Position numbers and translations under genes: made by a program. DNA of 64,000 bases from Kutzneria kofuensis (lineage in GTDB: Bacteria > Actinomycetota > Actinomycetes > Mycobacteriales > Pseudonocardiaceae): the NCBI RefSeq assembly GCF_014203355.1, contig NZ_JACHIR010000001.1, forward strand, positions 7,628,038-7,692,037. The letters are read 5' to 3'. Position 1 is the first letter of the stretch. Every line of letters begins with the position of its first letter. Under the pieces are notes generated by a model, which worked only from the letters and a program-made list of their open reading frames with translations, ran no database searches and had not been told where the DNA came from. This document shows, piece after piece, positions 1-64,000 of the stretch.

Positions 1-20
1 GGCAGTTCTCCGATGCGTGA
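1..20 (+). CDS. 3' end of an upstream gene (partial)
   Basis: The frame ending in TGA at 18-20 reads Gln-Phe-Ser-Asp-Ala-stop and overlaps the ATG of the acyl ligase by 8 bases. Tight overlaps of this kind occur throughout the cluster, so this is plausibly the tail of an upstream cluster gene. Only six codons are visible, so nothing can be said about its product and the assignment is an inference. Confidence 0.3.
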
Positions 21-1503
21 GATCCGCGTCGACCAGTTGGTCGGCCGGGGCGACCCGGACCGCCCGGCGCTGACGTTCAAGGACGTCACGTTGAGCTACC
101 GGGAGCTGGCCGACCGGGTCGGTCGGCTGGCCGCCGGCCTGCGTGCGCTCGGGGTGCTCAGGGGCGACCGGGTCGCGGTGTACGCCGAGAAGCGCATCGA
201 CACAGTGGTCGCCCTGCTGGCGACCTCCGCGGCAGGGGCGGCCTTCGTACCGGTGAACCCGCTGTTCAAGGCCCGGCACCTGGCCCACGTCATCGAGGAC
301 TGCACGCCGCGACTCGTGATCACCACGCCCGAGCGCGCCGACACCGTCCGTGACGCCTCGGCGGACGTGCCGGTCGTGGTCTTCGGCTCCGATCAGTGGC
401 GGACGCTGACCGAGACCGTGCCGGCCCCGGCCCCGGGCGATGTGATCGACCAGGACGTCGCCGCGATCATGTACACCAGCGGCAGCACCGGCGGCCCCAA
501 GGGCGTCGTGCTCTCGCACCGCAACATCCTCGCCGGCGCGGAAAGCGTGGCGACCTACCTCAAGCAGCGCCCCGACGACGTCGTGCTGGCCGCGCTGCCG
601 CTCAGCTTCGACGCCGGCTTCAGCCAGCTGACCACGTCGTTCCTGGTCGGCGCGCACGTGGTGCTGGTGAACTACCTGCTGCCCAAGGAGGTCGTGAAGC
701 TGTGCGCGAAGCACGGCGTGACCGGGCTGACCTGCGTGCCACCGCTGTGGCTACAACTGGTCACGCAGGACTGGCCGGCCGAGTCCGTCGCCGGCCTGCG
801 GTACTTCGCCAACACCGGCGGCCGGATGCCGCGTGCCACCCTGGCCCGGCTGCGGGAGATCTTCCCGGCCGCCGAGCCGTACCTGATGTACGGGCTGACC
901 GAGGCGTTCCGGTCCACCTACCTGGACCCGGCCGAGGCGGACCGCCGGCCGGACTCGATCGGCAAGGCGATTCCCAACGCCGAGATCCTGGTCGTCCGCC
1001 CGGACGGCACGCCGTGCGAGCCCGGCGAGCAGGGCGAACTCGTGCACCGCGGAGCCCTTGTCGCCCAAGGCTACTGGCGCGACCCGGTGCGCACCGCCGA
1101 GCGGTTCCGGCCGCTGCCGACCAGCTACGGGACGGAGATCGCCGTCTGGTCCGGGGACACCGTCGTCAAGGACGAGGACGGCTTCCTGTACTTCGTCGGC
1201 CGCGGCGACGACATGATCAAGACCTCCGGCTACCGGGTCAGCCCCACCGAGATCGAGGAGGCCGCCTACGCCACCGGCCTCGTCGGCGAGGCGGTCGCGC
1301 TCGGCGTCGACGACGAGCGGCTCGGCCAGCACATCGTGCTCGTCGCGACGCTGCTCGGCGACGCCGGTGATCTTGCCGGGAAGCTCGCCGAGGCGCTGCC
1401 GGCGTACATGCTGCCGCACCGGATCGAGGTGCGGGACCAGCTGCCCAGGTCGGTCAACGGCAAGTTCGACCGGCACCTACTGGCCAAGGAGCTGTCGTGT
1501 TAG
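13..1503 (+). CDS. AMP-forming acyl-CoA/acyl-ACP ligase
   Basis: This 496-residue protein is a complete adenylate-forming enzyme of the acyl-CoA ligase superfamily. It would activate a carboxylic or amino acid as an acyl-adenylate and transfer it to CoA or a carrier protein. The A3 phosphate-binding motif TSGSTGGPKG lies at residues 155-164, the hinge region follows GRGDDMIKTSGYRVSP, and the C-terminal catalytic lysine is K484 in NGKFD. It resembles ligases annotated as exosortase-A-system associated and the VinN-type ligases of macrolactam pathways (family recall, not a search). Its TAG stop overlaps the GTG of the ABC ATPase gene by 7 bases, which suggests translational coupling. With the PLP decarboxylase at 23,951 it may supply an amine unit. 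The substrate cannot be read from sequence. Confidence 0.85.
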   Translation: MREIRVDQLVGRGDPDRPALTFKDVTLSYRELADRVGRLAAGLRALGVLRGDRVAVYAEKRIDTVVALLATSAAGAAFVPVNPLFKARHLAHVIEDCTPRLVITTPERADTVRDASADVPVVVFGSDQWRTLTETVPAPAPGDVIDQDVAAIMYTSGSTGGPKGVVLSHRNILAGAESVATYLKQRPDDVVLAALPLSFDAGFSQLTTSFLVGAHVVLVNYLLPKEVVKLCAKHGVTGLTCVPPLWLQLVTQDWPAESVAGLRYFANTGGRMPRATLARLREIFPAAEPYLMYGLTEAFRSTYLDPAEADRRPDSIGKAIPNAEILVVRPDGTPCEPGEQGELVHRGALVAQGYWRDPVRTAERFRPLPTSYGTEIAVWSGDTVVKDEDGFLYFVGRGDDMIKTSGYRVSPTEIEEAAYATGLVGEAVALGVDDERLGQHIVLVATLLGDAGDLAGKLAEALPAYMLPHRIEVRDQLPRSVNGKFDRHLLAKELSC

Positions 1504-2330
1504 AAGCCATCGACCTGACCAAGTCCTACGACGAGGTGCGGGCGCTGGACGGGTTCAGCCTGACCGTCGCCGCCGGCGAGATCGTCGGGCTGGTCGGCCA
1601 CAACGGCGCCGGCAAGACCACGTTCGTGGACATGGTGTCCGGACTGCTCAAGCCGGACAGCGGCACCGTGCTCGTGGACGGCGTGCCGCCGCACGAGACC
1701 CGCGGCGAGATCGGCATCTCGCCGCAGCACATCGCCCTGTACCGGCCGCTGACCGTCCGCGAGCACCTGGAGCTGTACGGCCGGCTGTCCGGCCTGCGGC
1801 GCAAGGCATTGCGGGCCGAGATCGAGGAACTGGCCACGGCCATGCAGCTCACCGGCTTCCTGGAGCGCCGCGCCGGCCTGCTTTCCGGCGGGCAGCAGCG
1901 GCGCACCCAGGCCGCGACCGCGCTGATCCACCGGCCGAAGCTGCTGCTGATGGACGAGCCGACCGCCGGCGCCGACCCGGAGACCCGGCAGGCGCTGCTG
2001 GACGTCGTCAAGCAGCGGGCCGGCGAGGGCGCGGCCGTCGTCTACACCACCCATTACCTGACCGAGCTCACCGACCTGAAGGCCAGCATCGCCGTTGCCT
2101 CGCACGGCAAGGTGATCGCCCGCGGCAGCAGCGCCGAGCTGCTCGACGGCCTGCCCGGTGAGGTCCGCGTGCGCACGACGGACCAGGAATACCACCGCTC
2201 CACCACGGATCCCACCGCCTCGCTGCTCGACGTGCTGGCCGAGGCGCGCGGCACCGTCGAGTCCGTGGAGCTGCGCCACCCCGACCTTGACGACCTCTAC
2301 CGTTCCCTGGCGGTCTCCGATGTCCACTGA
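1497..2330 (+). CDS. ABC transporter ATP-binding protein
   Basis: This 277-residue nucleotide-binding subunit belongs to the ABC-2 (DrrA-like) exporter class. Walker A is GHNGAGKTT near residue 40, the signature is LLSGGQQRR, and Walker B is LLLMDEPTAGAD. It starts at a GTG inside the upstream ligase gene and its 3' end overlaps the permease gene by 11 bases, so the three genes form one transcription unit. It most likely energises export of the polyketide product or gives self-resistance (inference from position). The second codon is TTA, formed where the upstream TAG stop is read in the shifted frame. TTA codons are rare in such genomes and depend on the bldA tRNA in streptomycetes. Confidence 0.92.
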   Translation: MLEAIDLTKSYDEVRALDGFSLTVAAGEIVGLVGHNGAGKTTFVDMVSGLLKPDSGTVLVDGVPPHETRGEIGISPQHIALYRPLTVREHLELYGRLSGLRRKALRAEIEELATAMQLTGFLERRAGLLSGGQQRRTQAATALIHRPKLLLMDEPTAGADPETRQALLDVVKQRAGEGAAVVYTTHYLTELTDLKASIAVASHGKVIARGSSAELLDGLPGEVRVRTTDQEYHRSTTDPTASLLDVLAEARGTVESVELRHPDLDDLYRSLAVSDVH

Positions 2331-3093
2331 CACCCTGCGCGTGCCCGAGCCGCTGATCCGGGCGGGCGCGCTGATCAAGTACAACTCGCTGCTGCGGCTG
2401 CGCGACCCGTCCCAGCTGATCAGCTACCTGGTCGCGCCGATGGTGTTCATGGTGATGTTCCAGCCGCTGTACACCAAGGCCCTGAGCTACGGCTCGATCC
2501 AGGCCGTCACCGGGCAGCTGATGATGTTCTCGGTGTTCGCCATGTCCATCGTCGCCAACTCGATCTTCGTCGAACGGGAGTGGCTGACCTGGGACCGGCT
2601 GCGCGCCAGCCGCGCCGCCCGGGCCGAACTCCTCATCGGCAAGGCCCTTCCGGTGTTCGTCGTGCTGCTCATCCAGCAGGCCGTGCTGATCGTCTTCGGC
2701 TGGGCCGTGGTCGGCATGCCGTTCCCCAAGTCCATCTGGCTGCTCACCCTGGCCATGTGCGTGTGGGGATTCGCCCTGCTCGGCATGGGCGCGATGCTCG
2801 CGACGATCGTGCGCAGCCGCGGCGACCTGTTCGTCGCGTGCGACGTCGGCGCGCTGCTGATCAGCTCCATCGGCGGCGCCATCCTGCCCGTCGACCTGAT
2901 GCCGTCCTGGGCGCAGGCGGTCACCCTGTTCTCGCCCGGCACCTACGGCCTGTCCATGCTGCGCTCCGCCGTGCAGGGCGACGTCGGCGGGACCTTGCAG
3001 CCGGCGCTGATCTGCGTGGTCATCGGGCTGGTCTGCGGCACGGTGGCCACGTTCCGGCTGGCCCACGGCTGGGGCCGCAGCCACCTGGTGTGA
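2320..3093 (+). CDS. ABC-2 type transporter permease
   Basis: This 257-residue integral membrane protein is the partner of the preceding ATPase. It starts at the ATG at 2320, 11 bases inside the ATPase gene, giving an N-terminus of MSTDTLRVPEP; longer readings in the same frame have implausible arginine/threonine-rich composition. About six hydrophobic segments are visible, among them YLVAPMVFMVMF, a VFVVLLIQQAVLIVFGW stretch, and a final ALICVVIGLVCGTVATF stretch. It has the layout of ABC-2 permeases of the daunorubicin-resistance (DrrB-like) type. It probably exports the product made by the adjacent PKS operon. It is followed by strong hairpins that separate it from the converging biosynthetic operon. 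Confidence 0.9.
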   Translation: MSTDTLRVPEPLIRAGALIKYNSLLRLRDPSQLISYLVAPMVFMVMFQPLYTKALSYGSIQAVTGQLMMFSVFAMSIVANSIFVEREWLTWDRLRASRAARAELLIGKALPVFVVLLIQQAVLIVFGWAVVGMPFPKSIWLLTLAMCVWGFALLGMGAMLATIVRSRGDLFVACDVGALLISSIGGAILPVDLMPSWAQAVTLFSPGTYGLSMLRSAVQGDVGGTLQPALICVVIGLVCGTVATFRLAHGWGRSHLV

Positions 3094-3106
3094 GTGTCTC
3101 CAAGAC

Positions 3107-3140
3107 CCGCAAACCCCGGCCTACCCGCCGGGGTTTGCGG
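3107..3140. terminator. 14-bp perfect stem-loop after the ABC exporter genes
   Basis: Arms at 3107-3120 and 3127-3140 are perfect reverse complements with a 6-base loop. The hairpin lies 14 bases after the permease stop, with no U-tract on either side, as is common for high-GC actinobacterial terminators. It should stop rightward transcription from the ligase/exporter operon. Confidence 0.75.
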
Positions 3141-3212
3141 CGTATCGCGTGATGGGCCGCACACCGCCGAGCCGCCGGTGGCCGGGGGTTTGTGATGATT
3201 GCGGACATGAAG

Positions 3213-3253
3213 CCGCCGGGTTCGGGGGTCTTGGAGACCCCCGAACCCGGCGG
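3213..3253. terminator. 18-bp perfect stem-loop after the thioesterase gene
   Basis: Arms at 3213-3230 and 3236-3253 pair perfectly, and T3231/A3235 can add a 19th pair, leaving a 3-base loop. The hairpin is 9 bases beyond the stop of the minus-strand thioesterase gene, so it should terminate the 20-kb PKS operon. Confidence 0.8.
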
Positions 3254-3262
3254 GGTGGCCGG

Positions 3263-4012
3263 TCACACCAGGTGCGGCGTCAGCGCGTCGCCGATCGCCC
3301 GCAGCGTCTCCTCGGGCTGCTCCAGCACGGCGAAGTGGCCGCCGGCCAACGGATGCAGGCGGAAGCCGCCCGTGGTCTGGGCGGCCCAGCCGCGCAGGGA
3401 GTCGAACTCGGCCTGGCGGTCCTCGGTGCCGCCGATGGCCAGGATCGGCACCTCCAGCTCGGGCCGGGGCATGTAGCGGTAGGCGACCTTGGCGGTCAGG
3501 TCGGCGCGCAGCGGCGGCATGATCATTTTCAGGATCCTCCGGTCGGTCAGGTACTGCTCGGGGGTGCCGCCGAGGTCCCGCAGCAGCGCGATGATCTCCT
3601 CGTCGGTCACGGCGTCGTCGGCGAAGTCCTCGCTCTGCGGGGCGGAGAAGCCCGACACGACCAGGTGCACGGGCATCGGGCCGCCCAGGCCGCGGATCAC
3701 GTGCAGCAGCTCGAACGCCGTCAGCGCCCCGAAACTGTGGCCGTACACGGCGTACGGCGCGTCCTGGGCGTCGGCGAGCAGCGCCTCGGCCAGTTCGGCG
3801 GCGAGGTCGGGGATGCGGTCGTACGGCGTCTCCCGCAGCCGGGTCTCCCGGCCGGGATACTGCACGGGCAGCACGCTGACGCCCGGGATCCGGCCGATCC
3901 ACGGCCGGAACGCGGACGCCGAGCCGCCGGCGTGCGGCAGGCAGTACAGCCGAAGGCCGCCCCCGGTGTCCGGAAAGGGCAGCCAACGGCTGTGACCGAC
4001 GGTGGCGGTCAC
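3263..4012 (-). CDS. Type II thioesterase
   Basis: This 249-residue alpha/beta hydrolase is of the GrsT/RedJ type. Such enzymes clear mis-acylated carrier proteins in PKS and NRPS systems and occasionally release product. The nucleophile elbow is GHSFG with Ser93, the N-terminal LYCLPHAGGSA motif is diagnostic of the family, and the catalytic His sits in GGHFAVLE near the C-terminus. I chose the GTG at 4012 because it gives the conserved N-terminus and overlaps the FkbH stop by 4 bases (GTGA). It is the last gene of the operon. No thioesterase domain is fused to the last PKS, so a release role is possible but unproven. Confidence 0.92.
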   Translation of the reverse strand: MTATVGHSRWLPFPDTGGGLRLYCLPHAGGSASAFRPWIGRIPGVSVLPVQYPGRETRLRETPYDRIPDLAAELAEALLADAQDAPYAVYGHSFGALTAFELLHVIRGLGGPMPVHLVVSGFSAPQSEDFADDAVTDEEIIALLRDLGGTPEQYLTDRRILKMIMPPLRADLTAKVAYRYMPRPELEVPILAIGGTEDRQAEFDSLRGWAAQTTGGFRLHPLAGGHFAVLEQPEETLRAIGDALTPHLV

Positions 4013-5079
4013 TCCACCACCTCCATCACCACGTAGCCGGGCGGCGGCTGGATCTGGCTCAGGTCGGCGGCCAGCACCACGTGCTTGCCGTCGCGGGACG
4101 CCTCGCGGAAACCGCTGAAGGCGTAGGTGATCTGCATCATCCGGTTCCGCCCGGTCTCCACGAAGTCGGCCCGCAGGCCGGCGCCGGCGGCCCGGGCCAG
4201 GCCCATGATGTGTCCAAGCAGGACGGTGCCGACGCCGCGGGACATCACCCGGCACGACATCAGCATCATGTTCAGCCGCCAGTCCGGGGATCCCTTCTCC
4301 ACCAGGGCGAGCCCGATCTTCCCGTACGAGCCGAACCGGTCGGTCAGCGACGCCACCAGCAGCAGGTGGTCCGGCGACTCCCGCAGCTCGTCCAACTCGT
4401 CGTAGGAGTACGTGCGGCCGGTGGAGTTCAGCTGGTTCGTGCGCACCGTCAACTCCTCGGCGCGCTGCAGGTCCTCCCGCCGGGCCGGCGCGATGGTGAA
4501 CGTCATGCCCAGGCTGGCCAGGAACTCCTCGCTGGTGCCGACGAAGTCGGACTCGATCTCGTCCCGCGCCAGCTGGCTCTGGTACATGCCCCGCCGCTGC
4601 GCCGATTCGTCCGTGACGAACCGTGGCCGGAACTCCGGGCGTCGCAACACCTCGTCCATCACGGCACTGTCCACACAGGTCACCTGCGGCAGCGCGTGCC
4701 CGACCTCGGCCAGCTCGAACTCCTGGTCGTCGACGAACGCGAACGCGTCCAGCCCCAGGTTGAGCTTGGCGGCGATGCGCTCGATCGACGAGGACTTGGC
4801 GTTCCACGAGATCTGCGGGAACAGGAACATCTCGGCCAGGCCGAGCTCGGTCAGCTTGGCCATGGCGGCCTCGTGGTCGTTCTTGCTGGCCACGGAGTTC
4901 AGCACGCCCATCGCGTCCAGCCGGTGGATGTGGTCCACAACGGACTGCCGGACGGCGACCGCGTCGTCCTCCAACAGAACGCCGTCCCACAGCGTGTTGT
5001 CGAGGTCCCACACGACACACTTGATCTTGCCCTGGGCCGGTTTGGTCCAACCCCGTTCGTCCAACGCTGCGGTGGTCAC
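4009..5079 (-). CDS. FkbH-like HAD phosphatase/glyceryltransferase
   Basis: This 356-residue protein belongs to the HAD-IIIC FkbH family. Family members bind 1,3-bisphosphoglycerate, remove a phosphate and load a glyceryl unit on a dedicated ACP. The HAD motif I is DLDNT with Asp25 and Asp27, and a GNAT-like C-terminal half follows from about residue 190, starting around VGTSEEFLASLGM. It begins at the GTG at 5079, overlapping the acyl-CoA dehydrogenase stop by 4 bases, and its own TGA overlaps the thioesterase start. With the adjoining dehydrogenases and ACP it makes the methoxymalonyl/hydroxymalonyl-ACP cassette known from FK520, ansamitocin and zwittermicin pathways. No O-methyltransferase gene accompanies it. 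Confidence 0.92.
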   Translation of the reverse strand: MTTAALDERGWTKPAQGKIKCVVWDLDNTLWDGVLLEDDAVAVRQSVVDHIHRLDAMGVLNSVASKNDHEAAMAKLTELGLAEMFLFPQISWNAKSSSIERIAAKLNLGLDAFAFVDDQEFELAEVGHALPQVTCVDSAVMDEVLRRPEFRPRFVTDESAQRRGMYQSQLARDEIESDFVGTSEEFLASLGMTFTIAPARREDLQRAEELTVRTNQLNSTGRTYSYDELDELRESPDHLLLVASLTDRFGSYGKIGLALVEKGSPDWRLNMMLMSCRVMSRGVGTVLLGHIMGLARAAGAGLRADFVETGRNRMMQITYAFSGFREASRDGKHVVLAADLSQIQPPPGYVVMEVVE

Positions 5080-6209
5080 GGCTCCCACTTCCGGTAGGCC
5101 TCGGCAGCGATGGTCATCCGCTGGATCTCCGTGCTGCCCTCGATGATCTCCATGACTTTGGCGTCCCGGTAGAACCGCCCGACCGGGAACTCCGGGCTGC
5201 ACCCGTTGGCGCCGTGGATCTGCACCGCCTCGGACGCGTGCCGGGCGGCGGCGGTGGACGCGAAGTACTTCGCGATCCACGTGGCCATGATCGTCGCGGC
5301 GTCGCCGCGGTCCTTGAGCCGGCCGGCCTCGGCCAGCAGCAGCCGGGCGGCGCGCACGTCGGTGACCATGTCCGACAGCTTCGCCTGGATCAGCGGCAGG
5401 TCCCGCAGCGCCGTGCCGCCGACCCGGCGCTGCGCCGCGTACGCCGAACACGCGTCGATGCAGGCCTGGATGATGCCGACCGAACCGGCGGCCACGCTGT
5501 AGCGGCCGAGGTCCAGCGTGCCGGTGAGCACCATGCCGGAGGCGAAACCACTCGGCCCCAGCAGGGCTTCCGGCCCGAGCACGACATCCGAGAACGCGAT
5601 CTCGGCCAGCATCGACGACCGCGTGCCGAGCATGTCGTCGATCGGGTTCACCAACACGCCGGGGGCGTTGCTGGGCACCAGCAGCGCGATCGTGCTGGCC
5701 GGCCCCTGGGCGAACACCAGGAACAGGTCGGCCCGCTGACCGTTGGTGGTCCACTTCTTCACGCCGTTGAGCAGCCAACCGCCGTTGTGCGGCACGGCGG
5801 TCGTGGTGATCGCCGCCGTGTCGCTGCCGGCTCCCGGTTCGGACAGGCAGAACGCGCCGAGCGTCCGGCCGGTGGCCAGCTCCGGTCCCCACTGCTGGAT
5901 CTGCGCGTCGGTGCCGAAGCGTTGCAGCGCCCACGACAGCATGGTGTGCACGGTGAGCAGGCTGCGCACCGACGAGCAGCCGCGGCCGACCTCCTCGTGG
6001 ATCTCGCCGAGCGTCACCATGTCGATGCCGGCGCCGCCGAACTCGGGCGGCAGGAACGGGGCCCACAGGCCGGCGGCGGCGATCCGGTCCAGCAACTCCT
6101 CCGGGATCGCGCCGGCCCGGTCCCAGGCGTCCGCGTCGGGCCGGATCTCCGAGTCCACGAAGGACCGCGCGTACGCCCGGTCGATCGCGGGGGCCAACTG
6201 CTGGGTCAT
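5076..6209 (-). CDS. Acyl-CoA (acyl-ACP) dehydrogenase of hydroxymalonyl cassette
   Basis: This 377-residue FAD enzyme has the full acyl-CoA dehydrogenase fold. The substrate/FAD motif is CLSEPGAGSD near residue 130 and the catalytic base is Glu357 in the C-terminal MEIIEGSTEIQ motif. In FkbI-type pathways the homologue works on ACP-bound 2-hydroxy-3-oxopropionate on the route from glyceryl-ACP to hydroxymalonyl-ACP. The ATG at 6209 gives MTQQLAPAID and an upstream AAGGAG-like site. It lies between the ACP gene (13 bases upstream) and the FkbH gene, which it overlaps by 4 bases. That gene order supports a function in extender-unit synthesis rather than fatty-acid oxidation. Confidence 0.9.
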   Translation of the reverse strand: MTQQLAPAIDRAYARSFVDSEIRPDADAWDRAGAIPEELLDRIAAAGLWAPFLPPEFGGAGIDMVTLGEIHEEVGRGCSSVRSLLTVHTMLSWALQRFGTDAQIQQWGPELATGRTLGAFCLSEPGAGSDTAAITTTAVPHNGGWLLNGVKKWTTNGQRADLFLVFAQGPASTIALLVPSNAPGVLVNPIDDMLGTRSSMLAEIAFSDVVLGPEALLGPSGFASGMVLTGTLDLGRYSVAAGSVGIIQACIDACSAYAAQRRVGGTALRDLPLIQAKLSDMVTDVRAARLLLAEAGRLKDRGDAATIMATWIAKYFASTAAARHASEAVQIHGANGCSPEFPVGRFYRDAKVMEIIEGSTEIQRMTIAAEAYRKWEP

Positions 6210-6222
6210 GTCACGCTCCTTG

Positions 6223-6471
6223 TCAGACGACCGCGGACCGCAGGCCGTCCACCAGTTCGGTCATCGCCTTGGCGGTGCGGAAGTTGTCGATGCGCAGCTC
6301 GTCGTTGGGGATGGTGACGGTGAACTCCTTCTCGATGAACATCACCAGCTCCATGGCGAACAGGGAGTTGATGTAGCCCAGGGAGAAGATGTCCTCGGTG
6401 TCGGTGATGTCCGCCTGCGGGAAGCGGTTGGTGATGAAGGCGAGAATCCGCGCCGTGGTGTCGTTGCTCAT
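6223..6471 (-). CDS. Discrete acyl carrier protein for hydroxymalonyl unit
   Basis: This 82-residue carrier protein has its phosphopantetheine serine at Ser36 in LGYINSLFAMEL. That GxINSL form is characteristic of FkbJ-type ACPs that carry glyceryl and methoxymalonyl units. The ATG at 6471 gives MSNDTTARIL and lies just behind a GGGGCAGCG-like site; upstream in-frame sequence is arginine-rich and unlikely to be translated. It sits between the 3-hydroxyacyl-CoA dehydrogenase and acyl-CoA dehydrogenase genes. It should be glycerated by the FkbH-like protein, oxidised in place by the two dehydrogenases, and then serve as donor to a PKS acyltransferase domain. Confidence 0.92.
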   Translation of the reverse strand: MSNDTTARILAFITNRFPQADITDTEDIFSLGYINSLFAMELVMFIEKEFTVTIPNDELRIDNFRTAKAMTELVDGLRSAVV

Positions 6472-6482
6472 GTCGCTGCCCC

Positions 6483-7328
6483 TCAGCTGTTGTAGGTGTA
6501 GAAGCCACGGCCGCTCTTGCGTCCGTGCAGTCCGGCGTCGGTCATCTGCTTGAGCAGCGGGCACGGCCGGTACTTGCTGTCCGCGTAGTGCTCGTAGAGC
6601 ACCTCGACGCTGTAGAGAATGGTGTCCACGCCGATCAGGTCGGCGGTCTCCAGCGGCCCCATCGGGTGGCCGAAGCAGCCGCGGAACACGTCGTCCACCG
6701 ATTCGGCGGTGGCCACACCCTCGTGCACCAGGTACGCCGCCTCGTTGATGGTCAGCATCAGCACCCGGTTGGACACGAAGCCGGACGCGTCCTTCACGTC
6801 CACCCAGCGCTTGCCCATGCTGGTCAACAGGTCCCGGGTGCGCTGCAGGGTCTCCGGCGTGGTGTGGAAGCCGGGGATCAGCTCCACCACCGGCTTGGCC
6901 GGCACCGGGTTCATGAAGTGCACGCCGACGACCCGCTCCGGGTGGCCGCCCACGGCGGCGATCCGGGTGATCGGGATCGCGGAGGTGTTGGCCACCACCA
7001 CGGTGTCGGCCGGCAGGATCCGGTCCAGCTCCGCGTGCACCTCCCGCTTGATCTCCCAGTTCTCGGTGACGTTCTCGATCACCAGCTCCGCCTTGGCCAG
7101 CGCCTCCAGGCCGACGGCGGTGGTGATGCGGGCCAGCACCTCGTCCGGGTCCAGGGTGGGGCCGCCCATCATGCGGGACAGGCGGCAGTTGCGGTAGATC
7201 GCGGTCCGGGCGTCGGCCAGGACCTCGTCGCTGGTGTCGACGAGCACGACGTCGTGCCCGCCGGTGGCCACGTTCTGCGCGACGCCGATGCCCATCACAC
7301 CCGCGCCCACCACGCCGATCACTGCCAT
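6483..7328 (-). CDS. 3-hydroxyacyl-CoA (acyl-ACP) dehydrogenase of hydroxymalonyl cassette
   Basis: This 281-residue NAD-dependent dehydrogenase opens with the Rossmann motif GVVGAGVMGIGVA. It has the 3-hydroxyacyl-CoA dehydrogenase catalytic region (VGVHFMNPVP) and C-terminal domain. FkbK-type homologues oxidise the C3 hydroxyl of glyceryl-ACP to the aldehyde. The ATG at 7328 gives MAVIGVVGAG and overlaps the end of the last PKS gene by 10 bases. Together with the ACP, acyl-CoA dehydrogenase and FkbH-like genes it makes a complete glycerate-to-hydroxymalonyl route. Primary beta-oxidation is the alternative role, but the gene order argues strongly against it. Confidence 0.9.
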   Translation of the reverse strand: MAVIGVVGAGVMGIGVAQNVATGGHDVVLVDTSDEVLADARTAIYRNCRLSRMMGGPTLDPDEVLARITTAVGLEALAKAELVIENVTENWEIKREVHAELDRILPADTVVVANTSAIPITRIAAVGGHPERVVGVHFMNPVPAKPVVELIPGFHTTPETLQRTRDLLTSMGKRWVDVKDASGFVSNRVLMLTINEAAYLVHEGVATAESVDDVFRGCFGHPMGPLETADLIGVDTILYSVEVLYEHYADSKYRPCPLLKQMTDAGLHGRKSGRGFYTYNS

Positions 7329-10300
7329 GACTGCTCCGTTTCCGTGTTGGTGTCCAGGACCTGGGCGACGAGCGCCCGCACGGTGGGCAGCTCGAACAGC
7401 GTCGCGGTGGGGACCGAGACGCCGAGGCGTTCCCTGACCAGCGCCAGCATGTGCAGCGCGATCAGCGAGTTGCCCCCGAGGTCGAAGAAGTTGTCCCGCG
7501 TCCCGACCGGTTCCACGCCGAGCACGGACGACCAGATGTCGGCCAGCGCGCGCTCGTTGTCGTCGCCGGGCGCCACAAACGGTTGCGGCAGCTCGGGTCG
7601 CGGGTATCGCTTGGTTGTCGTCTGTTGCCGGGGCAGGGTGTGGACGGCGCTCCTGACCGGCAACCGGTCGTTGAGACCGCCGGCGGCGACCACGAGCCGG
7701 CCGCCGTGCCCGACCACCCGGTCGAAGGCGTTGAGTGCCTCGGCGCGGGTCATCGCGTGCTTGGCCATGGTCGCGCCGATCCGGCCGTCCAGCCGGTCGA
7801 GCGTGCCGGGCCAGGTGTCCCAGGCCGCGCACGTCCAGTTCTCGTTGCGGGCCAAGGCGGTCAGCGCCGCGTTGGCCGCCGCGTACGCGCCGAGTGTCAC
7901 GCCGCCGAGCACGGACGAGGTGGACGAGAACAGCACGCACCAGTCGGGGCGGTGCGGCTCGGGCAGTGTGGCGATGATCGTCGCCAGCACCCGTGCGCCT
8001 TCGACCTTAGCACCGAAGTGCTGCGCGACAACGGATTCGCCGCTTTGTGCCAACGGGACGAGTTCGCTCGGGCCGGCCGACGCGGCGGCGTGCACCACGC
8101 CGTCGATCCGGCCCTCCTCGAACAGCGCCCGCATGGCGTCCACGTCCGTGACGTCGATCCGACGGACCTCCGCGTTCGGCACGTCGATCTCGCCGCCGCC
8201 GCGGCTGGTGAGGATGATCCTCTTCGCCCCGGCGTCCGCGAAGTGCTGCGCCAGTTGGCGTCCGACCGTGCCGAGACCGCCGGTGACGAGATAGGTGCCG
8301 CCCGGCTTGAGCGTGGCGGCGCTCGGCGTGACGGGCTCGTAGTCGGGGGAGTAGCGGCGGTCGGCTCGGTGCGCGACCAGCACGGCGTCGGTGGGGCGGG
8401 TCAGCTCGGCGGCAAGCGCTTGCGCCGCCTCGGTGACCGTGTAGGCGGGGTCGAGATCGACGTTGCGCGCCTCCAGGTTGAGGTATTCCTGGTTGGCGAC
8501 GACGGGAAGCGCCGCGATGGCCGCTTGGATCGGCGACACCGGCTCTCCGCCGACCGCCTGGCCGCCGCGCGTCACGACCAGCACGGTCAGGTCCTCGCCG
8601 GTACTGAGCGTCCGGGCCGTGCCGGTGACGGCGGTGACCTCGTCGACGGCGTCCAGAGCGGACAGATCGACGACGGTTCCGTAGAGGTCGCCGCAGCTCA
8701 GCTCGGCGTCGAAACCGGACTGGCACAGCAGTTCCGTCAACGCCTCGCCGACACCGCCGGCGTCCGGGACGATCACGAACTGTGCCGGCTCGGCGGCATC
8801 ACCGGCCTGCGCCGGCCGCCAGCGCTGTGCCAGCAACTCGACGTTGTCCCTGACGACGGGCTTCGGCGCGTCAATCCAGTACCGCTCGCGCTGGAACGGA
8901 TAGGTCGGCAGACCGACCCGGCCGAGCTCGCGATCGCCCTGGTAGCCGGCCCAGTCGATGGACACGCCGGCCAGCCACAGCCGGCCGGCGGCCTCGGCCA
9001 GCACCGACTCGCGGCGGTCGTCGGCGGCCGGCACGGTGGAGACGATCAGCGGCCAGCGGTCCGGCGCGCAGTCGCGGTGGCCGCGGACCATCGCGCCGAG
9101 CGACTGGCCGGGGCCGATCTCCACCAGCGCGAGGTCGCCCTGCGCCAGCACGGTGGCCACCGCGGTGTCGAACTGGACCGGGGCGCACATGTGCTCGGCC
9201 CAGTACTCCGGGGCGGGGGCTTCCGTGACCAACTGGCCGGTGACGTTGGAGACGTACGGGATGGTCGGCGCGTGCAGCGTGACGTTCGCCTTGATCCACT
9301 CGGTCAGCTCGTCCCGGATCGGGGCCAGCATGCGGGAGTGGAAGGCGTGCGTGGTGGCGAGCGGGCGGCAGGGGATCGAGTCCGCGGCCAACTTCTCCTT
9401 CAGCTCCGTGATCGATTCGCCGGATACGACCGTCAGCTCCGGGCCGTTGATCGCCGCGATGTCCACGCCGTCGAGCCGGTGCCGGAGCTCCTCGGCGGAG
9501 CGGGGGATGGCGGCCATCGCGCCGCCCGGCAGAGCGTTGATCAGCTTGGCCCGGTGGGCGACCAGCCGCAGGGCGTCTTCCAGCGACAACACGCCGGCCA
9601 GGCAGGCGGCGACGTACTCGCCGAGGCTGTATCCGACCAGCACGGACGGCTCCACGCCCCAGGACCGAACCAGCTGCGCCAGCGCGTATTCGACGGCGAA
9701 CAGGGCCGGGTGCAGGCAGTCCGTGGCGTCGGCGGTCGACGTGGTGGCGCGGCCCATGAGCTGCGCCAGCCCGGTGGAGGTGGCCTTGCGCGGGGTGAGC
9801 ATCTCCTGCAGCGGTTCGAGGCCGACGATCTCCATGCAGGCGTCGATGGCCATGGCGAAGACCGGCTCGGTCTCGTAGAGGTGCCGGGCCATGCCGGGGT
9901 ACTGCTCGCCCGCGCCGGCGAGCAGGAAGCCGACACCGCGGTCGGTCCGGCCGTCGTGGCGGGTCAGGAAGTCGCCGTCGCGCAGCTTGCCCGCGGCTTC
10001 TTGCGCGTCGCCGGCGACGACGATCCGGCGGTGCGGGAACACGGACCGGCCGTTCTGCAACGTGTTCGCCACATCGGCCAGGGAGTCCTCCGTCGCGGCA
10101 AGGTGATCCGCGAGCCTGGCGCCCATCTCGTCGGCGGCCTTGGCGTTTCGTGCCGACCAGACGAGGAGCTCCTGCCGCGGCGACGGATCCCGGACGACTG
10201 TCGGCGCTTCCTCGACGATCACGTGTGCGTTGGTGCCGCCGATGCCGAAGGCGCTGACGCCGGCCCGGCGCTTGCGCTCGCCGCGTGGCCAGGGCTGCGT

Positions 10301-11527
10301 TTCCGTGACGACTTCGAGGTTGGCGCTGCCGGTCGCGAGCTGCGGGTTCGGGGTCCGCAGGTTCAGTGTCGGCGGGATCTCGTCGCGGTGCAGGGAAAGC
10401 GCCGTCTTGATCAGTCCGGTCACGCCGGCGGCCCGGTCGAGGTGGCCGACGTTCGTCTTGATGGAGCCGATGCGCAGCCGCTCGCCGTGGAAGACCCGTT
10501 GCAGGGCAGCGATTTCCGACGCGTCGCCCAGGGCCGTGCCGGTGCCGTGCGCCTCGACGTAGTCGATGTCCGACGGCTCCAGGCCGGCCGCCGCCAGCGC
10601 CTCGGCGATCACCGCGGCCTGCCCCTCGACCCCTGGTGCCGTGAAGCCGACCTTGCGGCCGGCGTCGTTGTTGACGGCCCAGCCACGCAGCACCGCGTAC
10701 ACGCGGTCGCCGTCGGCGAGCGCGTCTTCCAGGCGCCGCAAGGAAACCACGCCGACACCGCCGCCGAGCGGGGCGCCGAGGCCGGCCGCGTCGAAGGCCC
10801 GGCACTCGCCATCCGGCGGTGCGATGCCGCCCTCCTGGTACAGGTAGCCGACCTGGTGTGGCACCGCCAGCGACACGCCGCCGGCCAGCGCGAGGTCGCA
10901 CTCGAAGTTGGCCAGGCTGCTCGCCGCCACACACACCGCCACCAGCGACGTCGAGCACGCGCTCTGGATCGCGAACGCCGGCCCGGACAGGCCGAGCAGG
11001 TGGGCGACGCGGGTGGCGAGCGTGTCCTTCTCGTTGGCCAGCGCCACCGCCATGTCGCCCATCTCGCGGGCGGCCCCGGCCGGCGCCAGGTTGTTGATCA
11101 GGTACGTGCTCCAGGCCGTGCCGGCGAAAACCCCGACCGCGCCGTCGAACCGCGCCGGGTCGCAGCCGGCGTCCTCCAGCGCGTGCCAGCAGTGCTCCAG
11201 CAGCAGGCGGTGCTGCGGGTCGAGGATCTGCGCCTCCTTCGGGTTGATGCCGAAGAAGCCGGCGTCGAACTCCTCGACGCCGTCGATCACCGCGCCCGCC
11301 TTCACGTAGGCGGGGTCGTCGATCAGCTCCGGGGACACGCCGTTGGCCAGCAGCTCCGCGTCGGTGAACCGGCGGATGCCGGACCGGCCGGCGCGGATGG
11401 TGGCCCACAGCTCGTCGACGTCGGCGGCGCCGGGGAAGCGGCCCGCCATGCCGACCAGGGCGATGTCGGTGCTCTGGATCTCGTCGCTCACTTCTGCCTC
11501 GCCGGTTTCGTCGATCTCCGCCGCCAT
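7319..11527 (-). CDS. Type I PKS, module 3: KS-AT-KR-ACP
   Basis: This 1,402-residue single-module PKS has KS at about 20-440 (Cys191 in SACSTS, His in EAHGTGT and NVGH), AT at about 535-850 (Ser634 in GYSLGEY, specificity motif HAFH, usually malonyl-type), KR at about 1065-1250 (TGGLGTVG cofactor loop, Tyr1215) and ACP at about 1320-1390 (Ser1354 in GGNSL). The KR lacks the LDD motif. Neither a coiled-coil docking helix at the N-terminus nor a thioesterase or reductase domain at the C-terminus is visible, so chain release is unexplained. The KS opening, GYSLGEY AT and GGNSL carrier resemble PKSs of NRPS-PKS hybrids more than classical macrolide modules. It starts 7 bases after the upstream PKS stop, with GAGGTGAGGA before the ATG. 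Confidence 0.93.
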   Translation of the reverse strand: MAAEIDETGEAEVSDEIQSTDIALVGMAGRFPGAADVDELWATIRAGRSGIRRFTDAELLANGVSPELIDDPAYVKAGAVIDGVEEFDAGFFGINPKEAQILDPQHRLLLEHCWHALEDAGCDPARFDGAVGVFAGTAWSTYLINNLAPAGAAREMGDMAVALANEKDTLATRVAHLLGLSGPAFAIQSACSTSLVAVCVAASSLANFECDLALAGGVSLAVPHQVGYLYQEGGIAPPDGECRAFDAAGLGAPLGGGVGVVSLRRLEDALADGDRVYAVLRGWAVNNDAGRKVGFTAPGVEGQAAVIAEALAAAGLEPSDIDYVEAHGTGTALGDASEIAALQRVFHGERLRIGSIKTNVGHLDRAAGVTGLIKTALSLHRDEIPPTLNLRTPNPQLATGSANLEVVTETQPWPRGERKRRAGVSAFGIGGTNAHVIVEEAPTVVRDPSPRQELLVWSARNAKAADEMGARLADHLAATEDSLADVANTLQNGRSVFPHRRIVVAGDAQEAAGKLRDGDFLTRHDGRTDRGVGFLLAGAGEQYPGMARHLYETEPVFAMAIDACMEIVGLEPLQEMLTPRKATSTGLAQLMGRATTSTADATDCLHPALFAVEYALAQLVRSWGVEPSVLVGYSLGEYVAACLAGVLSLEDALRLVAHRAKLINALPGGAMAAIPRSAEELRHRLDGVDIAAINGPELTVVSGESITELKEKLAADSIPCRPLATTHAFHSRMLAPIRDELTEWIKANVTLHAPTIPYVSNVTGQLVTEAPAPEYWAEHMCAPVQFDTAVATVLAQGDLALVEIGPGQSLGAMVRGHRDCAPDRWPLIVSTVPAADDRRESVLAEAAGRLWLAGVSIDWAGYQGDRELGRVGLPTYPFQRERYWIDAPKPVVRDNVELLAQRWRPAQAGDAAEPAQFVIVPDAGGVGEALTELLCQSGFDAELSCGDLYGTVVDLSALDAVDEVTAVTGTARTLSTGEDLTVLVVTRGGQAVGGEPVSPIQAAIAALPVVANQEYLNLEARNVDLDPAYTVTEAAQALAAELTRPTDAVLVAHRADRRYSPDYEPVTPSAATLKPGGTYLVTGGLGTVGRQLAQHFADAGAKRIILTSRGGGEIDVPNAEVRRIDVTDVDAMRALFEEGRIDGVVHAAASAGPSELVPLAQSGESVVAQHFGAKVEGARVLATIIATLPEPHRPDWCVLFSSTSSVLGGVTLGAYAAANAALTALARNENWTCAAWDTWPGTLDRLDGRIGATMAKHAMTRAEALNAFDRVVGHGGRLVVAAGGLNDRLPVRSAVHTLPRQQTTTKRYPRPELPQPFVAPGDDNERALADIWSSVLGVEPVGTRDNFFDLGGNSLIALHMLALVRERLGVSVPTATLFELPTVRALVAQVLDTNTETEQSWQ

Positions 11528-11534
11528 GTCTTCC

Positions 11535-15989
<4,455 letters not shown>

Positions 15990-16000
15990 AGCAATCCCTT

Positions 16001-19000
16001 TCACAGCTGTGTGTCGATGAAGGCGAAGATCTCCTCGTCGGAGGAGAGATCAAGGCCGGTCTCCGGGACGAGGGTCTGCAGCGTCTCCTGCAGCACAGCG
16101 GCCAACCGGTCGCGGCCGTCCTCGTCCAGTGTGGACAGTTCGATCCGGCCGAGCGCCTCGTGCAGCAGGTCCTCGGGCGACGGCTCGGCCGGCACCAGCT
16201 CGCCGGCCAGGTACTCGGCCAGCTTGGTCACCGTGGGGTGGTTGAACACCAGCGACGCCGGCAGCCGCAGGCCCGTCTCCGCGCCGAGCTTGTTGCGCAG
16301 CTCGACCGAGGTGAGCGAGTCGAGACCCTGTTCCCGGAGCGGCTTGTCCGGATCGACCGTGGCGGCGGAGCGGTGCCCGAGCGCCACGGCGACCTTGTCC
16401 CGGACCAGCCGGAAGATCGAGTCGGTGTCGAACCGCGTCGGCGCGGCCTCGACCGTGACGGTTCGGCGCGGCTTGAAGATGGTGCGCAGCACGGCCGGCA
16501 CGTCGTCGCCGTCGCGGCGCCAGCGCGCCGCCACGAGTTGGGCGTTCGGCTCGCGGATGGCCGCGTCGAAGATGTCCAGCCCCTGTTGCACGCTCAGCGG
16601 CGCCACCCAGGCGACCTTGTCCACGTGCGCGGTCATCGTGGTCGGCAGCGCCCACAGGCCCCAGGCGATCGACGTCGCCGGCAGGCCAAGGCTCTGTCGG
16701 TGCGCCGCAAGCGCGTCAAGGTAGCTGTTGGCAGCGGCGTAGTTGCCCTGGCCGGGGTTGCCGAGCACGCCGGCGACCGAGGAGAACAGCACGAACGCCT
16801 TGAGGTCCGGGATCAGTTCGTGCAGGAGCCAGGCCGCGTCGGCCTTGGGCTTGAGCACCGCGTCGAGCTTCTCGGGCGTCAGCTCCGTGACGGTCGCGTC
16901 GTCGAGGACACCGGCCGCGTGGATCACGGCGGTGATGCGCCGACCCTTGATCAGCTCGGACAGTTGGGCGCGGTCGGAGACGTCGCAGGCCACGACCTCG
17001 CCGGGCAGATCCGTTGTGCCGCCGCGCCGGGACACCAGCAGCAGGTCCGTGATGCCCTGGGAAGCCAGGTGCCGGGCGACCAGTGCGCCGAGGCCGCTCG
17101 TGCCGCCGGTGATCAGCACGGTTCCGTCGCCGAGGTCCTGAGTGGACTCGGAGTTGGCGTGCCGGACGATTCGTGGCACCAGGAACTTGCCGTCCCGGAC
17201 GGCGAACTGCGGCTCGTCGGTGGTCGGGACCTCGTCCTCCGCGCAGTCGGCCAGCACGAACCGGCCGGGGTGCTCCGACTGCGCCGAACGGACCAGCCCC
17301 CAGATCTTGGCGCCGTCCAGTGTGGACGGATCGGCGAGGAACACCAGCCGCTCGTCGGTGTCCTTCTCCACCCACTGCTGCACCTGGGCCAGCACGCCGG
17401 CGAGGTCGCTCGGCTGGGCAACGGTCAGCGACGCCGTGCCGGTTGGCTCGGCCTCGACCCAGTCGACCCGGTACAGCTCCGCCGTCGCGACGCCGCCCTT
17501 CGGGGCCGGCGCCAGGGTCAGCGACTCGACGCCGCCGATCTGCGTGCCGGATTCGTCATAGAGAGCAAGGGATCCGTTGCTCAGGCGAACACGGAGCTTG
17601 TCCGCGCCGCGGCCCGTGAACCACACGCCGGACCAGGCGAACGGCAGCTGCAACTCGTCGGCGTCGAGCACGAGGATGTGCAGGGCGGCGTCCAGCAGGG
17701 CAGGGTGCACGGTGAAGTCGCCGGCATCGGGGACTTCCACCTCGACGAGAAGATCGTCCCCGTCACGCCAGGCGCTCCGCAGGCCCTGGAACGCCGGCCC
17801 GTACTCGTATCCGCTGGCCGCCAGCCGGTCGTAGGCGTCGGTGAGGTCGATCGGCGTGCCGGTCGGCCAGGTGTGCAGCCGGCCGGCGACGCGGGGGCCG
17901 TCGGCGAGGAAGCCGGACGCGTGCTTGACCCAGTCGCCGTCGGTGCGGGAGTGGATGGCCAGCGACCGCCGGCCGTTCTCCTCGCCGCCGACCGTGACCT
18001 GGAGCTGGACGGCGCCGGTCGCGGGGAGGACGAGCGGGGCGTGCAGGGTCAGGTCCTCGATCTGGTCGCCGTCGGCGGCGGTCAGTGCGAGGTCGACGAA
18101 GGCAGTGCCGGGCAACAGGACCGTGCCGTTGACGGCGTGATCGACCACCCAGGGGGCGCTGTGCCGCGACACCTTGCCGGTCAGCAGCCGGCCGCCGGTG
18201 TCCGCGACCGGGACGGCCTCGGCGAGCAACGGGTGGCTGCCGCTTTCGGCGTTGTGCAGCCAGAATCGCTGCCGGTCGAAGGCGTACGTGGGGAGATCGA
18301 CGTGCTCGGTCACCGGTCCGACGATCTTCGGCCAGTCCACCGGCGCGCCCAGCGTGTACGCGGTGGCGGCGGCGATCAGGAACTGGTGCTGGCCACCCTC
18401 GTTGCGGCGCAACGTGCCCACGGCCGTGCCGTCCACGCCCTCGTCGGCGAGGATCTCCCGGACGGCGCCTGCCAGGATCGGATGCGGGCTGACCTCGATG
18501 AACAGCGGCCGCCGGTGGTCGCGGAAGGCCCGCACCGCGGTGTCGAAGCCGACCGGGTCGGCCAGGTTGCGGTACCAGTAGTCGGGGGTCATCGCCGTGC
18601 CGGGGATGAACTCGCCGTAGCAGGTGGAGCAGATCTTGGTAGTCGCCTCGGCCGGTTGGAGGCTGCCGATCTGCCGCAGCAGCTCGTCGCGGACGGCCTC
18701 GACGTGCGGGGTGTGCGCCGCGTAGGCGACGGGTGTGCGGCGAAGCTGCACGTCATCGCCCTGGGCGGCGACGAATTCGTCGATCGCGTCGAGGTCGCCG
18801 GCGATCACCGTGGCGGACGGGCCGTTGTCCACGGCCACCCACAGCTGGCCCGGCCAGGGAGCGATCCGCTCGCGAACCTCGTTCGCCGGCAGCCCGACCG
18901 CCAGCACGCCGCCCGTGCCGTCGAGCGCCCCGACGATCTGGCCGCGCAGGGCGCTGATCTTGGCGGAATCGGTCAGCGTCAGCGCCCCGGCCACGGCCGC

Positions 19001-22000
19001 CGCGGCGATCTCACCCTGGGAGTGCCCGACGACCGCCGCCGGCTCGACGCCGATCGACCGCCACAGCTTCGCCAGGGCCACCATCAGCGCGAACAACACG
19101 GGCTGCACGACATCGGTGCCTTCCAGCGAAGGCGTTCCCTCCGTCAGGACGTCGATCACCGACCATCCCGTGTGTGGTTCGAGCGCCTCAGCGCAGCGCT
19201 TGAGCTCCTGCGCGAACGTCTCGTTCGCACGCAGCAACTCCACCGCCATGCCCACCCACTGCGCCCCCTGACCAGGGAAGACGAACACCGGCGTGACCTC
19301 GCCGGTCGCCTCCCCGGTGACCAGCGCCGGATGCGGCTCGCCGTCGGCCAATGCCCGGAGCGCCTCCCGCAGCTCGTCACGGGAGGACGCCAGCACCACG
19401 GCTCGATGGGCGAAGGAGGGCTTGCGCGCCAGCACCTTGGCCGCTGCCTGGAGGTCGCCGGTCTCGGCGAAGGCGGCCAGCCTTGAGCCCTGCGTGCGGA
19501 GCGACTTCTCGCTCCGTGCGGAGATCACCCAGAGCAGGGGACCGTCGACCGATGCGGGCCGGGCCGGCTCAACTCCCTCCACGATGACGTGCGCGTTCGT
19601 GCCGGAGATGCCGAAGCTCGACACCGCTGCCCGCCGCGGGCCAGCGGGCCACTGCTGGGCCTCGGTCAGCACCCGGCCGTTCCCCGACTCCCACTCCACT
19701 TTGGACGTCGGCCGGTCGACGTGCAGGGTCCGCGGCAACACGCCGTGCCGCATCGCCAGCACCATCTTGATCACGCCGGCGACACCGGCGGCGGCCTGGG
19801 CGTGGCCGATGTTGGACTTCACCGAGCCGAGCCAGACCGGGCGGTCGGCGGGGCGGTTCTGGCCGTAGGTGGCGAGAATGGCGTGCGCCTCGATGGGGTC
19901 GCCGAGAGCGGTGCCGGTGCCGTGCGCCTCGACCACGTCAACGTCCGCAGTGGACAGACCGGCGTCGGCCAGCGCCTTGCGGATCACCTGCTGCTGCGCA
20001 AGGCCGTTCGGCGCGGTCAGGCCGTTGCTGGCACCGTCCTGATTGACGGCGATTCCCCGGATGACGGCCAGCACCTGGTGGCCGTTGCGCTCGGCGTCGG
20101 ACAGGCGTTCCAGCAGGAGGACGCCGGCGCCCTCCGAGAACGAAGTGCCGTCGGCGTCCTCGGAGAATGCCTTGGCCCGGCCGTCGACGGACAGGCCGTT
20201 CTGGCGGGTGAACTCGACGAGGTTGCCGGGGTTGGCCATCAGCGTCGCGCCGCCGGCCAGCGCCAGCGAGCATTCCCCGCGCCGCAACGACTCCACGGCC
20301 AGCTGGATCGCCACCAGCGACGACGAGCAGGCGGTGTCGATCGTCAGCGCGGGGCCGTTGAGGCCGAAGGTGTACGCGATGCGGCCGGAGGCGACGCTCA
20401 GGGCGGTGCCAGTCATGAGGTGGCCGTCGACGACGCCGGTCGGCTGGTGCAGGCGCGGGCCGTAGTCCATGGCCATCGCGCCGACGAACACGCCGGTGGA
20501 CGAGCCGCGCAGGTCGGCGGGGTCGATGCCGGCGCGTTCCAACGCCTCCCACGAGACTTCCAGCATCAGCCGCTGCTGCGGCTCCATGGCCAGCGCCTCG
20601 CGCGGGCTGAGCCCGAAGAAGGCGGCGTCGAATGTGTCGGCGTCGTGCAGGAATCCGCCGTTGCGCGTCACGCACGCGCCGTCGAACAACGCGTCCAGGT
20701 CCCAGCCGCGGTTCGACGGCAGCGGCGTGACGGCATCTTCGCCGGATGCGATGAGCCGCCAGAACTCCTCCGGCGAGTTGGCCCCGCCGGGGTAGCGGCA
20801 GCCCATCGCGATCACGGCAATCGGGTCCGACCCCGGCGCTTGTGCCGGCACCGACACCTGCTGGTGCGCCGGGTTGCCGGGCTCGCCGGCCACCTGCCGC
20901 CGCGCGACAGTGGCCGGTTCGCCCGCCATCCCTTCCGGCTCGCCGGCCGCGCGCAGCGCCTCGACCACCCGCTGAGGGTTCGGATAGTCGTAGAGCAGCG
21001 AGGTCGGCAGCTTCCGCCCAGTCTGTGCCGAGAGCTGGGCGCGGAGGCGCATCAGCGAGTTCGAGTCGAACCCGAGTTCCTTGAACGGACGTGTCACGTC
21101 GATCCCCGACGCGTCCTTGTGTCCCAAAACGTTCGCGACCGCGGCGAGGACCGTCTCCCGCAGATCACCCGTCGGCGCAACCGTTTGCGCCGCGGCGACT
21201 TCGCCGTACCAGTGGCGTTCCCGCTGGAACCGGTACGTCGGCAGGTCGACCTTGCGGCCCTTGATCGCCCAGTCCACCGGCGCGCCGCCGACGTACGCCT
21301 CGGCCAGCGCCCGGCGGATCCGCTCGGTGCCGCCCTCGTCGCGACGGAGCGTGCCGATCACCGCGACCTCGTGGCCGGCCTCGTCCGCCGTCTCGTCGAT
21401 GCTGTTGAGCAGCAACGGGTGCGGGCTGCACTCGATGAACCGGCCGACGCCGTCGGCGAGGGCCCGCCGCGTCGCGTCGATGAACCGGACCGGCTGTCGC
21501 AGGTTGGCGAACCAGTACTCGGCGTCGAGTTCCCTGGTGTCCAGGGGTTCACCGGTGACCGTGGAGATGAACGTGACGTCGGTCGCTTGTGGACGGACCG
21601 CCGCGAACAGCGGCAGCAACTCGTCCCTGAGCACGTCAACCGCGGGGGAGTGGGACGCGTACGCCGCCGGCACGATCTTCGTCCGGACGTCGACCAGCTT
21701 CTCCTGCACCCCGGCCAACTCGTCCGCCGGACCGGCCAGGACAACCGACCTCGGGCCGTTCACGGCGGCGATCGTCACCCCCGGCGGCAGCACCTTGCCC
21801 ACCACCGACGCCGACGCGCCCACCGACATCATGCCGCCGCCGGTCAACCTCCCCGCGATCCTGCTCCGCAGCGCGATCACCCGCGCCCCGTCTTCCAGCG
21901 ACAACGCCCCGATCGCCGTTGCCGCGGCGACTTCGCCCTGCGAGTGCCCGAGCACCACATCCGGGGTGACTCCGTTGGCGCGCCACACCGCCGCCAGCGA

Positions 22001-23677
22001 CACCATCACCGCCCACAGCGCCGGCTGCACCACATCCACCCGGCTCAGATCACCCGCGTTACGAAGCACCTCCAGCACGTCGAAGTCGACGAACGGCTCC
22101 AACGCCGCCGCGCACTCCTCCAGCCGGCTCGTGAACACCGGCGACTCGTCGAGCAACGCCTGCGCCATCTCCACCCATTGCCCGCCCTGCCCGGGGAAGA
22201 CAAAGGCGGTCGAACCCGGCGAAACCTTGCCCACCACGACGTCTTCCGACTCCAGCGTCGTCAGCTCGCCGAAAACCACCGCTCGGTGCTCGAACTGGGT
22301 CCGGGTGTGCAGGAGCGAGTACGCGACATTGCCGTCCACAATGGACGAAAGCGCTTGCGCTTGGGCGCGAAGGGCCTGCGGGGAGCGCGCGGTGATGATG
22401 ATGGGGCCGTCCACCTCGGCGACCGGGTGCTCTTCGCGAGGCCCCTCCGCCACCACCAAGTGGCAGTTGGTCCCGCCCACGCCGAACGAGCTCACACCCG
22501 CGACCCGCCGACCCTGCGGCCACGCCTGCTTCTCCCGCACCACATCCAGGTTCAGCTCGCCGAACGGAATGTCCGGGTTCGGCGTCTCGAAGTTCAGGCT
22601 GGCCGGCAGGACACCGTTGCGCACGGAGAGGATCACCTTGAGCAGCCCGGCAATCCCGGCCGCGCCCTCCAGGTGCCCGATGTTGGTCTTCACGGAGCCG
22701 ACCAGCAGCTTCCGATCCGCCAACAACACAGCGCCGAGGGCACGGGCCTCGATGGGGTCGCCGACGCGGGTGCCGGTGCCGTGCAACTCCACGTATCCGA
22801 CCTCGGCCGGCGTAACGCCGGCTTGAGCGTGGGCGAGGCGGATGACCTCCTGCTGGGCCTCCCCATGGGGCACGGTCAGCCCGTCGCCGCCGCCGTCGTT
22901 GTTGACGGCGCCGCCGAGGATGACGGCGTGGATCCGGTCGCCGTCGGCGACCGCATTGGGCAGCGGCTTGAGGACGATGACGGCCCCGCCCTCGCCACGG
23001 ACATAGCCGTTGGCGCGGGCATCGAAGGTGTGGCAGCGGCCATCGGGGGACAGGGCCCCGAACTCGGCGACGGTGTCGGTGCCCTCGGGCAGCAGGTTCA
23101 GGTTGACGCCGCCGGCCAGGGCCAGCGAGCACGAACCGCGGCGCAGCTGCTCGCACGCGACCTGCACGGCGACGAGCGAAGACGACTGGCCGCTGTCCAC
23201 CGCGAGGCTGGGGCCGGTCAGCCCGAGCAGGTACGAGACGCGGTTGGCGATGAGGCTGCGGTGGGTGCCGGTGAGGGAATGGGGGCCGGCCCCCACCTGG
23301 GAGTGCAGGAGCGCGTAGTCGCCGTTGATGGCTCCGATCACGACGCCGGCGGCTTCGCCGCGCAGCGAATCGGGCGCGATCCGGGCGTTCTCCAACGCCT
23401 CCCACGACAGTTCCAGCACGAGCCGCTGCTGCGGATCCATTGCCGCCGCCTCGTTCGGCGAAATGCCGAAGAAAGCGGCGTCGAAACGGTCCACGTCGGC
23501 GATGAAACCGCCACGGCGGAACTCCGTCACGCCGGGCCAGCGGCCGTCCGGCGGCTCGGTGATCGCATCCGTGCCGGCGTCGAGCAGCCGCCAGAACTGC
23601 TCCGGGTCGGCCGCGCCCGGCAGCCGGCACGCGATTCCGACCACGGCGATCGGCTCGTTCGCAGCCATGCCAGTCAT
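16001..23677 (-). CDS. Type I PKS, loading + module 1: KSQ-AT-ACP-KS-AT-DH-KR-ACP
   Basis: This 2,558-residue protein starts the chain. The first KS has Gln164 instead of Cys (VDSGQSSS), the KSQ signature of a decarboxylating loading module. AT1 has Ser579 and motif YASH, implying methylmalonyl and thus a propionyl starter. ACP1 carries Ser872. Module 1 has KS Cys1117, AT Ser1553 with unusual motif YAAH, an intact DH (His1847 in [11 protein letters not shown], Asp1996), an LDD-containing B-type KR (Tyr2313) and ACP Ser2454, so an alpha,beta-unsaturated diketide is expected. The C-terminal 70 residues look like a docking tail. The ATG at 23677 has GGTGAG upstream and opens directly on the KS; the longer reading adds 33 arginine-rich residues. 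It is the first gene of the operon. Confidence 0.94.
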
Positions 23678-23864
23678 TCGCTCACCGCCGTCACGAGGGG
23701 GGAAATTCGCTGCCGATCGTGCGGTGCGCGGAATGCGGCGGGCAAGGCGGTCGCGGCGGCAGGAAAAGGCCGGCAACTAGTGGACAGCGAGTGCTCACGC
23801 GCGAAATAGCGGACACCGTGCCGTCACGTCAACACTGCGCTTCCCCCACCCTGCCCCGGCGAAT

Positions 23865-23907
23865 ATGGGTACCGCCTACCCATGTGGGTACGGGCCCCCA
23901 CTTGACA
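23865..23907. promoter_or_regulatory. Operator-like alternating half-sites and -35 box in the PKS/decarboxylase divergent region
   Basis: Three half-sites alternate: TGGGTA (23866-23871), TACCCA (23877-23882) and TGGGTA (23885-23890). They give two overlapping palindromes, ATGGGTA-N5-TACCCAT and TACCCATGTGGGTA. A perfect TTGACA lies at 23902-23907, but the expected -10 position 17 bases on is poor. The site is 44-86 bases before the decarboxylase start and about 200 bases from the PKS start, so it could control both directions. It may bind the SARP encoded next door or another repressor; this is inference. The rest of the 273-base gap shows nothing clear. Confidence 0.5.
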
Positions 23908-23950
23908 GAGTTCGACCGGAAGTTGAGTCGGCAAGCGATCGAGGGGTGCC

Positions 23951-25189
23951 ATGTCGAACACGTTCCCCCGGGTGGACGGTGTGCTGACGGTGGGCGGCGT
24001 GCCGGTGGACCGGCTCGCGGCCCGTGTGGGCGGCACGCCGTTCTTCGCGTACGACCGCGACCTGCTCAGCGGGCGCGTCGCCGAGGTGCGGGCCGCGCTG
24101 CCGGCGGAGATCTCGCTGAGCTACGCGGTCAAGGCCAACCCGATGCCGGCCGTGCTGCACCACATGAGCGCCGAGGTGGACGGCTTCGACGTCGCCTCCG
24201 CGGGCGAGCTGCAGCTGGCCCTGGACACCACGATGCCGGCCGACCGGATCAGCTTCGCCGGCCCCGGCAAGACGACCGACGAGCTGGTCCAGGCCGTCGC
24301 CGCGGGCGTGACCGTCGAGCTGGAGTCGATCACCGAGCTCGCTCGCGTACGGGACGTCAGCGAGCGACTCGGCATCCGGGCGCGGGTGGCGTTGCGGGTG
24401 AACCCCGACTTCTCGGTGCGCGGCGCCGGCATGACGCTCGGCGGCGGCGCACAGCAGTTCGGCATCGACGCCGAGCAGGTGCCGGCGGTGTTGGCGCAGC
24501 TCGGTGACCTGGACTTCTACGGCTTCCACGTGTTCGCCGGCTCGCAGAACCTGCGCGCCGACAGCATCTGCGAGGCCCAGCGCGCGACCGTCGACCTGGT
24601 GCTGCGGCTGGCCGAGGTGGCGCCGGCGCCCGTTCGCTACGTCAACCTGGGCGGCGGCTTCGGGATCCCGTACTCGGCCCGCGACACCGCCCTCGATCTC
24701 GCGCCGATCGGGGAGAACCTGGCCAAGCTGGCCGACACCTCACTGCGCCAGTTGCCCGACGCGCGGGTGGTGATCGAGCTCGGCCGCTACCTCGTCGGCG
24801 AGGCCGGCGTCTACGTGACCCGGGTGGTGGACCGGAAACACTCGCGGGGCACCACGTTCCTGGTCGTGGACGGCGGTCTGCACCACCAGCTCGCCGCGTC
24901 CGGCAACTTCGGCCAGAAGATCCGGCGCAACTATCCGCTGGCAACAGCCACATCCGAGTCCACCGTGGAGACTGTCACCGTCGTCGGCTGCCTCTGTACG
25001 CCGCTGGACCTGTTGGGGGACAAGGTCGAGCTGGCGCGGGCCGAGGTCGGCGACCTGATCGCGATCTTTCAGGCCGGGGCGTACGGGCTGACCGCCAGCC
25101 CGACCGCGTTCCTCGGCCACCCGCCGCCGCGCGAGGTGCTCGTCGGCGGAAAAGCACACTCTCTGGGGGAGAACAAGTGCAGACGTTAG
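23951..25189 (+). CDS. PLP-dependent decarboxylase (diaminopimelate/ornithine decarboxylase fold)
   Basis: This 412-residue protein is a fold-III PLP decarboxylase of the LysA/ornithine decarboxylase superfamily. The PLP lysine is Lys61 in SYAVKANP. The phosphate-binding region is LGGGFGIPY and the second-domain motif GCLCTPLD contains the Cys expected at the dimer active site. It looks like the subgroup annotated as exosortase-A-system associated and like VinO, which decarboxylates an ACP-bound amino acid in vicenistatin synthesis (family recall). It pairs logically with the acyl ligase at 13-1503, although about 22 kb separates them. Its TAG stop overlaps the SARP start by 13 bases. Lysine or ornithine decarboxylation of the free amino acid is the alternative. 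Confidence 0.88.
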   Translation: MSNTFPRVDGVLTVGGVPVDRLAARVGGTPFFAYDRDLLSGRVAEVRAALPAEISLSYAVKANPMPAVLHHMSAEVDGFDVASAGELQLALDTTMPADRISFAGPGKTTDELVQAVAAGVTVELESITELARVRDVSERLGIRARVALRVNPDFSVRGAGMTLGGGAQQFGIDAEQVPAVLAQLGDLDFYGFHVFAGSQNLRADSICEAQRATVDLVLRLAEVAPAPVRYVNLGGGFGIPYSARDTALDLAPIGENLAKLADTSLRQLPDARVVIELGRYLVGEAGVYVTRVVDRKHSRGTTFLVVDGGLHHQLAASGNFGQKIRRNYPLATATSESTVETVTVVGCLCTPLDLLGDKVELARAEVGDLIAIFQAGAYGLTASPTAFLGHPPPREVLVGGKAHSLGENKCRR

Positions 25190-27426
25190 CTCCTTGCTTC
25201 AGGCTGCTCGGCCTGCTCCAGGTCAATTCCGTGCGGGTGACCGCCCGCCGCCAGCAGGTGGTGCTGGCCATGCTGCTGCTCAACGCCAACCGGGTGGTGC
25301 CGCTGGAGAGCCTGCTCGACGCGCTGTGGGGCAGCACGCCGCCGGCCACCGCGCGGGCGCAGATCCAGACCAGCATCTCCGCGCTGCGCCGGCTGTTCGT
25401 CACCGCCGGCGTCGGCGAGCGGATCCGGGTGCGCGGCCTCGGTTACACGATCGAACTGGCCCCTGCCGAGCTCGATCTGCACGTGTTCGAGGACCTGGTC
25501 AGCCGGGGTCGCGCCGAGCTGGCGGCGTGTCGGCCCGATGCCGCACGGGAGGCGTTCCGCTCGGCGCTGGCGCTGTGGCGGGGGGAGCCGCTGACCGGCG
25601 TCGACAGCACCATGGTGCGCGCCAACCAGGTTCGCATCGCCGAGCGGCGGGTCGAGGCGTTCGAGGACTGCTTCGACGCCGAGCTGCAGCTGGGCCTGCA
25701 CCACGAGATCGTCGGTGAGATCTCCACCATGGTCGAGGAGTTCCCGCTGCGGGAGCGCTTCGTCGGCCAGCTGATGACCGCGCTGCACCGCTGCGGCCGC
25801 CGCGTCGAGGCCCTGACGGCGTACCGGACCGTGCGACAGACCTTTGTGGACGAACTCGGCCTCGAACCGGGCGAGGAGCTGCGGCGGCTGCACCAGGACA
25901 TCCTCAACGGCCACGCCGAGCCGGTGTCGAAGCCCGTCGCCGCAAGCGTTTCCGTGCCGCGGATGCTACCGGCCCGGGTCCCGTACTTCACCGGTAACGG
26001 CGCTGCTCTGGCGGGCATTCAAGCACAGCTGACCGACGACCACGGGCCGCTGGTCGCCGTGATCACCGGGCGTGGCGGCGTCGGGAAGTCCGCTGTGGCC
26101 ATCGAGGCGGCGCACCGGCTGGCCGCGCAGTTCCCGGACGGGCAGCTGTACGCGCGCATGACCGAGAACATCGCGGACGTGCTCGAACGGTTCCTGCTGG
26201 CGCTGGGCTTCACCGCGATCCCGGCCGATGTCGAGGGCCGCGCCGCGTTGTACCGCAGCGCGATCGCCGACCGGCGAGTGCTGACCATCGTCGAGGACGC
26301 CACCGATCTCGCGCAGATCCGGTCGCTGGTGCCGGGCACCGCGTCCAGCCGGCTGGTCATGACCACCCGTGCGCGCACGGCCCCGCTGCCCGGGTCGACC
26401 GTGTTCGAGCTGGACGTGCTGGGCGGCCAGGGCGGCATCGCGCTGCTGGCGGCGATGGTCGGGCGGGACCGGGTGTGGGCGGAGCTGGCCGAGGCCAACG
26501 AGCTCGTCGAGCTGTGCGGCGGTCTGCAACTGGCCTTGAGCGGGGCGGCATCCATGCTCGCCGCACGTCCACATTGGACCTTCGGGCACCTCGTCGCGCG
26601 GTTTCGGAACGGCCTGGACCCGCAGGTGCGGGCCAGCCTCCAGCGCAGCTTCGCCGGGCTGTCGCCGGCGTCGCGGACGTTGTTCGCCCGGCTGGGTTCG
26701 CTGGACACCGTCAGTTTCGCGTCCTGGGTGGCGGCCCCGCTGCTCGACCTGGACGCCGTGACGGCCGCCGACGCGTTGGAGGGGCTCGTCGACGCCCGAC
26801 TGGTGGACGTGGTCGGCGCCGGCATCGCGACCCGCTATCGCCTGCACCGGCTCGCCCGGATCCACGCCCGCGAACTCCTTGCCGCGCAGGACAACGACGG
26901 CTACCTGGCCCGTCTCTTCGGCGCCTGGCTCGCTCTCACCGACGAGGCCCGGCTGCGGCAGGGCTTCGGCACCCGCGGCGACGCATCCCGGTGGCCGCTG
27001 GCGGATTCCGTGGTGAACGCCGTGCTCACCGACCCGGCCGGGTGGTACGCGCAGGAACGCGTCGCCCTGCTGGCCATGGTCCGGCACGCCGCCGCCATCG
27101 ACGCCGTCGAGCACTGCTGGAACCTCGCCGTCGCCATCGCGGACCTTGCCGGCGCGCAACGGATGTTCGGCGACTGGCGGGACAGCAACGAATGCGCCCT
27201 GCGGGCCGCGCTGCGCGCCGGCGACCGGCTCGGCGAGGCCGCCACGCAGTACCTGCTCGGCGAACTCGACCTGAGGGAACACCGCTACGGCGAGGCGTCC
27301 GCCCGGATCAGCCTGGCCCTGGGCATGTTCGACCGGCTCGGCGAGATCGGGTGGCAGGAGCTCGCCGAGCGCTCCCTCGCCGTCGTCGACTGGGCCACCA
27401 CCCCGCGCCAGGCGCTCGCCGGCTGA
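25177..27426 (+). CDS. SARP/AfsR-type pathway regulator with NTPase domain
   Basis: This 749-residue transcription factor has an OmpR-type winged helix (1-95), a bacterial transcriptional activation domain (about 95-245) and an NB-ARC-like ATPase from about 265, with P-loop GRGGVGKSAV, followed by a helical region. That is the AfsR layout; family members bind direct repeats near -35 boxes and activate antibiotic genes. It starts at a GTG preceded by GGGGGAG, inside the decarboxylase 3' end. Codon 4 is TTA, so in a streptomycete-like host translation would depend on the bldA leucyl tRNA. It is probably the cluster-situated activator, and the operator-like half-sites upstream of the decarboxylase are a possible target. 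Confidence 0.9.
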   Translation: MQTLAPCFRLLGLLQVNSVRVTARRQQVVLAMLLLNANRVVPLESLLDALWGSTPPATARAQIQTSISALRRLFVTAGVGERIRVRGLGYTIELAPAELDLHVFEDLVSRGRAELAACRPDAAREAFRSALALWRGEPLTGVDSTMVRANQVRIAERRVEAFEDCFDAELQLGLHHEIVGEISTMVEEFPLRERFVGQLMTALHRCGRRVEALTAYRTVRQTFVDELGLEPGEELRRLHQDILNGHAEPVSKPVAASVSVPRMLPARVPYFTGNGAALAGIQAQLTDDHGPLVAVITGRGGVGKSAVAIEAAHRLAAQFPDGQLYARMTENIADVLERFLLALGFTAIPADVEGRAALYRSAIADRRVLTIVEDATDLAQIRSLVPGTASSRLVMTTRARTAPLPGSTVFELDVLGGQGGIALLAAMVGRDRVWAELAEANELVELCGGLQLALSGAASMLAARPHWTFGHLVARFRNGLDPQVRASLQRSFAGLSPASRTLFARLGSLDTVSFASWVAAPLLDLDAVTAADALEGLVDARLVDVVGAGIATRYRLHRLARIHARELLAAQDNDGYLARLFGAWLALTDEARLRQGFGTRGDASRWPLADSVVNAVLTDPAGWYAQERVALLAMVRHAAAIDAVEHCWNLAVAIADLAGAQRMFGDWRDSNECALRAALRAGDRLGEAATQYLLGELDLREHRYGEASARISLALGMFDRLGEIGWQELAERSLAVVDWATTPRQALAG

Positions 27427-27440
27427 CCACGGAGGACAGT

Positions 27441-28346
27441 ATGACCATCGGAGCCGTGCTGCCCGCCGGAGACGCCGGGCACGCCAAGAACATCGTCGAC
27501 GAGCTGATCGCGCAGACCCGCGAGGCCGCCATCGCCGGGCTGTCGTCGGTGTGGTTCACCCAGATCTTCGACCACGACGCCATCAGTCTCGCCGCCCTGG
27601 CCGGGCGGGAGGTGCCCGGCATCGAGGTCGGCACCGCCGTCGTGCCGCTGTACTCGCGGCACCCGCTGGTGATCGCCTCCCTCGCGCAGACCGCCCAGGC
27701 CGCCACCGCCGGCCGGTTCACCCTCGGCGTCGGCCTCGGCGTCCGCGGCCTGCTCGAACCCGCGTACGGGCTCGACTACCCGCCGCCGATCCGGCTGCTC
27801 CGGGAGTCCCTGGAGGTGCTCAACCAGGCCCTCGACGGCGAGCAGGTCTCCTTCGCCGGCTCCGCCGTCGTCGCCCGGCCGTCGCTGCCCACCGCCGTCC
27901 CCGGTGGCGACGGCGTGCAGCTGCTGGTCGCCGCCATGGCTCCGCAGACCCTTCGCGCCACCGCCGAGTTCGCCGACGGCACCATCCCCTTCCTCGCCGG
28001 TCCCCGTGCCCTCGAACGGCACATCGTGCCCGCCTTCGACGGCTCCTTCGAACCCCGCATCGTCGCCGCCGTGCCCGCCGTCGTCACCGACGACGTCGAC
28101 GCCGTCCGGGCCATCGCCGCCGTCAGCCTCGGCTACTACGGCGACATCCCCTCCTACCGGCAGATCCTCGACGTCGAGGGCGTCGCTCACCCCGCCGACC
28201 TCGCCCTCATCGGCTCCGAGGCCGAGGTCGCCGCCGGTATCCGCCGCTACTTCGACGCCGGTGCCACCGACGTCGTCCTCATCCAGTCCGGGATGCGCTC
28301 CAGCGCCGACCGCCTCCGCACCTGGCAGCTGGCCGGCTCGCTCTAG
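27441..28346 (+). CDS. LLM-class (luciferase-like) flavin/F420-dependent oxidoreductase
   Basis: This 301-residue protein has the bacterial-luciferase-like barrel, with typical segments such as GTAVVPLYSRHP, QTAQAATAGRFTLGVG and LIGSEAEVAAGIRRYFDAGATDV. Such enzymes use reduced FMN or F420 for oxygenation or reduction and often tailor natural products. The ATG at 27441 has GGAGG 6 bases upstream and follows the SARP stop by 14 bases, so it is the third gene of the decarboxylase-SARP operon. Tailoring of the polyketide is therefore likely, but the reaction is unknown. Its 3' end overlaps the converging response-regulator gene by 4 bases, which marks the right edge of the cluster. Confidence 0.85.
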   Translation: MTIGAVLPAGDAGHAKNIVDELIAQTREAAIAGLSSVWFTQIFDHDAISLAALAGREVPGIEVGTAVVPLYSRHPLVIASLAQTAQAATAGRFTLGVGLGVRGLLEPAYGLDYPPPIRLLRESLEVLNQALDGEQVSFAGSAVVARPSLPTAVPGGDGVQLLVAAMAPQTLRATAEFADGTIPFLAGPRALERHIVPAFDGSFEPRIVAAVPAVVTDDVDAVRAIAAVSLGYYGDIPSYRQILDVEGVAHPADLALIGSEAEVAAGIRRYFDAGATDVVLIQSGMRSSADRLRTWQLAGSL

Positions 28347-28984
28347 CCCTTCAGAAAGCGCAGGACGGCCAGCACCCGGCGGTGGTCGTTGTCGGCCGGC
28401 GGCAGGTCGAGCTTGCTGAAGATGCTGTTGACGTGCTTGGCGACGGCGCTCTCGCTGATCACGAGGGCGTCGGCGACGCCGGCGTTGGAGCGGCCCTCGG
28501 CCATGAGGCGGAGGACCTCGCGCTCGCGGGGGCTGAGCCGGGTGAGGGGGTCGTTGCGCGTGCGGAGCAGGAGCTGGGCGACGGCCTCCGGGTCGAGGGC
28601 GGTGCCGCCGGCGGCGACGCGGCGCAGCGCGGAGAGGAACTCGCCGACGTCGGCGACGCGGTCCTTGAGCAGGTAGCCGACGCCGCTGGTCTCGTTGGCG
28701 AGGAGCTCGCTGGCATAGCGCTCCTCCACATACTGGGAGAGCACGAGGACCGCCATGGCGGGCCACTGGCGGCGGATGACGAGTGCGGCACGGAGTCCCT
28801 CATCGGTGTGGGTGGGTGGCATACGGACGTCGAGCAGCACGAGGTCGGGCTCGTGGGCGGAGACGGCGCGGAGCAGCTCGTCGGCGTCGCCGACGGCCTC
28901 GACGACCTGCATGCCGGCGCCCTCGAGCAGGCGGACCAGGCCCTCGCGCAGGAGCACGGAGTCCTCGGCGATCACGACACGCAT
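28343..28984 (-). CDS. NarL/LuxR-family response regulator
   Basis: This 213-residue protein has an N-terminal receiver domain (acidic pair after VVIAED, phospho-acceptor Asp in LVLLDVRMP, Lys in YLLKDRV) and a C-terminal LuxR helix-turn-helix (LSPREREVLRLMAEG ... SESAVAKHVNSIFSKL). It overlaps the upstream histidine kinase gene by 13 bases, so the two are co-translated partners. The target genes are not evident. The PLDc_N membrane peptide transcribed divergently from the kinase is one candidate, the natural-product cluster it abuts is another. Confidence 0.93.
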   Translation of the reverse strand: MRVVIAEDSVLLREGLVRLLEGAGMQVVEAVGDADELLRAVSAHEPDLVLLDVRMPPTHTDEGLRAALVIRRQWPAMAVLVLSQYVEERYASELLANETSGVGYLLKDRVADVGEFLSALRRVAAGGTALDPEAVAQLLLRTRNDPLTRLSPREREVLRLMAEGRSNAGVADALVISESAVAKHVNSIFSKLDLPPADNDHRRVLAVLRFLKG

Positions 28985-30270
28985 GGCAACTCCGCGATGA
29001 GGACGGTGCCGGCCCCGACCGGACTGTCGATACGCAGCGAGCCGTCGATGGAGCCGACGCGTTGCGCCAGTCCACGCAGGCCGGTGCTGTCCTCCAGCCG
29101 GGCGCCGCCGCGGCCGTCGTCGGAGACGACGACGGTGACCACGCCGTCGCTGTCGTGGCTCACCCGAATGTCCACTCGGGACGCGTGGGCGTGTTTCGCG
29201 GCATTGGCAAGGGCCTCCGAGACGACGAAGTAGGCAACGGCTTCGGTTGTCCTGGACGGACGGTGGGGCAGGTCGACGGCCAGGGTGACGGGCACGGGCG
29301 ACCGGGCGGAGATGCCGGACAGCGCCGCGTCCAGCCCCCGCTCGTCGAGGACGGCGGGATGCAGCCCGCGGACGAGGTCGCGCAGCTCGGTGAGCGCCAG
29401 CTTGGCCTCCTCGTGGGCGTCCTCGATCGCCTTGCGCACGTGGTCGGGCACGCCGTCGAGGTCGAGTCGGGCGATGCCGAGGTTCATGGCGAGCGAGACC
29501 AGCCGCTGCTGGGCGCCGTCGTGCAGGTCACGCTCGATGCGTCGGCGTTCGGCGTCGGCGGAGGCGATGACGTCCGAGCGGCTGTCGACCACCGTCTGCA
29601 TGCGTGCGGAGAGCTCGGCGAGCTGCTGGCGGCGGCTCGGGCCGAGCAGCCAGAGCGCCATCTCGAAGTCCAGCCGGGCACACCCGATCGCCGCCCAGGG
29701 CGCCAGGTGGAACCCCACCGCGCCGACCACAGTGGACAGCAGCACAGTGGTCACCGTGCCGTGGCCCGGCAGCCACCATATGTAGAGCGGCTGCACGGCC
29801 AGCGGCGGCCCGACCAGCCACAGCGCCGCGACCAGGACGAACTCGACGGTGCCGAAAACGCCGGCGAGCAGGTGATAGGTGAGCTGACGCCAGGTGGCCG
29901 ACTGCGCCGCCAGGCCCAGCAGGCGCCGCCGCGCCGGGGGACGCATTATCCCCATGCGGAGCGTCGCGGCGAACCGCCGGCGCTGCATCGCCGTGCACGG
30001 GACGGTCCACCACAGCAGCGCCGTGAACAGGGGAATGACCAGCACCCAGGTCCACGGCCGCGCAGTGGCCAGCGGTTCCAGCGGCGGCACCAGCAACCCC
30101 ATCACCGCTGGGCCCAGCAGCGACGCGCAGGCGACCGTCAGTCCGGCCAGCGCGACCACGCCGGCCGTGCTCACCAGCCCCAGCGGGAGCCCCACCGCCA
30201 GGTGCGCGGTCGCCCGCCACGCCCGCGCCGTCCACGGTGCGCGCAGCAGATGCCTGGCCAGGGGTGACAT
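28972..30270 (-). CDS. Sensor histidine kinase (HisKA_3 type)
   Basis: This 432-residue sensor has several hydrophobic segments in its first 210 residues, a HisKA_3 dimerisation box with the phospho-acceptor His in ERDLHDGAQQRL, and a HATPase domain with N box ALANAAKHAHAS and G1 box DDGRGGA. The ATG at 30270 gives MSPLARHLLR; a start further upstream is possible but adds proline-rich sequence. It is the NarL-type partner of the overlapping response regulator. The signal is unknown; the membrane-embedded input domain suggests envelope sensing. Confidence 0.9.
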   Translation of the reverse strand: MSPLARHLLRAPWTARAWRATAHLAVGLPLGLVSTAGVVALAGLTVACASLLGPAVMGLLVPPLEPLATARPWTWVLVIPLFTALLWWTVPCTAMQRRRFAATLRMGIMRPPARRRLLGLAAQSATWRQLTYHLLAGVFGTVEFVLVAALWLVGPPLAVQPLYIWWLPGHGTVTTVLLSTVVGAVGFHLAPWAAIGCARLDFEMALWLLGPSRRQQLAELSARMQTVVDSRSDVIASADAERRRIERDLHDGAQQRLVSLAMNLGIARLDLDGVPDHVRKAIEDAHEEAKLALTELRDLVRGLHPAVLDERGLDAALSGISARSPVPVTLAVDLPHRPSRTTEAVAYFVVSEALANAAKHAHASRVDIRVSHDSDGVVTVVVSDDGRGGARLEDSTGLRGLAQRVGSIDGSLRIDSPVGAGTVLIAELPCVS

Positions 30271-30431
30271 GGCGACCACGGTAGTGATCGCGGGCGGACC
30301 CGGCCATGTCACCAGCACCCGCCCGCACCTGTACCTAGCACCACCCCAAAGACGGGCATCCGCACTACTGCCCTTCGCCCGCCGGCGCGCGATGCTGGCA
30401 CCGTCCTCATCAGACGAAGGAGCTGAGCGAC

Positions 30432-30626
30432 ATGACCTTCACTCACCTTGCGATCGTCCTACCCATGTTCGTCCTGTACGTCGTCGCGCTCGTCGACGTG
30501 CTGCGGCTGGACATGGACGGTTCCACACGTGTCGGCTGGGTGCTCGGCATCCTGGTGCTGCCGGTCGTCGGCGCGGTGGCGTGGCTGGTGTTCGGCCGGC
30601 GGACCGTGCGCCGGGCATCGGCCTGA
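30432..30626 (+). CDS. Small membrane protein, PLDc_N domain
   Basis: This 64-residue protein has two transmembrane segments (about 5-25 and 36-55) joined by a short polar loop, and ends in basic residues. The pattern matches phospholipase-D-nuclease N-terminal (PLDc_N) peptides found as stand-alone genes in actinobacteria. AAGGAG lies 9 bases before the ATG. It is transcribed divergently from the two-component system and may be regulated by it. Its molecular role is not known. Confidence 0.8.
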   Translation: MTFTHLAIVLPMFVLYVVALVDVLRLDMDGSTRVGWVLGILVLPVVGAVAWLVFGRRTVRRASA

Positions 30627-30630
30627 CCGG

Positions 30631-32295
30631 TCACTCCTTGCTCGCGATGACCTCCAGGTCGGCGCCCTGCCCGGTGGCGGACTGGCGGGCGGAGTTGAGC
30701 ATGGACTCCAGCAGGTAGAGGCGCATGAGCTCGGGGGAGCCACGACCGGCGGCCCCACGCAGGGCGTCGTAGGTGCGCTGGCTGACGTGCGGCTGCAGGA
30801 TGACCACCCGCAGGTCGTCGGTGGCGATGCGGGCGTCGAGCTGGCGGAGGAACTCGCGGCGGCCGCGGACGCGCCGGCCGTCGATCCAGGAGGCAGGTCG
30901 CCGGACGGGCGGCCGGGAGAGCTGCGGACGGAGGTGGCCACGACTGACGTAGATGAGGTTCTTGACGGCCTGGCTGACCACGACCTCGTACGCGGCGGCG
31001 GAGACGTCCCGGTCGCGGGAGTGGCTCTTGGCGGCCTTGACGTGGATCAGGCTCAGCGTGCGGGCGGCGTCGATGTGCAGGAAGTCGGCGACCTCGCCGG
31101 GACCGTCGTCGCAGACCAGCCAACCGTGCGCGTAGTGCTGGGCGACCCAGTCGAACAGTGAGTTGTCGCTGCCGATGGCGTCGTGGATCTGCTGGGGCGA
31201 GTTGGCCCGGGGCTTCTCGCGGCGGATGTCCCAGCCGTGGAAGTCCTCGAACCGCCAGTTGCGAAAGGGGTACTCGGGGGCACGGGCCTGCCAGAAGCGG
31301 CCGCGGCTGTAGGAGTGGCCGGACTGGTAGTACACCGTGAGCAGGTCGGTCTCCAGGATGGGGGAGTCGCCGTCGAGCCGGACCTTGTCGCCGACGAACT
31401 CGGGAGTGACCTCGACGGTGCCGTTGAGAACGAATCCGGCGGAGTCGGGTAGGGAGGTGACGGAGGGAGGATCGTCCCGCACGGACAGTGCGAGGTCGCG
31501 GAGCTCGTCGCTGAGCGAACCCGGCGGCAGGGTGTCGGGATCCTCGACGATGACCTCGAAGGCGTCGCGCACCTCGGCGATGTCGGCCGGACTGGCCAGC
31601 ATGGCGAGGAAATCGGGCCGCTCGGCGCCCCGGGCGCGTGCGTCCTCGAGCAGGTCGAGCAGCTCGGCCGCCATCGCGGTGAACGTGTCGAAGTCGGCGC
31701 GAGTGCTCAACCACACCAGGGCGTTACGCGGTGTTGTCCCGGCGTTTCCCTTGAGCAGTAAGAGATCCGGCCGCAACGGCAATGCGGCTCGAGCCGAGCC
31801 GGCGACATAGGAACCGTCCTCGTGCGGGCTGAGCGTCTGCTCGACGCTGCTGCCGCTGAGCACCTTGCCGTCGGCCTTCACGCTGGAGCGCCGGTGAATT
31901 CCCCGTAACCACAGGTTCTTCACCTCGCCCCGGATCAGCGCGCTCTCCAGCACCTCGGACGGGTAGCGGCGCAGCGACGACTGGCGGTCCAGCCAGGTCT
32001 GCAGCCGTTCCTGACTGGGCTTGTCCGTGCAGACGACGATAAAACCGCCACGCCGCAACACGATCGTGAGTTGGTGGGTGACGTCGACGAAGCCGGCATC
32101 GGTGCCGGCCCAGGTCGGCGGATCCTCCCGACGGCGCACGAACGCCAGCAGGTCCGCGGTCTCGTGCCGGGCGACGATGTCGCCGCGGCCGGAGGTCAGC
32201 AGGAAGTCGGTGAGGGCGGCGAAATCCTCGCCCTCGAGAACGACAACGGAGAAGTAGGGGCGGACGGCGGCCAGCGGGAGCTCAGGGGTGTTCAT
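30631..32295 (-). CDS. Protein of unknown function with a nuclease-like C-terminal motif
   Basis: I do not recognise this 554-residue protein with confidence. The C-terminal third contains GEVADFLHID followed by LSLIHVKAAKS and AAYEVVVSQAVKNL, an arrangement resembling restriction-like PD-(D/E)xK segments seen at the ends of some helicase and defence proteins; here His replaces the usual acidic residue before xK. The N-terminal half looks soluble and shows no signal peptide or membrane segment. The ATG at 32295 has GGGAGGTG upstream. It is preceded by the LOG-family gene on the same strand with a 70-base gap. A role in DNA processing or defence is a guess from the motif. Confidence 0.55.
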   Translation of the reverse strand: MNTPELPLAAVRPYFSVVVLEGEDFAALTDFLLTSGRGDIVARHETADLLAFVRRREDPPTWAGTDAGFVDVTHQLTIVLRRGGFIVVCTDKPSQERLQTWLDRQSSLRRYPSEVLESALIRGEVKNLWLRGIHRRSSVKADGKVLSGSSVEQTLSPHEDGSYVAGSARAALPLRPDLLLLKGNAGTTPRNALVWLSTRADFDTFTAMAAELLDLLEDARARGAERPDFLAMLASPADIAEVRDAFEVIVEDPDTLPPGSLSDELRDLALSVRDDPPSVTSLPDSAGFVLNGTVEVTPEFVGDKVRLDGDSPILETDLLTVYYQSGHSYSRGRFWQARAPEYPFRNWRFEDFHGWDIRREKPRANSPQQIHDAIGSDNSLFDWVAQHYAHGWLVCDDGPGEVADFLHIDAARTLSLIHVKAAKSHSRDRDVSAAAYEVVVSQAVKNLIYVSRGHLRPQLSRPPVRRPASWIDGRRVRGRREFLRQLDARIATDDLRVVILQPHVSQRTYDALRGAAGRGSPELMRLYLLESMLNSARQSATGQGADLEVIASKE

Positions 32296-32365
32296 GGTGA
32301 CGCACCTCCCGCCACCGATTGTCGCAGCCACCGGCCGCCGAATTACCTCATGTCACCCGGTTCGC

Positions 32366-32932
32366 TCAGCCCTTCTCCGACCACTTGTAGGTCGGCGGCT
32401 GGTACTCGGCGATCCGGTCCAGCAGCGCGGGCAGGTCGGCGTCGACGAGCAGCATCTCCCGGTACGGCTTGCGCAGGAAACCCTGCTCGACCATGGTGTC
32501 GGTGAACCGCAGCAGGTGCTCGTAGAAGCCGTTCACGTCGAGCAGACCGACCGGCTTCGTGTGCAGGCCGAGCTGCGCCCAGGTCCACACCTCGAACAGC
32601 TCCTCCATCGTGCCGACGCCGCCCGGCAGCGCGATGAAGGCGTCGGACAGCTCGGCCATCAGCGCCTTGCGGGCGTGCAGGCCGTCCACGATGTGCTGCT
32701 CGGTGAGGCCGTCGTGGGCGACCTCCCAGGTGACGAGGCTCTCCGGGATCACGCCGATGACCTCGCCGCCCGCGGCCAGCGCGCCGTCGGCGACCGCGCC
32801 CATGGTGCCGACCTTCGCGCCGCCGTACACCACGCCGATGCCGCGCTCCGCCAGCGTCCGGCCGACTGCCCGGGCGGCCTCCAGGTACCCGTCGCCGCCG
32901 GTGGAGGAGCCGCAGAACACGCATATCCGCAT
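32366..32932 (-). CDS. LOG-family cytokinin riboside 5'-monophosphate phosphoribohydrolase
   Basis: This 188-residue protein carries the LOG signature [13 protein letters not shown] near residue 100 and the N-terminal nucleotide-binding start [12 protein letters not shown]. Family members cleave nucleoside 5'-monophosphates to free base and ribose phosphate and release active cytokinins. The ATG at 32932 gives [10 protein letters not shown]; a longer reading adds seven residues. It is divergent from the M48 protease gene with a 65-base gap. Confidence 0.9.
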
Positions 32933-32997
32933 GGCCCCGATCCTAACGATCACCCGATTCGGCCACGCCCGCCGCCGACCGTGGTTACTGTGGAGGA

Positions 32998-34137
32998 GTG
33001 ACTTCTGCGGACGACTCGACCGGTGGTGTGACCCTCAGCGAGGGTCGGGTGCGGTTCCCGGGCATCAGCCCGCGGGCGTACGAACACCCGGCGGACCGCG
33101 GCGCACTGACCACGCTGCGTTCGGTGCCGGGCTTCCCCCAGGTGCTGCGCGCGGTCAACGGCGCGTTCGGGGAGCGCAGTGAGCGGCTGTGGTCGCGGGC
33201 GTCGTCGATCCGCGTCGGCCCGCGCCAGTACCCGGCGCTGGACAAGATCCGCAACGAGTGCGCCGAGATCCTGGACGTCGACCCGGCGCCGGAGCTCTAC
33301 GTCACGCGCAATCCCGTGCCCAACGCCATGACGATCGGCCTCGACCAGCCGTTCATCGTCATCACCACCGGCCTGGTGGAGGCGCTGGACACCGAGGGGC
33401 TGCGGTTCGCCATCGGCCACGAGGTCGGGCACGCGCTGTCCGGTCACGCGCTGTACCGGACCATGCTGGAGCGCCTGCTCCGGCTGCTCACCAGCATGTC
33501 GTGGATGCCGGTCGGCTACTGGGGCCTGCGGGCGATCATCGCCGCGCTCAAGGAGTGGTACCGCAAGGCCGAGCTGTCCGCCGACCGCGCCGGCCTGCTG
33601 TGCGTGCAGGAGCCGACGACCGCGCTGCGCACCCACGTGCTGCTCGCCGGCGCCGTCGATCCGTCCGAAGTGGACACCGAGGCGTTCCTGGCGCAGGCCC
33701 GGGAGTACGAGGCCGAGGGCGATGTCCGCGACAGCGTGCTCAAGCTGATGAACGTGATCGACCTGAGCCACCCGCTGGCCGTGGTTCGGGCCGCCGAGCT
33801 GCAGAAGTGGGCCGCGAGCGAGGGGTATCGGGAGATCCTCGGCGGCACCTACCCGGAGCGCAGCGACGACCCGCAGAACCAGTGGACCGAGGACGTGAAG
33901 TCGGCGGCCCGTTCCTACCGGGACGCGTTCGTGGAGACCACGGATCCGCTGGCCAAGGTGCTCAACGAGGTCGGCGGCGTGATCTCCGACGCCGCCGGCA
34001 AGGTGTGGTCGAGGTTCACCACGCGGCCCGAGCCGCCGACCGCGTCGGGGGAGCCACCCGCCGACGAGTCACCGGCCTCGTCGGAGGAGCCGCCCGCCGA
34101 TGAGCCGCCGGCCACCAACGGCACCCCGAAGGACTGA
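32998..34137 (+). CDS. M48-family zinc metalloprotease
   Basis: This 379-residue protein has the M48 motif HEVGH in [14 protein letters not shown] near residue 143 and a downstream acidic zinc ligand candidate in [10 protein letters not shown] hydrophobic stretch around [18 protein letters not shown] may touch the membrane, but no signal peptide is visible. The last 45 residues are Pro/Glu/Ser-rich and disordered. It starts at the GTG at 32998, directly behind GGAGGA with almost no spacer, so initiation may be leaderless. Related proteins act in membrane-protein quality control; the substrate here is unknown. Confidence 0.87.
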
Positions 34138-34182
34138 CCAGGAACACCCACGCCCACACCACCTCCAGCACGTGAACCTGTT

Positions 34183-35364
34183 TCACGCATTCGGTGTGAC
34201 GCTGGGCGTGACTCGCCGGAGCGCGTCGGGGCCAAGGTCGGCCAGCGTCGGGTAGCCGTCGACGGCCATCAACAAATCCGCCTCCGCCAGCATGGACCGG
34301 AGCACGTGCACGACGCCGTCGGCGCCGCCGAGGGCCATGCCGTAGACGTACGGCCGGCCGACGCCGACGGCGGTGGCGCCGAGGGCGAGAGCCTTCACGA
34401 CATCGGTGCCGGAGCGGACGCCGGAGTCGAACAGCACGGGAAGACCGTCGGCGGCGGCGACCACGCCCGGAAGGCAGTCGAGGGCGGGGATGCCGCCATT
34501 GGCCTGGCGGCCGCCGTGGTTGGAGCAGTAGATGCCGTCGATGCCGCCGTCCCGGGCCCGGCGGGCGTCGTCGGGGTGCTGGATGCCCTTGACGATCAGG
34601 GGCAGCGAGGTGATGGACCGCAGCCACGGGAGGTCGTCCCAGGTCAGGGGGTTGCCGAAGAGCTGGGCCCACAGGCCGACGGTGGCCGTGACGTCCGCGG
34701 CGGGGTCCTGGCCGAGCCGCGCCCGGAAGACGGGGTCGGAGGTGTAGTTGGCGAGACACCGCCCGCGCAGCTGGGGGAAGTTGCCGGTGGAAAGGTCCCG
34801 AGGCCGCCAACCGGGAATCCACGTGTCGAGCGTGACGATGACGGCCTTGAACCCGGCGGCCTCGGCCCGGTGCACGAGGCTCTCGGCGAGCTCACGATCG
34901 CTGGGTGTGTAGAGCTGGAAGAAGCCGGGGGTGTCGCCGAGTCGGGGAGCGACGTCCTCCAGCGGATCCTCGGTGAGGGTGGACAGCACGAGCGGGACGC
35001 CGGTGCGAGCGGCGGCGTCGGCGGCGGCAAGGTCGCCGTGGCCGTCCTGGGCGCACAGCCCGAGCACGCCGATGGGCGCCATGAACAGCGGGGACGGCAG
35101 CGTCAAACCGAACATGGAGACGGACAGGTCGCGGTCCTTGGCGCCGACGAACATCCGCGGCATCAGGCCCCACTGCTGGAACGCCGTCGCGTTGGAGCGC
35201 TGGGTGTGCTCGTCACCGGCGCCACCGGCCACGTAGGACAGCAGGGACGGCGGCAGCGCCTGGGCGGCCCGCGCCTCCAGTTCGCCGAAGACCATCGGCA
35301 GGGACGGCGCGATGCCCCGCAGCCCGCCGAAGTAGATCTCGTACTGGAAGTCGCCGAAGGCCAT
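34183..35364 (-). CDS. Lactate 2-monooxygenase (FMN-dependent alpha-hydroxyacid oxidase family)
   Basis: This 393-residue flavoenzyme matches lactate 2-monooxygenase in length and sequence: [30 protein letters not shown], a [11 protein letters not shown] segment with the flavin-site lysine before it, and SNHGGRQ with the catalytic His. The mycobacterial enzyme converts L-lactate and oxygen to acetate, CO2 and water. The ATG at 35364 has GGGAGGGA upstream. It is divergent from the PucR-type regulator, 133 bases away, which probably controls it. The C-terminal tail VTPSVTPNA is encoded by a dispersed repeat fragment (34188-34219), so the native gene end seems to have been replaced. Confidence 0.9.
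34188..34219. repeat. Partial copy of the palindromic repeat found at 50,865-50,984
   Basis: These 32 bases match 50950-50981 at 27 positions without gaps, ending in the shared GCGTGACTCGCCGG. They cover the last codons of the lactate monooxygenase gene. A related word, 15 of 18 bases alike, ends the PucR gene at about 36643-36661. A small 6-bp hairpin (34171-34187) overlaps the edge. Confidence 0.6.
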
Positions 35365-35497
35365 CGATTTCCCTCCCGGTTGGTGTCTGTCACAATCCTC
35401 CGCCGGATCAGGCCGGCAGAGTACTGCGAATCCACCCAGCTCGCCGGCATGATGGTTGTGACGGGTCACAACCGGGCGAGGGGAAAGCGGGGCAACG

Positions 35498-36661
35498 ATG
35501 CTGGCGGACGCGCACGTGCCGGCGCTGGTCGACCGGGTGCTGGCCCGCCTGGTGGAGCGGCTGCCCAGCTACGGCTCGATGCCGGTGGAGGCGCTGACCA
35601 GCGATGTCCGCCCGATGACGGAGCGGGCGCTGCGCGGCTTCGTCGAGTCGCTGCCCGACAAGGGCGTCCCCGCCCCGGAGCTGGTCCACCAGGCCCGCGA
35701 GTCGGCGATCGCCCGCGGCGAGGAGGGCATCCCGATGCAGGCCATCCTCGACGCCTACCTGCTCGGCCTGCAGGAGAGCGTCACGCATCTGCGGCCGGAG
35801 CTGGAAAACGCCGCCGCGAACGACTTGATCGACTTCTTCGGGGCGGTGCTGACCTTCCAGCACGTTGTGCACCAGGCGATCGCGTCGGGCTTCCTGGAAC
35901 ACCGGGAGAGCACGGTGGGGGAGACGCAGGCGGCCAGGGGCGCCCTGCTCGCGGCGCTCACCGAGGGCGGCGACGCCACGGACGCGGCCTTCCGCGCCGG
36001 GATCAAGCTGCCCGATCAGTACGTCGTCGCGGCGCTGGCGATCAACCCGCATCCGGACGAGCTCCAGGAGGGCGTCGATCACGTGATGGCGGGCCGGCGG
36101 AAGGTGCGCCGGATCAGGCTGGAGCTGGAACGCCTCGGCCGCGACGACGTGCTGACCGCGTTGTCCCCGACCGGCGGCATCGCGCTGCTGCCGACCGCCG
36201 GCGACGGCCGCCTGCACGCCCGGCTGACGAAGGCCGCCGGCACGACGATCACCGTCGCGATGGAGCCGGCGACGCCGGCGGCGGTGCCGAACGCGGTGCG
36301 GCTGGCCCGGGAAGTCCTTGAGGTGGCGACGAAAACCCGCCGCGAGCCGGGCATCTACCGGCTCGCCGACGTGCTGCTCGAATACCAGCTGACCCGGCCG
36401 TCGGAGGCCACGGCACGCCTGGCGGCCCTGCTCGACCCGGTGGACGAGGACCTGCTGCGCACGCTCGACGCCTACCTGGACGCCGGTCTGCGCCGCAACG
36501 CCACCGCGGCGGCCCTGGGCGTGCACGCCAACACTGTGGACAACCGCCTGCGCCGGATCGGCCGCCTCACCGGCCTGGATCCCACCCGGCCGGCGGACCT
36601 GCCGATGCTGCGGGCCGCCGTCGCGGTCCGGCGGATGGCATCGGTTACGCCGAACGCGTGA
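35498..36661 (+). CDS. PucR/CdaR-family transcriptional regulator
   Basis: This 387-residue regulator ends in the PucR-type helix-turn-helix ([22 protein letters not shown]). A GGDEF-like central region and an N-terminal helical domain of the kind seen in actinobacterial PucR proteins precede it. CdaR-type members sense hydroxy acids, so control of the divergent lactate monooxygenase is a natural inference. The ATG at 35498 follows a GGGGAAAGCGGGG-like region. The last codons spell SVTPNA, the same tail as the divergent gene, from a related repeat. Confidence 0.85.
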
Positions 36662-36684
36662 TCAAGCGGGGTGTCAACCGTCAA

Positions 36685-36707
36685 TCGTTTGGTCCCGGTC
36701 GTTTGGT
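36685..36707 (+). promoter_or_regulatory. Direct repeat TCGTTTGGT upstream of the JAB-domain operon
   Basis: Two exact copies of TCGTTTGGT start at 36685 and 36699, 14 bases apart. They lie in a locally AT-rich stretch about 95 bases before the first gene of the operon. The spacing and position suit an activator site or a sigma-factor recognition region. No matching regulator is adjacent. Confidence 0.4.
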
Positions 36708-36799
36708 TACGAACATTTCTGACCGAACTTTGAAGTAATACGCGGCGAACATGCGGCATCCTCGGAGCGACCCCGGTCCCGTAGGAGAGAAACGTCCGC

Positions 36800-37384
36800 A
36801 TGCCCAGTCATCACACCCCTGCCGTGGTGGTCTGTCCCGAGGTGGTCGAGCACTTCCTGGACACCGCCCTGCCGGTGTACGAGACACTCACGCCCGACCA
36901 CCCGCTGCCCTGTTTCGCCGTGCTGCTGGGGGAGTCCGCGCCGGCGACCATCCACGTGCGCCGCCTCGCCTTCGGCGCCAACGCCCGCACCACCTCGTGC
37001 GCCGCGATCGAGGAGTTCGCCACGACCATCGTGCCGAAGTTCGGCAGCGCCTACGAGAACGCCGATCGCGGCTACTGGCTGGATCCCGCCGACCTGCTCC
37101 GCATCAACCGCGAGGCCGAGCGGAGCGGTCTGGACATCCTCGGCTCGATCCACATGCATCCGGACTGGCACCGCATCACGCGGGTGCCGGCGGAACGCGC
37201 CTGCACGCTGTCGTCCCGGCCGACGGCGATGGACGAGCACGTGTTCGCCGCGACCGGCTGGCCCGTCAACGTCATCTGCTACCTCGAGCAGGTCGGCGGC
37301 CTGACCAGCTACAACGTCGAGGCGTGGGACCCGGGTGGCGCGCCGCTGCCGCTGCGCACCGGCGTGAAGGTGGTGGCGGCGTGA
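36800..37384 (+). CDS. JAB/MPN (JAMM)-like protein
   Basis: This 194-residue protein resembles the JAB/MPN metalloprotease fold. It has FAVLLGE with the upstream Glu near residue 45 and GSIHMHPD with the HxHP zinc motif near residue 115. The Ser/Thr-x-x-Asp part of the JAMM motif is displaced: TAMD follows about 20 residues later instead of six to eight. It may therefore be a divergent isopeptidase or a non-catalytic MPN protein. GGAGAG precedes the ATG by about 11 bases. It overlaps the SgcJ-like gene by 4 bases and leads a three-gene operon. Confidence 0.65.
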   Translation: MPSHHTPAVVVCPEVVEHFLDTALPVYETLTPDHPLPCFAVLLGESAPATIHVRRLAFGANARTTSCAAIEEFATTIVPKFGSAYENADRGYWLDPADLLRINREAERSGLDILGSIHMHPDWHRITRVPAERACTLSSRPTAMDEHVFAATGWPVNVICYLEQVGGLTSYNVEAWDPGGAPLPLRTGVKVVAA

Positions 37385-37752
37385 GCGCGGAGATCAAGGC
37401 GCTCTGGGAGCGCATGGCCGAGGGCTGGGCCGCCGGCTCCGGCGAGCGGTTCGCCAGCGTTTTCGCGCCGGACACCGAGTTCGTCAACGTGCGCGGCGAG
37501 GAGCAGCACGGCCGGGCGACCGTCGCGGCCGGTCATCAGAACCTGTTCCAGACCCGCTACCGCGACACGAAGCTCACCGCCGACGTGCACAGCATCCGGT
37601 TCATCACCGACGACGCCGCCGTCGTGCACGTGGCGTCCACTGTGCACAGTTCCGACGGCAAGGCGACGGGCACGCACGCCCAGGCCGTCGTCGAGCGCCG
37701 CGACGGCGAGTGGCTGATCACGGCCTTCCACAACATGGTTCCCGCAAGCTAG
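37381..37752 (+). CDS. SgcJ/EcaC-family (SnoaL/NTF2-like) protein
   Basis: This 123-residue protein matches the DUF4440/NTF2-like family annotated as SgcJ/EcaC oxidoreductases: it opens IKALWERMAEGWAAGSGERFASVFAPDTEFVNV in meaning, and ends with WLITAFHNM. Such cones bind small hydrophobic ligands, but most have no known reaction. It starts at a GTG whose GTGA overlaps the previous stop, so translation is coupled. The neighbouring VOC and JAB genes do not reveal a pathway. Confidence 0.8.
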   Translation: MSAEIKALWERMAEGWAAGSGERFASVFAPDTEFVNVRGEEQHGRATVAAGHQNLFQTRYRDTKLTADVHSIRFITDDAAVVHVASTVHSSDGKATGTHAQAVVERRDGEWLITAFHNMVPAS

Positions 37753-37781
37753 ATCCGAAGTTGATCAACGCAGGAGTACCG

Positions 37782-38159
37782 ATGCCCACCGCCAAGCTCC
37801 GCCATCTCGCGTTCACCGCCCGGGACGCGGTCAAGCTCGCCCACTTCTACCGGGACCAGTTCGGCATGCGGATCTTCCACACCGACCCCGACGGCAGCCA
37901 GTTCCTCACCGACGGCTACATCAACCTGGCCATCATCCAGCAGGCCCTGGACGGCGACGTGCCGACCGGCTTCAACCACTTCGGCTTCCACGTCGACGAC
38001 GTCGAGGGGTCGATGGCGAGCCTGGTCGAGGCCGGGCTGCCCGAACCGGCGGTCCGCCACACCACCCGGCCGTTCGCCGAGTACCGGGCCATCGACCCGG
38101 AGGGCAACTGGTTCGACCTGTCCGGGCACGGCTATCTTCCTCCCGGCGAACAGGAATAG
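37782..38159 (+). CDS. VOC-family (glyoxalase/bleomycin-resistance-like) protein
   Basis: This 125-residue protein has the paired beta-alpha-beta-beta-beta layout of vicinal-oxygen-chelate proteins. A metal-ligand candidate His lies in RHLAFTARD near the start, another in HFGFHVDD, and a C-terminal Glu in DPEGNWFDL. The ATG at 37782 is preceded by AGGAG 5 bases upstream. It is the last gene of the JAB-SgcJ-VOC operon. The substrate is unknown; lyase, dioxygenase or binding functions are all possible. Confidence 0.82.
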   Translation: MPTAKLRHLAFTARDAVKLAHFYRDQFGMRIFHTDPDGSQFLTDGYINLAIIQQALDGDVPTGFNHFGFHVDDVEGSMASLVEAGLPEPAVRHTTRPFAEYRAIDPEGNWFDLSGHGYLPPGEQE

Positions 38160-38164
38160 CCGAA

Positions 38165-38190
38165 CGGGGGCCGCCGGAAGGCGGCCCCCG
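38165..38190. terminator. 11-bp stem-loop between convergent genes
   Basis: Arms at 38165-38175 and 38180-38190 are perfect complements with a GGAA loop. The hairpin lies between the VOC stop and the GH87-like stop, so it can terminate both. Confidence 0.8.
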
Positions 38191-38199
38191 CCGACGAGA

Positions 38200-40398
38200 T
38201 CACGCCATGTCCACCTCGAACTCGGACACCTGCCCGGCGGGCCAGCCCGTGTTGCCGGTGAAGGTGAGCCGCACGAACCGCTGCGTGGTCGTGCCGAACG
38301 ACACCGAGGCGGTGTTGCCGGACGCCGGATCGAAGGTGTAGCCGCGTGATCCGACGAGTGTGGACCACGAGTTGCCGTCGTTGCTGCCCTGGATGGTCAG
38401 CGTCTGTGTGCGGGCGCCCCACGCCGAGGACGGCGGCAGCTTCAGCACCACCTTGTTGATCGCGTAGCCCTGGCCGAGGTCGACGGTCAGCGACTGCGGG
38501 AAGGCGTTGTTGGTGCTCTCCCAGTAGCTGTCGGCGTTGCCGTCGTTGGCGTTGCCCGGCGGGAAGCCGCCCTGCGAGCCGCTGGCCGAGATCGCCTTGC
38601 CGCGAGCCAGGTTCGTGCCGGACGACGGCGGCGCGGGCGGGCCGGAGTTCGGCGGCGGCCACGTCGCGCAGTCGCCCCAGGTGCCGCTGTAGCCGCTGTT
38701 GCCGGAGCCGTTGAACGTCATCTTCGGGATGGACGACGGGTACGGGCAGTTGTACGTGCCGACCACGCCGACGCGGCTGGCGGTGACGTTGCTGACCGAC
38801 ACCGTGCCTTGGGTCTGCGACTGCAGGACGAAGGTGCCCACGCCCTGCACGGTCGCGCCGTTGATGGTGATGCCCTGGATCGTCTTGCCGGCGCCGTTGC
38901 CGTCGATGAACTGGATCGCCTCGTACGGGCTGTCGATCGCCTTGAAGTTGGTGACGTTGATGGTCACGCCGGTGATCGCCTGGTCGCGGGCGTCGAACCA
39001 GAGCGCGCCGACCCCGAACTGCCAGTTGGGATCCAGCGCCCCGGCGCGCAGCGTGGCGTTGTTGGACACGGTGATCGTGCCACCCAGCGGAACGCTGTTG
39101 AACCGGTTGGCCACCAGGATGCCACCGCCGAGAGCGTTGGTGTCCTGCACGAGGTTGCCGCTGATGCTGTTGTCGGAACCGCCGTACAGCGCGATGCCGT
39201 TGGCCAGGTTGGGCTGCACGACGGTGTTGTTGGTCAGCGAGTTGCCGGAGTCGGCCTGCCCGTTGGACCACAGCGCCAGGCCGTCGTCGCCGTTGTTGCG
39301 CAGGTAGTTGTTGCTGAGCGTGGAGTTCGTGACGGCGCCGTCGAAGTTGACGCCGTCGGCCATGGTGTCGATGATCCGGTTGTTGGCGATCGTCAGGTTG
39401 CTCGACGCCCCGTTCATCAGCCACAGGCCGCACTTGGTGTCCTGGATCCACAGGTTCTGCACCACGGACCCGTTGCCCAGCACGCCGTGGAAGCCGTTGT
39501 CCGGGCTGCCGTCGTTGCGCTCGGTGACGTCGCCGAAGATCGCGAAGTCGTAGAGCTTGATGTTGCCGGACGCGCCGCCGTTGTTGAAGATGTTGTTGCC
39601 GTGCAACGTGGTGTACCACGGGCCGGCGCCGCGGATGGTCACCTGGTCGACCTGCAGCGCGGACGGGATCTCGAACCGGCCGCTGGGGATCCACACGGTC
39701 TTGCCCTGCGACTTCGCCGCCGAGATGGCGTTGCGGAACGCCTGCGTGTCGTCGGACGAGTCGTTGGCGGTGGCCCCGTAGTCGGTCACCGACAGCGAGT
39801 TCGCCGGCTGCGCCGCCGCGCCGCCGACCTGCTCGAAGTCGGCGAGGTCGATGGTGGCCTGGCCGACGTCGCCGCCGTCGGCCTGCACCCGGACCTTGGC
39901 CCCGGCGCCGAGGTTCTGGCCCAGCAGCAGCCGGGAGTCGTCGAAGAAGTGGTGCGTCTTCGCGCCCGGGATCCAGCCGGTGTCGATGTACATGTACCGG
40001 GACGTCACCGACAGCCCGCTGCCGAGCTTGGTTCCGTTGACGTACACCGAGAGCCGGCCGGAGCTGCCGTCGGGCAGGTTGTAGTGGACGTTGATCGAGT
40101 TCGCCGCGGCCGGCAGCGTGAACTCGACGTACTGGCCCTGGCCGATGCGCACGGCCTGCCGGCCGGACGCCTCGGACGCGATGCTGGCCTGGCTGTAGTC
40201 GGGGCCGACGGCGGCGCCGTTGGTGGCCGAGCACTCGGCCTCCACGGTGCGGAACGGCACTGATGCGCCGCCGGAGGCGGTCGTGGGACAGGTGGCCGCG
40301 GCGGCGGGAGCGGCCCCGGACAGCAGGGCCGCGCCCGAGGCGATCAGTGTCGCGGCCAGCAACAAGGGCATGCCAAATGCAGGGTTGGCAGGCTTCAT
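38200..40398 (-). CDS. Secreted GH87-like alpha-1,3-glucanase/mycodextranase with carbohydrate-binding domains
   Basis: This 732-residue protein has a signal peptide (basic start, hydrophobic core, cleavage near AAPAAAATC). A CBM6/35-like module follows at about 55-200, then a right-handed beta-helix with pectate-lyase-like repeats (about 210-570: SVTDYGATANDSSDDTQAF, many NNTI/NNRI turns). A Pro/Ser linker leads to a discoidin (F5/8C, CBM32) domain at about 600-732. This layout fits secreted GH87 glucanases that attack fungal or bacterial alpha-glucans. The ATG at 40398 opens on the signal peptide. Another beta-helix hydrolase family is the alternative, so the exact specificity is uncertain. 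Confidence 0.72.
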   Translation of the reverse strand: MKPANPAFGMPLLLAATLIASGAALLSGAAPAAAATCPTTASGGASVPFRTVEAECSATNGAAVGPDYSQASIASEASGRQAVRIGQGQYVEFTLPAAANSINVHYNLPDGSSGRLSVYVNGTKLGSGLSVTSRYMYIDTGWIPGAKTHHFFDDSRLLLGQNLGAGAKVRVQADGGDVGQATIDLADFEQVGGAAAQPANSLSVTDYGATANDSSDDTQAFRNAISAAKSQGKTVWIPSGRFEIPSALQVDQVTIRGAGPWYTTLHGNNIFNNGGASGNIKLYDFAIFGDVTERNDGSPDNGFHGVLGNGSVVQNLWIQDTKCGLWLMNGASSNLTIANNRIIDTMADGVNFDGAVTNSTLSNNYLRNNGDDGLALWSNGQADSGNSLTNNTVVQPNLANGIALYGGSDNSISGNLVQDTNALGGGILVANRFNSVPLGGTITVSNNATLRAGALDPNWQFGVGALWFDARDQAITGVTINVTNFKAIDSPYEAIQFIDGNGAGKTIQGITINGATVQGVGTFVLQSQTQGTVSVSNVTASRVGVVGTYNCPYPSSIPKMTFNGSGNSGYSGTWGDCATWPPPNSGPPAPPSSGTNLARGKAISASGSQGGFPPGNANDGNADSYWESTNNAFPQSLTVDLGQGYAINKVVLKLPPSSAWGARTQTLTIQGSNDGNSWSTLVGSRGYTFDPASGNTASVSFGTTTQRFVRLTFTGNTGWPAGQVSEFEVDMA

Positions 40399-40449
40399 CG
40401 ACTGCTCGCTTCCTGGCCCGCGAGGCAGGGTGCGGACCACGTGCAGCGG

Positions 40450-40478
40450 ACTATACGAATTCCGACACTTGGCCGCAA
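40450..40478 (-). promoter_or_regulatory. Putative sigma-70-like promoter of the GH87-like gene
   Basis: Read on the minus strand, TTGCGG (40473-40478) and TATAGT (40450-40455) are separated by 17 bases, about 50 bases before the ATG. The -10 box is a 5 of 6 match and the -35 is weaker. Confidence 0.5.
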
Positions 40479-40515
40479 GAGTCGTACGAGTCGATGCAAG
40501 ATAATGACAAGTCGT

Positions 40516-43500
40516 TCACGCGGTGGCCAGGATGATCATCTCCGTCGGCTGCCACTGGCCGGTCGAGCGGCGTTGCAGCAGCGTCACGCCGGCAGCGAGC
40601 GCCCGGAACCGCCGGCACAGCGCCGCCTCCTGTGGGTCGGTCACCTCCCCGGCCAGGCACAGCGCCGCCAGCCGGATCGCGGTGACTGTGTCGGGTTCCA
40701 GCGGCGCGGACCGCTCGAACACCGGCGCGGCCACCCGCTCCAACTCGACCGCGGCCACGCACGCCCACGCGGACGGCCCCGAGTCCACGTCCTGCTCCTC
40801 GTCCTCGTCGTCCTCGGCGGCCGCGTGGTACAGCGCGATCACCTCCTTGCGCGCTGCGGTCGCCGTCGGCGCGAGCAGGTCCGGCGTCGGAACAAGAGGG
40901 TCGGGAAGCTGGCTGGTCACGCACAACCACTCGCAGAACCGGGCCGGCCAGTTGTCCGGCGTGGTGGAGCCGGACAGCAGCCAGGTGAACAGATTCGCCA
41001 GCACACGGCCCATCGGCCGGTGCGGCGTCGCGGTCTGGTCCAGGGCCTTGGGCAGGGCGAACACCTTCGCCAGCACGGGCGGCAGCTCGCCGACGAGTTT
41101 CCGGGCGAGCGCCGCGCCCAGGTCCAGCGCCCGCTTCCGCTCGGCCTTCGGTGCGAGGGCGACCGCCTGCACCACGTCGCGCGTCAGGTCGATCGCCTCG
41201 TCCAGCCGACCGTCCCCGAACACGCCCTTCGCCCGCTCCAACGCTCGCGCGATCGCCAGCGGCCGGTCCTTGCTGCGCTGCCGAACCTTGGACAGGGCCA
41301 CATCGAGGTCCATGCCGCGCACGTGCCGGCGCTGTGCCTTGCCCCGTACGTTGTCCAGCACGTATTCCAGTTGCAGCGTCAACAACCTGGCCTCCACCAA
41401 CGCGTGCACCAGCAGCAGCCGGGCCAGCGCGGTGTTCCAGCGGGCGACGTCGTCGGCGACAGCGGCCATCAGCACGGAATCGCTGACCTGGTGCGGATTC
41501 CGCTGCCGGGTCCACAGCTCCTGGCCCGTGCCGGTCCACACCGCGCACGGCGGCAGCGACAGGTCCGCGAGCTGGTCGGCATCGGGTAGCCGATACGCCT
41601 GGCTGCCGGAGATCTTGTTGACCCAGTTGGTGAACGCCACCGCGTCGGTGCCGCGGACGCCGCGCACCGGCTCGTCGCGGGCGTGCTCGGTCTCCTGCCG
41701 GTCCGGGTCGGGCCAGCCGGTTTCCTTCTGGTACAGCCAGTACAGTCCGTTCGTCACCGGCTGCGGGCAGATCCGAGCGCCGCCCGCGGTGCGGACGACG
41801 CGCCGCAGATGCCGGGTCACCAGCACACCCGCCATCAGCCGGCGGCGGTCGGCGGGCGCGTCCGGTGCGTACGCCGAATCCAGCAGCCCGTCGATCCGGT
41901 CCCGCAGTTCCGGCGCCAGCTCGCTGGCCTCCTCCGCACTGTCGAAGGCCAGCAACAACGCCGTGACGCTGGCCGACTCCAGGCAGGCAGCCACGATGCC
42001 GTCCGCGTCCGCGCCGGCCACGTAGAGCAGCGTCGTCTCCCGCCACCACACGTCGTCCACCTTCTCCGCGAGCACGTGCGCCAACCGCTTGTCGCGCACG
42101 TGACAGGCGGCCAGGTACTCCTGGAAGGTGTGGTGGGCAAAGGAATAGATGCCGCTCTCCCGTTCGATCAGCAGCCCGTTGGAGCTGACGTCGGCGAGGA
42201 AGTCCTCGACGCCGACCTCACGGGACATCCGGCGCAGTCCGGCGCGGATCGCGGTCGTGACAACGTCTTTCGGCACGTCACGGGTCTGCTGCTCCATCAT
42301 CCGGTAGGCCAGCCCGCGCAGCAGCGCCTCCTTGCGGTCACCCCGCAGCTCGACCGGCAGCTTCTTGGTCTCCTGCCGGCGCCACAGCATCACCTCGCAG
42401 ATCTCCCCGTACAGGTCCGCGCGGCTGCCCGGCAGCACGCCCCGATACCGGTGCACGTTGGCCATCATGGTGAGCAGCAAGGGATTCACCGTCAACTGGT
42501 GCAGCGACGGCGCCTGTGCGAGGCGGTCGAGCAGGTCGCGGGCGGCCTTGTCGGCACGCTGCCGCGCGGTGTCCGCCGCGCCGGTGATGCGCCGCTCCAG
42601 CGCGCCGTACCAGCGGTGCACGAACTCCGTCACCTGGCTGTCGTTGAAGTTGCACACCTGCAGCACGATCGTGCCGGTGACGCGGGCCGTCCGGTAGCCG
42701 TGCGGCCTTGACGTGACAACGAAGTCGTTGCGGGGATACTGCCGGACCTGGTGCTCCACCCAGGCCGCGACCGTCTCCCGGTCCTTCTGCCGCGCCACCT
42801 CGTCCAGGCCGTCCAACAGCACGACGCAGCTGCCGGCGGCCAGGCGCCGCTCGAACCAGTTGCCGGGGTCCTCGATGTCGTAGCGAGCCAACTCCCTCCG
42901 CAGCAAGGCGGCGACGCTGATCCGTGGACTGGCCACGATGGACGCCACGTGGTCGCGTAGATAGAGCAGCATCGGCACGCGGCGGCGACGCCGTCGGGGC
43001 TGCTTGAGGATCTCCCGGCCGGTCTGCCGCAGCAGTGTCGTCTTGCCGCTGCCCGGCGCGCCCAACACGGCCAGGACCTGCGGCTGCGGCTGGTCGAGGA
43101 ACTCCCACAGCCGCCGCCGCTCCTCACCGCCGACGTGGTCGTCGCCGACCAGGCCCACCTGCGCCTTGTCCGGCGACCGCGGTTCGAGGCTGACGTCGAC
43201 GAAGATCTCCTCCAGGTCGGGCTGGTAGAAGCCGGTGTTGGCCGGCCCCTGCGCCTCCGACGCCCGCAGCAGCGGCAACATGAAGTCCCGATATTTGCGG
43301 CCGAAGCCGGACAGCCAGCGCAGCACCGCCTGGTCCAGGCCCTTCACCGCGCGCTCTTTCCACTTCGCGGCCACGTCGCCGACGATGTCGGCGGCGTAGA
43401 CGAGCGCGGCGACGGCGGCCTCACACAGCACGAGCAGCCAGAACGCGAGTCCCGGTCGGCCCTCCAGCAACCCGACCACCGAGGGCACGCCACCGGCGAG

Positions 43501-43539
43501 CGCCGCCGCCAGACGGGCCCGGTTCGAGGTTCGTCCCAC
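40516..43539 (-). CDS. NACHT-domain ATPase with FGE-sulfatase-like segment (NLR-like candidate)
   Basis: This 1,007-residue protein has one hydrophobic segment at about 30-55 and a NACHT NTPase with Walker A GAPGSGKTT (161-168) and Walker B VVLLDGLDEV (239-248). A helical NACHT-associated region follows (YSFAHHTFQEYLAA). Around residues 620-690 it shows a formylglycine-generating-enzyme-like pattern: PVTNGLYWLYQKETG, then DAVAFTNWVN and GSQAYRLPDADQL. The C-terminal 300 residues are helical. Bacterial NACHT proteins include anti-phage NLR-like systems, where the C-terminus senses and an N-terminal effector acts; here the N-terminus is membrane-linked. The GTG at 43539 lacks a clear ribosome site, so the start is uncertain. 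Confidence 0.82.
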   Translation of the reverse strand: MGRTSNRARLAAALAGGVPSVVGLLEGRPGLAFWLLVLCEAAVAALVYAADIVGDVAAKWKERAVKGLDQAVLRWLSGFGRKYRDFMLPLLRASEAQGPANTGFYQPDLEEIFVDVSLEPRSPDKAQVGLVGDDHVGGEERRRLWEFLDQPQPQVLAVLGAPGSGKTTLLRQTGREILKQPRRRRRRVPMLLYLRDHVASIVASPRISVAALLRRELARYDIEDPGNWFERRLAAGSCVVLLDGLDEVARQKDRETVAAWVEHQVRQYPRNDFVVTSRPHGYRTARVTGTIVLQVCNFNDSQVTEFVHRWYGALERRITGAADTARQRADKAARDLLDRLAQAPSLHQLTVNPLLLTMMANVHRYRGVLPGSRADLYGEICEVMLWRRQETKKLPVELRGDRKEALLRGLAYRMMEQQTRDVPKDVVTTAIRAGLRRMSREVGVEDFLADVSSNGLLIERESGIYSFAHHTFQEYLAACHVRDKRLAHVLAEKVDDVWWRETTLLYVAGADADGIVAACLESASVTALLLAFDSAEEASELAPELRDRIDGLLDSAYAPDAPADRRRLMAGVLVTRHLRRVVRTAGGARICPQPVTNGLYWLYQKETGWPDPDRQETEHARDEPVRGVRGTDAVAFTNWVNKISGSQAYRLPDADQLADLSLPPCAVWTGTGQELWTRQRNPHQVSDSVLMAAVADDVARWNTALARLLLVHALVEARLLTLQLEYVLDNVRGKAQRRHVRGMDLDVALSKVRQRSKDRPLAIARALERAKGVFGDGRLDEAIDLTRDVVQAVALAPKAERKRALDLGAALARKLVGELPPVLAKVFALPKALDQTATPHRPMGRVLANLFTWLLSGSTTPDNWPARFCEWLCVTSQLPDPLVPTPDLLAPTATAARKEVIALYHAAAEDDEDEEQDVDSGPSAWACVAAVELERVAAPVFERSAPLEPDTVTAIRLAALCLAGEVTDPQEAALCRRFRALAAGVTLLQRRSTGQWQPTEMIILATA

Positions 43540-43668
43540 GGGCTGGCTTATCGCCGTGATCGCCGGGACGTGACGTCAACTCGCCCGTTCGGCGGAGTGC
43601 CCGGTTGTCGGACGTCTTCGTATTCCCTGCATGACCCAGTATCGAAGCCGCTCCCGCGTTTTCGACAC

Positions 43669-44256
43669 TCACTCCCGTTCGGATTCACCCTCCGGTTCAT
43701 CCACTCGGTACACGACCGGCTCCTCCTCGGCCGGCGGCGGCGCCGCGACCGTCTCCGTGCGTACCGGCGAGGCGATGGCCGCCAGCGCGCAGGCCGCCCC
43801 GAGCAGCGCCAGCCAGATGCCCAGGCCGATGTGCGGCGACACTGCCTGGCCGGAGACGCCCGCGATCTCCGCCAGGAACGTGCCGGTGCTGTAGCCGGAG
43901 GCGCCGAGGAACAGCCCCGCTCCGACACCCAGCCCCGCCGCGACCAGCGAGGCGTTGCGCGTCCAGCCGAATCCGGGCATCAGCGAGGCCGCGGCGACCA
44001 CGATCAGCGCGACGCCGGCGACCAGTGCGACCACTCCGACGTACTGCTGAATCGTGTGGCCGATGCCCAGGTCGAGGCCCCAGCCGTTGATCGACGCCAG
44101 GGATTCCTCGGAGCCGGGTTGAGGAAGCGTCACCAGGTCCATGAAGGTGCTGACGATCAGCAGCACGCCCGCGGCGAACAGGAACGCGACGGCACGGGTG
44201 CCGGGCCGGGCCGCGGTGGTCTGAACGGGAATGGGCGCGGTGTCCTCGTTGGGCAT
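43669..44256 (-). CDS. Four-helix integral membrane protein of unknown function
   Basis: This 195-residue protein has four predicted transmembrane segments at about 22-45, 75-100, 110-130 and 150-172, with a short acidic N-terminus and a Pro/Glu-rich cytoplasmic-looking tail. I recognise no catalytic motif. The ATG at 44256 gives MPNEDTAPIPV. Its neighbours, a PPOX-family gene and the NACHT gene, give no clear functional link. Confidence 0.75.
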   Translation of the reverse strand: MPNEDTAPIPVQTTAARPGTRAVAFLFAAGVLLIVSTFMDLVTLPQPGSEESLASINGWGLDLGIGHTIQQYVGVVALVAGVALIVVAAASLMPGFGWTRNASLVAAGLGVGAGLFLGASGYSTGTFLAEIAGVSGQAVSPHIGLGIWLALLGAACALAAIASPVRTETVAAPPPAEEEPVVYRVDEPEGESERE

Positions 44257-44315
44257 TCGCCCACGGTAACGGCCACCCCGCGCCGGCCCTTCGGCGGTGC
44301 CCGTTCCCCGCCGGC

Positions 44316-44807
44316 CTAGTGCTTGCGCACCACCCGTTCCCCCGCACCCGGCTTCCAGATGGTGACGTCCATGTGCCCACCGCCCGTCTCCACCGCCGAG
44401 GCGCTGGTGATGTCGGCGGCGTAGAACGGGCTGAACCGCTCGCCCCGCAGGTCGAAGCCGGTTTCCCGGTACAGGTTCTCGGTGAAGCGGGCGTGCAGGG
44501 CGAGGTCCTGCACGTCGTGGACGGTGCCCCACAGCTTGGCGTCGCCGTCGGACACGAGTGAGTCCACGGTGGCCGTGTGCAGGCAGAACCGGGGGTCCCG
44601 GGCCAGGTCCCGGAACTTGACGGTCCCGGGCATACCGCCGATCCACAGCTGCCCCTCGAACACCCGGGGCTCCATGGGGCAGATCCGGGGCGAGCCGTCG
44701 GCCCGCAGCGTGGCCAGGAAGCACAGGCTGCCGGTGGCGGCGTGCCGCCGGGTGAAGACGGCGGCGATCTTGGGTGCGACCTCGGTGAACTCCTGCCAAG
44801 TCGTCAC
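44316..44807 (-). CDS. Pyridoxamine 5'-phosphate oxidase-family (PPOX) protein
   Basis: This 163-residue protein has the split-barrel pattern of the PPOX superfamily: GSLCFLATLRADGSPRICPM, then LWIGGMPGTVKFRDLARDPRFCLH. Members bind FMN or F420 and reduce or oxidise diverse small substrates; this one cannot be assigned further. I chose the GTG at 44807, giving MTTWQEFTEV, which lies at the start of the recognisable domain and may be leaderless. Confidence 0.8.
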   Translation of the reverse strand: MTTWQEFTEVAPKIAAVFTRRHAATGSLCFLATLRADGSPRICPMEPRVFEGQLWIGGMPGTVKFRDLARDPRFCLHTATVDSLVSDGDAKLWGTVHDVQDLALHARFTENLYRETGFDLRGERFSPFYAADITSASAVETGGGHMDVTIWKPGAGERVVRKH

Positions 44808-44889
44808 CCGTACGAAGGTACGCCGAACGCGCGGGCGGCCACCGGCCTGGGCCTGCGCACGCGAATCAGGGGACAGGAGGGCGACGGCG

Positions 44890-45096
44890 ATGCGTGAGAA
44901 CCTGAGTCCCATCGAGGACGACGCGGTCAAGGCGGCGATGTCGGAACTGTCCGAGATGTCCGACGACGCCTTCGTCGCCGGCCGCGAGAAGCTGCTGGCC
45001 AGGATGGGCAAGACGGCCGAGCCGCCGGCCAGTACCGGGGCTCCCGCACGGTCCTGCCCGCCGACTGGCACGGCATCAAGGCCGGCACGGTCCTGA
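44890..45096 (+). CDS. Short hypothetical ORF, possibly the front of a frameshifted gene
   Basis: The frame gives 68 residues. The first 45 look like a real acidic helical protein (IEDDAVKAAMSELSEMSDD), but the remainder turns into Ser/Pro/Arg-rich sequence. In a shifted frame the same bases give RTVLPADWHGIKAGTVLSD, which looks more protein-like. A frameshift near 45030 would join the two. It may equally be a short non-coding gap. Confidence 0.35.
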   Translation: MRENLSPIEDDAVKAAMSELSEMSDDAFVAGREKLLARMGKTAEPPASTGAPARSCPPTGTASRPARS

Positions 45097-45119
45097 GCGA
45101 CTCCACGCTGACCACCGCG

Positions 45120-46016
45120 CTATGGGCCGGACGAACTGAGGGCGGCGGCCAGCGCCGCCACCAACCGGGCCCGCAACACCGGGTCCGAACGGATGGAGCC
45201 GTCCGACTCGATGTGGGCGAACACCGTGCCCATCGAGTCGGCGGCCTGTCCCTGCACGTTGGTGGTGCCCTCGAGGTTGCCGCAGCTCTGCTGCCACGCC
45301 CGGCAGACCACGGTGCCGTCGGCCTCGATCCGGTCGGCGATCTGCACGTGCAACTGCGTGTGCGGCGTCGAGCCGCCGGAGACGACAACGCCGGTGCCGG
45401 GCAGGCTCTTGTCGTCGAACCCGTGCAGCTGCACCTGCGGCAAGCCCTTGCGGGCCAAGGCGGTCGCAACCTGGTTGAACAGGGAGTTCGCGTTGTGCGC
45501 CACATCCGCGAGGCCGTTGGCGGCCCGGCGATGCGCGCCCGCGACGAGCACGGCGGATCCGGGCAGCGCCCGGTACAACTGGACACCGATCTGTTCGGTG
45601 TCCAGATCGAAGTTCGGGTGCGGCACCTCGATGACCTGCTTGGGCGTCGCACCGTAGTCGGCGATGTACATGCCCCAGCCCCGCTCGTCGCCGGGCTCGG
45701 TGGCCGCCATCACGAAGCGGCGGTCGGTGGTGGCGTCCCGGCCCTCGGTCACCGTGAAACCCAATGGTGTAAGCGTTTTCACCTCACTCTGAGTGTCCTT
45801 TCCGCCGGTGAGCAGCGGAATCAGGCCGGACAAAGCGTTCTCGCCCTCACGGACCGTGGGCGGCCGGTAGGGCGCATTCGCCTCCAGTGCCCCGGCGAAC
45901 TGTGAGGCACGCTCGACGAGGTCGAGCTTCGGCAGCCGGTCCGGGATGTTGATCACCGCCAGCACCGCGACGCACGTCAGGCCCAAGGCGGTGACCAGCA
46001 GATTCCGTGCAGACAC
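45120..46016 (-). CDS. Secreted or membrane-anchored hydrolase-like protein of unknown function
   Basis: This 298-residue protein begins with one hydrophobic segment (LLVTALGLTCVAVLAV) that is a signal or anchor. The outside domain shows conserved-looking polar motifs: VPHPNFDLDTE, LVAGAHRRAAN, DVAHNANSLFNQ and QLHGFDD. Such clustered His, Asp and Glu residues suggest a metal-dependent hydrolase. I do not recognise the family with certainty. The GTG at 46016 fits the ribosome site GGAGAA better than the TTG at 46019. It is divergent from the PgsB/PgsC operon with a 186-base gap, so a role in trimming the polymer is possible but is inference only. Confidence 0.65.
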   Translation of the reverse strand: MSARNLLVTALGLTCVAVLAVINIPDRLPKLDLVERASQFAGALEANAPYRPPTVREGENALSGLIPLLTGGKDTQSEVKTLTPLGFTVTEGRDATTDRRFVMAATEPGDERGWGMYIADYGATPKQVIEVPHPNFDLDTEQIGVQLYRALPGSAVLVAGAHRRAANGLADVAHNANSLFNQVATALARKGLPQVQLHGFDDKSLPGTGVVVSGGSTPHTQLHVQIADRIEADGTVVCRAWQQSCGNLEGTTNVQGQAADSMGTVFAHIESDGSIRSDPVLRARLVAALAAALSSSGP

Positions 46017-46202
46017 CAAGAATTCTCCGTGGGTTCGGGCTGCCCGGCGGTGGCGCTCGCGGTCGTTCGGTAACGAATAGTGCTTGCCTTGTGACTCGAA
46101 TCATACTCTAATAGGCAATGAAGTAGACAGTACGAGTGGAACGCTGCACCCCCGCCGCCGCGTTTGATCGTCCTCTGTGGACCCTGAACATGGAGAGCGC
46201 GC

Positions 46203-48260
46203 GTGGTGGCGATGTCAGCCGGCCCCGAGCCGGTGGAGAGCGGATTTCCGGGCGGGCTGCGAGCGCCGCTCGCGGTGGTCGGCGCCGCGTTGGCCCTGCT
46301 CGTGGCCTGGTGCATGATCCAACTACCGGCCGCGGGCGCCGGCGGTGGCGCCTCGGCCGTCGCGCAGTCGCAAGAACTGCTCGTCAACGACCTGGCGAGG
46401 GCCACCGCCGACTCGATAGGTGACGTGGCGGGAGACCTGAGCACGGCAAGTGCGCTGTACACCGTGCATCCCGACCCGACGCCGGCCGGCACGCTGGCGG
46501 CGATCACCCGCGGCACCCCGCAGGCCCTCGGCCTGGCGCTGGTCCAGCGCTCCAGCGGCACCCTGCTGGCCGGCACCGGCGAGCCGGTGCCCGTGGAGTC
46601 GTTGCCGAACAAGGACCTCGACCGCATCACGGTCACCCTGGTGCGTGATCAGTCCGGCGCGACGGTCGTGCTGACCGCGGCCCCGCTGACCGGCACGGAC
46701 TGGCTGGTTCTGGTCACCACCGGCCTGAAAATCCCGGCGACCACGTTGTCCGGGCAGCCGGCGGAAGCGTTGCTGCTGACCACATTCGACGGCCAGGTGG
46801 TGAAATCCCGCGGCGAGTTCGACCCGCAGTACCAGCCGCTCGTGACCGCTGCCAGCACAAACGCGACCGGAGGGGTCGGCAGCCTGGTCGGCGACGCCGG
46901 CAAGGGGCCCGTCGTCGACGGGGCCCGGACCACGCCGATTGCCGTCTATGCCCCGATCCTGACGGGTGATCCCGCTCGGCCACTCGGGCTCAACCTGGTG
47001 CTCGTCGGCTCCGCCCCGGCGCAGGCCGCGGCGCGGACTCCGGTCGAAACCGCCTGGATGACAGCGATTCTGGCCGCCGCGGTGCTGGCCGCCCTGATGC
47101 TGCTGGGATTCGGCTTCGTGCTGCCGCTGCGCCGGCTGCGCGCCGAGGCGCTCGGCGGCCGCCGCCGCCGCAGCTACCGGCTCCGCGAGGCCGCGGTCGT
47201 GTCGGCGACGCTGCGGAACGAGATCGTTCAGGTCAGGCGTGGCCGGATTTCCGCCCGCACGTTCGTGGTCGCCGCGGTCGCGCCGCTGCTGGTCTGCTCG
47301 GCCGTGGTCGGAGTTGTTGCGGCGACGACGGTTCCAACGGCGCCGGACCTGGTCGTTCAGGGCGAGCGCGGCCTCGCCGAGGTGACGGCCGGCGCGCTGC
47401 GTGACCAGTTGTCCGCGAGCCTGAGCGACCTCCGGACTTTCGCCACCCGCGCGACGGACGACGTCAGGTCGCTGAAGCCGGCGCTGGTCAACCTGATCGC
47501 GCAGAACAAGCGCTACCGCAGCGTCTACGTCACGGATGCGGACGGCACGGTGCAGGTCGACGCCGGCCGCACGCCGCTGCGCACCGTCGAGCGACCGCCG
47601 GCCGGATCCGGCCTGCACCAACAGAACACCGCCGGCCGGATCCCCGTGCTCTACGCCAACACCCCGCTGCCGGACCACACGCACGTGCTGATCGGCGAGC
47701 TCGACGTGACGAAACTGTCGTCGATCCTGCGGCGCAGCGCCGGCAACGGCAAGCTCGTGGACTCCGGCCTGCGCACGCTCGCCTCCGCCGATGGCTACCG
47801 GGCTTTCGATCCCCTGACCGACCAGGCCCTGAAACAAAGTGTGACGGACGCCCTCGGCGGCGTCGGCCGGCCGGGCACCGACCAGATCGACGGCCAGTGG
47901 TACGTGGTCGCCGCGGCCACCGTGACCGGCTCGCCGAGCACCGACCCGCTGCGCTGGACCGTCGTGCTGCAGCAGCCACTGACCACGCTTCCCTTGCCGG
48001 ACAACGTTGTTCGCCGCTACGCGTTGTTCGCCGCGCTGGCCGTCGGCGCCGCCGGACTGCTGCTGCTGGGCTGGTACCACTCGTGCTTCGTGCGGCCGCT
48101 GCGCCGGCTCGCGGACGCCGCTGCCCGCGTGCACCAGGGCGACCTGAAGACCGTGATCTACCCGGAGCGGCTCAACGAGATCGGCACGCTCAGCCAGTGC
48201 CTCGACAAGGTGCGCAGACAGCGGACCGCGACGCCCGCCCCGGTTCCCCTGCTGGTCTAG
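46203..48260 (+). CDS. Large membrane sensor-like protein with HAMP domain
   Basis: This 685-residue protein has a transmembrane segment near residues 25-45, one near 280-305, one near 355-375 and one near 605-630. Two extracellular regions lie between them; the second has a Cache-like pattern (IAQNKRYRSVYVTDADGTVQVD). A HAMP motif (RPLRRLADAAARVHQGDLKTVIYPERLNEIGTL in outline) ends the protein, with no kinase or methyl-accepting domain after it. The GTG at 46203 has GGAGAG five bases upstream. It leads the PgsB-PgsC operon, ending 8 bases before PgsB, and occupies the place PgsA would have. Confidence 0.75.
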   Translation: MVAMSAGPEPVESGFPGGLRAPLAVVGAALALLVAWCMIQLPAAGAGGGASAVAQSQELLVNDLARATADSIGDVAGDLSTASALYTVHPDPTPAGTLAAITRGTPQALGLALVQRSSGTLLAGTGEPVPVESLPNKDLDRITVTLVRDQSGATVVLTAAPLTGTDWLVLVTTGLKIPATTLSGQPAEALLLTTFDGQVVKSRGEFDPQYQPLVTAASTNATGGVGSLVGDAGKGPVVDGARTTPIAVYAPILTGDPARPLGLNLVLVGSAPAQAAARTPVETAWMTAILAAAVLAALMLLGFGFVLPLRRLRAEALGGRRRRSYRLREAAVVSATLRNEIVQVRRGRISARTFVVAAVAPLLVCSAVVGVVAATTVPTAPDLVVQGERGLAEVTAGALRDQLSASLSDLRTFATRATDDVRSLKPALVNLIAQNKRYRSVYVTDADGTVQVDAGRTPLRTVERPPAGSGLHQQNTAGRIPVLYANTPLPDHTHVLIGELDVTKLSSILRRSAGNGKLVDSGLRTLASADGYRAFDPLTDQALKQSVTDALGGVGRPGTDQIDGQWYVVAAATVTGSPSTDPLRWTVVLQQPLTTLPLPDNVVRRYALFAALAVGAAGLLLLGWYHSCFVRPLRRLADAAARVHQGDLKTVIYPERLNEIGTLSQCLDKVRRQRTATPAPVPLLV

Positions 48261-48268
48261 GAGCACGA

Positions 48269-49444
48269 ATGCGTTTCCTCTACACCGTATATGCCCTGTC
48301 CTGCCTGGTGCTGCTGGTGTGCGGGATCGTGGAACAGCGCAGGCACGACAGAAACCTGGCGCGGATCACGCATCGCGTGCTGGTCAACGGGATCCGCGGC
48401 AAGTCCTCGATCACCCGGCTGTGCGCGGGCGCGCTGCGCGGCGGGGGACTGGTCACGGTGGCCAAGACCACCGGCACCGCCGCGCGGTTCATCCACCCGG
48501 ACGCGCGCGAGGAGCCGGTGCACCGCAAGTTCGACATCGCCAACGTGGTCGAGCAGATCGCCATCGTGCGGCGGGCCGCCGGCTACGACCCGGACGTGCT
48601 GGTGATGGAGTGCATGGCGGTCGCGCCCCCGCTGCAGGAGATCAACCAGACCAAGCTGATCCGCTCCGACATCGGCGTGCTGTGCAACGTGCGCGAAGAC
48701 CACCTCGCGGAGATGGGGCCGACGCTGGACGACGTCGCGCGGTCGCTGTGCCGGTCGATGCCGGTCGGCGGCGTGTGCGTGACGGCGGAGAAGGACCGGC
48801 TGCACATCCTCCAGGAGGAGGCGGACAAGCGCCGCTGCACGCTGATCGCCGTCGACCCGGAGGACGTGTCCGACCGGGAGCTGGCCGCGTTCGACTGGAT
48901 CACGTTCAAGGAGAACGTCGCCATCGCGCTCAAGGTCGCCGAGCTGCTCGACATCGACCGCGCCGATGCCCTGGCCGGCATGTGGGCGGCGCCGCCTGAT
49001 CCCGGCGTGCTGCGGGTGGACCGGTACACCGCCGACGGCAAGCGGCTGAACTTCGCGAACGTGTTCGCCGCCAACGATCCCGAGTCGACGGTGATGAACA
49101 TCGAGCACCTGCTCGACCACGGCGCGATCGGCCGCCCGCTGCACATCGTGATCAACTGCCGGCCGGACCGGATCGAGCGCAACGGCCAGATGGGCGCGCT
49201 GATCCCCCGGCTGCAACCGGAACGCGTGCTGCTGATCGGCGAGCCGACCCGCAGCGCGCTGACCGCGATCCCGACCTCGTGGCGGCCCCGTGTGGTCGAT
49301 CTCGGCGGCCGGCGCAGCGCCCCGGAGCTGCTGGACGCGCTCGTCGCCGGCATCGACGGGCACGCCTCGCTCGCGGCCATCGGCAACATCCACGGCCAGG
49401 GCGAAGTGCTGCTCGCCCAACTGGAAACACTGGAGCGGTTATGA
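48269..49444 (+). CDS. pgsB: PgsB/CapB poly-gamma-glutamate synthase
   Basis: This 391-residue protein matches PgsB/CapB, the Mur-ligase-like ATP-dependent amide ligase of poly-gamma-glutamate synthesis. It has a membrane-anchoring N-terminus (residues 3-20), the ATP loop NGIRGKSSITRL and the downstream segment VAKTTGTAARFI, as in the Bacillus proteins. Typical length is about 390 residues. AGGAG lies 5 bases before the ATG. The last sense codon is TTA, created by the ATGA overlap with the pgsC start. With PgsC it should polymerise glutamate at the membrane; another amino acid polymer is possible. Confidence 0.88.
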   Translation: MRFLYTVYALSCLVLLVCGIVEQRRHDRNLARITHRVLVNGIRGKSSITRLCAGALRGGGLVTVAKTTGTAARFIHPDAREEPVHRKFDIANVVEQIAIVRRAAGYDPDVLVMECMAVAPPLQEINQTKLIRSDIGVLCNVREDHLAEMGPTLDDVARSLCRSMPVGGVCVTAEKDRLHILQEEADKRRCTLIAVDPEDVSDRELAAFDWITFKENVAIALKVAELLDIDRADALAGMWAAPPDPGVLRVDRYTADGKRLNFANVFAANDPESTVMNIEHLLDHGAIGRPLHIVINCRPDRIERNGQMGALIPRLQPERVLLIGEPTRSALTAIPTSWRPRVVDLGGRRSAPELLDALVAGIDGHASLAAIGNIHGQGEVLLAQLETLERL

Positions 49445-49923
49445 TCAGCCAGGAGCTGTCGCCGGAGGTGGCCACCCTCGGGCTGGCCATCGGGCTGTTG
49501 TTCTCCCTGCTGTGCTACCTGACGACGAACCTGTCCCCGGGCGGCATGATCACCCCGGGCTGGCTGGCGCTGACCCTCGTCGAGGACTACCGCCGCGCCG
49601 CGCTGGTGGTGCTCACCACCGTGCTGACGTACCTGGCCACGCTGGGCCTGAGCAAGGTCGTGATCCTGTACGGGAAACGGCAGTTCGCGGCGGTGGTGCT
49701 GCTCGGGGTTCTGTTGCAGGCCACGGTTTTCGTGCTGATACAGGACCACTACCCGCTGCTGTACGTGCACGAGACGCTGGGCTTCGTCGTCCCCGGCCTG
49801 ATCGCGTACCAGCTGGTCCGCCAGCCGCCCGCGGTGACCGTGCTCGCCACCGGGTCGGTCGCCCTCGCCTCGTACGGAGTGCTGGCCAGCGGCGTGCTGG
49901 TCGGCCTGGTCCCCACCTCGTAG
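49441..49923 (+). CDS. pgsC: PgsC/CapC poly-gamma-glutamate biosynthesis membrane protein
   Basis: This 160-residue protein has four to five transmembrane segments and the family motif NLSPGGMITPGWLAL near residues 30-44. PgsC/CapC forms the membrane part of the poly-gamma-glutamate synthase with PgsB. Its ATG overlaps the pgsB stop by 4 bases, ensuring coupled translation. The usual third component, PgsA/CapA, is not found next to it in the window. Confidence 0.88.
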   Translation: MISQELSPEVATLGLAIGLLFSLLCYLTTNLSPGGMITPGWLALTLVEDYRRAALVVLTTVLTYLATLGLSKVVILYGKRQFAAVVLLGVLLQATVFVLIQDHYPLLYVHETLGFVVPGLIAYQLVRQPPAVTVLATGSVALASYGVLASGVLVGLVPTS

Positions 49924-49934
49924 GAGCTCTTGCC

Positions 49935-50864
49935 GTGCAACAACACCACAGGAAACTGACCAGGGCAGCAGTGTTGCTGACGACGCTGGCGACGTCCGGT
50001 GCCGCCGTGGTGCACCTGGCGCAGGCGCAGGACGCCCCGACGAGGGCCCGGGACAACGGCGCGGTCGTCGCGATCGCGCAGGCCCACCCGGCGAGCACCC
50101 ACTACAGCTTCGTCCGCCTGGACGGCCCGGCCCGTACCGCCGTGATGGACGACAACGCCCGCCTGGTGGCGATGTTCACCGACGGCGCTCGCACGGCCGT
50201 CCTCAGTGGACAGAGCAGGACCTTCACCGACCCCCGGCGCACCAGCGCCGTCGTCACGACCTCGAACTGGGTGCGACTGGCGCCGCAGCCGTGGAAGGCC
50301 GGCGCGGAGAAGGAGTCCTGGTTCCGGCCGTGGCTGGGGGAGGCGCTCGCCGACCGCAGCCCGGACGTGCTGGCGGTGGCCACCCAGTACGTGACCTTCG
50401 CGCACTACGCCGACGACGCCGACTACAGCGACTTCCTCGGCATCACCAACAAGGGCGTGAAACCGAGGAAGGACCGCTTCGGCGACGTGGACTCCGCCGG
50501 CTACGTCCGGCTCGTCTACGGCTACCGGCTGGGCTACCCGATCGGCGCCGGCGGCCTGCCGCGCACGCCGCAGGAGATGCCGACGGCCCCGCTCGGCGCG
50601 GCCATCGCCGACAACGCCGTCGGCTCACCGCAGACGCGTTTCCTGGCCCAGCCGGGGGATCTGCTGCTGTTCAGCACCGACGGCAGCAAGGGGGCCGTCG
50701 ACCACGTCGGCATCTATCTCGGCGTCGACGACGCCGGGCAGCAGCGGTTCATCGCTTCCCGGGGCACGCCGAACGGCCCCAGCTTCGGCGACTCCAGCGG
50801 CCGCAGCGTCCTCGACGACGACGGCCCCTACGCCGCCGGCCTCTGGGGCATCCGCCGCCTCTGA
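49935..50864 (+). CDS. Secreted NlpC/P60-like protein with Cys-to-Ser at the catalytic position
   Basis: This 309-residue protein has a signal peptide (basic start, hydrophobic core, cleavage near AQA). Its C-terminal half aligns with NlpC/P60 amidohydrolases: GDVDSAGYVRLVYGYR where active enzymes have DCSG, AQPGDLLLF, and DHVGIYLG with the catalytic His. The Cys position is therefore Ser, which predicts loss or change of peptidase activity. The GTG at 49935 has AGGAG eight bases upstream and is 11 bases from pgsC. Gene order suggests that it binds, cuts or tethers the polymer made by PgsBC. Confidence 0.75.
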   Translation: MQQHHRKLTRAAVLLTTLATSGAAVVHLAQAQDAPTRARDNGAVVAIAQAHPASTHYSFVRLDGPARTAVMDDNARLVAMFTDGARTAVLSGQSRTFTDPRRTSAVVTTSNWVRLAPQPWKAGAEKESWFRPWLGEALADRSPDVLAVATQYVTFAHYADDADYSDFLGITNKGVKPRKDRFGDVDSAGYVRLVYGYRLGYPIGAGGLPRTPQEMPTAPLGAAIADNAVGSPQTRFLAQPGDLLLFSTDGSKGAVDHVGIYLGVDDAGQQRFIASRGTPNGPSFGDSSGRSVLDDDGPYAAGLWGIRRL

Positions 50865-50984
50865 ACCCCCGCGAGTCACGCTCTCAGGCACACCGAATGT
50901 AAGAATCAGGCAGAACTGAGACCCGCGGCTCAGTTCTGCCGGAAACCTACATTCGGGGTGCCCCAGAGCGTGACTCGCCGGGGT
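50865..50984. repeat. 120-bp imperfect palindrome filling the gap between two convergent genes
   Basis: The outer arms (50865-50884 and 50965-50984) match at 19 of 20 positions. The inner stem (50909-50920 and 50929-50940) is perfect over 12 bp around an 8-base loop, and the middle parts match at about 17 of 24. It begins right after one stop codon and ends right before the other. It can act as a bidirectional terminator; a partial copy lies at 34188-34219, so it also looks like a dispersed element. Confidence 0.75.
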
Positions 50985-51800
50985 CTAGGGTTTGCGGGCT
51001 ACGCCGGCGTAGGGGAGGGAGTTGATGCCGGGGTCGTCGGAGATGCCGCCCATGCCGTCGGGCCGCCACATCGGGCAGCCGACCAGACCCGGCTCCACCA
51101 GCTCGAATCCGTCGAAGAAGCGCAGCACCTCGGCGTGCGTGCGGGGAAACGGCTGGTTGTGGGTGTTCTGGTCGTACACCTTGACCGCGTCGCCGAGGTT
51201 GCGGGCCTCGCCGTCGGCGGCCACGTGCGAGATCGCGAGGTAGCTGCCCGACGGCAGCACGTCCCGGTAGCCGGCGACGATCCCGGCCGGATCCCACGCG
51301 TCCGGCATGAAGTGCAGCAGCAGCAACATGAACAGCCCGACCGGCTCGGAGAAGTCCAGCAGTCGCTCGGCCTCCGGCGACTCGTGAACGGCCGCCCGGT
51401 CGCGGGCGTCGGCGTGCACGACGGCGGCCCGCTCGTTGCCGCGCAGCAGCAGCTCGCTGTGGGCGACGGCGATCGGGTCCCGGTCCACGTACACCACGCG
51501 GCAGGACGGGTCGATCTGCTGCACGATCTCGTGCAGGTTGCCGGCGGTGGGCAGGCCCGAGCCGACGTCCAGGAACTGCCGGATCCCGGCCCGCACCATG
51601 AAGATCGCCGCCCGGCGCAGGAACGCCCGGTTGAACCGGGCCGCCTCGCGCACGCCCGGCATGATCTTGTTGATCTTCTCGGCGAGCTCCCGGTCGGCGG
51701 CGAAGTTGGACGCGCCGTCCAGCCAGTAGTCGTACACCCGTGCCGGATGGGGCACCGTCGGGTCGACCTCCGGCGGCACCCAGCTCAAGTCCCCGTGCAT
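50985..51800 (-). CDS. DUF574 (SAM-dependent) methyltransferase
   Basis: This 271-residue protein is of the actinobacterial DUF574 family. It has VYDYWLDGASNFAADRELAEKI near residues 18-40, FLDVGSGLPTAGNLHEI as the SAM-binding loop, and VVYVDRDPIAVAHSE. The ATG at 51800 follows GGGGTGGGG and gives the usual family length; an ATG six codons upstream is possible. These enzymes are abundant in actinomycetes, often near regulators, but their substrates are unknown. The gene is convergent with the NlpC-like gene and divergent from the P450 gene. Confidence 0.88.
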   Translation of the reverse strand: MHGDLSWVPPEVDPTVPHPARVYDYWLDGASNFAADRELAEKINKIMPGVREAARFNRAFLRRAAIFMVRAGIRQFLDVGSGLPTAGNLHEIVQQIDPSCRVVYVDRDPIAVAHSELLLRGNERAAVVHADARDRAAVHESPEAERLLDFSEPVGLFMLLLLHFMPDAWDPAGIVAGYRDVLPSGSYLAISHVAADGEARNLGDAVKVYDQNTHNQPFPRTHAEVLRFFDGFELVEPGLVGCPMWRPDGMGGISDDPGINSLPYAGVARKP

Positions 51801-51930
51801 CCTGCCCCACCCCAACATCCGCGCGCCCGACCGAGGTGAGGCTAGACGGGCCGGGTCGGGGGAGCCAATCGCAACCCGATCGGGTGGACCTCGGCGCAGC
51901 CACTCGCAGTAGCGCGCCGGTACCCCTATC

Positions 51931-53316
51931 GTGAACCGGCCGCGACCGATCGTGGGGTGGGAAGGGTTGTCCGCCAAGCAGAACGTCACCGAAGACGCGC
52001 CGGTCGTCCCCGGCCGGCGGCCCGTGATCGGCCACACCTCCGCCATGCTGCGACGACCGCTGCGCTTCCTGTCCTCGCTGCCCGCGTACGGCGAGGTCGT
52101 CAAGATCTACCTCGGCCCGCTGCCGGTGTACATGGTGACCAGCCCGGAGTTGGCCATGCGGCTGCTCGCCGCGGACGCCGACAGCTACGACAAGGGCATC
52201 GTCTTCGACAAGATGCGCCCGCTGTTCGGCAACGGCCTGGCCACCTCCAACGGCGAGTTCAACAAGCGGCAGCGCCGCCTGGTGTTACCGGCCTTCCACC
52301 GGACCCGGATCGCCTCCTACGCCGAGACCACGATGGTCCGGCTGGCCCGGAACTCGATCGCCGACTGGAAAGCCGGCCAGGTCGTCGCCGTGGACGAGCA
52401 CATGCAGAACCTGGTGCTCAGCATCGCCGGCCGCACGCTGTTCGCCACCGAACTCGGCCAGGACGTGCTCGACGAGATCCAGCGCAGCGTCCCGGATCTG
52501 CTCGACAATGTGCTGGTACGGGCGTTCTCGCCGCGGTTCGTGGAGCGCCTGCCCATCCCCGGCAACCGGAGGTTCGACGCGGCCGCCGCGCGGCTGCGCG
52601 AGGTGATCCCGAGGGTCGTGCTGGCCGCGCGCGAGGCCGGGACCGATCACGGCGACCTGGTGTCGATGCTGCTCATGGCCCGCGACGAGGACACCGGCGA
52701 GGGCATGACCGACGAGCAGGTGCACGACGAGGTCGTCACCATCCTCACCACCGGCGCGGAGACCACCGCCGTCGCGCTGTCCTGGTTCTTCCACGAGATC
52801 GCGCAGGACCCGGAGATCGAGCACCGGTTCCACGCCGAGATCGACCAGGTGCTGGCCGGCCGGCCGGTGACGTTCGCCGACCTGCCGCGGCTCGAGTACA
52901 CGCAGCGTCTCGTCAACGAGATCCTGCGCCGCAACCCGCCGCTGATCCTGATGCGCCGGGCCCGCACCGACGTCACCCTCGGCGGCGTCAGGATCCCCGC
53001 CGGCACCGAGGTCGCGGTCAGCCAGCACACGCTGCACCGGGATCCGCGCTGGTTCCCCGATCCGGACCGGTTCGACCCGGACCGCTGGCTGCCGTCGCGG
53101 GCGGAGAAGCTGCCGCGCGGCGCGTTCATCCCGTTCGGTGCCGGGGCGCGGTTGTGTCCCGGACATCTTCTGGCCCAGACGGAAATCGCGGTCGTCGCCG
53201 CCACCATCGCCGCCCGCTGGCGGCTCGTGCCCGTTCCCGGCACGAAGGTGAAGCCGCGGCTGGCTGCCACCATGCAGCCCAACCGGCTGCCGATGACAGT
53301 TGTGCCACGCCACTGA
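51931..53316 (+). CDS. Cytochrome P450
   Basis: This 461-residue P450 has all family marks: the I-helix ILTTGAETTAV with the oxygen-binding Thr, the K-helix NEILRR (ExxR), FDPDRW, and the heme loop FGAGARLCPG with the cysteine ligand. It resembles the pentalenene-oxidase-like and fatty-acid-oxidising bacterial groups. The GTG at 51931 has no clear ribosome site; GTG at 51952 or a TTG at 51967 are alternatives. A TTA codon lies at 52285-52287. The following secreted hydrolase gene starts 10 bases after its stop, so the two are co-transcribed. Confidence 0.9.
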   Translation: MNRPRPIVGWEGLSAKQNVTEDAPVVPGRRPVIGHTSAMLRRPLRFLSSLPAYGEVVKIYLGPLPVYMVTSPELAMRLLAADADSYDKGIVFDKMRPLFGNGLATSNGEFNKRQRRLVLPAFHRTRIASYAETTMVRLARNSIADWKAGQVVAVDEHMQNLVLSIAGRTLFATELGQDVLDEIQRSVPDLLDNVLVRAFSPRFVERLPIPGNRRFDAAAARLREVIPRVVLAAREAGTDHGDLVSMLLMARDEDTGEGMTDEQVHDEVVTILTTGAETTAVALSWFFHEIAQDPEIEHRFHAEIDQVLAGRPVTFADLPRLEYTQRLVNEILRRNPPLILMRRARTDVTLGGVRIPAGTEVAVSQHTLHRDPRWFPDPDRFDPDRWLPSRAEKLPRGAFIPFGAGARLCPGHLLAQTEIAVVAATIAARWRLVPVPGTKVKPRLAATMQPNRLPMTVVPRH

Positions 53317-53326
53317 GGGAGTTGTC

Positions 53327-54382
53327 GTGAGGCTTGTCCGCAAGCTTGCCGTGCTGGTGCTTGCCTGCGTCGCGGGAGTCGGCGGGGCGGTCGCGCCGCC
53401 GGCCGCGGTCGCGTCGGCGGCGAACTGCTCGCAGGCGGATCTCCCGGTGAGCTCGGCGTCCGTGGTGCGGCTGCTGACGTCGCCGGCGACGATGCACGGC
53501 CAGTTGTGCCTGCCGGAGGGGACGGTCCCGTCGGCGGTGCAGCTGCTGGTGCACGGCGGCACGTACAACAGCGCGTACTGGGATCTGCCGTACGAGCCGG
53601 ATCAGTACTCGTACCAGCGGGACATGGCCAAGCACGGCTTCGCCACGTTCGCGGTCGACGTGCTCGGGGCGGGCCTGAGCAGCCACCCGTTGAGCCTGCC
53701 GCTGACGGTCTGGGCCGAGGCGGAGGCGCTGCACGAGGTGGTCGGGCAGCTACGGAGCGGCGCCGTGGGCGGCATCCACTTCGACAAGGTGGTGATCGTC
53801 GGACACTCGGTCGGTTCCGGCCTCGTCGCCTCGGAAGCGTCGACGTACAAGGATGTCGACGGCGTGGTCCTGACCGGCGTCACGCACATCCCGTCCGTTC
53901 CGGCGCTGGGGCTGGGCGCGGCGCTCGGCCTGGTGCCGGCGTTCCTGTCGTCGGTGCAGAACCCCGGCGACCCGCTGTACTTCACCACGAAGCCGGGGGC
54001 GCGCGGACCGCTGTTCTACAACGCCGAAGACGCGGACCCGAATGTGATCGCCGCCGACGAGGCGACGAAGGACCAGGTGTCGGTGCCGGGCATGGGCACG
54101 GTCGCGGTCTTCGGCATCGTCGCGCCGGTGACGCTGGGCATCAACGTGCCGGTGCTGCAGGCGGTCGGCCAGGACGACATCCTGTTCTGCGGCCTGCTGG
54201 CACTGCGTGACTGCTCGTCGGCGGCGGCGCTGCGGGCCCAGGAGGCCCCGTTCTACTCCGCCGCCGCGAAGCTGTCGGTGTACGTGCTGCCCAACGCGGG
54301 CCATTCCCTGGCGCTGCACCGCAATGCCGGCGACTACCGGGACGCGACCCGCGCCTGGCTCGGCTCCACGTTGGGCATCTGA
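53327..54382 (+). CDS. Secreted alpha/beta hydrolase
   Basis: This 351-residue protein starts with a signal peptide (basic start, LAVLVLACVAGVGGAVA core). The catalytic serine is in GHSVGSGL near residue 155 and the His in NAGHSLALH near the end. It has paired cysteines (ADLPVS-region Cys and Cys in MHGQLC), consistent with export. The GTG at 53327 is preceded by GAGGGAG and sits 10 bases after the P450 stop. A lipase, esterase or amidase role on an exported or extracellular substrate is likely; nothing narrower can be read. Confidence 0.82.
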   Translation: MRLVRKLAVLVLACVAGVGGAVAPPAAVASAANCSQADLPVSSASVVRLLTSPATMHGQLCLPEGTVPSAVQLLVHGGTYNSAYWDLPYEPDQYSYQRDMAKHGFATFAVDVLGAGLSSHPLSLPLTVWAEAEALHEVVGQLRSGAVGGIHFDKVVIVGHSVGSGLVASEASTYKDVDGVVLTGVTHIPSVPALGLGAALGLVPAFLSSVQNPGDPLYFTTKPGARGPLFYNAEDADPNVIAADEATKDQVSVPGMGTVAVFGIVAPVTLGINVPVLQAVGQDDILFCGLLALRDCSSAAALRAQEAPFYSAAAKLSVYVLPNAGHSLALHRNAGDYRDATRAWLGSTLGI

Positions 54383-54385
54383 GGT

Positions 54386-54646
54386 CTAGTCCGGCCACTC
54401 GCCGGTGACCCGCTCGTACGCTTTCGCGCCTGCGCGGTCGGTCGCGGCCTTGACCAGGCCGAACACCGCGCCCTCGATGGCCGCGGCCGCGAGCACGCGG
54501 CCCCAGCCCTGCTGACGGTCGGTCGCCGTCGGAGTCTCGTGATCGCCGGTCGCCACCCGCCAGAGCCGTTTGGACACGGCTCCGGCGGCGGCGCCGGCGA
54601 TCACGCTCAGCAGCATTCCGATTGCCTTGTAACCGAGTTTGCCCAT
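54386..54646 (-). CDS. DUF4235 membrane protein
   Basis: This 86-residue protein has the DUF4235 pattern: GKLGYKAIGMLLSVIAGAAAGAVSKRLW in outline, then a polar loop and a second hydrophobic segment (AAAAIEGAVFGLVKAATDRA) ending in GEWPD. It is a small two-helix membrane protein common in actinobacteria, of unknown function. It lies downstream of the DUF6131 gene on the same strand and converges with the secreted hydrolase gene. Confidence 0.88.
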   Translation of the reverse strand: MGKLGYKAIGMLLSVIAGAAAGAVSKRLWRVATGDHETPTATDRQQGWGRVLAAAAIEGAVFGLVKAATDRAGAKAYERVTGEWPD

Positions 54647-54683
54647 GGCGGCCGGGTGCCACCGTCGGGCCTGCTCGAAACCG

Positions 54684-54839
54684 TCAGTACCAGTGCGCGC
54701 GCCCGCCGATGCGGCGGCCGGTGCCGCCCACGATCGCCAGGATCGCGCCGACGACGGCCAGGATGATGCCGATGGTCCACAGCGCGGGGATGTTGAATAT
54801 GAAGCCGACGATCAGCAGGATTACCCCGAGGGTGATCAC
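54684..54839 (-). CDS. DUF6131-like small membrane protein
   Basis: This 51-residue protein is almost entirely two hydrophobic helices separated by a short turn, with a basic C-terminus (GRRIGGRAHWY). I chose the GTG at 54839 because a near-perfect AAGGAGGT lies 6 bases upstream; the longer reading adds ten residues with no ribosome site. It matches DUF6131 peptides by length and pattern. Function unknown. Confidence 0.78.
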   Translation of the reverse strand: MITLGVILLIVGFIFNIPALWTIGIILAVVGAILAIVGGTGRRIGGRAHWY

Positions 54840-54957
54840 GGCTCGACCTCCTTCGTTCGATGTCGACAACCGGATGACCGTCCTGTCAATGCCGGAAACC
54901 GGCCATTCGGACTAACATCAGGAGTTTCGGTGCCGCCGGCTGCGGTAATCCCCTGGT

Positions 54958-55611
54958 GTGGACACGGTTGTGCTTGCCGACGTCGACGGCACGCTCGTCG
55001 ACAGCAACTACCACCATGCCGTGGCATGGTTCCGCGCGTTCCGAGAAGTCGGCGTCACCGTGCCGATCTGGCGGATTCACCGCGCGATCGGCATGGGCGG
55101 CGACCAACTTGTGGAGGCCGTCGCCGGCGAGCGCGTCGAGTTGGTGCACGGTGACGATGTGCGAGCCGCATGGGCGGAGCAGGTCAAGCCGCTGCTGGGC
55201 GAGATCGTGCCGCTGACCGGCGCGCGGGACCTGCTGGTCGAGGTGAAACGGCTGGGCTGTGGGCTGGTGTTGGCCAGCTCGGGCAAGCCGGAGCACGTCG
55301 ACCACTACCTGAACCTGCTCGGGGCGCGCGATCTCGCCGACGGCTGGACGACGTCGGAGGACGTGGACGCCACCAAGCCGGCGCCGGACCTGCTGGGCGT
55401 CGCGCTGCACAAGGTGCCGGCCGAGCGGGCGCTCGCCCTGGGCGATTCCGTCTGGGACTGCGAGGCCGCCGGCAAGTTGGGCATTCCCACGGTGGGCCTG
55501 CGTACGGGCGGCTTCGGCGAGGCGGAACTGCGGGACGCCGGCGCGGTGCGGGTGTACGAGGACCCTTCGTCGCTGCGGGCCGAACTCCGGGACGTGCTGG
55601 AGCTCGTCTGA
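54958..55611 (+). CDS. HAD-superfamily phosphatase
   Basis: This 217-residue protein has HAD motif I DVDGTLVDS near the N-terminus, motif II LVLASSGKPEHV, and motif III/IV TKPAPD and ALGDSVWDCEAA. The cap inserted after motif I is of the phosphoglycolate-phosphatase-like (beta-PGM) type. It hydrolyses a small phosphate ester, not identifiable from sequence. It starts at a GTG and is followed 13 bases later by a methyltransferase gene, likely an operon. Confidence 0.88.
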   Translation: MDTVVLADVDGTLVDSNYHHAVAWFRAFREVGVTVPIWRIHRAIGMGGDQLVEAVAGERVELVHGDDVRAAWAEQVKPLLGEIVPLTGARDLLVEVKRLGCGLVLASSGKPEHVDHYLNLLGARDLADGWTTSEDVDATKPAPDLLGVALHKVPAERALALGDSVWDCEAAGKLGIPTVGLRTGGFGEAELRDAGAVRVYEDPSSLRAELRDVLELV

Positions 55612-55624
55612 CATCATCCCCCGC

Positions 55625-56458
55625 ATGACCGATGTCGACGCGTTGACCGCGCTCACCGAGGGCGACCGCCGACGGGCACGGCAGCTGGCCGCCGCCGGCA
55701 CGTCGTTGCTGGCCGGGGCCCTGACGGCGTACCTGGACAACGAGGCGGCCGGCTCGGTGTACGACCAGCCGGCGGCGTTCGAGGCGTTCATCAGCGGCGG
55801 CGGCAATGTCGGCCTGTACGCGGCGGTCGAGGACGCGCTGGCCGACCAGTACCGCGAACTGGCCCCGTCGCGGCTGGCGGACATCGGTTGCGGGGATGGC
55901 CGCGTCGTCCGCAATGCCCTTGCCAGCAGCGGACATCTGCCCGATGAGCTGACGCTGGTCGAGCCGTCGGCGGCGCTGCTGGCCCGGGCCGTCCGCGACC
56001 TGACGCCGACGCGGGCCTACGCCGGCACAGTGCAGTTGTATCTGTCCGATGTGGACACCGAGTTCGACCTCGTCGAGTCGACCTTCGCCATGCACACCAT
56101 TCGGCACGACGAGCGCACGGAAGTCCTTGCCCGGCTGCGGGACCGCGCCGAACGGCTGGTGATCGTCGACTTCGACGTGCCGGCCGTCGAGCACGGCAGC
56201 CCGGCGCATCTCCGCTTTCTCGCCGAGACGTACGAACGGGGGTTGTCCGAGTACGCCGAGGACCGGGACCTGGTTGCCCAAGGCTTCCTGATGCCGGTGC
56301 TGGTCGGCCAGCTGACCCCGGGCGCGCGACGCGTCACTTGGGAGCAGCCGGCCGCCGCGTGGCGGGCGCAACTGGAGAAGGCCGGCTACCGGACCGTCTC
56401 CGTCGCCACGCTGCACGACTACTGGTCCTCGCCGGCCTTCCTGCTGATCGCCCAGTGA
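55625..56458 (+). CDS. SAM-dependent methyltransferase
   Basis: This 277-residue protein has the class I SAM-binding motif LADIGCGDGRVV near residue 85 and the acidic follow-up LTLVEPSAALL. The C-terminal half is mixed helix and strand without a DNA- or RNA-binding mark, so a small-molecule substrate is likely. It follows the HAD phosphatase gene closely. A strong hairpin begins in its stop codon. Confidence 0.8.
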   Translation: MTDVDALTALTEGDRRRARQLAAAGTSLLAGALTAYLDNEAAGSVYDQPAAFEAFISGGGNVGLYAAVEDALADQYRELAPSRLADIGCGDGRVVRNALASSGHLPDELTLVEPSAALLARAVRDLTPTRAYAGTVQLYLSDVDTEFDLVESTFAMHTIRHDERTEVLARLRDRAERLVIVDFDVPAVEHGSPAHLRFLAETYERGLSEYAEDRDLVAQGFLMPVLVGQLTPGARRVTWEQPAAAWRAQLEKAGYRTVSVATLHDYWSSPAFLLIAQ

Positions 56459-56497
56459 TCACCCGGCGGCGTCCTTTCCGGACGCCGCCGGGTGATC
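56457..56497. terminator. 18-bp perfect stem-loop between convergent genes
   Basis: Arms at 56457-56474 and 56480-56497 pair perfectly around the loop TTTCC. The hairpin begins inside the methyltransferase stop and ends 1 base before the GH2 stop, so it serves both directions. Confidence 0.88.
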
Positions 56498-56498
56498 C

Positions 56499-59261
56499 TC
56501 ACGCCTTCACGTCGATCTTGCCGACGTTCCAGCCGCTCACGCTGACCACCGGGGTCGCCCCGTTGAGGTCGCCGGACTTCCACGTGACGGTCAGGGTCTG
56601 CGACTCGCCGGGCCACAACGTGATGTCGTTGTCGTCCCACAGGGTCGAGGTCACCTGGTTGTCACCGGGCTGCTCGGCGCCGGCCGAGGTGCCGCGCCGC
56701 ACGTCCGCCCGCAGGAAGAAGCCGACCGTCGGGGTGGTGGACGTGTTGGTGATCGTCACCTTGGTCACCCGGTCCGCGCCGTCCGGCCCCGATGCCGAGG
56801 ACGTCGTGGCGGTGGCCGAGACGGTGGCCGCCTTCAGCGACTTCAGACCGGTGAGGTCGGCGTACTGCGACATGGTCGCCTGCGGATTGCCCAAAGTGGA
56901 CGACCAGTTGACCGCGTCCTGCTTGGTGGGCTGCCAGTACACGTTGCGGTCCACCACGGCGTTGTCCTGCTTGACCAGCAGCTCGACGAAGTACACGTTT
57001 CCCGGTGCGCTGGTCGGCACCTTCGGCTTGACGACCGCGTTGCGCACCTGCTGCGGGCTCAGCGACAGGCCGTTGACGCCCTGGTCGTCCAACACCTTTC
57101 CTTCTGTGTCGTAGACCTTCGCCTCCACCGACACGTTCGACTGGGTGGCGCCGGACAGGTTGTCCAGGGTCACCGTGTTGTTGTCGATGGCGAACAGCGC
57201 GTGCAGCGACTGGTTGGCCTTCTTCGCGCCGAAGAAGCTGCCGGCCTGGTCGCCGTCGTAGTTGTACAGGTCCCAGAGCAGCGTCGGCCAGCCCTTGTTG
57301 GCCTGCCAGTAGATCGTGCCGGTCGACGGGGCCGCCGCGTTGGTGGAGTGGTCCAGGAACGCCTCGAACTGGGCGCGGGTGTTCTCGTAGTTCTGCACCT
57401 GCGCCTCCTGCACGTACGAGGCGAGGTCGGACCACTTGCCGTAGCGGTTGGTCAGCGCCGTGTCGAAGGTGTACAGCGTGCCGAACTTGTAGCCGCCGTG
57501 CCCGGTCTCGTAGTTGGCGTGGTACTGGTTGAAGTCCGGGTTCTGCCACAGGTGCGACTGGTCGGACGCGGACAGGAAGCGGTTGATCGAGTCCAGCGTC
57601 GGCACGGTGTCGCCGGCGCTCTGCTCGCTGTCGAAGCCCCAGGAGCCGCCGGCGTTGGTGCGGCTGTCGTCGCCGCTGTCGTAGTGGCTGGTGTCGTACC
57701 AGTAGTTCGGCGGCACGTAGTCGTACGGGCCCTCCTTCTCACCGGCCGGGCCCAGCTGCGGGCTGCTCTTGTACTCGGCGGAGGCGATGATCGGCTGGCT
57801 GAAGTCGGCGGCCTTGAAGCCGGCCAGCTCGGCGCTCTCCACCTCGGCGCTGGGCTCGTTGTCGCTCCAGCTGTAGGTGAACACGCTGGGGTGGTCGCGC
57901 TCGTTCTCGCCGATGGTCTGCGCGGACAGCCGCAGCAGGTCCAGGGTGGCCTGCGCGGTGCCCGGATCCTCCCAGAAGTCACAGCACTGCTGGCCGGAGT
58001 CGATCAGGATGCCGGCCTTGTCCATCTGCTGGAAGAAGTCGTCCGGCAGCAGGTGGCCCTCCAGCCGGATCACGTTGAGCCCCATGTTCTTCAGCAGCGC
58101 GATCTGCCGGGACACGTCGGCGGAGTTGTAGCGCAGGAACAGGTCCGGCGCGAAACCGCCGCCGCGCACCACGAACGGCACGCCGTTGACGGAGTACTGG
58201 CGCACGCCGTCCGGCGCGATCGGGGCCTTGCCGATCAGCTTCGTGGTGATGGTGCGGATGCCGAACTGCTCGTGGGTGCCGTTGCCGCCGTTGACGGAAG
58301 TGTCCAATGTGTACATCGGCTGCGCGCCCATCTGGTACGGCCACCAGACCTGCGGGTGCGAGATCGTCTGCACCGGGAACGTCACCGTGGCCTTGGAATG
58401 CGCGGCGACGGTGACGCTCTGGCTGACCGTGATCGGCGTGCCGCCGGACGGGGGAGTGATCGTCGCGGTCGCGGTGCCGGTCTGGCTGCTGCCGCCCGCG
58501 TTGGTCACGTCCGCCTTCACGGTCAGCTTGGAGCTGCTCAGGTCGGCGGCGTTGTTCTGCACCACGTGCGCGTTGCCGATGGACAGGGCGTTGGCCACCA
58601 GCAGCTGGATCGGGAACTGGATGCCGGTGTTGTTGTCCGGCGGCAGCTGGTTCCAGTCGACGTCGTCCAGCGTCAGCATCTTGGACGGGTCGTTCGGGTA
58701 CATCTCGACGGCCAGCGAGTTGGCGCCGGACTTGAGGGTGCCGGTGACGTCGAAGGTGAACTTGGTGTACGCGCCGGTCACCGTCGAGGAGGTGGCGACC
58801 TCCTTGCCGTTCACCCAGACATCGGCCTCGCCGACCACGCCGTTGACCACGAGCGACGCCGACTGGCCGGCGGCCAGCGAGGCGGTGAAGTCGGTGCGGA
58901 ACCACCACGGCGTGGCGAACTGGGCGGTGGTCACGGGGCCGGAGTTCTTCTTCTGCGTGCCGAAGCACTTCTTCATGTTGTCCGCGAAGAACACGTCCGG
59001 GCACTTGCCGTTCTGCAGCAGCGCGGTGATCTCGGTGCCGGGCGCGCCCGCGTCGTCCGGGCGCACCTTCAGCCAGTTCGAGGTGTCGAAGCCGGGCGTG
59101 GAGATCTTCGCGCCGCCCTGCGTCGCGGTGGCGCTGCTGAGCACCGTCCAGCCGGCGGTGCCCAGTGTTGTCAGGCCGGGCGGGGCGGCGGCCGCGCTGG
59201 AGGGTGTCGGCCCCACCAGCGCTAGCGCGGCGCCGAGCACCGCGCCGATGACTCGCTTCAT
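56499..59261 (-). CDS. Secreted GH2 exo-beta-D-glucosaminidase (CsxA-like)
   Basis: This 920-residue protein has a signal peptide, an N-terminal GH2 sugar-binding domain (WWFRTDF; ADVWVNGKEVA), immunoglobulin-like domains and a TIM-barrel. The catalytic acid is the Glu of SDNEPS near residue 465 and the likely nucleophile the Glu of GFDSEQSAG near residue 545. The layout matches exo-chitosanase CsxA of Amycolatopsis, which releases glucosamine from chitosan ends. The ATG at 59261 has AGGAG 7 bases upstream. The operator-like palindrome AGGAAAGTTTCCT lies 72 bases before the start, of the type reported for chitosanase genes. Confidence 0.88.
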   Translation of the reverse strand: MKRVIGAVLGAALALVGPTPSSAAAAPPGLTTLGTAGWTVLSSATATQGGAKISTPGFDTSNWLKVRPDDAGAPGTEITALLQNGKCPDVFFADNMKKCFGTQKKNSGPVTTAQFATPWWFRTDFTASLAAGQSASLVVNGVVGEADVWVNGKEVATSSTVTGAYTKFTFDVTGTLKSGANSLAVEMYPNDPSKMLTLDDVDWNQLPPDNNTGIQFPIQLLVANALSIGNAHVVQNNAADLSSSKLTVKADVTNAGGSSQTGTATATITPPSGGTPITVSQSVTVAAHSKATVTFPVQTISHPQVWWPYQMGAQPMYTLDTSVNGGNGTHEQFGIRTITTKLIGKAPIAPDGVRQYSVNGVPFVVRGGGFAPDLFLRYNSADVSRQIALLKNMGLNVIRLEGHLLPDDFFQQMDKAGILIDSGQQCCDFWEDPGTAQATLDLLRLSAQTIGENERDHPSVFTYSWSDNEPSAEVESAELAGFKAADFSQPIIASAEYKSSPQLGPAGEKEGPYDYVPPNYWYDTSHYDSGDDSRTNAGGSWGFDSEQSAGDTVPTLDSINRFLSASDQSHLWQNPDFNQYHANYETGHGGYKFGTLYTFDTALTNRYGKWSDLASYVQEAQVQNYENTRAQFEAFLDHSTNAAAPSTGTIYWQANKGWPTLLWDLYNYDGDQAGSFFGAKKANQSLHALFAIDNNTVTLDNLSGATQSNVSVEAKVYDTEGKVLDDQGVNGLSLSPQQVRNAVVKPKVPTSAPGNVYFVELLVKQDNAVVDRNVYWQPTKQDAVNWSSTLGNPQATMSQYADLTGLKSLKAATVSATATTSSASGPDGADRVTKVTITNTSTTPTVGFFLRADVRRGTSAGAEQPGDNQVTSTLWDDNDITLWPGESQTLTVTWKSGDLNGATPVVSVSGWNVGKIDVKA

Positions 59262-59332
59262 GGTCAGCTCCTAGCGGACGACGTGACACGTGCGAGCGGC
59301 GGTGGCGGCGTTCCGCTGCTTGGACCAGTATT

Positions 59333-59345
59333 AGGAAAGTTTCCT
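59333..59345. promoter_or_regulatory. Chitosanase-type operator palindrome AGGAAAGTTTCCT
   Basis: This is a perfect 6-1-6 inverted repeat 72 bases upstream of the exo-glucosaminidase start. From memory it equals the conserved AGGAAANTTTCCT box upstream of Streptomyces and Kitasatospora chitosanase genes bound by the ROK repressor CsnR. A plus-strand TATAAT follows at 59349-59354. The remaining gap to 59560 shows only the repeat at 59508-59527. Confidence 0.7.
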
Positions 59346-59507
59346 TCCTATAATCGAACAGCCTCGCGGGTGTCGGCGACGGCTGTCAATAGTCCGGCCG
59401 CGTTCGCGCATTTCGCCCGGTTTACCGGTGCGAATGCGATGGCTGATCGAAGGGGTCGCGTTCGGCGGCCGGACGACTTCGAAGTGGAAGCGCTCTCTCA
59501 GATCGAA

Positions 59508-59527
59508 GGTACGGTGATCTTCGTACC
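59508..59527. promoter_or_regulatory. Inverted repeat GGTACG-N8-CGTACC upstream of the M20 gene
   Basis: Six-base arms at 59508-59513 and 59522-59527 are perfect complements with an 8-base spacer. It is 34 bases before the M20 amidohydrolase start, a usual place for an operator. Confidence 0.35.
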
Positions 59528-59560
59528 AGTTGAGGAGTCCACAGTGGACAAGGGGCGGGT

Positions 59561-61258
59561 GTGAGCAGCTACGAGATCGGCCGCAGAAGACTGTTGCAGG
59601 GCTTCGGCCTGACGGCGGCGGCCAGCACCGCGGCGATCGCCGCGGCGGACCCGGTGCTCGGCGCGACGCTGGCGTACGACGAGAAGGCCGGCGTGTCGCC
59701 GGCGACCTATCAGGCGCCCACCGGACTGGCCAGGGACGGCGACGCGAAATCCACCGCGCTGGCCTGGATCGGCTCGCACGCCGACGAGATCACCGGCCTG
59801 GGTGACCGGATCTGGCAGTATGCCGAGCTCTCGCTGCGGGAATGGCAGTCCTCCCTCGCCGTCGCGTCGCTGCTGACCAAGTACGGCTTCACCGTGCAGT
59901 GGGGCGCGGGCGGCTTTCCGGCGGCATTCGTGGCGACCTACGGATCCGGTGGTCCGGTCATCGGATTCAACGCCGAGTACGACGCGCTGCCCGGGCTGTC
60001 CCAGAAAAGCGGCGTGAGCAGCCATGATCCGCTCGTCTACAACTACGACGCCTACGGCCCGACCTACGGCGCCGGCCACGGCGACGCGCACAACACGCTC
60101 GGCGCCGGCGGCACCGCCGCGGCCATCGCCGTCAGCCAGGCGATCCGGGCGCAGGGCCTGCAGGCCACGGTCAAGGTCTTCGGCACCACCGGCGAGGAAC
60201 AGCTGGTCGGCAAGCCGTACATGGTGAAGGCCGGGGTCTACGACGGCCTGGACGCGTTCATGGACTGGCACCCGTTCGGCGCCACCCTGGCGTTCTGGAA
60301 CACCACCAGCGCGCTGACCTCGGCCACGTTCACCTTCCTCGGCGCGGCCGGGCACGGCGCGACGCCGCTGGGCAACCGCAGCGGCCTCGACGGCGCGCTG
60401 CTGATGGCCACCATGTCGGAGTACCTGCGGGAGAAGAACGTCGCGCCGTCCGGGCGGTTCCACTACGCGGTGATCAACGGCGGCGGCGCGCCGAACGTGA
60501 CGCCGGACATGGCCAGCATCTGGTTCTTCGTGCGCGAGGGCAGCCCGGCCCGGCTGAAGGTGCTCTACGACAAGATCGTGGCGTGCGCGCAGGCGGCGGC
60601 CCAGGCCTCGCAGACCAAGCTGATCCACAAGTTCCACTCGGCCACGTGGAACTCGCTGGGCAACAAGTTCGGCGCCGAGCTGATGAACGACAACATGACC
60701 AGGATCGGGCCGCCGGTGTTCACCGCCGCGGACAACGCCCTGGCCAAGGCCATCCAGCACTCGCTGGGCAAGCCGGAGATCGGCATGCCCACGACGATCG
60801 TGCCGCTGAACCCGCCGCCGCCCGCGTTCGGCGGCGGGATCTCCACCGACACGGCGGATGTCAGCTGGCACGTGCCGACCGCGTCGGCGCTGGTGGCGAC
60901 GTTCCCGCCGGGCACGCCCAACCACAACTGGGGCGTCACGGCGACGGCCGCGTCCAACATCGGGCACCAGGGGCTGCTGTCCGCGGCGCGGTACCTCGCG
61001 GCGACGGCCGTCGACCTCATCACGCAGCCGGACCTGTTGGCGCAGTTCAAGCAGGAGTTCCAGGCGCGGACCGCCGGCGTGCAGTGGCAGAGCCTGATCC
61101 CGGACGGCCAGCAGCCGCCGCTGTACGAGCCGCCCGCCGACTTCCTCGCCAAGACCGGCCAGCACTGGCCGCCGGCCGGCGTGACGTGGCCGGTGCCCGA
61201 GGTGGTGTCGCTGGAACAGCTGGGTTCCGTCGGCCCGGACCTGCCGCCCGTGACGTGA
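59561..61258 (+). CDS. Tat-exported M20-family amidohydrolase
   Basis: This 565-residue protein has a twin-arginine signal (RRRLLQGFGL) and an M20D (AbgB/IAA-amino-acid-hydrolase-like) metallo-amidohydrolase fold: GFNAEYDALPG, YGAGHGDAHNTLG, TTGEEQLVGKPYMVKAG, MDWHPFG, all metal-site regions. It hydrolyses N-acyl or amide bonds outside the cell; N-acetylated sugars or peptides are possible given the glycosidase neighbours. The GTG at 59561 is preceded by AAGGGGCGG. TetR and a hydrolase gene follow on the same strand. Confidence 0.85.
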   Translation: MSSYEIGRRRLLQGFGLTAAASTAAIAAADPVLGATLAYDEKAGVSPATYQAPTGLARDGDAKSTALAWIGSHADEITGLGDRIWQYAELSLREWQSSLAVASLLTKYGFTVQWGAGGFPAAFVATYGSGGPVIGFNAEYDALPGLSQKSGVSSHDPLVYNYDAYGPTYGAGHGDAHNTLGAGGTAAAIAVSQAIRAQGLQATVKVFGTTGEEQLVGKPYMVKAGVYDGLDAFMDWHPFGATLAFWNTTSALTSATFTFLGAAGHGATPLGNRSGLDGALLMATMSEYLREKNVAPSGRFHYAVINGGGAPNVTPDMASIWFFVREGSPARLKVLYDKIVACAQAAAQASQTKLIHKFHSATWNSLGNKFGAELMNDNMTRIGPPVFTAADNALAKAIQHSLGKPEIGMPTTIVPLNPPPPAFGGGISTDTADVSWHVPTASALVATFPPGTPNHNWGVTATAASNIGHQGLLSAARYLAATAVDLITQPDLLAQFKQEFQARTAGVQWQSLIPDGQQPPLYEPPADFLAKTGQHWPPAGVTWPVPEVVSLEQLGSVGPDLPPVT

Positions 61259-61275
61259 CCGGTTAGCTTGCGACC

Positions 61276-61866
61276 ATGACGGCGGGGTACAGGCGGTCCG
61301 CGGGGTCGCCGCGCGGCGCGGCGCGCAAGCAGGAGCTGCTCGAACTCGTGACCGAGGATCTCGCGGTCAACGGGCTGGTGGACTTCTCGCTGCGCCGGGC
61401 CGCGCGGGCGGCCGGCACCACGCACAAGGTGCTGCTCTACCACTTCGAAGGCGCCGAGGACCTGTTGCGGCAGGCCGTGTTCCGGCTGCGGCAGCGGCGT
61501 ATCGACAACGCGCTGGCCGCGGTGGCGGTGCCGGGCGGCGGGCTGGCCGCGTTCGTGCGGACGGTGTGGCCGACGCTGGTGGCCGAGGAGACCGGACTGC
61601 AGCGGGTGCTGGACCAGGCGATGGGGTTGGCGATGCACGACCCGGACCGGCACCGCGACCTGGGGCGGGAGGCGTCCGGGCAGTACCTGCCGGTGCTGAT
61701 GGCCGCCTGTCCCGCCGGGTGGTCGGAGTCGCGGAAGCGGGGCATGGCGGCGATGGTGTTGGCGACGCTGCGCGGGTTCCTGCTTGAGCGGCTCGTCGGG
61801 GACGTGACCAGCGCGGATGCCGGGTTCGACGCGTTGGTCACGCTGTTGGAGGCGGCCGAGAGCTGA
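61276..61866 (+). CDS. TetR-family transcriptional regulator
   Basis: This 196-residue protein has the TetR helix-turn-helix at about 20-60 (FSLRRAARAAGTTHKVLLYHFEG) and a helical ligand-binding C-domain. It starts 17 bases after the M20 gene stop, so it may be co-transcribed. A perfect palindrome lies immediately downstream, before the hydrolase gene, and is the likely operator. The ligand is unknown. Confidence 0.88.
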   Translation: MTAGYRRSAGSPRGAARKQELLELVTEDLAVNGLVDFSLRRAARAAGTTHKVLLYHFEGAEDLLRQAVFRLRQRRIDNALAAVAVPGGGLAAFVRTVWPTLVAEETGLQRVLDQAMGLAMHDPDRHRDLGREASGQYLPVLMAACPAGWSESRKRGMAAMVLATLRGFLLERLVGDVTSADAGFDALVTLLEAAES

Positions 61867-61874
61867 CAAGTTGC

Positions 61875-61888
61875 GAACCATGTGGTTC
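61875..61888. promoter_or_regulatory. Palindrome GAACCATGTGGTTC between TetR and hydrolase genes
   Basis: Perfect 6-bp arms flank the centre TG. It occupies the 49-base gap before the hydrolase gene, where a TetR dimer could bind. It also swallows the ATG at 61880, supporting the downstream GTG as the real start. Confidence 0.6.
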
Positions 61889-61915
61889 ACTTTGCCGGAC
61901 ACGTGGGGAGGCGCC

Positions 61916-62740
61916 GTGGCCGAGATCGAGCTGTCGTGCGGTGTGCTGGAGTACTCGGACCGGGGATCCGGGCCGGTGGTCGTGCTGCTGCACGGGTTGC
62001 TGATGGATTCGTCGCTGTGGGACGCGACGGTCGAGCTGCTGGGCGGGGAGTACCGGTGTGTCGTGCCGACGCTGCCGCTGGGGGCGCACCGGATTCCGGT
62101 GACGGGGGACCTTTCGCTGCCGGCGATTGCCGGGTTGGTGCGGGAGTTGTTGGTGCGGCTGGATCTGCGTGACGTCACCTTGGTCGGCAACGACACCGGC
62201 GGCGCGTTGGCGCAGCTGTTGGCGCAGGACGAGCGGGTGGCCCGGATCGTGCTGGCCTCGTGCGACGCGTTCGACAACTTCCCGCCGGGGTTGACCGGGA
62301 AGACGTTGGTGTCGCTGGGGAAGCTGTCGCCGGGGCTGTTCGGGGCGTTCATGCAGCAGATGCGGGTCCGGCTGGTGCGGCGGCTGCCGATCTCGTTCGG
62401 GTGGCTGACCAAACGGGGCGACGCCGTGGTGCGGGAGTGGATCCGGCCGGTGCTCGGTCGGCCCGAGATCCGGCGGGACGCCGTGCGAATGCTGCGTTCC
62501 CTTGGCGGCTTCCGCGTGGAGCTGGAGCAGGCGTCGGCGGCGATGGCTCGGTTCGACGGGCCGGCGGTCGTCGTGTGGGCGGCCGAGGACCGGGTGATGC
62601 CGGTCGAGCACGGCCGGCGGCTGGCGGAGTTGTTGCCGCGTGGAAAGTTGGTGGAGGTTGCGGACAGCTACACGCTGATCCCGCTGGACCGGCCGGCGGA
62701 GATGGCGTCGGCGATCCGGCTGGTGTGCGACAGCCGTTGA
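61916..62740 (+). CDS. Alpha/beta-fold hydrolase
   Basis: This 274-residue cytoplasmic alpha/beta hydrolase opens VAEIELSCGVLEYSDRG and has VLLHGLLMDSSLW as the oxyanion region. The nucleophile elbow reads GNDTGG, so Asp takes the nucleophile position as in haloalkane dehalogenases and epoxide hydrolases; an acidic residue and a Tyr stand where the C-terminal His would be (DSYTLIPLD). I chose the GTG at 61916 because GGGGAGG lies 5 bases upstream. It is downstream of a TetR gene and a likely operator, and probably acts on the ligand the regulator senses. Confidence 0.8.
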   Translation: MAEIELSCGVLEYSDRGSGPVVVLLHGLLMDSSLWDATVELLGGEYRCVVPTLPLGAHRIPVTGDLSLPAIAGLVRELLVRLDLRDVTLVGNDTGGALAQLLAQDERVARIVLASCDAFDNFPPGLTGKTLVSLGKLSPGLFGAFMQQMRVRLVRRLPISFGWLTKRGDAVVREWIRPVLGRPEIRRDAVRMLRSLGGFRVELEQASAAMARFDGPAVVVWAAEDRVMPVEHGRRLAELLPRGKLVEVADSYTLIPLDRPAEMASAIRLVCDSR

Positions 62741-62759
62741 CCGTCTCCATCTTCGCACG

Positions 62760-62792
62760 TGCCCACCGGCCAACGGGGAAGGCCGGTGGGCA
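62760..62792. terminator. 12-bp stem-loop between convergent genes
   Basis: Arms at 62760-62771 and 62781-62792 are perfect complements with a 9-base loop. The hairpin lies between the hydrolase stop and the GH3 stop. Confidence 0.8.
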
Positions 62793-62799
62793 AGCATCC

Positions 62800-64000
62800 C
62801 TACGGTTGAACCGGAATCGGGCTCGACACGGTCAGACCGCCGGACAGCGGCAGACTGCGCGACGAATCGCCGACGAGCACCTGGTAGTTGCCCGCGCCGG
62901 CGACCCAGCCGTTCGAGGTCCACGACGCGAGGTCTCGAGCGGTCAGCGTGAAGGTGACGGTGGCGCTGGCGCCGGGATTGAGCGTCACCCGCTGGAAGCC
63001 CTTGAGCTGGTGCGGCGGCTCACCGGCGGAGCCTGGATCGCCGACGTAGAGCTGAGCGACCTCGGTGCCGGCCCGGCTGCCGGTGTTGGTGACCGTCGCC
63101 GTGACGGTCGAGCGGCCGTTCACCAGCGCCCCGACGGACAGGTTGCTGAACGAGAAGCTGGTGTACGACAGGCCGAATCCGAACGGGAACAGCGGCGTGA
63201 CGTTCTGGGCGTCGTACCAGCGGTACCCGACCTGAAGTCCCTCGGAGTACTGCACGGCCCCGTTCACGCCCGGCCACTGCGCCGGGGTGTTGGCCGGCAC
63301 CGCGGACAGCGAGGTCGGGAAGGTGATCGGCAGGTGCCCGGACGGGTTGACGTCGCCGAACAGCAGCGCGGCGATGGCCTGACCCCACACCTGGCCGTCG
63401 TAGAAGCCCTCGAACACGCCGGCGACCTGGTTCAGCCACGGCATCAGGATCGCGGCGTTGTTGTTGAGCACGACGATCGTGCGCGGATTGGCCGCCGCCA
63501 CGGCGGAGATCAGTGCGTCCTGATTGTTGGGCAGGTTCAGGGACGCGTTGTCGGCCTCCTCGTGCCCGTAGTTGTCGCTGGCGAACACGACCGCCACCGA
63601 CGACGACCGTGCCAGGGTGACGGCGGAAACCTGGTCCGTGCCGTCGTTGTAGGCGACCTGCACGTTCGTGTCCGCCAGCCGTTCCTGGATGCCGATGATC
63701 GGCGTGTACGTGCCGGCGCTGGTGACGGTGCCGCTGCCGCCGCCGATGGTCTGCGCGCCAGGGCCGCCGTCGACGCCGATCACCGCGATCGAACCGAGGT
63801 TGTTGACGTTCAAGGGAAGCACGCCGTTGTTCTTCAACAGCACCGTGCCCTCTTCGGTGCCGCGCAGCGCGACGGCGGTGTGCGCGGGCGTGGTGACGAT
63901 GGCGTTGCGTGAACCGGTCGGCGCCTTGTCGAACATGCCGAACCGGAACATCTGCGTCAGCACCCGTGACACCATCGTGTCCACAGTGGACTGCGCGACG
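62800..64000 (-). CDS. GH3 beta-glucosidase, 5' part outside window
   Basis: The visible 400 codons are the C-terminal part of a GH3 glycosidase. They include GTVLLKNNGVLPL, the acid/base-region segment NYGHEEADNASLNLPNNQ with its Glu, FGDVNPSGHLPITFP, the YRWYDAQNVTPLFPFGFGLSYT stretch in outline, and the fibronectin-like domain ending in SSPIPVQP. The N-terminal TIM barrel with the Asp nucleophile lies beyond position 64000; the frame is open to the edge. The usual DR after the acid/base is DN here. With the GH2 gene it suggests a saccharolytic region. Confidence 0.85.
   Translation of the reverse strand, partial: VAQSTVDTMVSRVLTQMFRFGMFDKAPTGSRNAIVTTPAHTAVALRGTEEGTVLLKNNGVLPLNVNNLGSIAVIGVDGGPGAQTIGGGSGTVTSAGTYTPIIGIQERLADTNVQVAYNDGTDQVSAVTLARSSSVAVVFASDNYGHEEADNASLNLPNNQDALISAVAAANPRTIVVLNNNAAILMPWLNQVAGVFEGFYDGQVWGQAIAALLFGDVNPSGHLPITFPTSLSAVPANTPAQWPGVNGAVQYSEGLQVGYRWYDAQNVTPLFPFGFGLSYTSFSFSNLSVGALVNGRSTVTATVTNTGSRAGTEVAQLYVGDPGSAGEPPHQLKGFQRVTLNPGASATVTFTLTARDLASWTSNGWVAGAGNYQVLVGDSSRSLPLSGGLTVSSPIPVQP

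What the first reader, a model, noticed from the sequence alone, without database searches (positions are those of the whole stretch)
3263..23677. Compact PKS operon predicting a short tetraketide with no release domain
Four carrier-protein modules in three proteins (KSQ-AT-ACP / KS-AT-DH-KR-ACP / KS-AT-KR-ACP / KS-AT-KR-ACP) end without a TE, reductase or condensation domain. All KS, KR and DH catalytic residues I checked are present. The chain could be released by the type II thioesterase, by transfer to an amine, or by an enzyme left of the window. I do not recognise a known cluster of this exact layout.
Basis: partly seen in the sequence, partly recalled or inferred. Interest (0 to 1): 0.75.

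Follow-up and report, generated by a model that had tools for sequence, protein, structure and literature searches.

The report
Hydroxymalonyl polyketide cluster with amide release
A soil bacterium of the genus Kutzneria carries a short, apparently intact assembly line that probably makes a sugar-like polyhydroxylated acid and hands it to an amino-acid-derived amine; the genes for that hand-over lie just outside the stretch that was read, and the product is unknown.

Summary
In detail: window 7319-23677 (-) encodes KSQ-AT-ACP / KS-AT-DH-KR-ACP / KS-AT-KR-ACP / KS-AT-KR-PCP in three proteins, catalytic residues intact, ending 14 residues after the last carrier match. It continues about 20 kb left of the window: a C domain fused to ATP-grasp, two free ACPs, a second PLP decarboxylase, two KASIII-type acyltransferase-like proteins, two acyl-CoA-dehydrogenase pairs, an AcpS and a free adenylation protein, but no further PKS module. 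Downstream lies a hydroxymalonyl-ACP cassette in the butyrolactol gene order; both KR-only ATs carry GYSLG as in ATs for ACP-bound extenders. Best reading: a bengamide-like polyhydroxy nonenoyl tetraketide, released by N-acylation of an ACP-bound omega-amino acid. Module logic matches the bengamide cluster, but its lysine NRPS and clustered MetAP are absent. Four Kutzneria genomes keep the cluster under purifying selection. Four clusters of other genera have one or more extra modules plus an AT-less terminal module that Kutzneria lacks. No characterised product was found.

The parts
1..20 (+). 3' end of free ACP2, which starts left of the window (G000:C1:7627797-7628057)
   Evidence: PP-binding PF00550, 38.1 bits; an ACP directly before the ligase in 8 of 8 clusters examined
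13..1503 (+). VinN-like amino-acid:ACP ligase (TIGR03098)
   Evidence: TIGR03098 685.8 bits, cut-off 592.35; VinN Asp230 and Arg331 positions conserved, Ser299 position is Thr
1497..2330 (+). ABC transporter ATPase (nearest model DrrA, below its cut-off)
2323..3093 (+). ABC transporter permease (start approximate; nearest model DrrB, below its cut-off)
3263..4009 (-). type II thioesterase (start approximate)
   Evidence: PF00975, 150.8 bits
4009..5079 (-). FkbH-domain protein (start approximate)
   Evidence: TIGR01686 286.9 bits, cut-off 146.65
5076..6209 (-). FkbI-type acyl-ACP dehydrogenase
   Evidence: PF00441, PF02770, PF02771
6223..6471 (-). FkbJ-type free ACP
6483..7328 (-). FkbK-type 3-hydroxyacyl dehydrogenase (start approximate)
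   Evidence: PF02737, PF00725
7319..11527 (-). PKS3: KS-AT-KR-PCP, no release domain
11535..15989 (-). PKS2: docking-KS-AT-KR-ACP
16001..23677 (-). PKS1: KSQ-AT-ACP-KS-AT-DH-KR-ACP
23951..25189 (+). BtrK/VinO-like PLP decarboxylase (TIGR03099)
   Evidence: TIGR03099 586.5 bits, cut-off 478.45; best solved relative BtrK, 264 bits
25177..27426 (+). SARP/AfsR-type regulator; last gene to the right for which a relative was found in the other genera's stretches

Best explanation
This is the right half of an intact hybrid PKS cluster. KSQ decarboxylates methylmalonyl to a propionyl starter; module 1 adds methylmalonyl and dehydrates; modules 2 and 3 each add hydroxymalonyl from the FkbK-J-I-H cassette and only ketoreduce. 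The predicted chain on the last carrier is about 2,3,4,5-tetrahydroxy-6-methylnon-6-enoyl, close to the bengamide acid. It is not released by a cis domain. It is passed to the amino group of an omega-amino acid (beta-alanine or GABA type) made on a free ACP by the ligase plus PLP decarboxylase pair(s). The amide is made by the free-standing C domain or the KASIII-type acyltransferase-like proteins encoded left of the window, and is then probably desaturated by an acyl-CoA-dehydrogenase pair. The type II TE is for editing. Shown: domains, active-site motifs, gene content, conservation, AT motifs. Inferred: substrates, order of steps, which enzyme makes the amide, product.
For: Architecture and active sites. 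Cassette order 3HCDH-ACP-ACAD-FkbH-TE as in butyrolactol orf19-23. Both KR-only ATs carry GYSLG (ZmaA GYSFG, ZmaF GYSLG) and lack a positive residue at the first RXR position, the proposed sign of ACP-bound extenders; in six clusters, 17 of 18 KR-only ATs are GYSxG (the 18th, in G061, is truncated) and 17 of 17 loading/DH-module ATs are GHSxG. Left-hand genes are co-conserved in G001, G002, G005, largely in G060 and partly in G061. C-domain HxxxD is intact in 7 of 7 aligned C domains. Kutzneria KASIII proteins keep Cys, His and GHxxGAD in 4 of 4 genomes and align with DpsC over the last third. Ligase, ACP and decarboxylase in 8 of 8 clusters. Bolagladin precedent: ligase, ACP, BtrK-like decarboxylase, proposed KASIII N-acylation, desaturation shown by deletion. 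dN/dS 0.05-0.45 for 20 genes in each of two comparisons.
Against: No product and no biochemistry. In G061, G062 and G035 no relative of the KASIII or ATP-grasp genes was found while the C domain is kept, and in G060 the KASIII relative has Asp in place of the catalytic His, so KASIII cannot be the general release enzyme of the family. The third RXR position is Arg in all 17 readable KR-only ATs, unlike ZmaA, and only 11 of 17 loading/DH-module ATs have Lys or Arg at the first position, so the RXR sign separates the classes less cleanly than GYS/GHS. The relatives use an extra terminal AT-less module, so its loss in Kutzneria could mean a shortened or impaired line. PKS3 of G005 is split between two frames. 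The amine could instead be a side-chain decoration.
Confidence: 0.57

Rival explanations
1. The type II thioesterase hydrolyses the tetraketide, or it lactonises by itself (4- or 5-OH), and the amino-acid enzymes make a separate moiety.
For: A TE lies directly downstream of the cassette in 8 of 8 clusters. Butyrolactol, with the same cassette order and a TE, has a lactone and no nitrogen is mentioned in the passages read.
Against: Ligase, decarboxylase, ACP and a C domain accompany the PKS in all five genera compared, which suggests one product. Of the nine shared proteins compared, the TE is the least conserved catalytic one (49-60% between genera), which would suit an editing enzyme.
Confidence: 0.2
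2. The Kutzneria cluster is a truncated remnant: it lost the second PKS3 module and the AT-less KS-(KR)-PCP protein and now makes a shunt product or nothing.
For: All four clusters of other genera examined have both. In four Kutzneria genomes the best match to the AT-less protein is PKS3 KS at 50-51%, against 67-69% for the KS of the true relatives. G060 is the nearest relative of the own cluster in 7 of 9 shared proteins, with TE tied and FkbK nearer to G061, so loss in Kutzneria is the simpler history. PKS3 of G005 is frame-split.
Against: dN/dS well below 1 for all 20 genes tested in both comparisons; active sites intact.
Confidence: 0.14
3. The ligase/decarboxylase/ACP set supplies an amino-acyl starter to the PKS, as in vicenistatin-type macrolactams.
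For: VinN- and VinO-like proteins and a VinM-like adenylation protein are the macrolactam starter set.
Against: PKS1 begins with KSQ-AT-ACP with an intact GHSQG AT, a self-loading starter module; the KSQ motif was caught in 5 of 6 clusters and missed by the pattern in G062. No acyltransferase outside the PKS appeared among the Pfam-scanned genes of window 1-27426 and L001, so no VinK counterpart was seen.
Confidence: 0.09

Closest known systems
Bengamide (ben) cluster, Myxococcus virescens
   Same: Three type I PKS genes, loading plus three modules, modules 2 and 3 using glycolate units from a methoxymalonyl-type cassette, then an amide bond to an amine.
   Different: Starter isobutyrate and malonate in module 1; ends with lysine added by an NRPS (benD) and carries a methionine aminopeptidase gene (benI). 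Here: KSQ loading, free C and A proteins, decarboxylase/ACP sets, no clustered MetAP. Sequence relation to BenA-C not tested.
Butyrolactol A cluster, Streptomyces
   Same: Hydroxymalonyl-ACP cassette in the same order followed by a TE, no O-methyltransferase near it.
   Different: Longer polyketide, tert-butyl starter; no amino-acid set mentioned in the passages read.
Bolagladin cluster, Burkholderia gladioli
   Same: VinN-like ligase, free ACP, BtrK-like decarboxylase, two KASIII homologues, acyl-CoA dehydrogenase giving N-acyl-dehydro-beta-alanine.
   Different: The acyl chain is a citrate-primed fatty acid, and an NRPS follows.
Vicenistatin-type beta-amino acid starter pathway (VinL/M/N/O)
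   Same: ACP, ligase, decarboxylase and VinM-like adenylation protein (that 8k4r is VinM is recalled).
   Different: There it starts the PKS; here the PKS has its own KSQ loading module.
Zwittermicin A
   Same: Hydroxymalonyl-ACP extender logic; ZmaA-AT is third in the list of solved relatives of the PKS2 KS-AT stretch.
   Different: Aminopolyol made with NRPS parts and aminomalonyl.

Membership tests
Hydroxymalonyl-ACP-using PKS | FkbH, FkbI, FkbK homologues and a free ACP beside the PKS | tested here: met
Hydroxymalonyl-ACP-using PKS | No O-methyltransferase (else methoxymalonyl) | tested here: inconclusive
   None among the Pfam- or NCBIfam-scanned genes of window 1-27426 and L001, but four small genes (the 243-aa protein and three far-left ones) match no family and no targeted search was run
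Hydroxymalonyl-ACP-using PKS | AT signature of ACP-bound extenders (GYSxG; hydrophobic rather than positive RXR) | tested here: inconclusive
   GYSLG and a non-positive first position in both ATs, but Arg at the third position
Bengamide-type cluster | Three PKS genes with loading plus three modules, the last two on glycolate units | tested here: met
   Module count and order met (ben description); glycolate use here is inferred from the cassette and AT motifs; the exact domain order of the ben modules is recalled
Bengamide-type cluster | Lysine-adding NRPS (benD) | tested here: not met
   Only free-standing C and A proteins among the annotated genes
Bengamide-type cluster | Clustered methionine aminopeptidase | tested here: not met
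   No TIGR00500 match inside the cluster in 8 of 8 genomes; the nearest is a below-cut-off match (45.6 bits) about 46 kb away in G005
Bengamide-type cluster | Sequence kinship with BenA-C | not testable with these tools
   The ben sequences were not reached
[quoted passage not shown]
   Asp230 and Arg331 identical, Ser299 replaced by Thr
VinN/VinO/VinL omega-amino-acyl-ACP pathway | BtrK-type PLP decarboxylase and a free ACP | tested here: met
Bolagladin-type N-acyl enamide formation | KASIII-type protein and acyl-CoA dehydrogenase together with ACP and decarboxylase | tested here: met
   In the four Kutzneria genomes and by gene content in G060 and L038; the G060 KASIII relative lacks the His
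Bolagladin-type N-acyl enamide formation | Catalysed N-acylation and desaturation | not testable with these tools
   Needs biochemistry

The most novel reading that the evidence does not exclude
A family of actinobacterial clusters uses a cis-AT, hydroxymalonyl-rich PKS without any TE domain whose chain is off-loaded by N-acylation of an ACP-bound, decarboxylated dicarboxylic amino acid, giving bengamide-like polyhydroxy acyl amides or enamides. The line has been lengthened or shortened between genera, with Kutzneria the shortest form, lacking an AT-less terminal module.
Probability: 0.35. Interest if true: 0.72.

Novelty: new variant of a known kind. Interest (0 to 1): 0.55.

Why it matters
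If right, it gives an actinobacterial route to bengamide-like polyhydroxy acids (bengamides are described as methionine aminopeptidase inhibitors) and a PKS release mode, amide transfer to an ACP-bound omega-amino acid; the nearest precedent I saw is bolagladin, which is fed by a fatty acid. The series of clusters from Kutzneria to Labedaea also shows how assembly lines gain or lose hydroxymalonyl-type modules, including AT-less ones inside a cis-AT system.

Tried and rejected
Rejected: (1) 'chain continues on a PKS module left of the window': the own-genome KS list shows none. (2) 'AT-less terminal module encoded elsewhere in the genome': the best match in each of four Kutzneria genomes is PKS3 itself at 50-51% (its list is cut after the better matches, and 97 candidates per Kutzneria genome were scored). 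(3) 'A bengamide proper': no lysine NRPS seen and no MetAP in the cluster. (4) 'Macrolactam starter set': KSQ loading argues against it. (5) Structure prediction of the conserved 243-aa protein L001:14025-14756 was uninformative (pLDDT 35.7) and not used. (6) Literature: ten searches listed no paper recognisable as being about this cluster; I looked at the listed titles and abstract starts, and the library holds open-licence papers only. PMC10232511, on Kutzneria genomes, was searched for six terms and the passages shown do not mention it; its supplements were not open to me. (7) Vancoresmycin as the product of the A. vancoresmycina relative was considered (listing) and set aside because I recall it as a much larger polyketide; not tested.

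Papers: only passages were read of PMC7756342, PMC11284099, PMC10232511, PMC4207774, PMC5355916, PMC6022970, PMC9228497 and PMC6163206; PMC10662134 was searched for six terms without a hit. Others were seen only in listings. Recalled, from no call: that PDB 3wvn/3wv4 is VinN (the residue numbering fits), 8k4r VinM, 6akd IdnL7; the domain order of the ben modules; the catalytic triads of DpsC/CerJ and of FabH; the HHxxxDG motif of C domains; the acidic class-I docking tail; YASH/GHSQG as methylmalonyl signs beyond what states.

Full report
WHAT IS THERE. The first KS is a KSQ (DSGQSSS), the other three have the active-site cysteine, both KS histidines are present in all four, the DH has HxxxGxxxxP and DxxxH, and all three KRs have the nucleotide motif and the catalytic tyrosine. 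PKS2 starts with a docking domain (PF08990) and PKS1 ends in an acidic tail of the kind that (recalled) partners it, which supports the order PKS1 to PKS2; PKS3 follows by exclusion. PKS3 stops 14 residues after its carrier match.

THE CASSETTE. Directly downstream and on the same strand lie a 3-hydroxyacyl dehydrogenase, an ACP, an acyl-CoA-dehydrogenase-like protein, an FkbH protein (TIGR01686, 286.9 bits against a cut-off of 146.65) and a thioesterase. Butyrolactol orf19-23 have the same five functions in the same order; there labelling supports hydroxymalonyl units, and no O-methyltransferase gene was found nearby (PMC5355916, passages). I saw no methyltransferase among the family-scanned genes here, though four small genes match no family, so hydroxymalonyl rather than methoxymalonyl is the better guess.

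WHICH MODULES USE IT. The ZmaA-AT paper (PMC4207774, passages) proposes that ATs for ACP-bound extenders have hydrophobic rather than positive residues in the RXR motif and lists GYSFG for ZmaA and GYSLG for ZmaF. One search lists 35 AT matches of six clusters (own, G005, G060, G061, G062, G035; G001 and G002 were left out of that scan). Of 18 ATs in modules without DH, loading modules aside, 17 have GYSxG with an H-A/P-F-H lid and Ala, Pro, Val or Gly at the first RXR position; the remaining one (G061, PKS3) is truncated and shows no motif. All 17 ATs of loading or DH modules have GHSxG. Against a simple reading, the third RXR position is Arg in all 17 readable KR-only ATs, and only 11 of the 17 loading/DH ATs have Lys or Arg at the first position. 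The solved relatives of the PKS2 KS-AT stretch are headed by two entries named only 'Polyketide synthase' (8xjy, 8xju) and then ZmaA (4qbu).

PREDICTED CHAIN. Propionyl (KSQ; GHSQG/YASH AT) + methylmalonyl (GHSQG/YAAH AT; DH and KR) + two hydroxymalonyl with KR gives 2,3,4,5-tetrahydroxy-6-methylnon-6-enoyl on the last carrier. This is inference from motifs. The bengamide acid arises from isobutyrate, malonate and two glycolate units, by three PKS genes, with an NRPS gene, a methoxymalonyl-type cassette and a methionine aminopeptidase gene (PMC6163206 and PMC9228497, passages). The logic is the same; no lysine NRPS was seen and no methionine aminopeptidase lies in the cluster in 8 of 8 genomes, the nearest being a below-cut-off match about 46 kb away in G005. 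Sequence kinship could not be tested.

LEFT OF THE WINDOW. The window is G000:C1:7628038-7692037. In L001 (G000:C1:7608038-7628037; positions below are in L001) I found, on +: a C-domain/ATP-grasp fusion (6971-9811), a BtrK-like decarboxylase (9805-11085), ACP1 (11082-11342), KASIII-a (11347-12291), an acyl-CoA-dehydrogenase pair (12288-12881 and 12884-14032), a 243-aa protein with no Pfam match (14025-14756), an AcpS (about 14750-15139), an adenylation protein (about 15136-16629) and KASIII-b (16626-17582); on -: a hydrolase-like gene (not family-scanned) and a LuxR-type regulator; then ACP2, which ends at window base 20. Further left on -: a second dehydrogenase pair, four small genes of which one matches GNAT acetyltransferases and three match nothing in Pfam, and a Tricorn/S41 peptidase. 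The peptidase and the four small genes recur in G001 and G005 and, at 53-62%, in G060 and G061; the second dehydrogenase pair recurs in G001, G005 and G061 (48-55%) but gave no such match in G060.

THE AMINO-ACID SET. The window ligase P0008 and decarboxylase P0011 are a TIGR03098/TIGR03099 pair, both above cut-off. Aligned with VinN, the ligase keeps Asp230 and Arg331 and has Thr for Ser299; Asp and Arg are found in 8 of 8 clusters, and the Thr in 7 of 8 by pattern and in the eighth, G062, by eye. VinN uses these residues for the amino and carboxyl groups of 3-methylaspartate and they are conserved in BolO (PMC7756342, passages; VinN/VinO/VinM roles: PMC11284099, passages). The best solved relative of both decarboxylases is BtrK. 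The adenylation protein is closest to 8k4r and 6akd, which I recall to be VinM and IdnL7. In the four Kutzneria genomes both KASIII proteins have NC(T/A)S, LPH and GHxxGAD; their last third aligns best with DpsC, which reads GHxxGGD there, and the Cys and His positions line up with FabH, so they look like acyltransferases rather than chain initiators. In G060 the one KASIII relative found by BLAST has Asp for the His. Bolagladin gives a precedent: ligase, ACP, decarboxylase, proposed N-acylation by KASIII, desaturation by an acyl-CoA dehydrogenase shown by deletion. The C domain keeps HxxxD in 7 of 7 sequences aligned over it, and the carrier-like domain behind it has no serine in 6 of 6 readable ones (the G060 row there covers only the ATP-grasp part, and G002 is interrupted by N).

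RELATIVES. Of 60 genomes searched (own included), 9 match the C/ATP-grasp protein, three of these only in the ATP-grasp part. Of 7 genomes of the genus (own plus six), 4 hold the cluster. KASIII-b was found in 6 of 150 family genomes at E up to 1e-40, own included. The named-collection scan gave nine loci: Kutzneria sp. 744, K. buriramensis, a 'Candidatus Melainabacteria' contig, Amycolatopsis vancoresmycina (G060), Actinacidiphila alni (G061), Labedaea rhizosphaerae (G035), Actinokineospora xionganensis (G062), Streptomyces sp. CBMA29, and a weak one in S. roseus (23%) that I dropped. G060, G061, G062 and G035 share the ligase, decarboxylase, ACP2, ABC pair, cassette, TE, LuxR and SARP genes and a C domain. 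KASIII, ATP-grasp, second decarboxylase, ACP1 and dehydrogenase pair occur together in Kutzneria, in G060 and (as far as the short contig reaches) in the Melainabacteria-labelled contig L038; A. alni and CBMA29 have only ACP1 and a dehydrogenase pair; G062 and G035 have none of them. The free adenylation protein was found in Kutzneria, G061 and G035, not in G060 or G062.

A SHORTENED LINE. All four of those clusters have one or more additional KS-AT-KR-PCP modules (in the first module of G061 PKS3 the AT is a stump) and a separate AT-less KS-(KR)-PCP protein encoded next to the ABC permease, in G062 next but one. In the own genome the permease stop (3093) and the TE stop (3263) are 170 bases apart, and in four Kutzneria genomes the AT-less protein finds only PKS3 KS at 50-51% as its best match. 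G060 is the closest to the own cluster in 7 of 9 shared proteins; TE is tied and FkbK is nearer to G061. So the extra modules are probably ancestral and lost in Kutzneria; no rooted tree was made. G061, G062 and G035 also have one or two more DH modules. In the PKS proteins of the own cluster, G060, G061, G062 and G035, at most 94 residues follow the last carrier, too few for a TE or reductase, so release in trans looks general.

IS IT ALIVE. dN/dS between own and G005, and own and G001, is 0.05-0.45 for the 20 genes tested in each, PKS genes 0.155-0.237 (the permease, FkbJ, SARP and far-left genes were not included). Against this, PKS3 of G005 is split over two frames, which could be real or an assembly error.

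VERDICT. A real, conserved, probably functional cluster that I could not match to a described one in the papers I could search. It combines known parts (hydroxymalonyl PKS, VinN/BtrK-type amino-acyl-ACP, KASIII or C-domain amide formation) in what looks like a new way.

Noticed in passing
L038 (CAJCJE010000273.1) and L017: Contigs of a bin labelled 'Candidatus Melainabacteria' carry pieces of this actinobacterial cluster at 57-82% identity; the bin looks mixed or mislabelled.
   Followed up: partly
L001:6971-9811, between the C domain and the ATP-grasp part: A carrier-like domain follows the C domain in six of six readable relatives but lacks the serine (Ala, Leu or Thr instead): a conserved dead carrier.
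   Followed up: partly
L001:14025-14756: A 243-aa protein conserved in Kutzneria and Amycolatopsis vancoresmycina with no Pfam match at 1e-5 and no NCBIfam match at 1e-10; AlphaFold2 gave no usable model.
   Followed up: partly
L056:2577-11780 (Actinacidiphila alni PKS3): The first module has only a stump of an AT (no GxSxG), a second AT-less module in a cis-AT line.
   Followed up: no
L001:1-5085: A Tricorn/S41 peptidase and four small genes (one GNAT-like) are conserved beside the cluster across three genera; roles unknown, perhaps removal of a protecting group.
   Followed up: partly
L053 (Amycolatopsis vancoresmycina), about 11165-13342: The KASIII relative has Asp where the catalytic His is expected.
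   Followed up: no
G005:C1:3796066-3800270: PKS3 orthologue split over two reading frames.
   Followed up: partly
window 40516-43539: A 1007-aa NACHT-domain protein to the right of the cluster.
   Followed up: no
window 38200-40440: An alpha-1,3-glucanase-like protein with a F5/8 type C domain.
   Followed up: no
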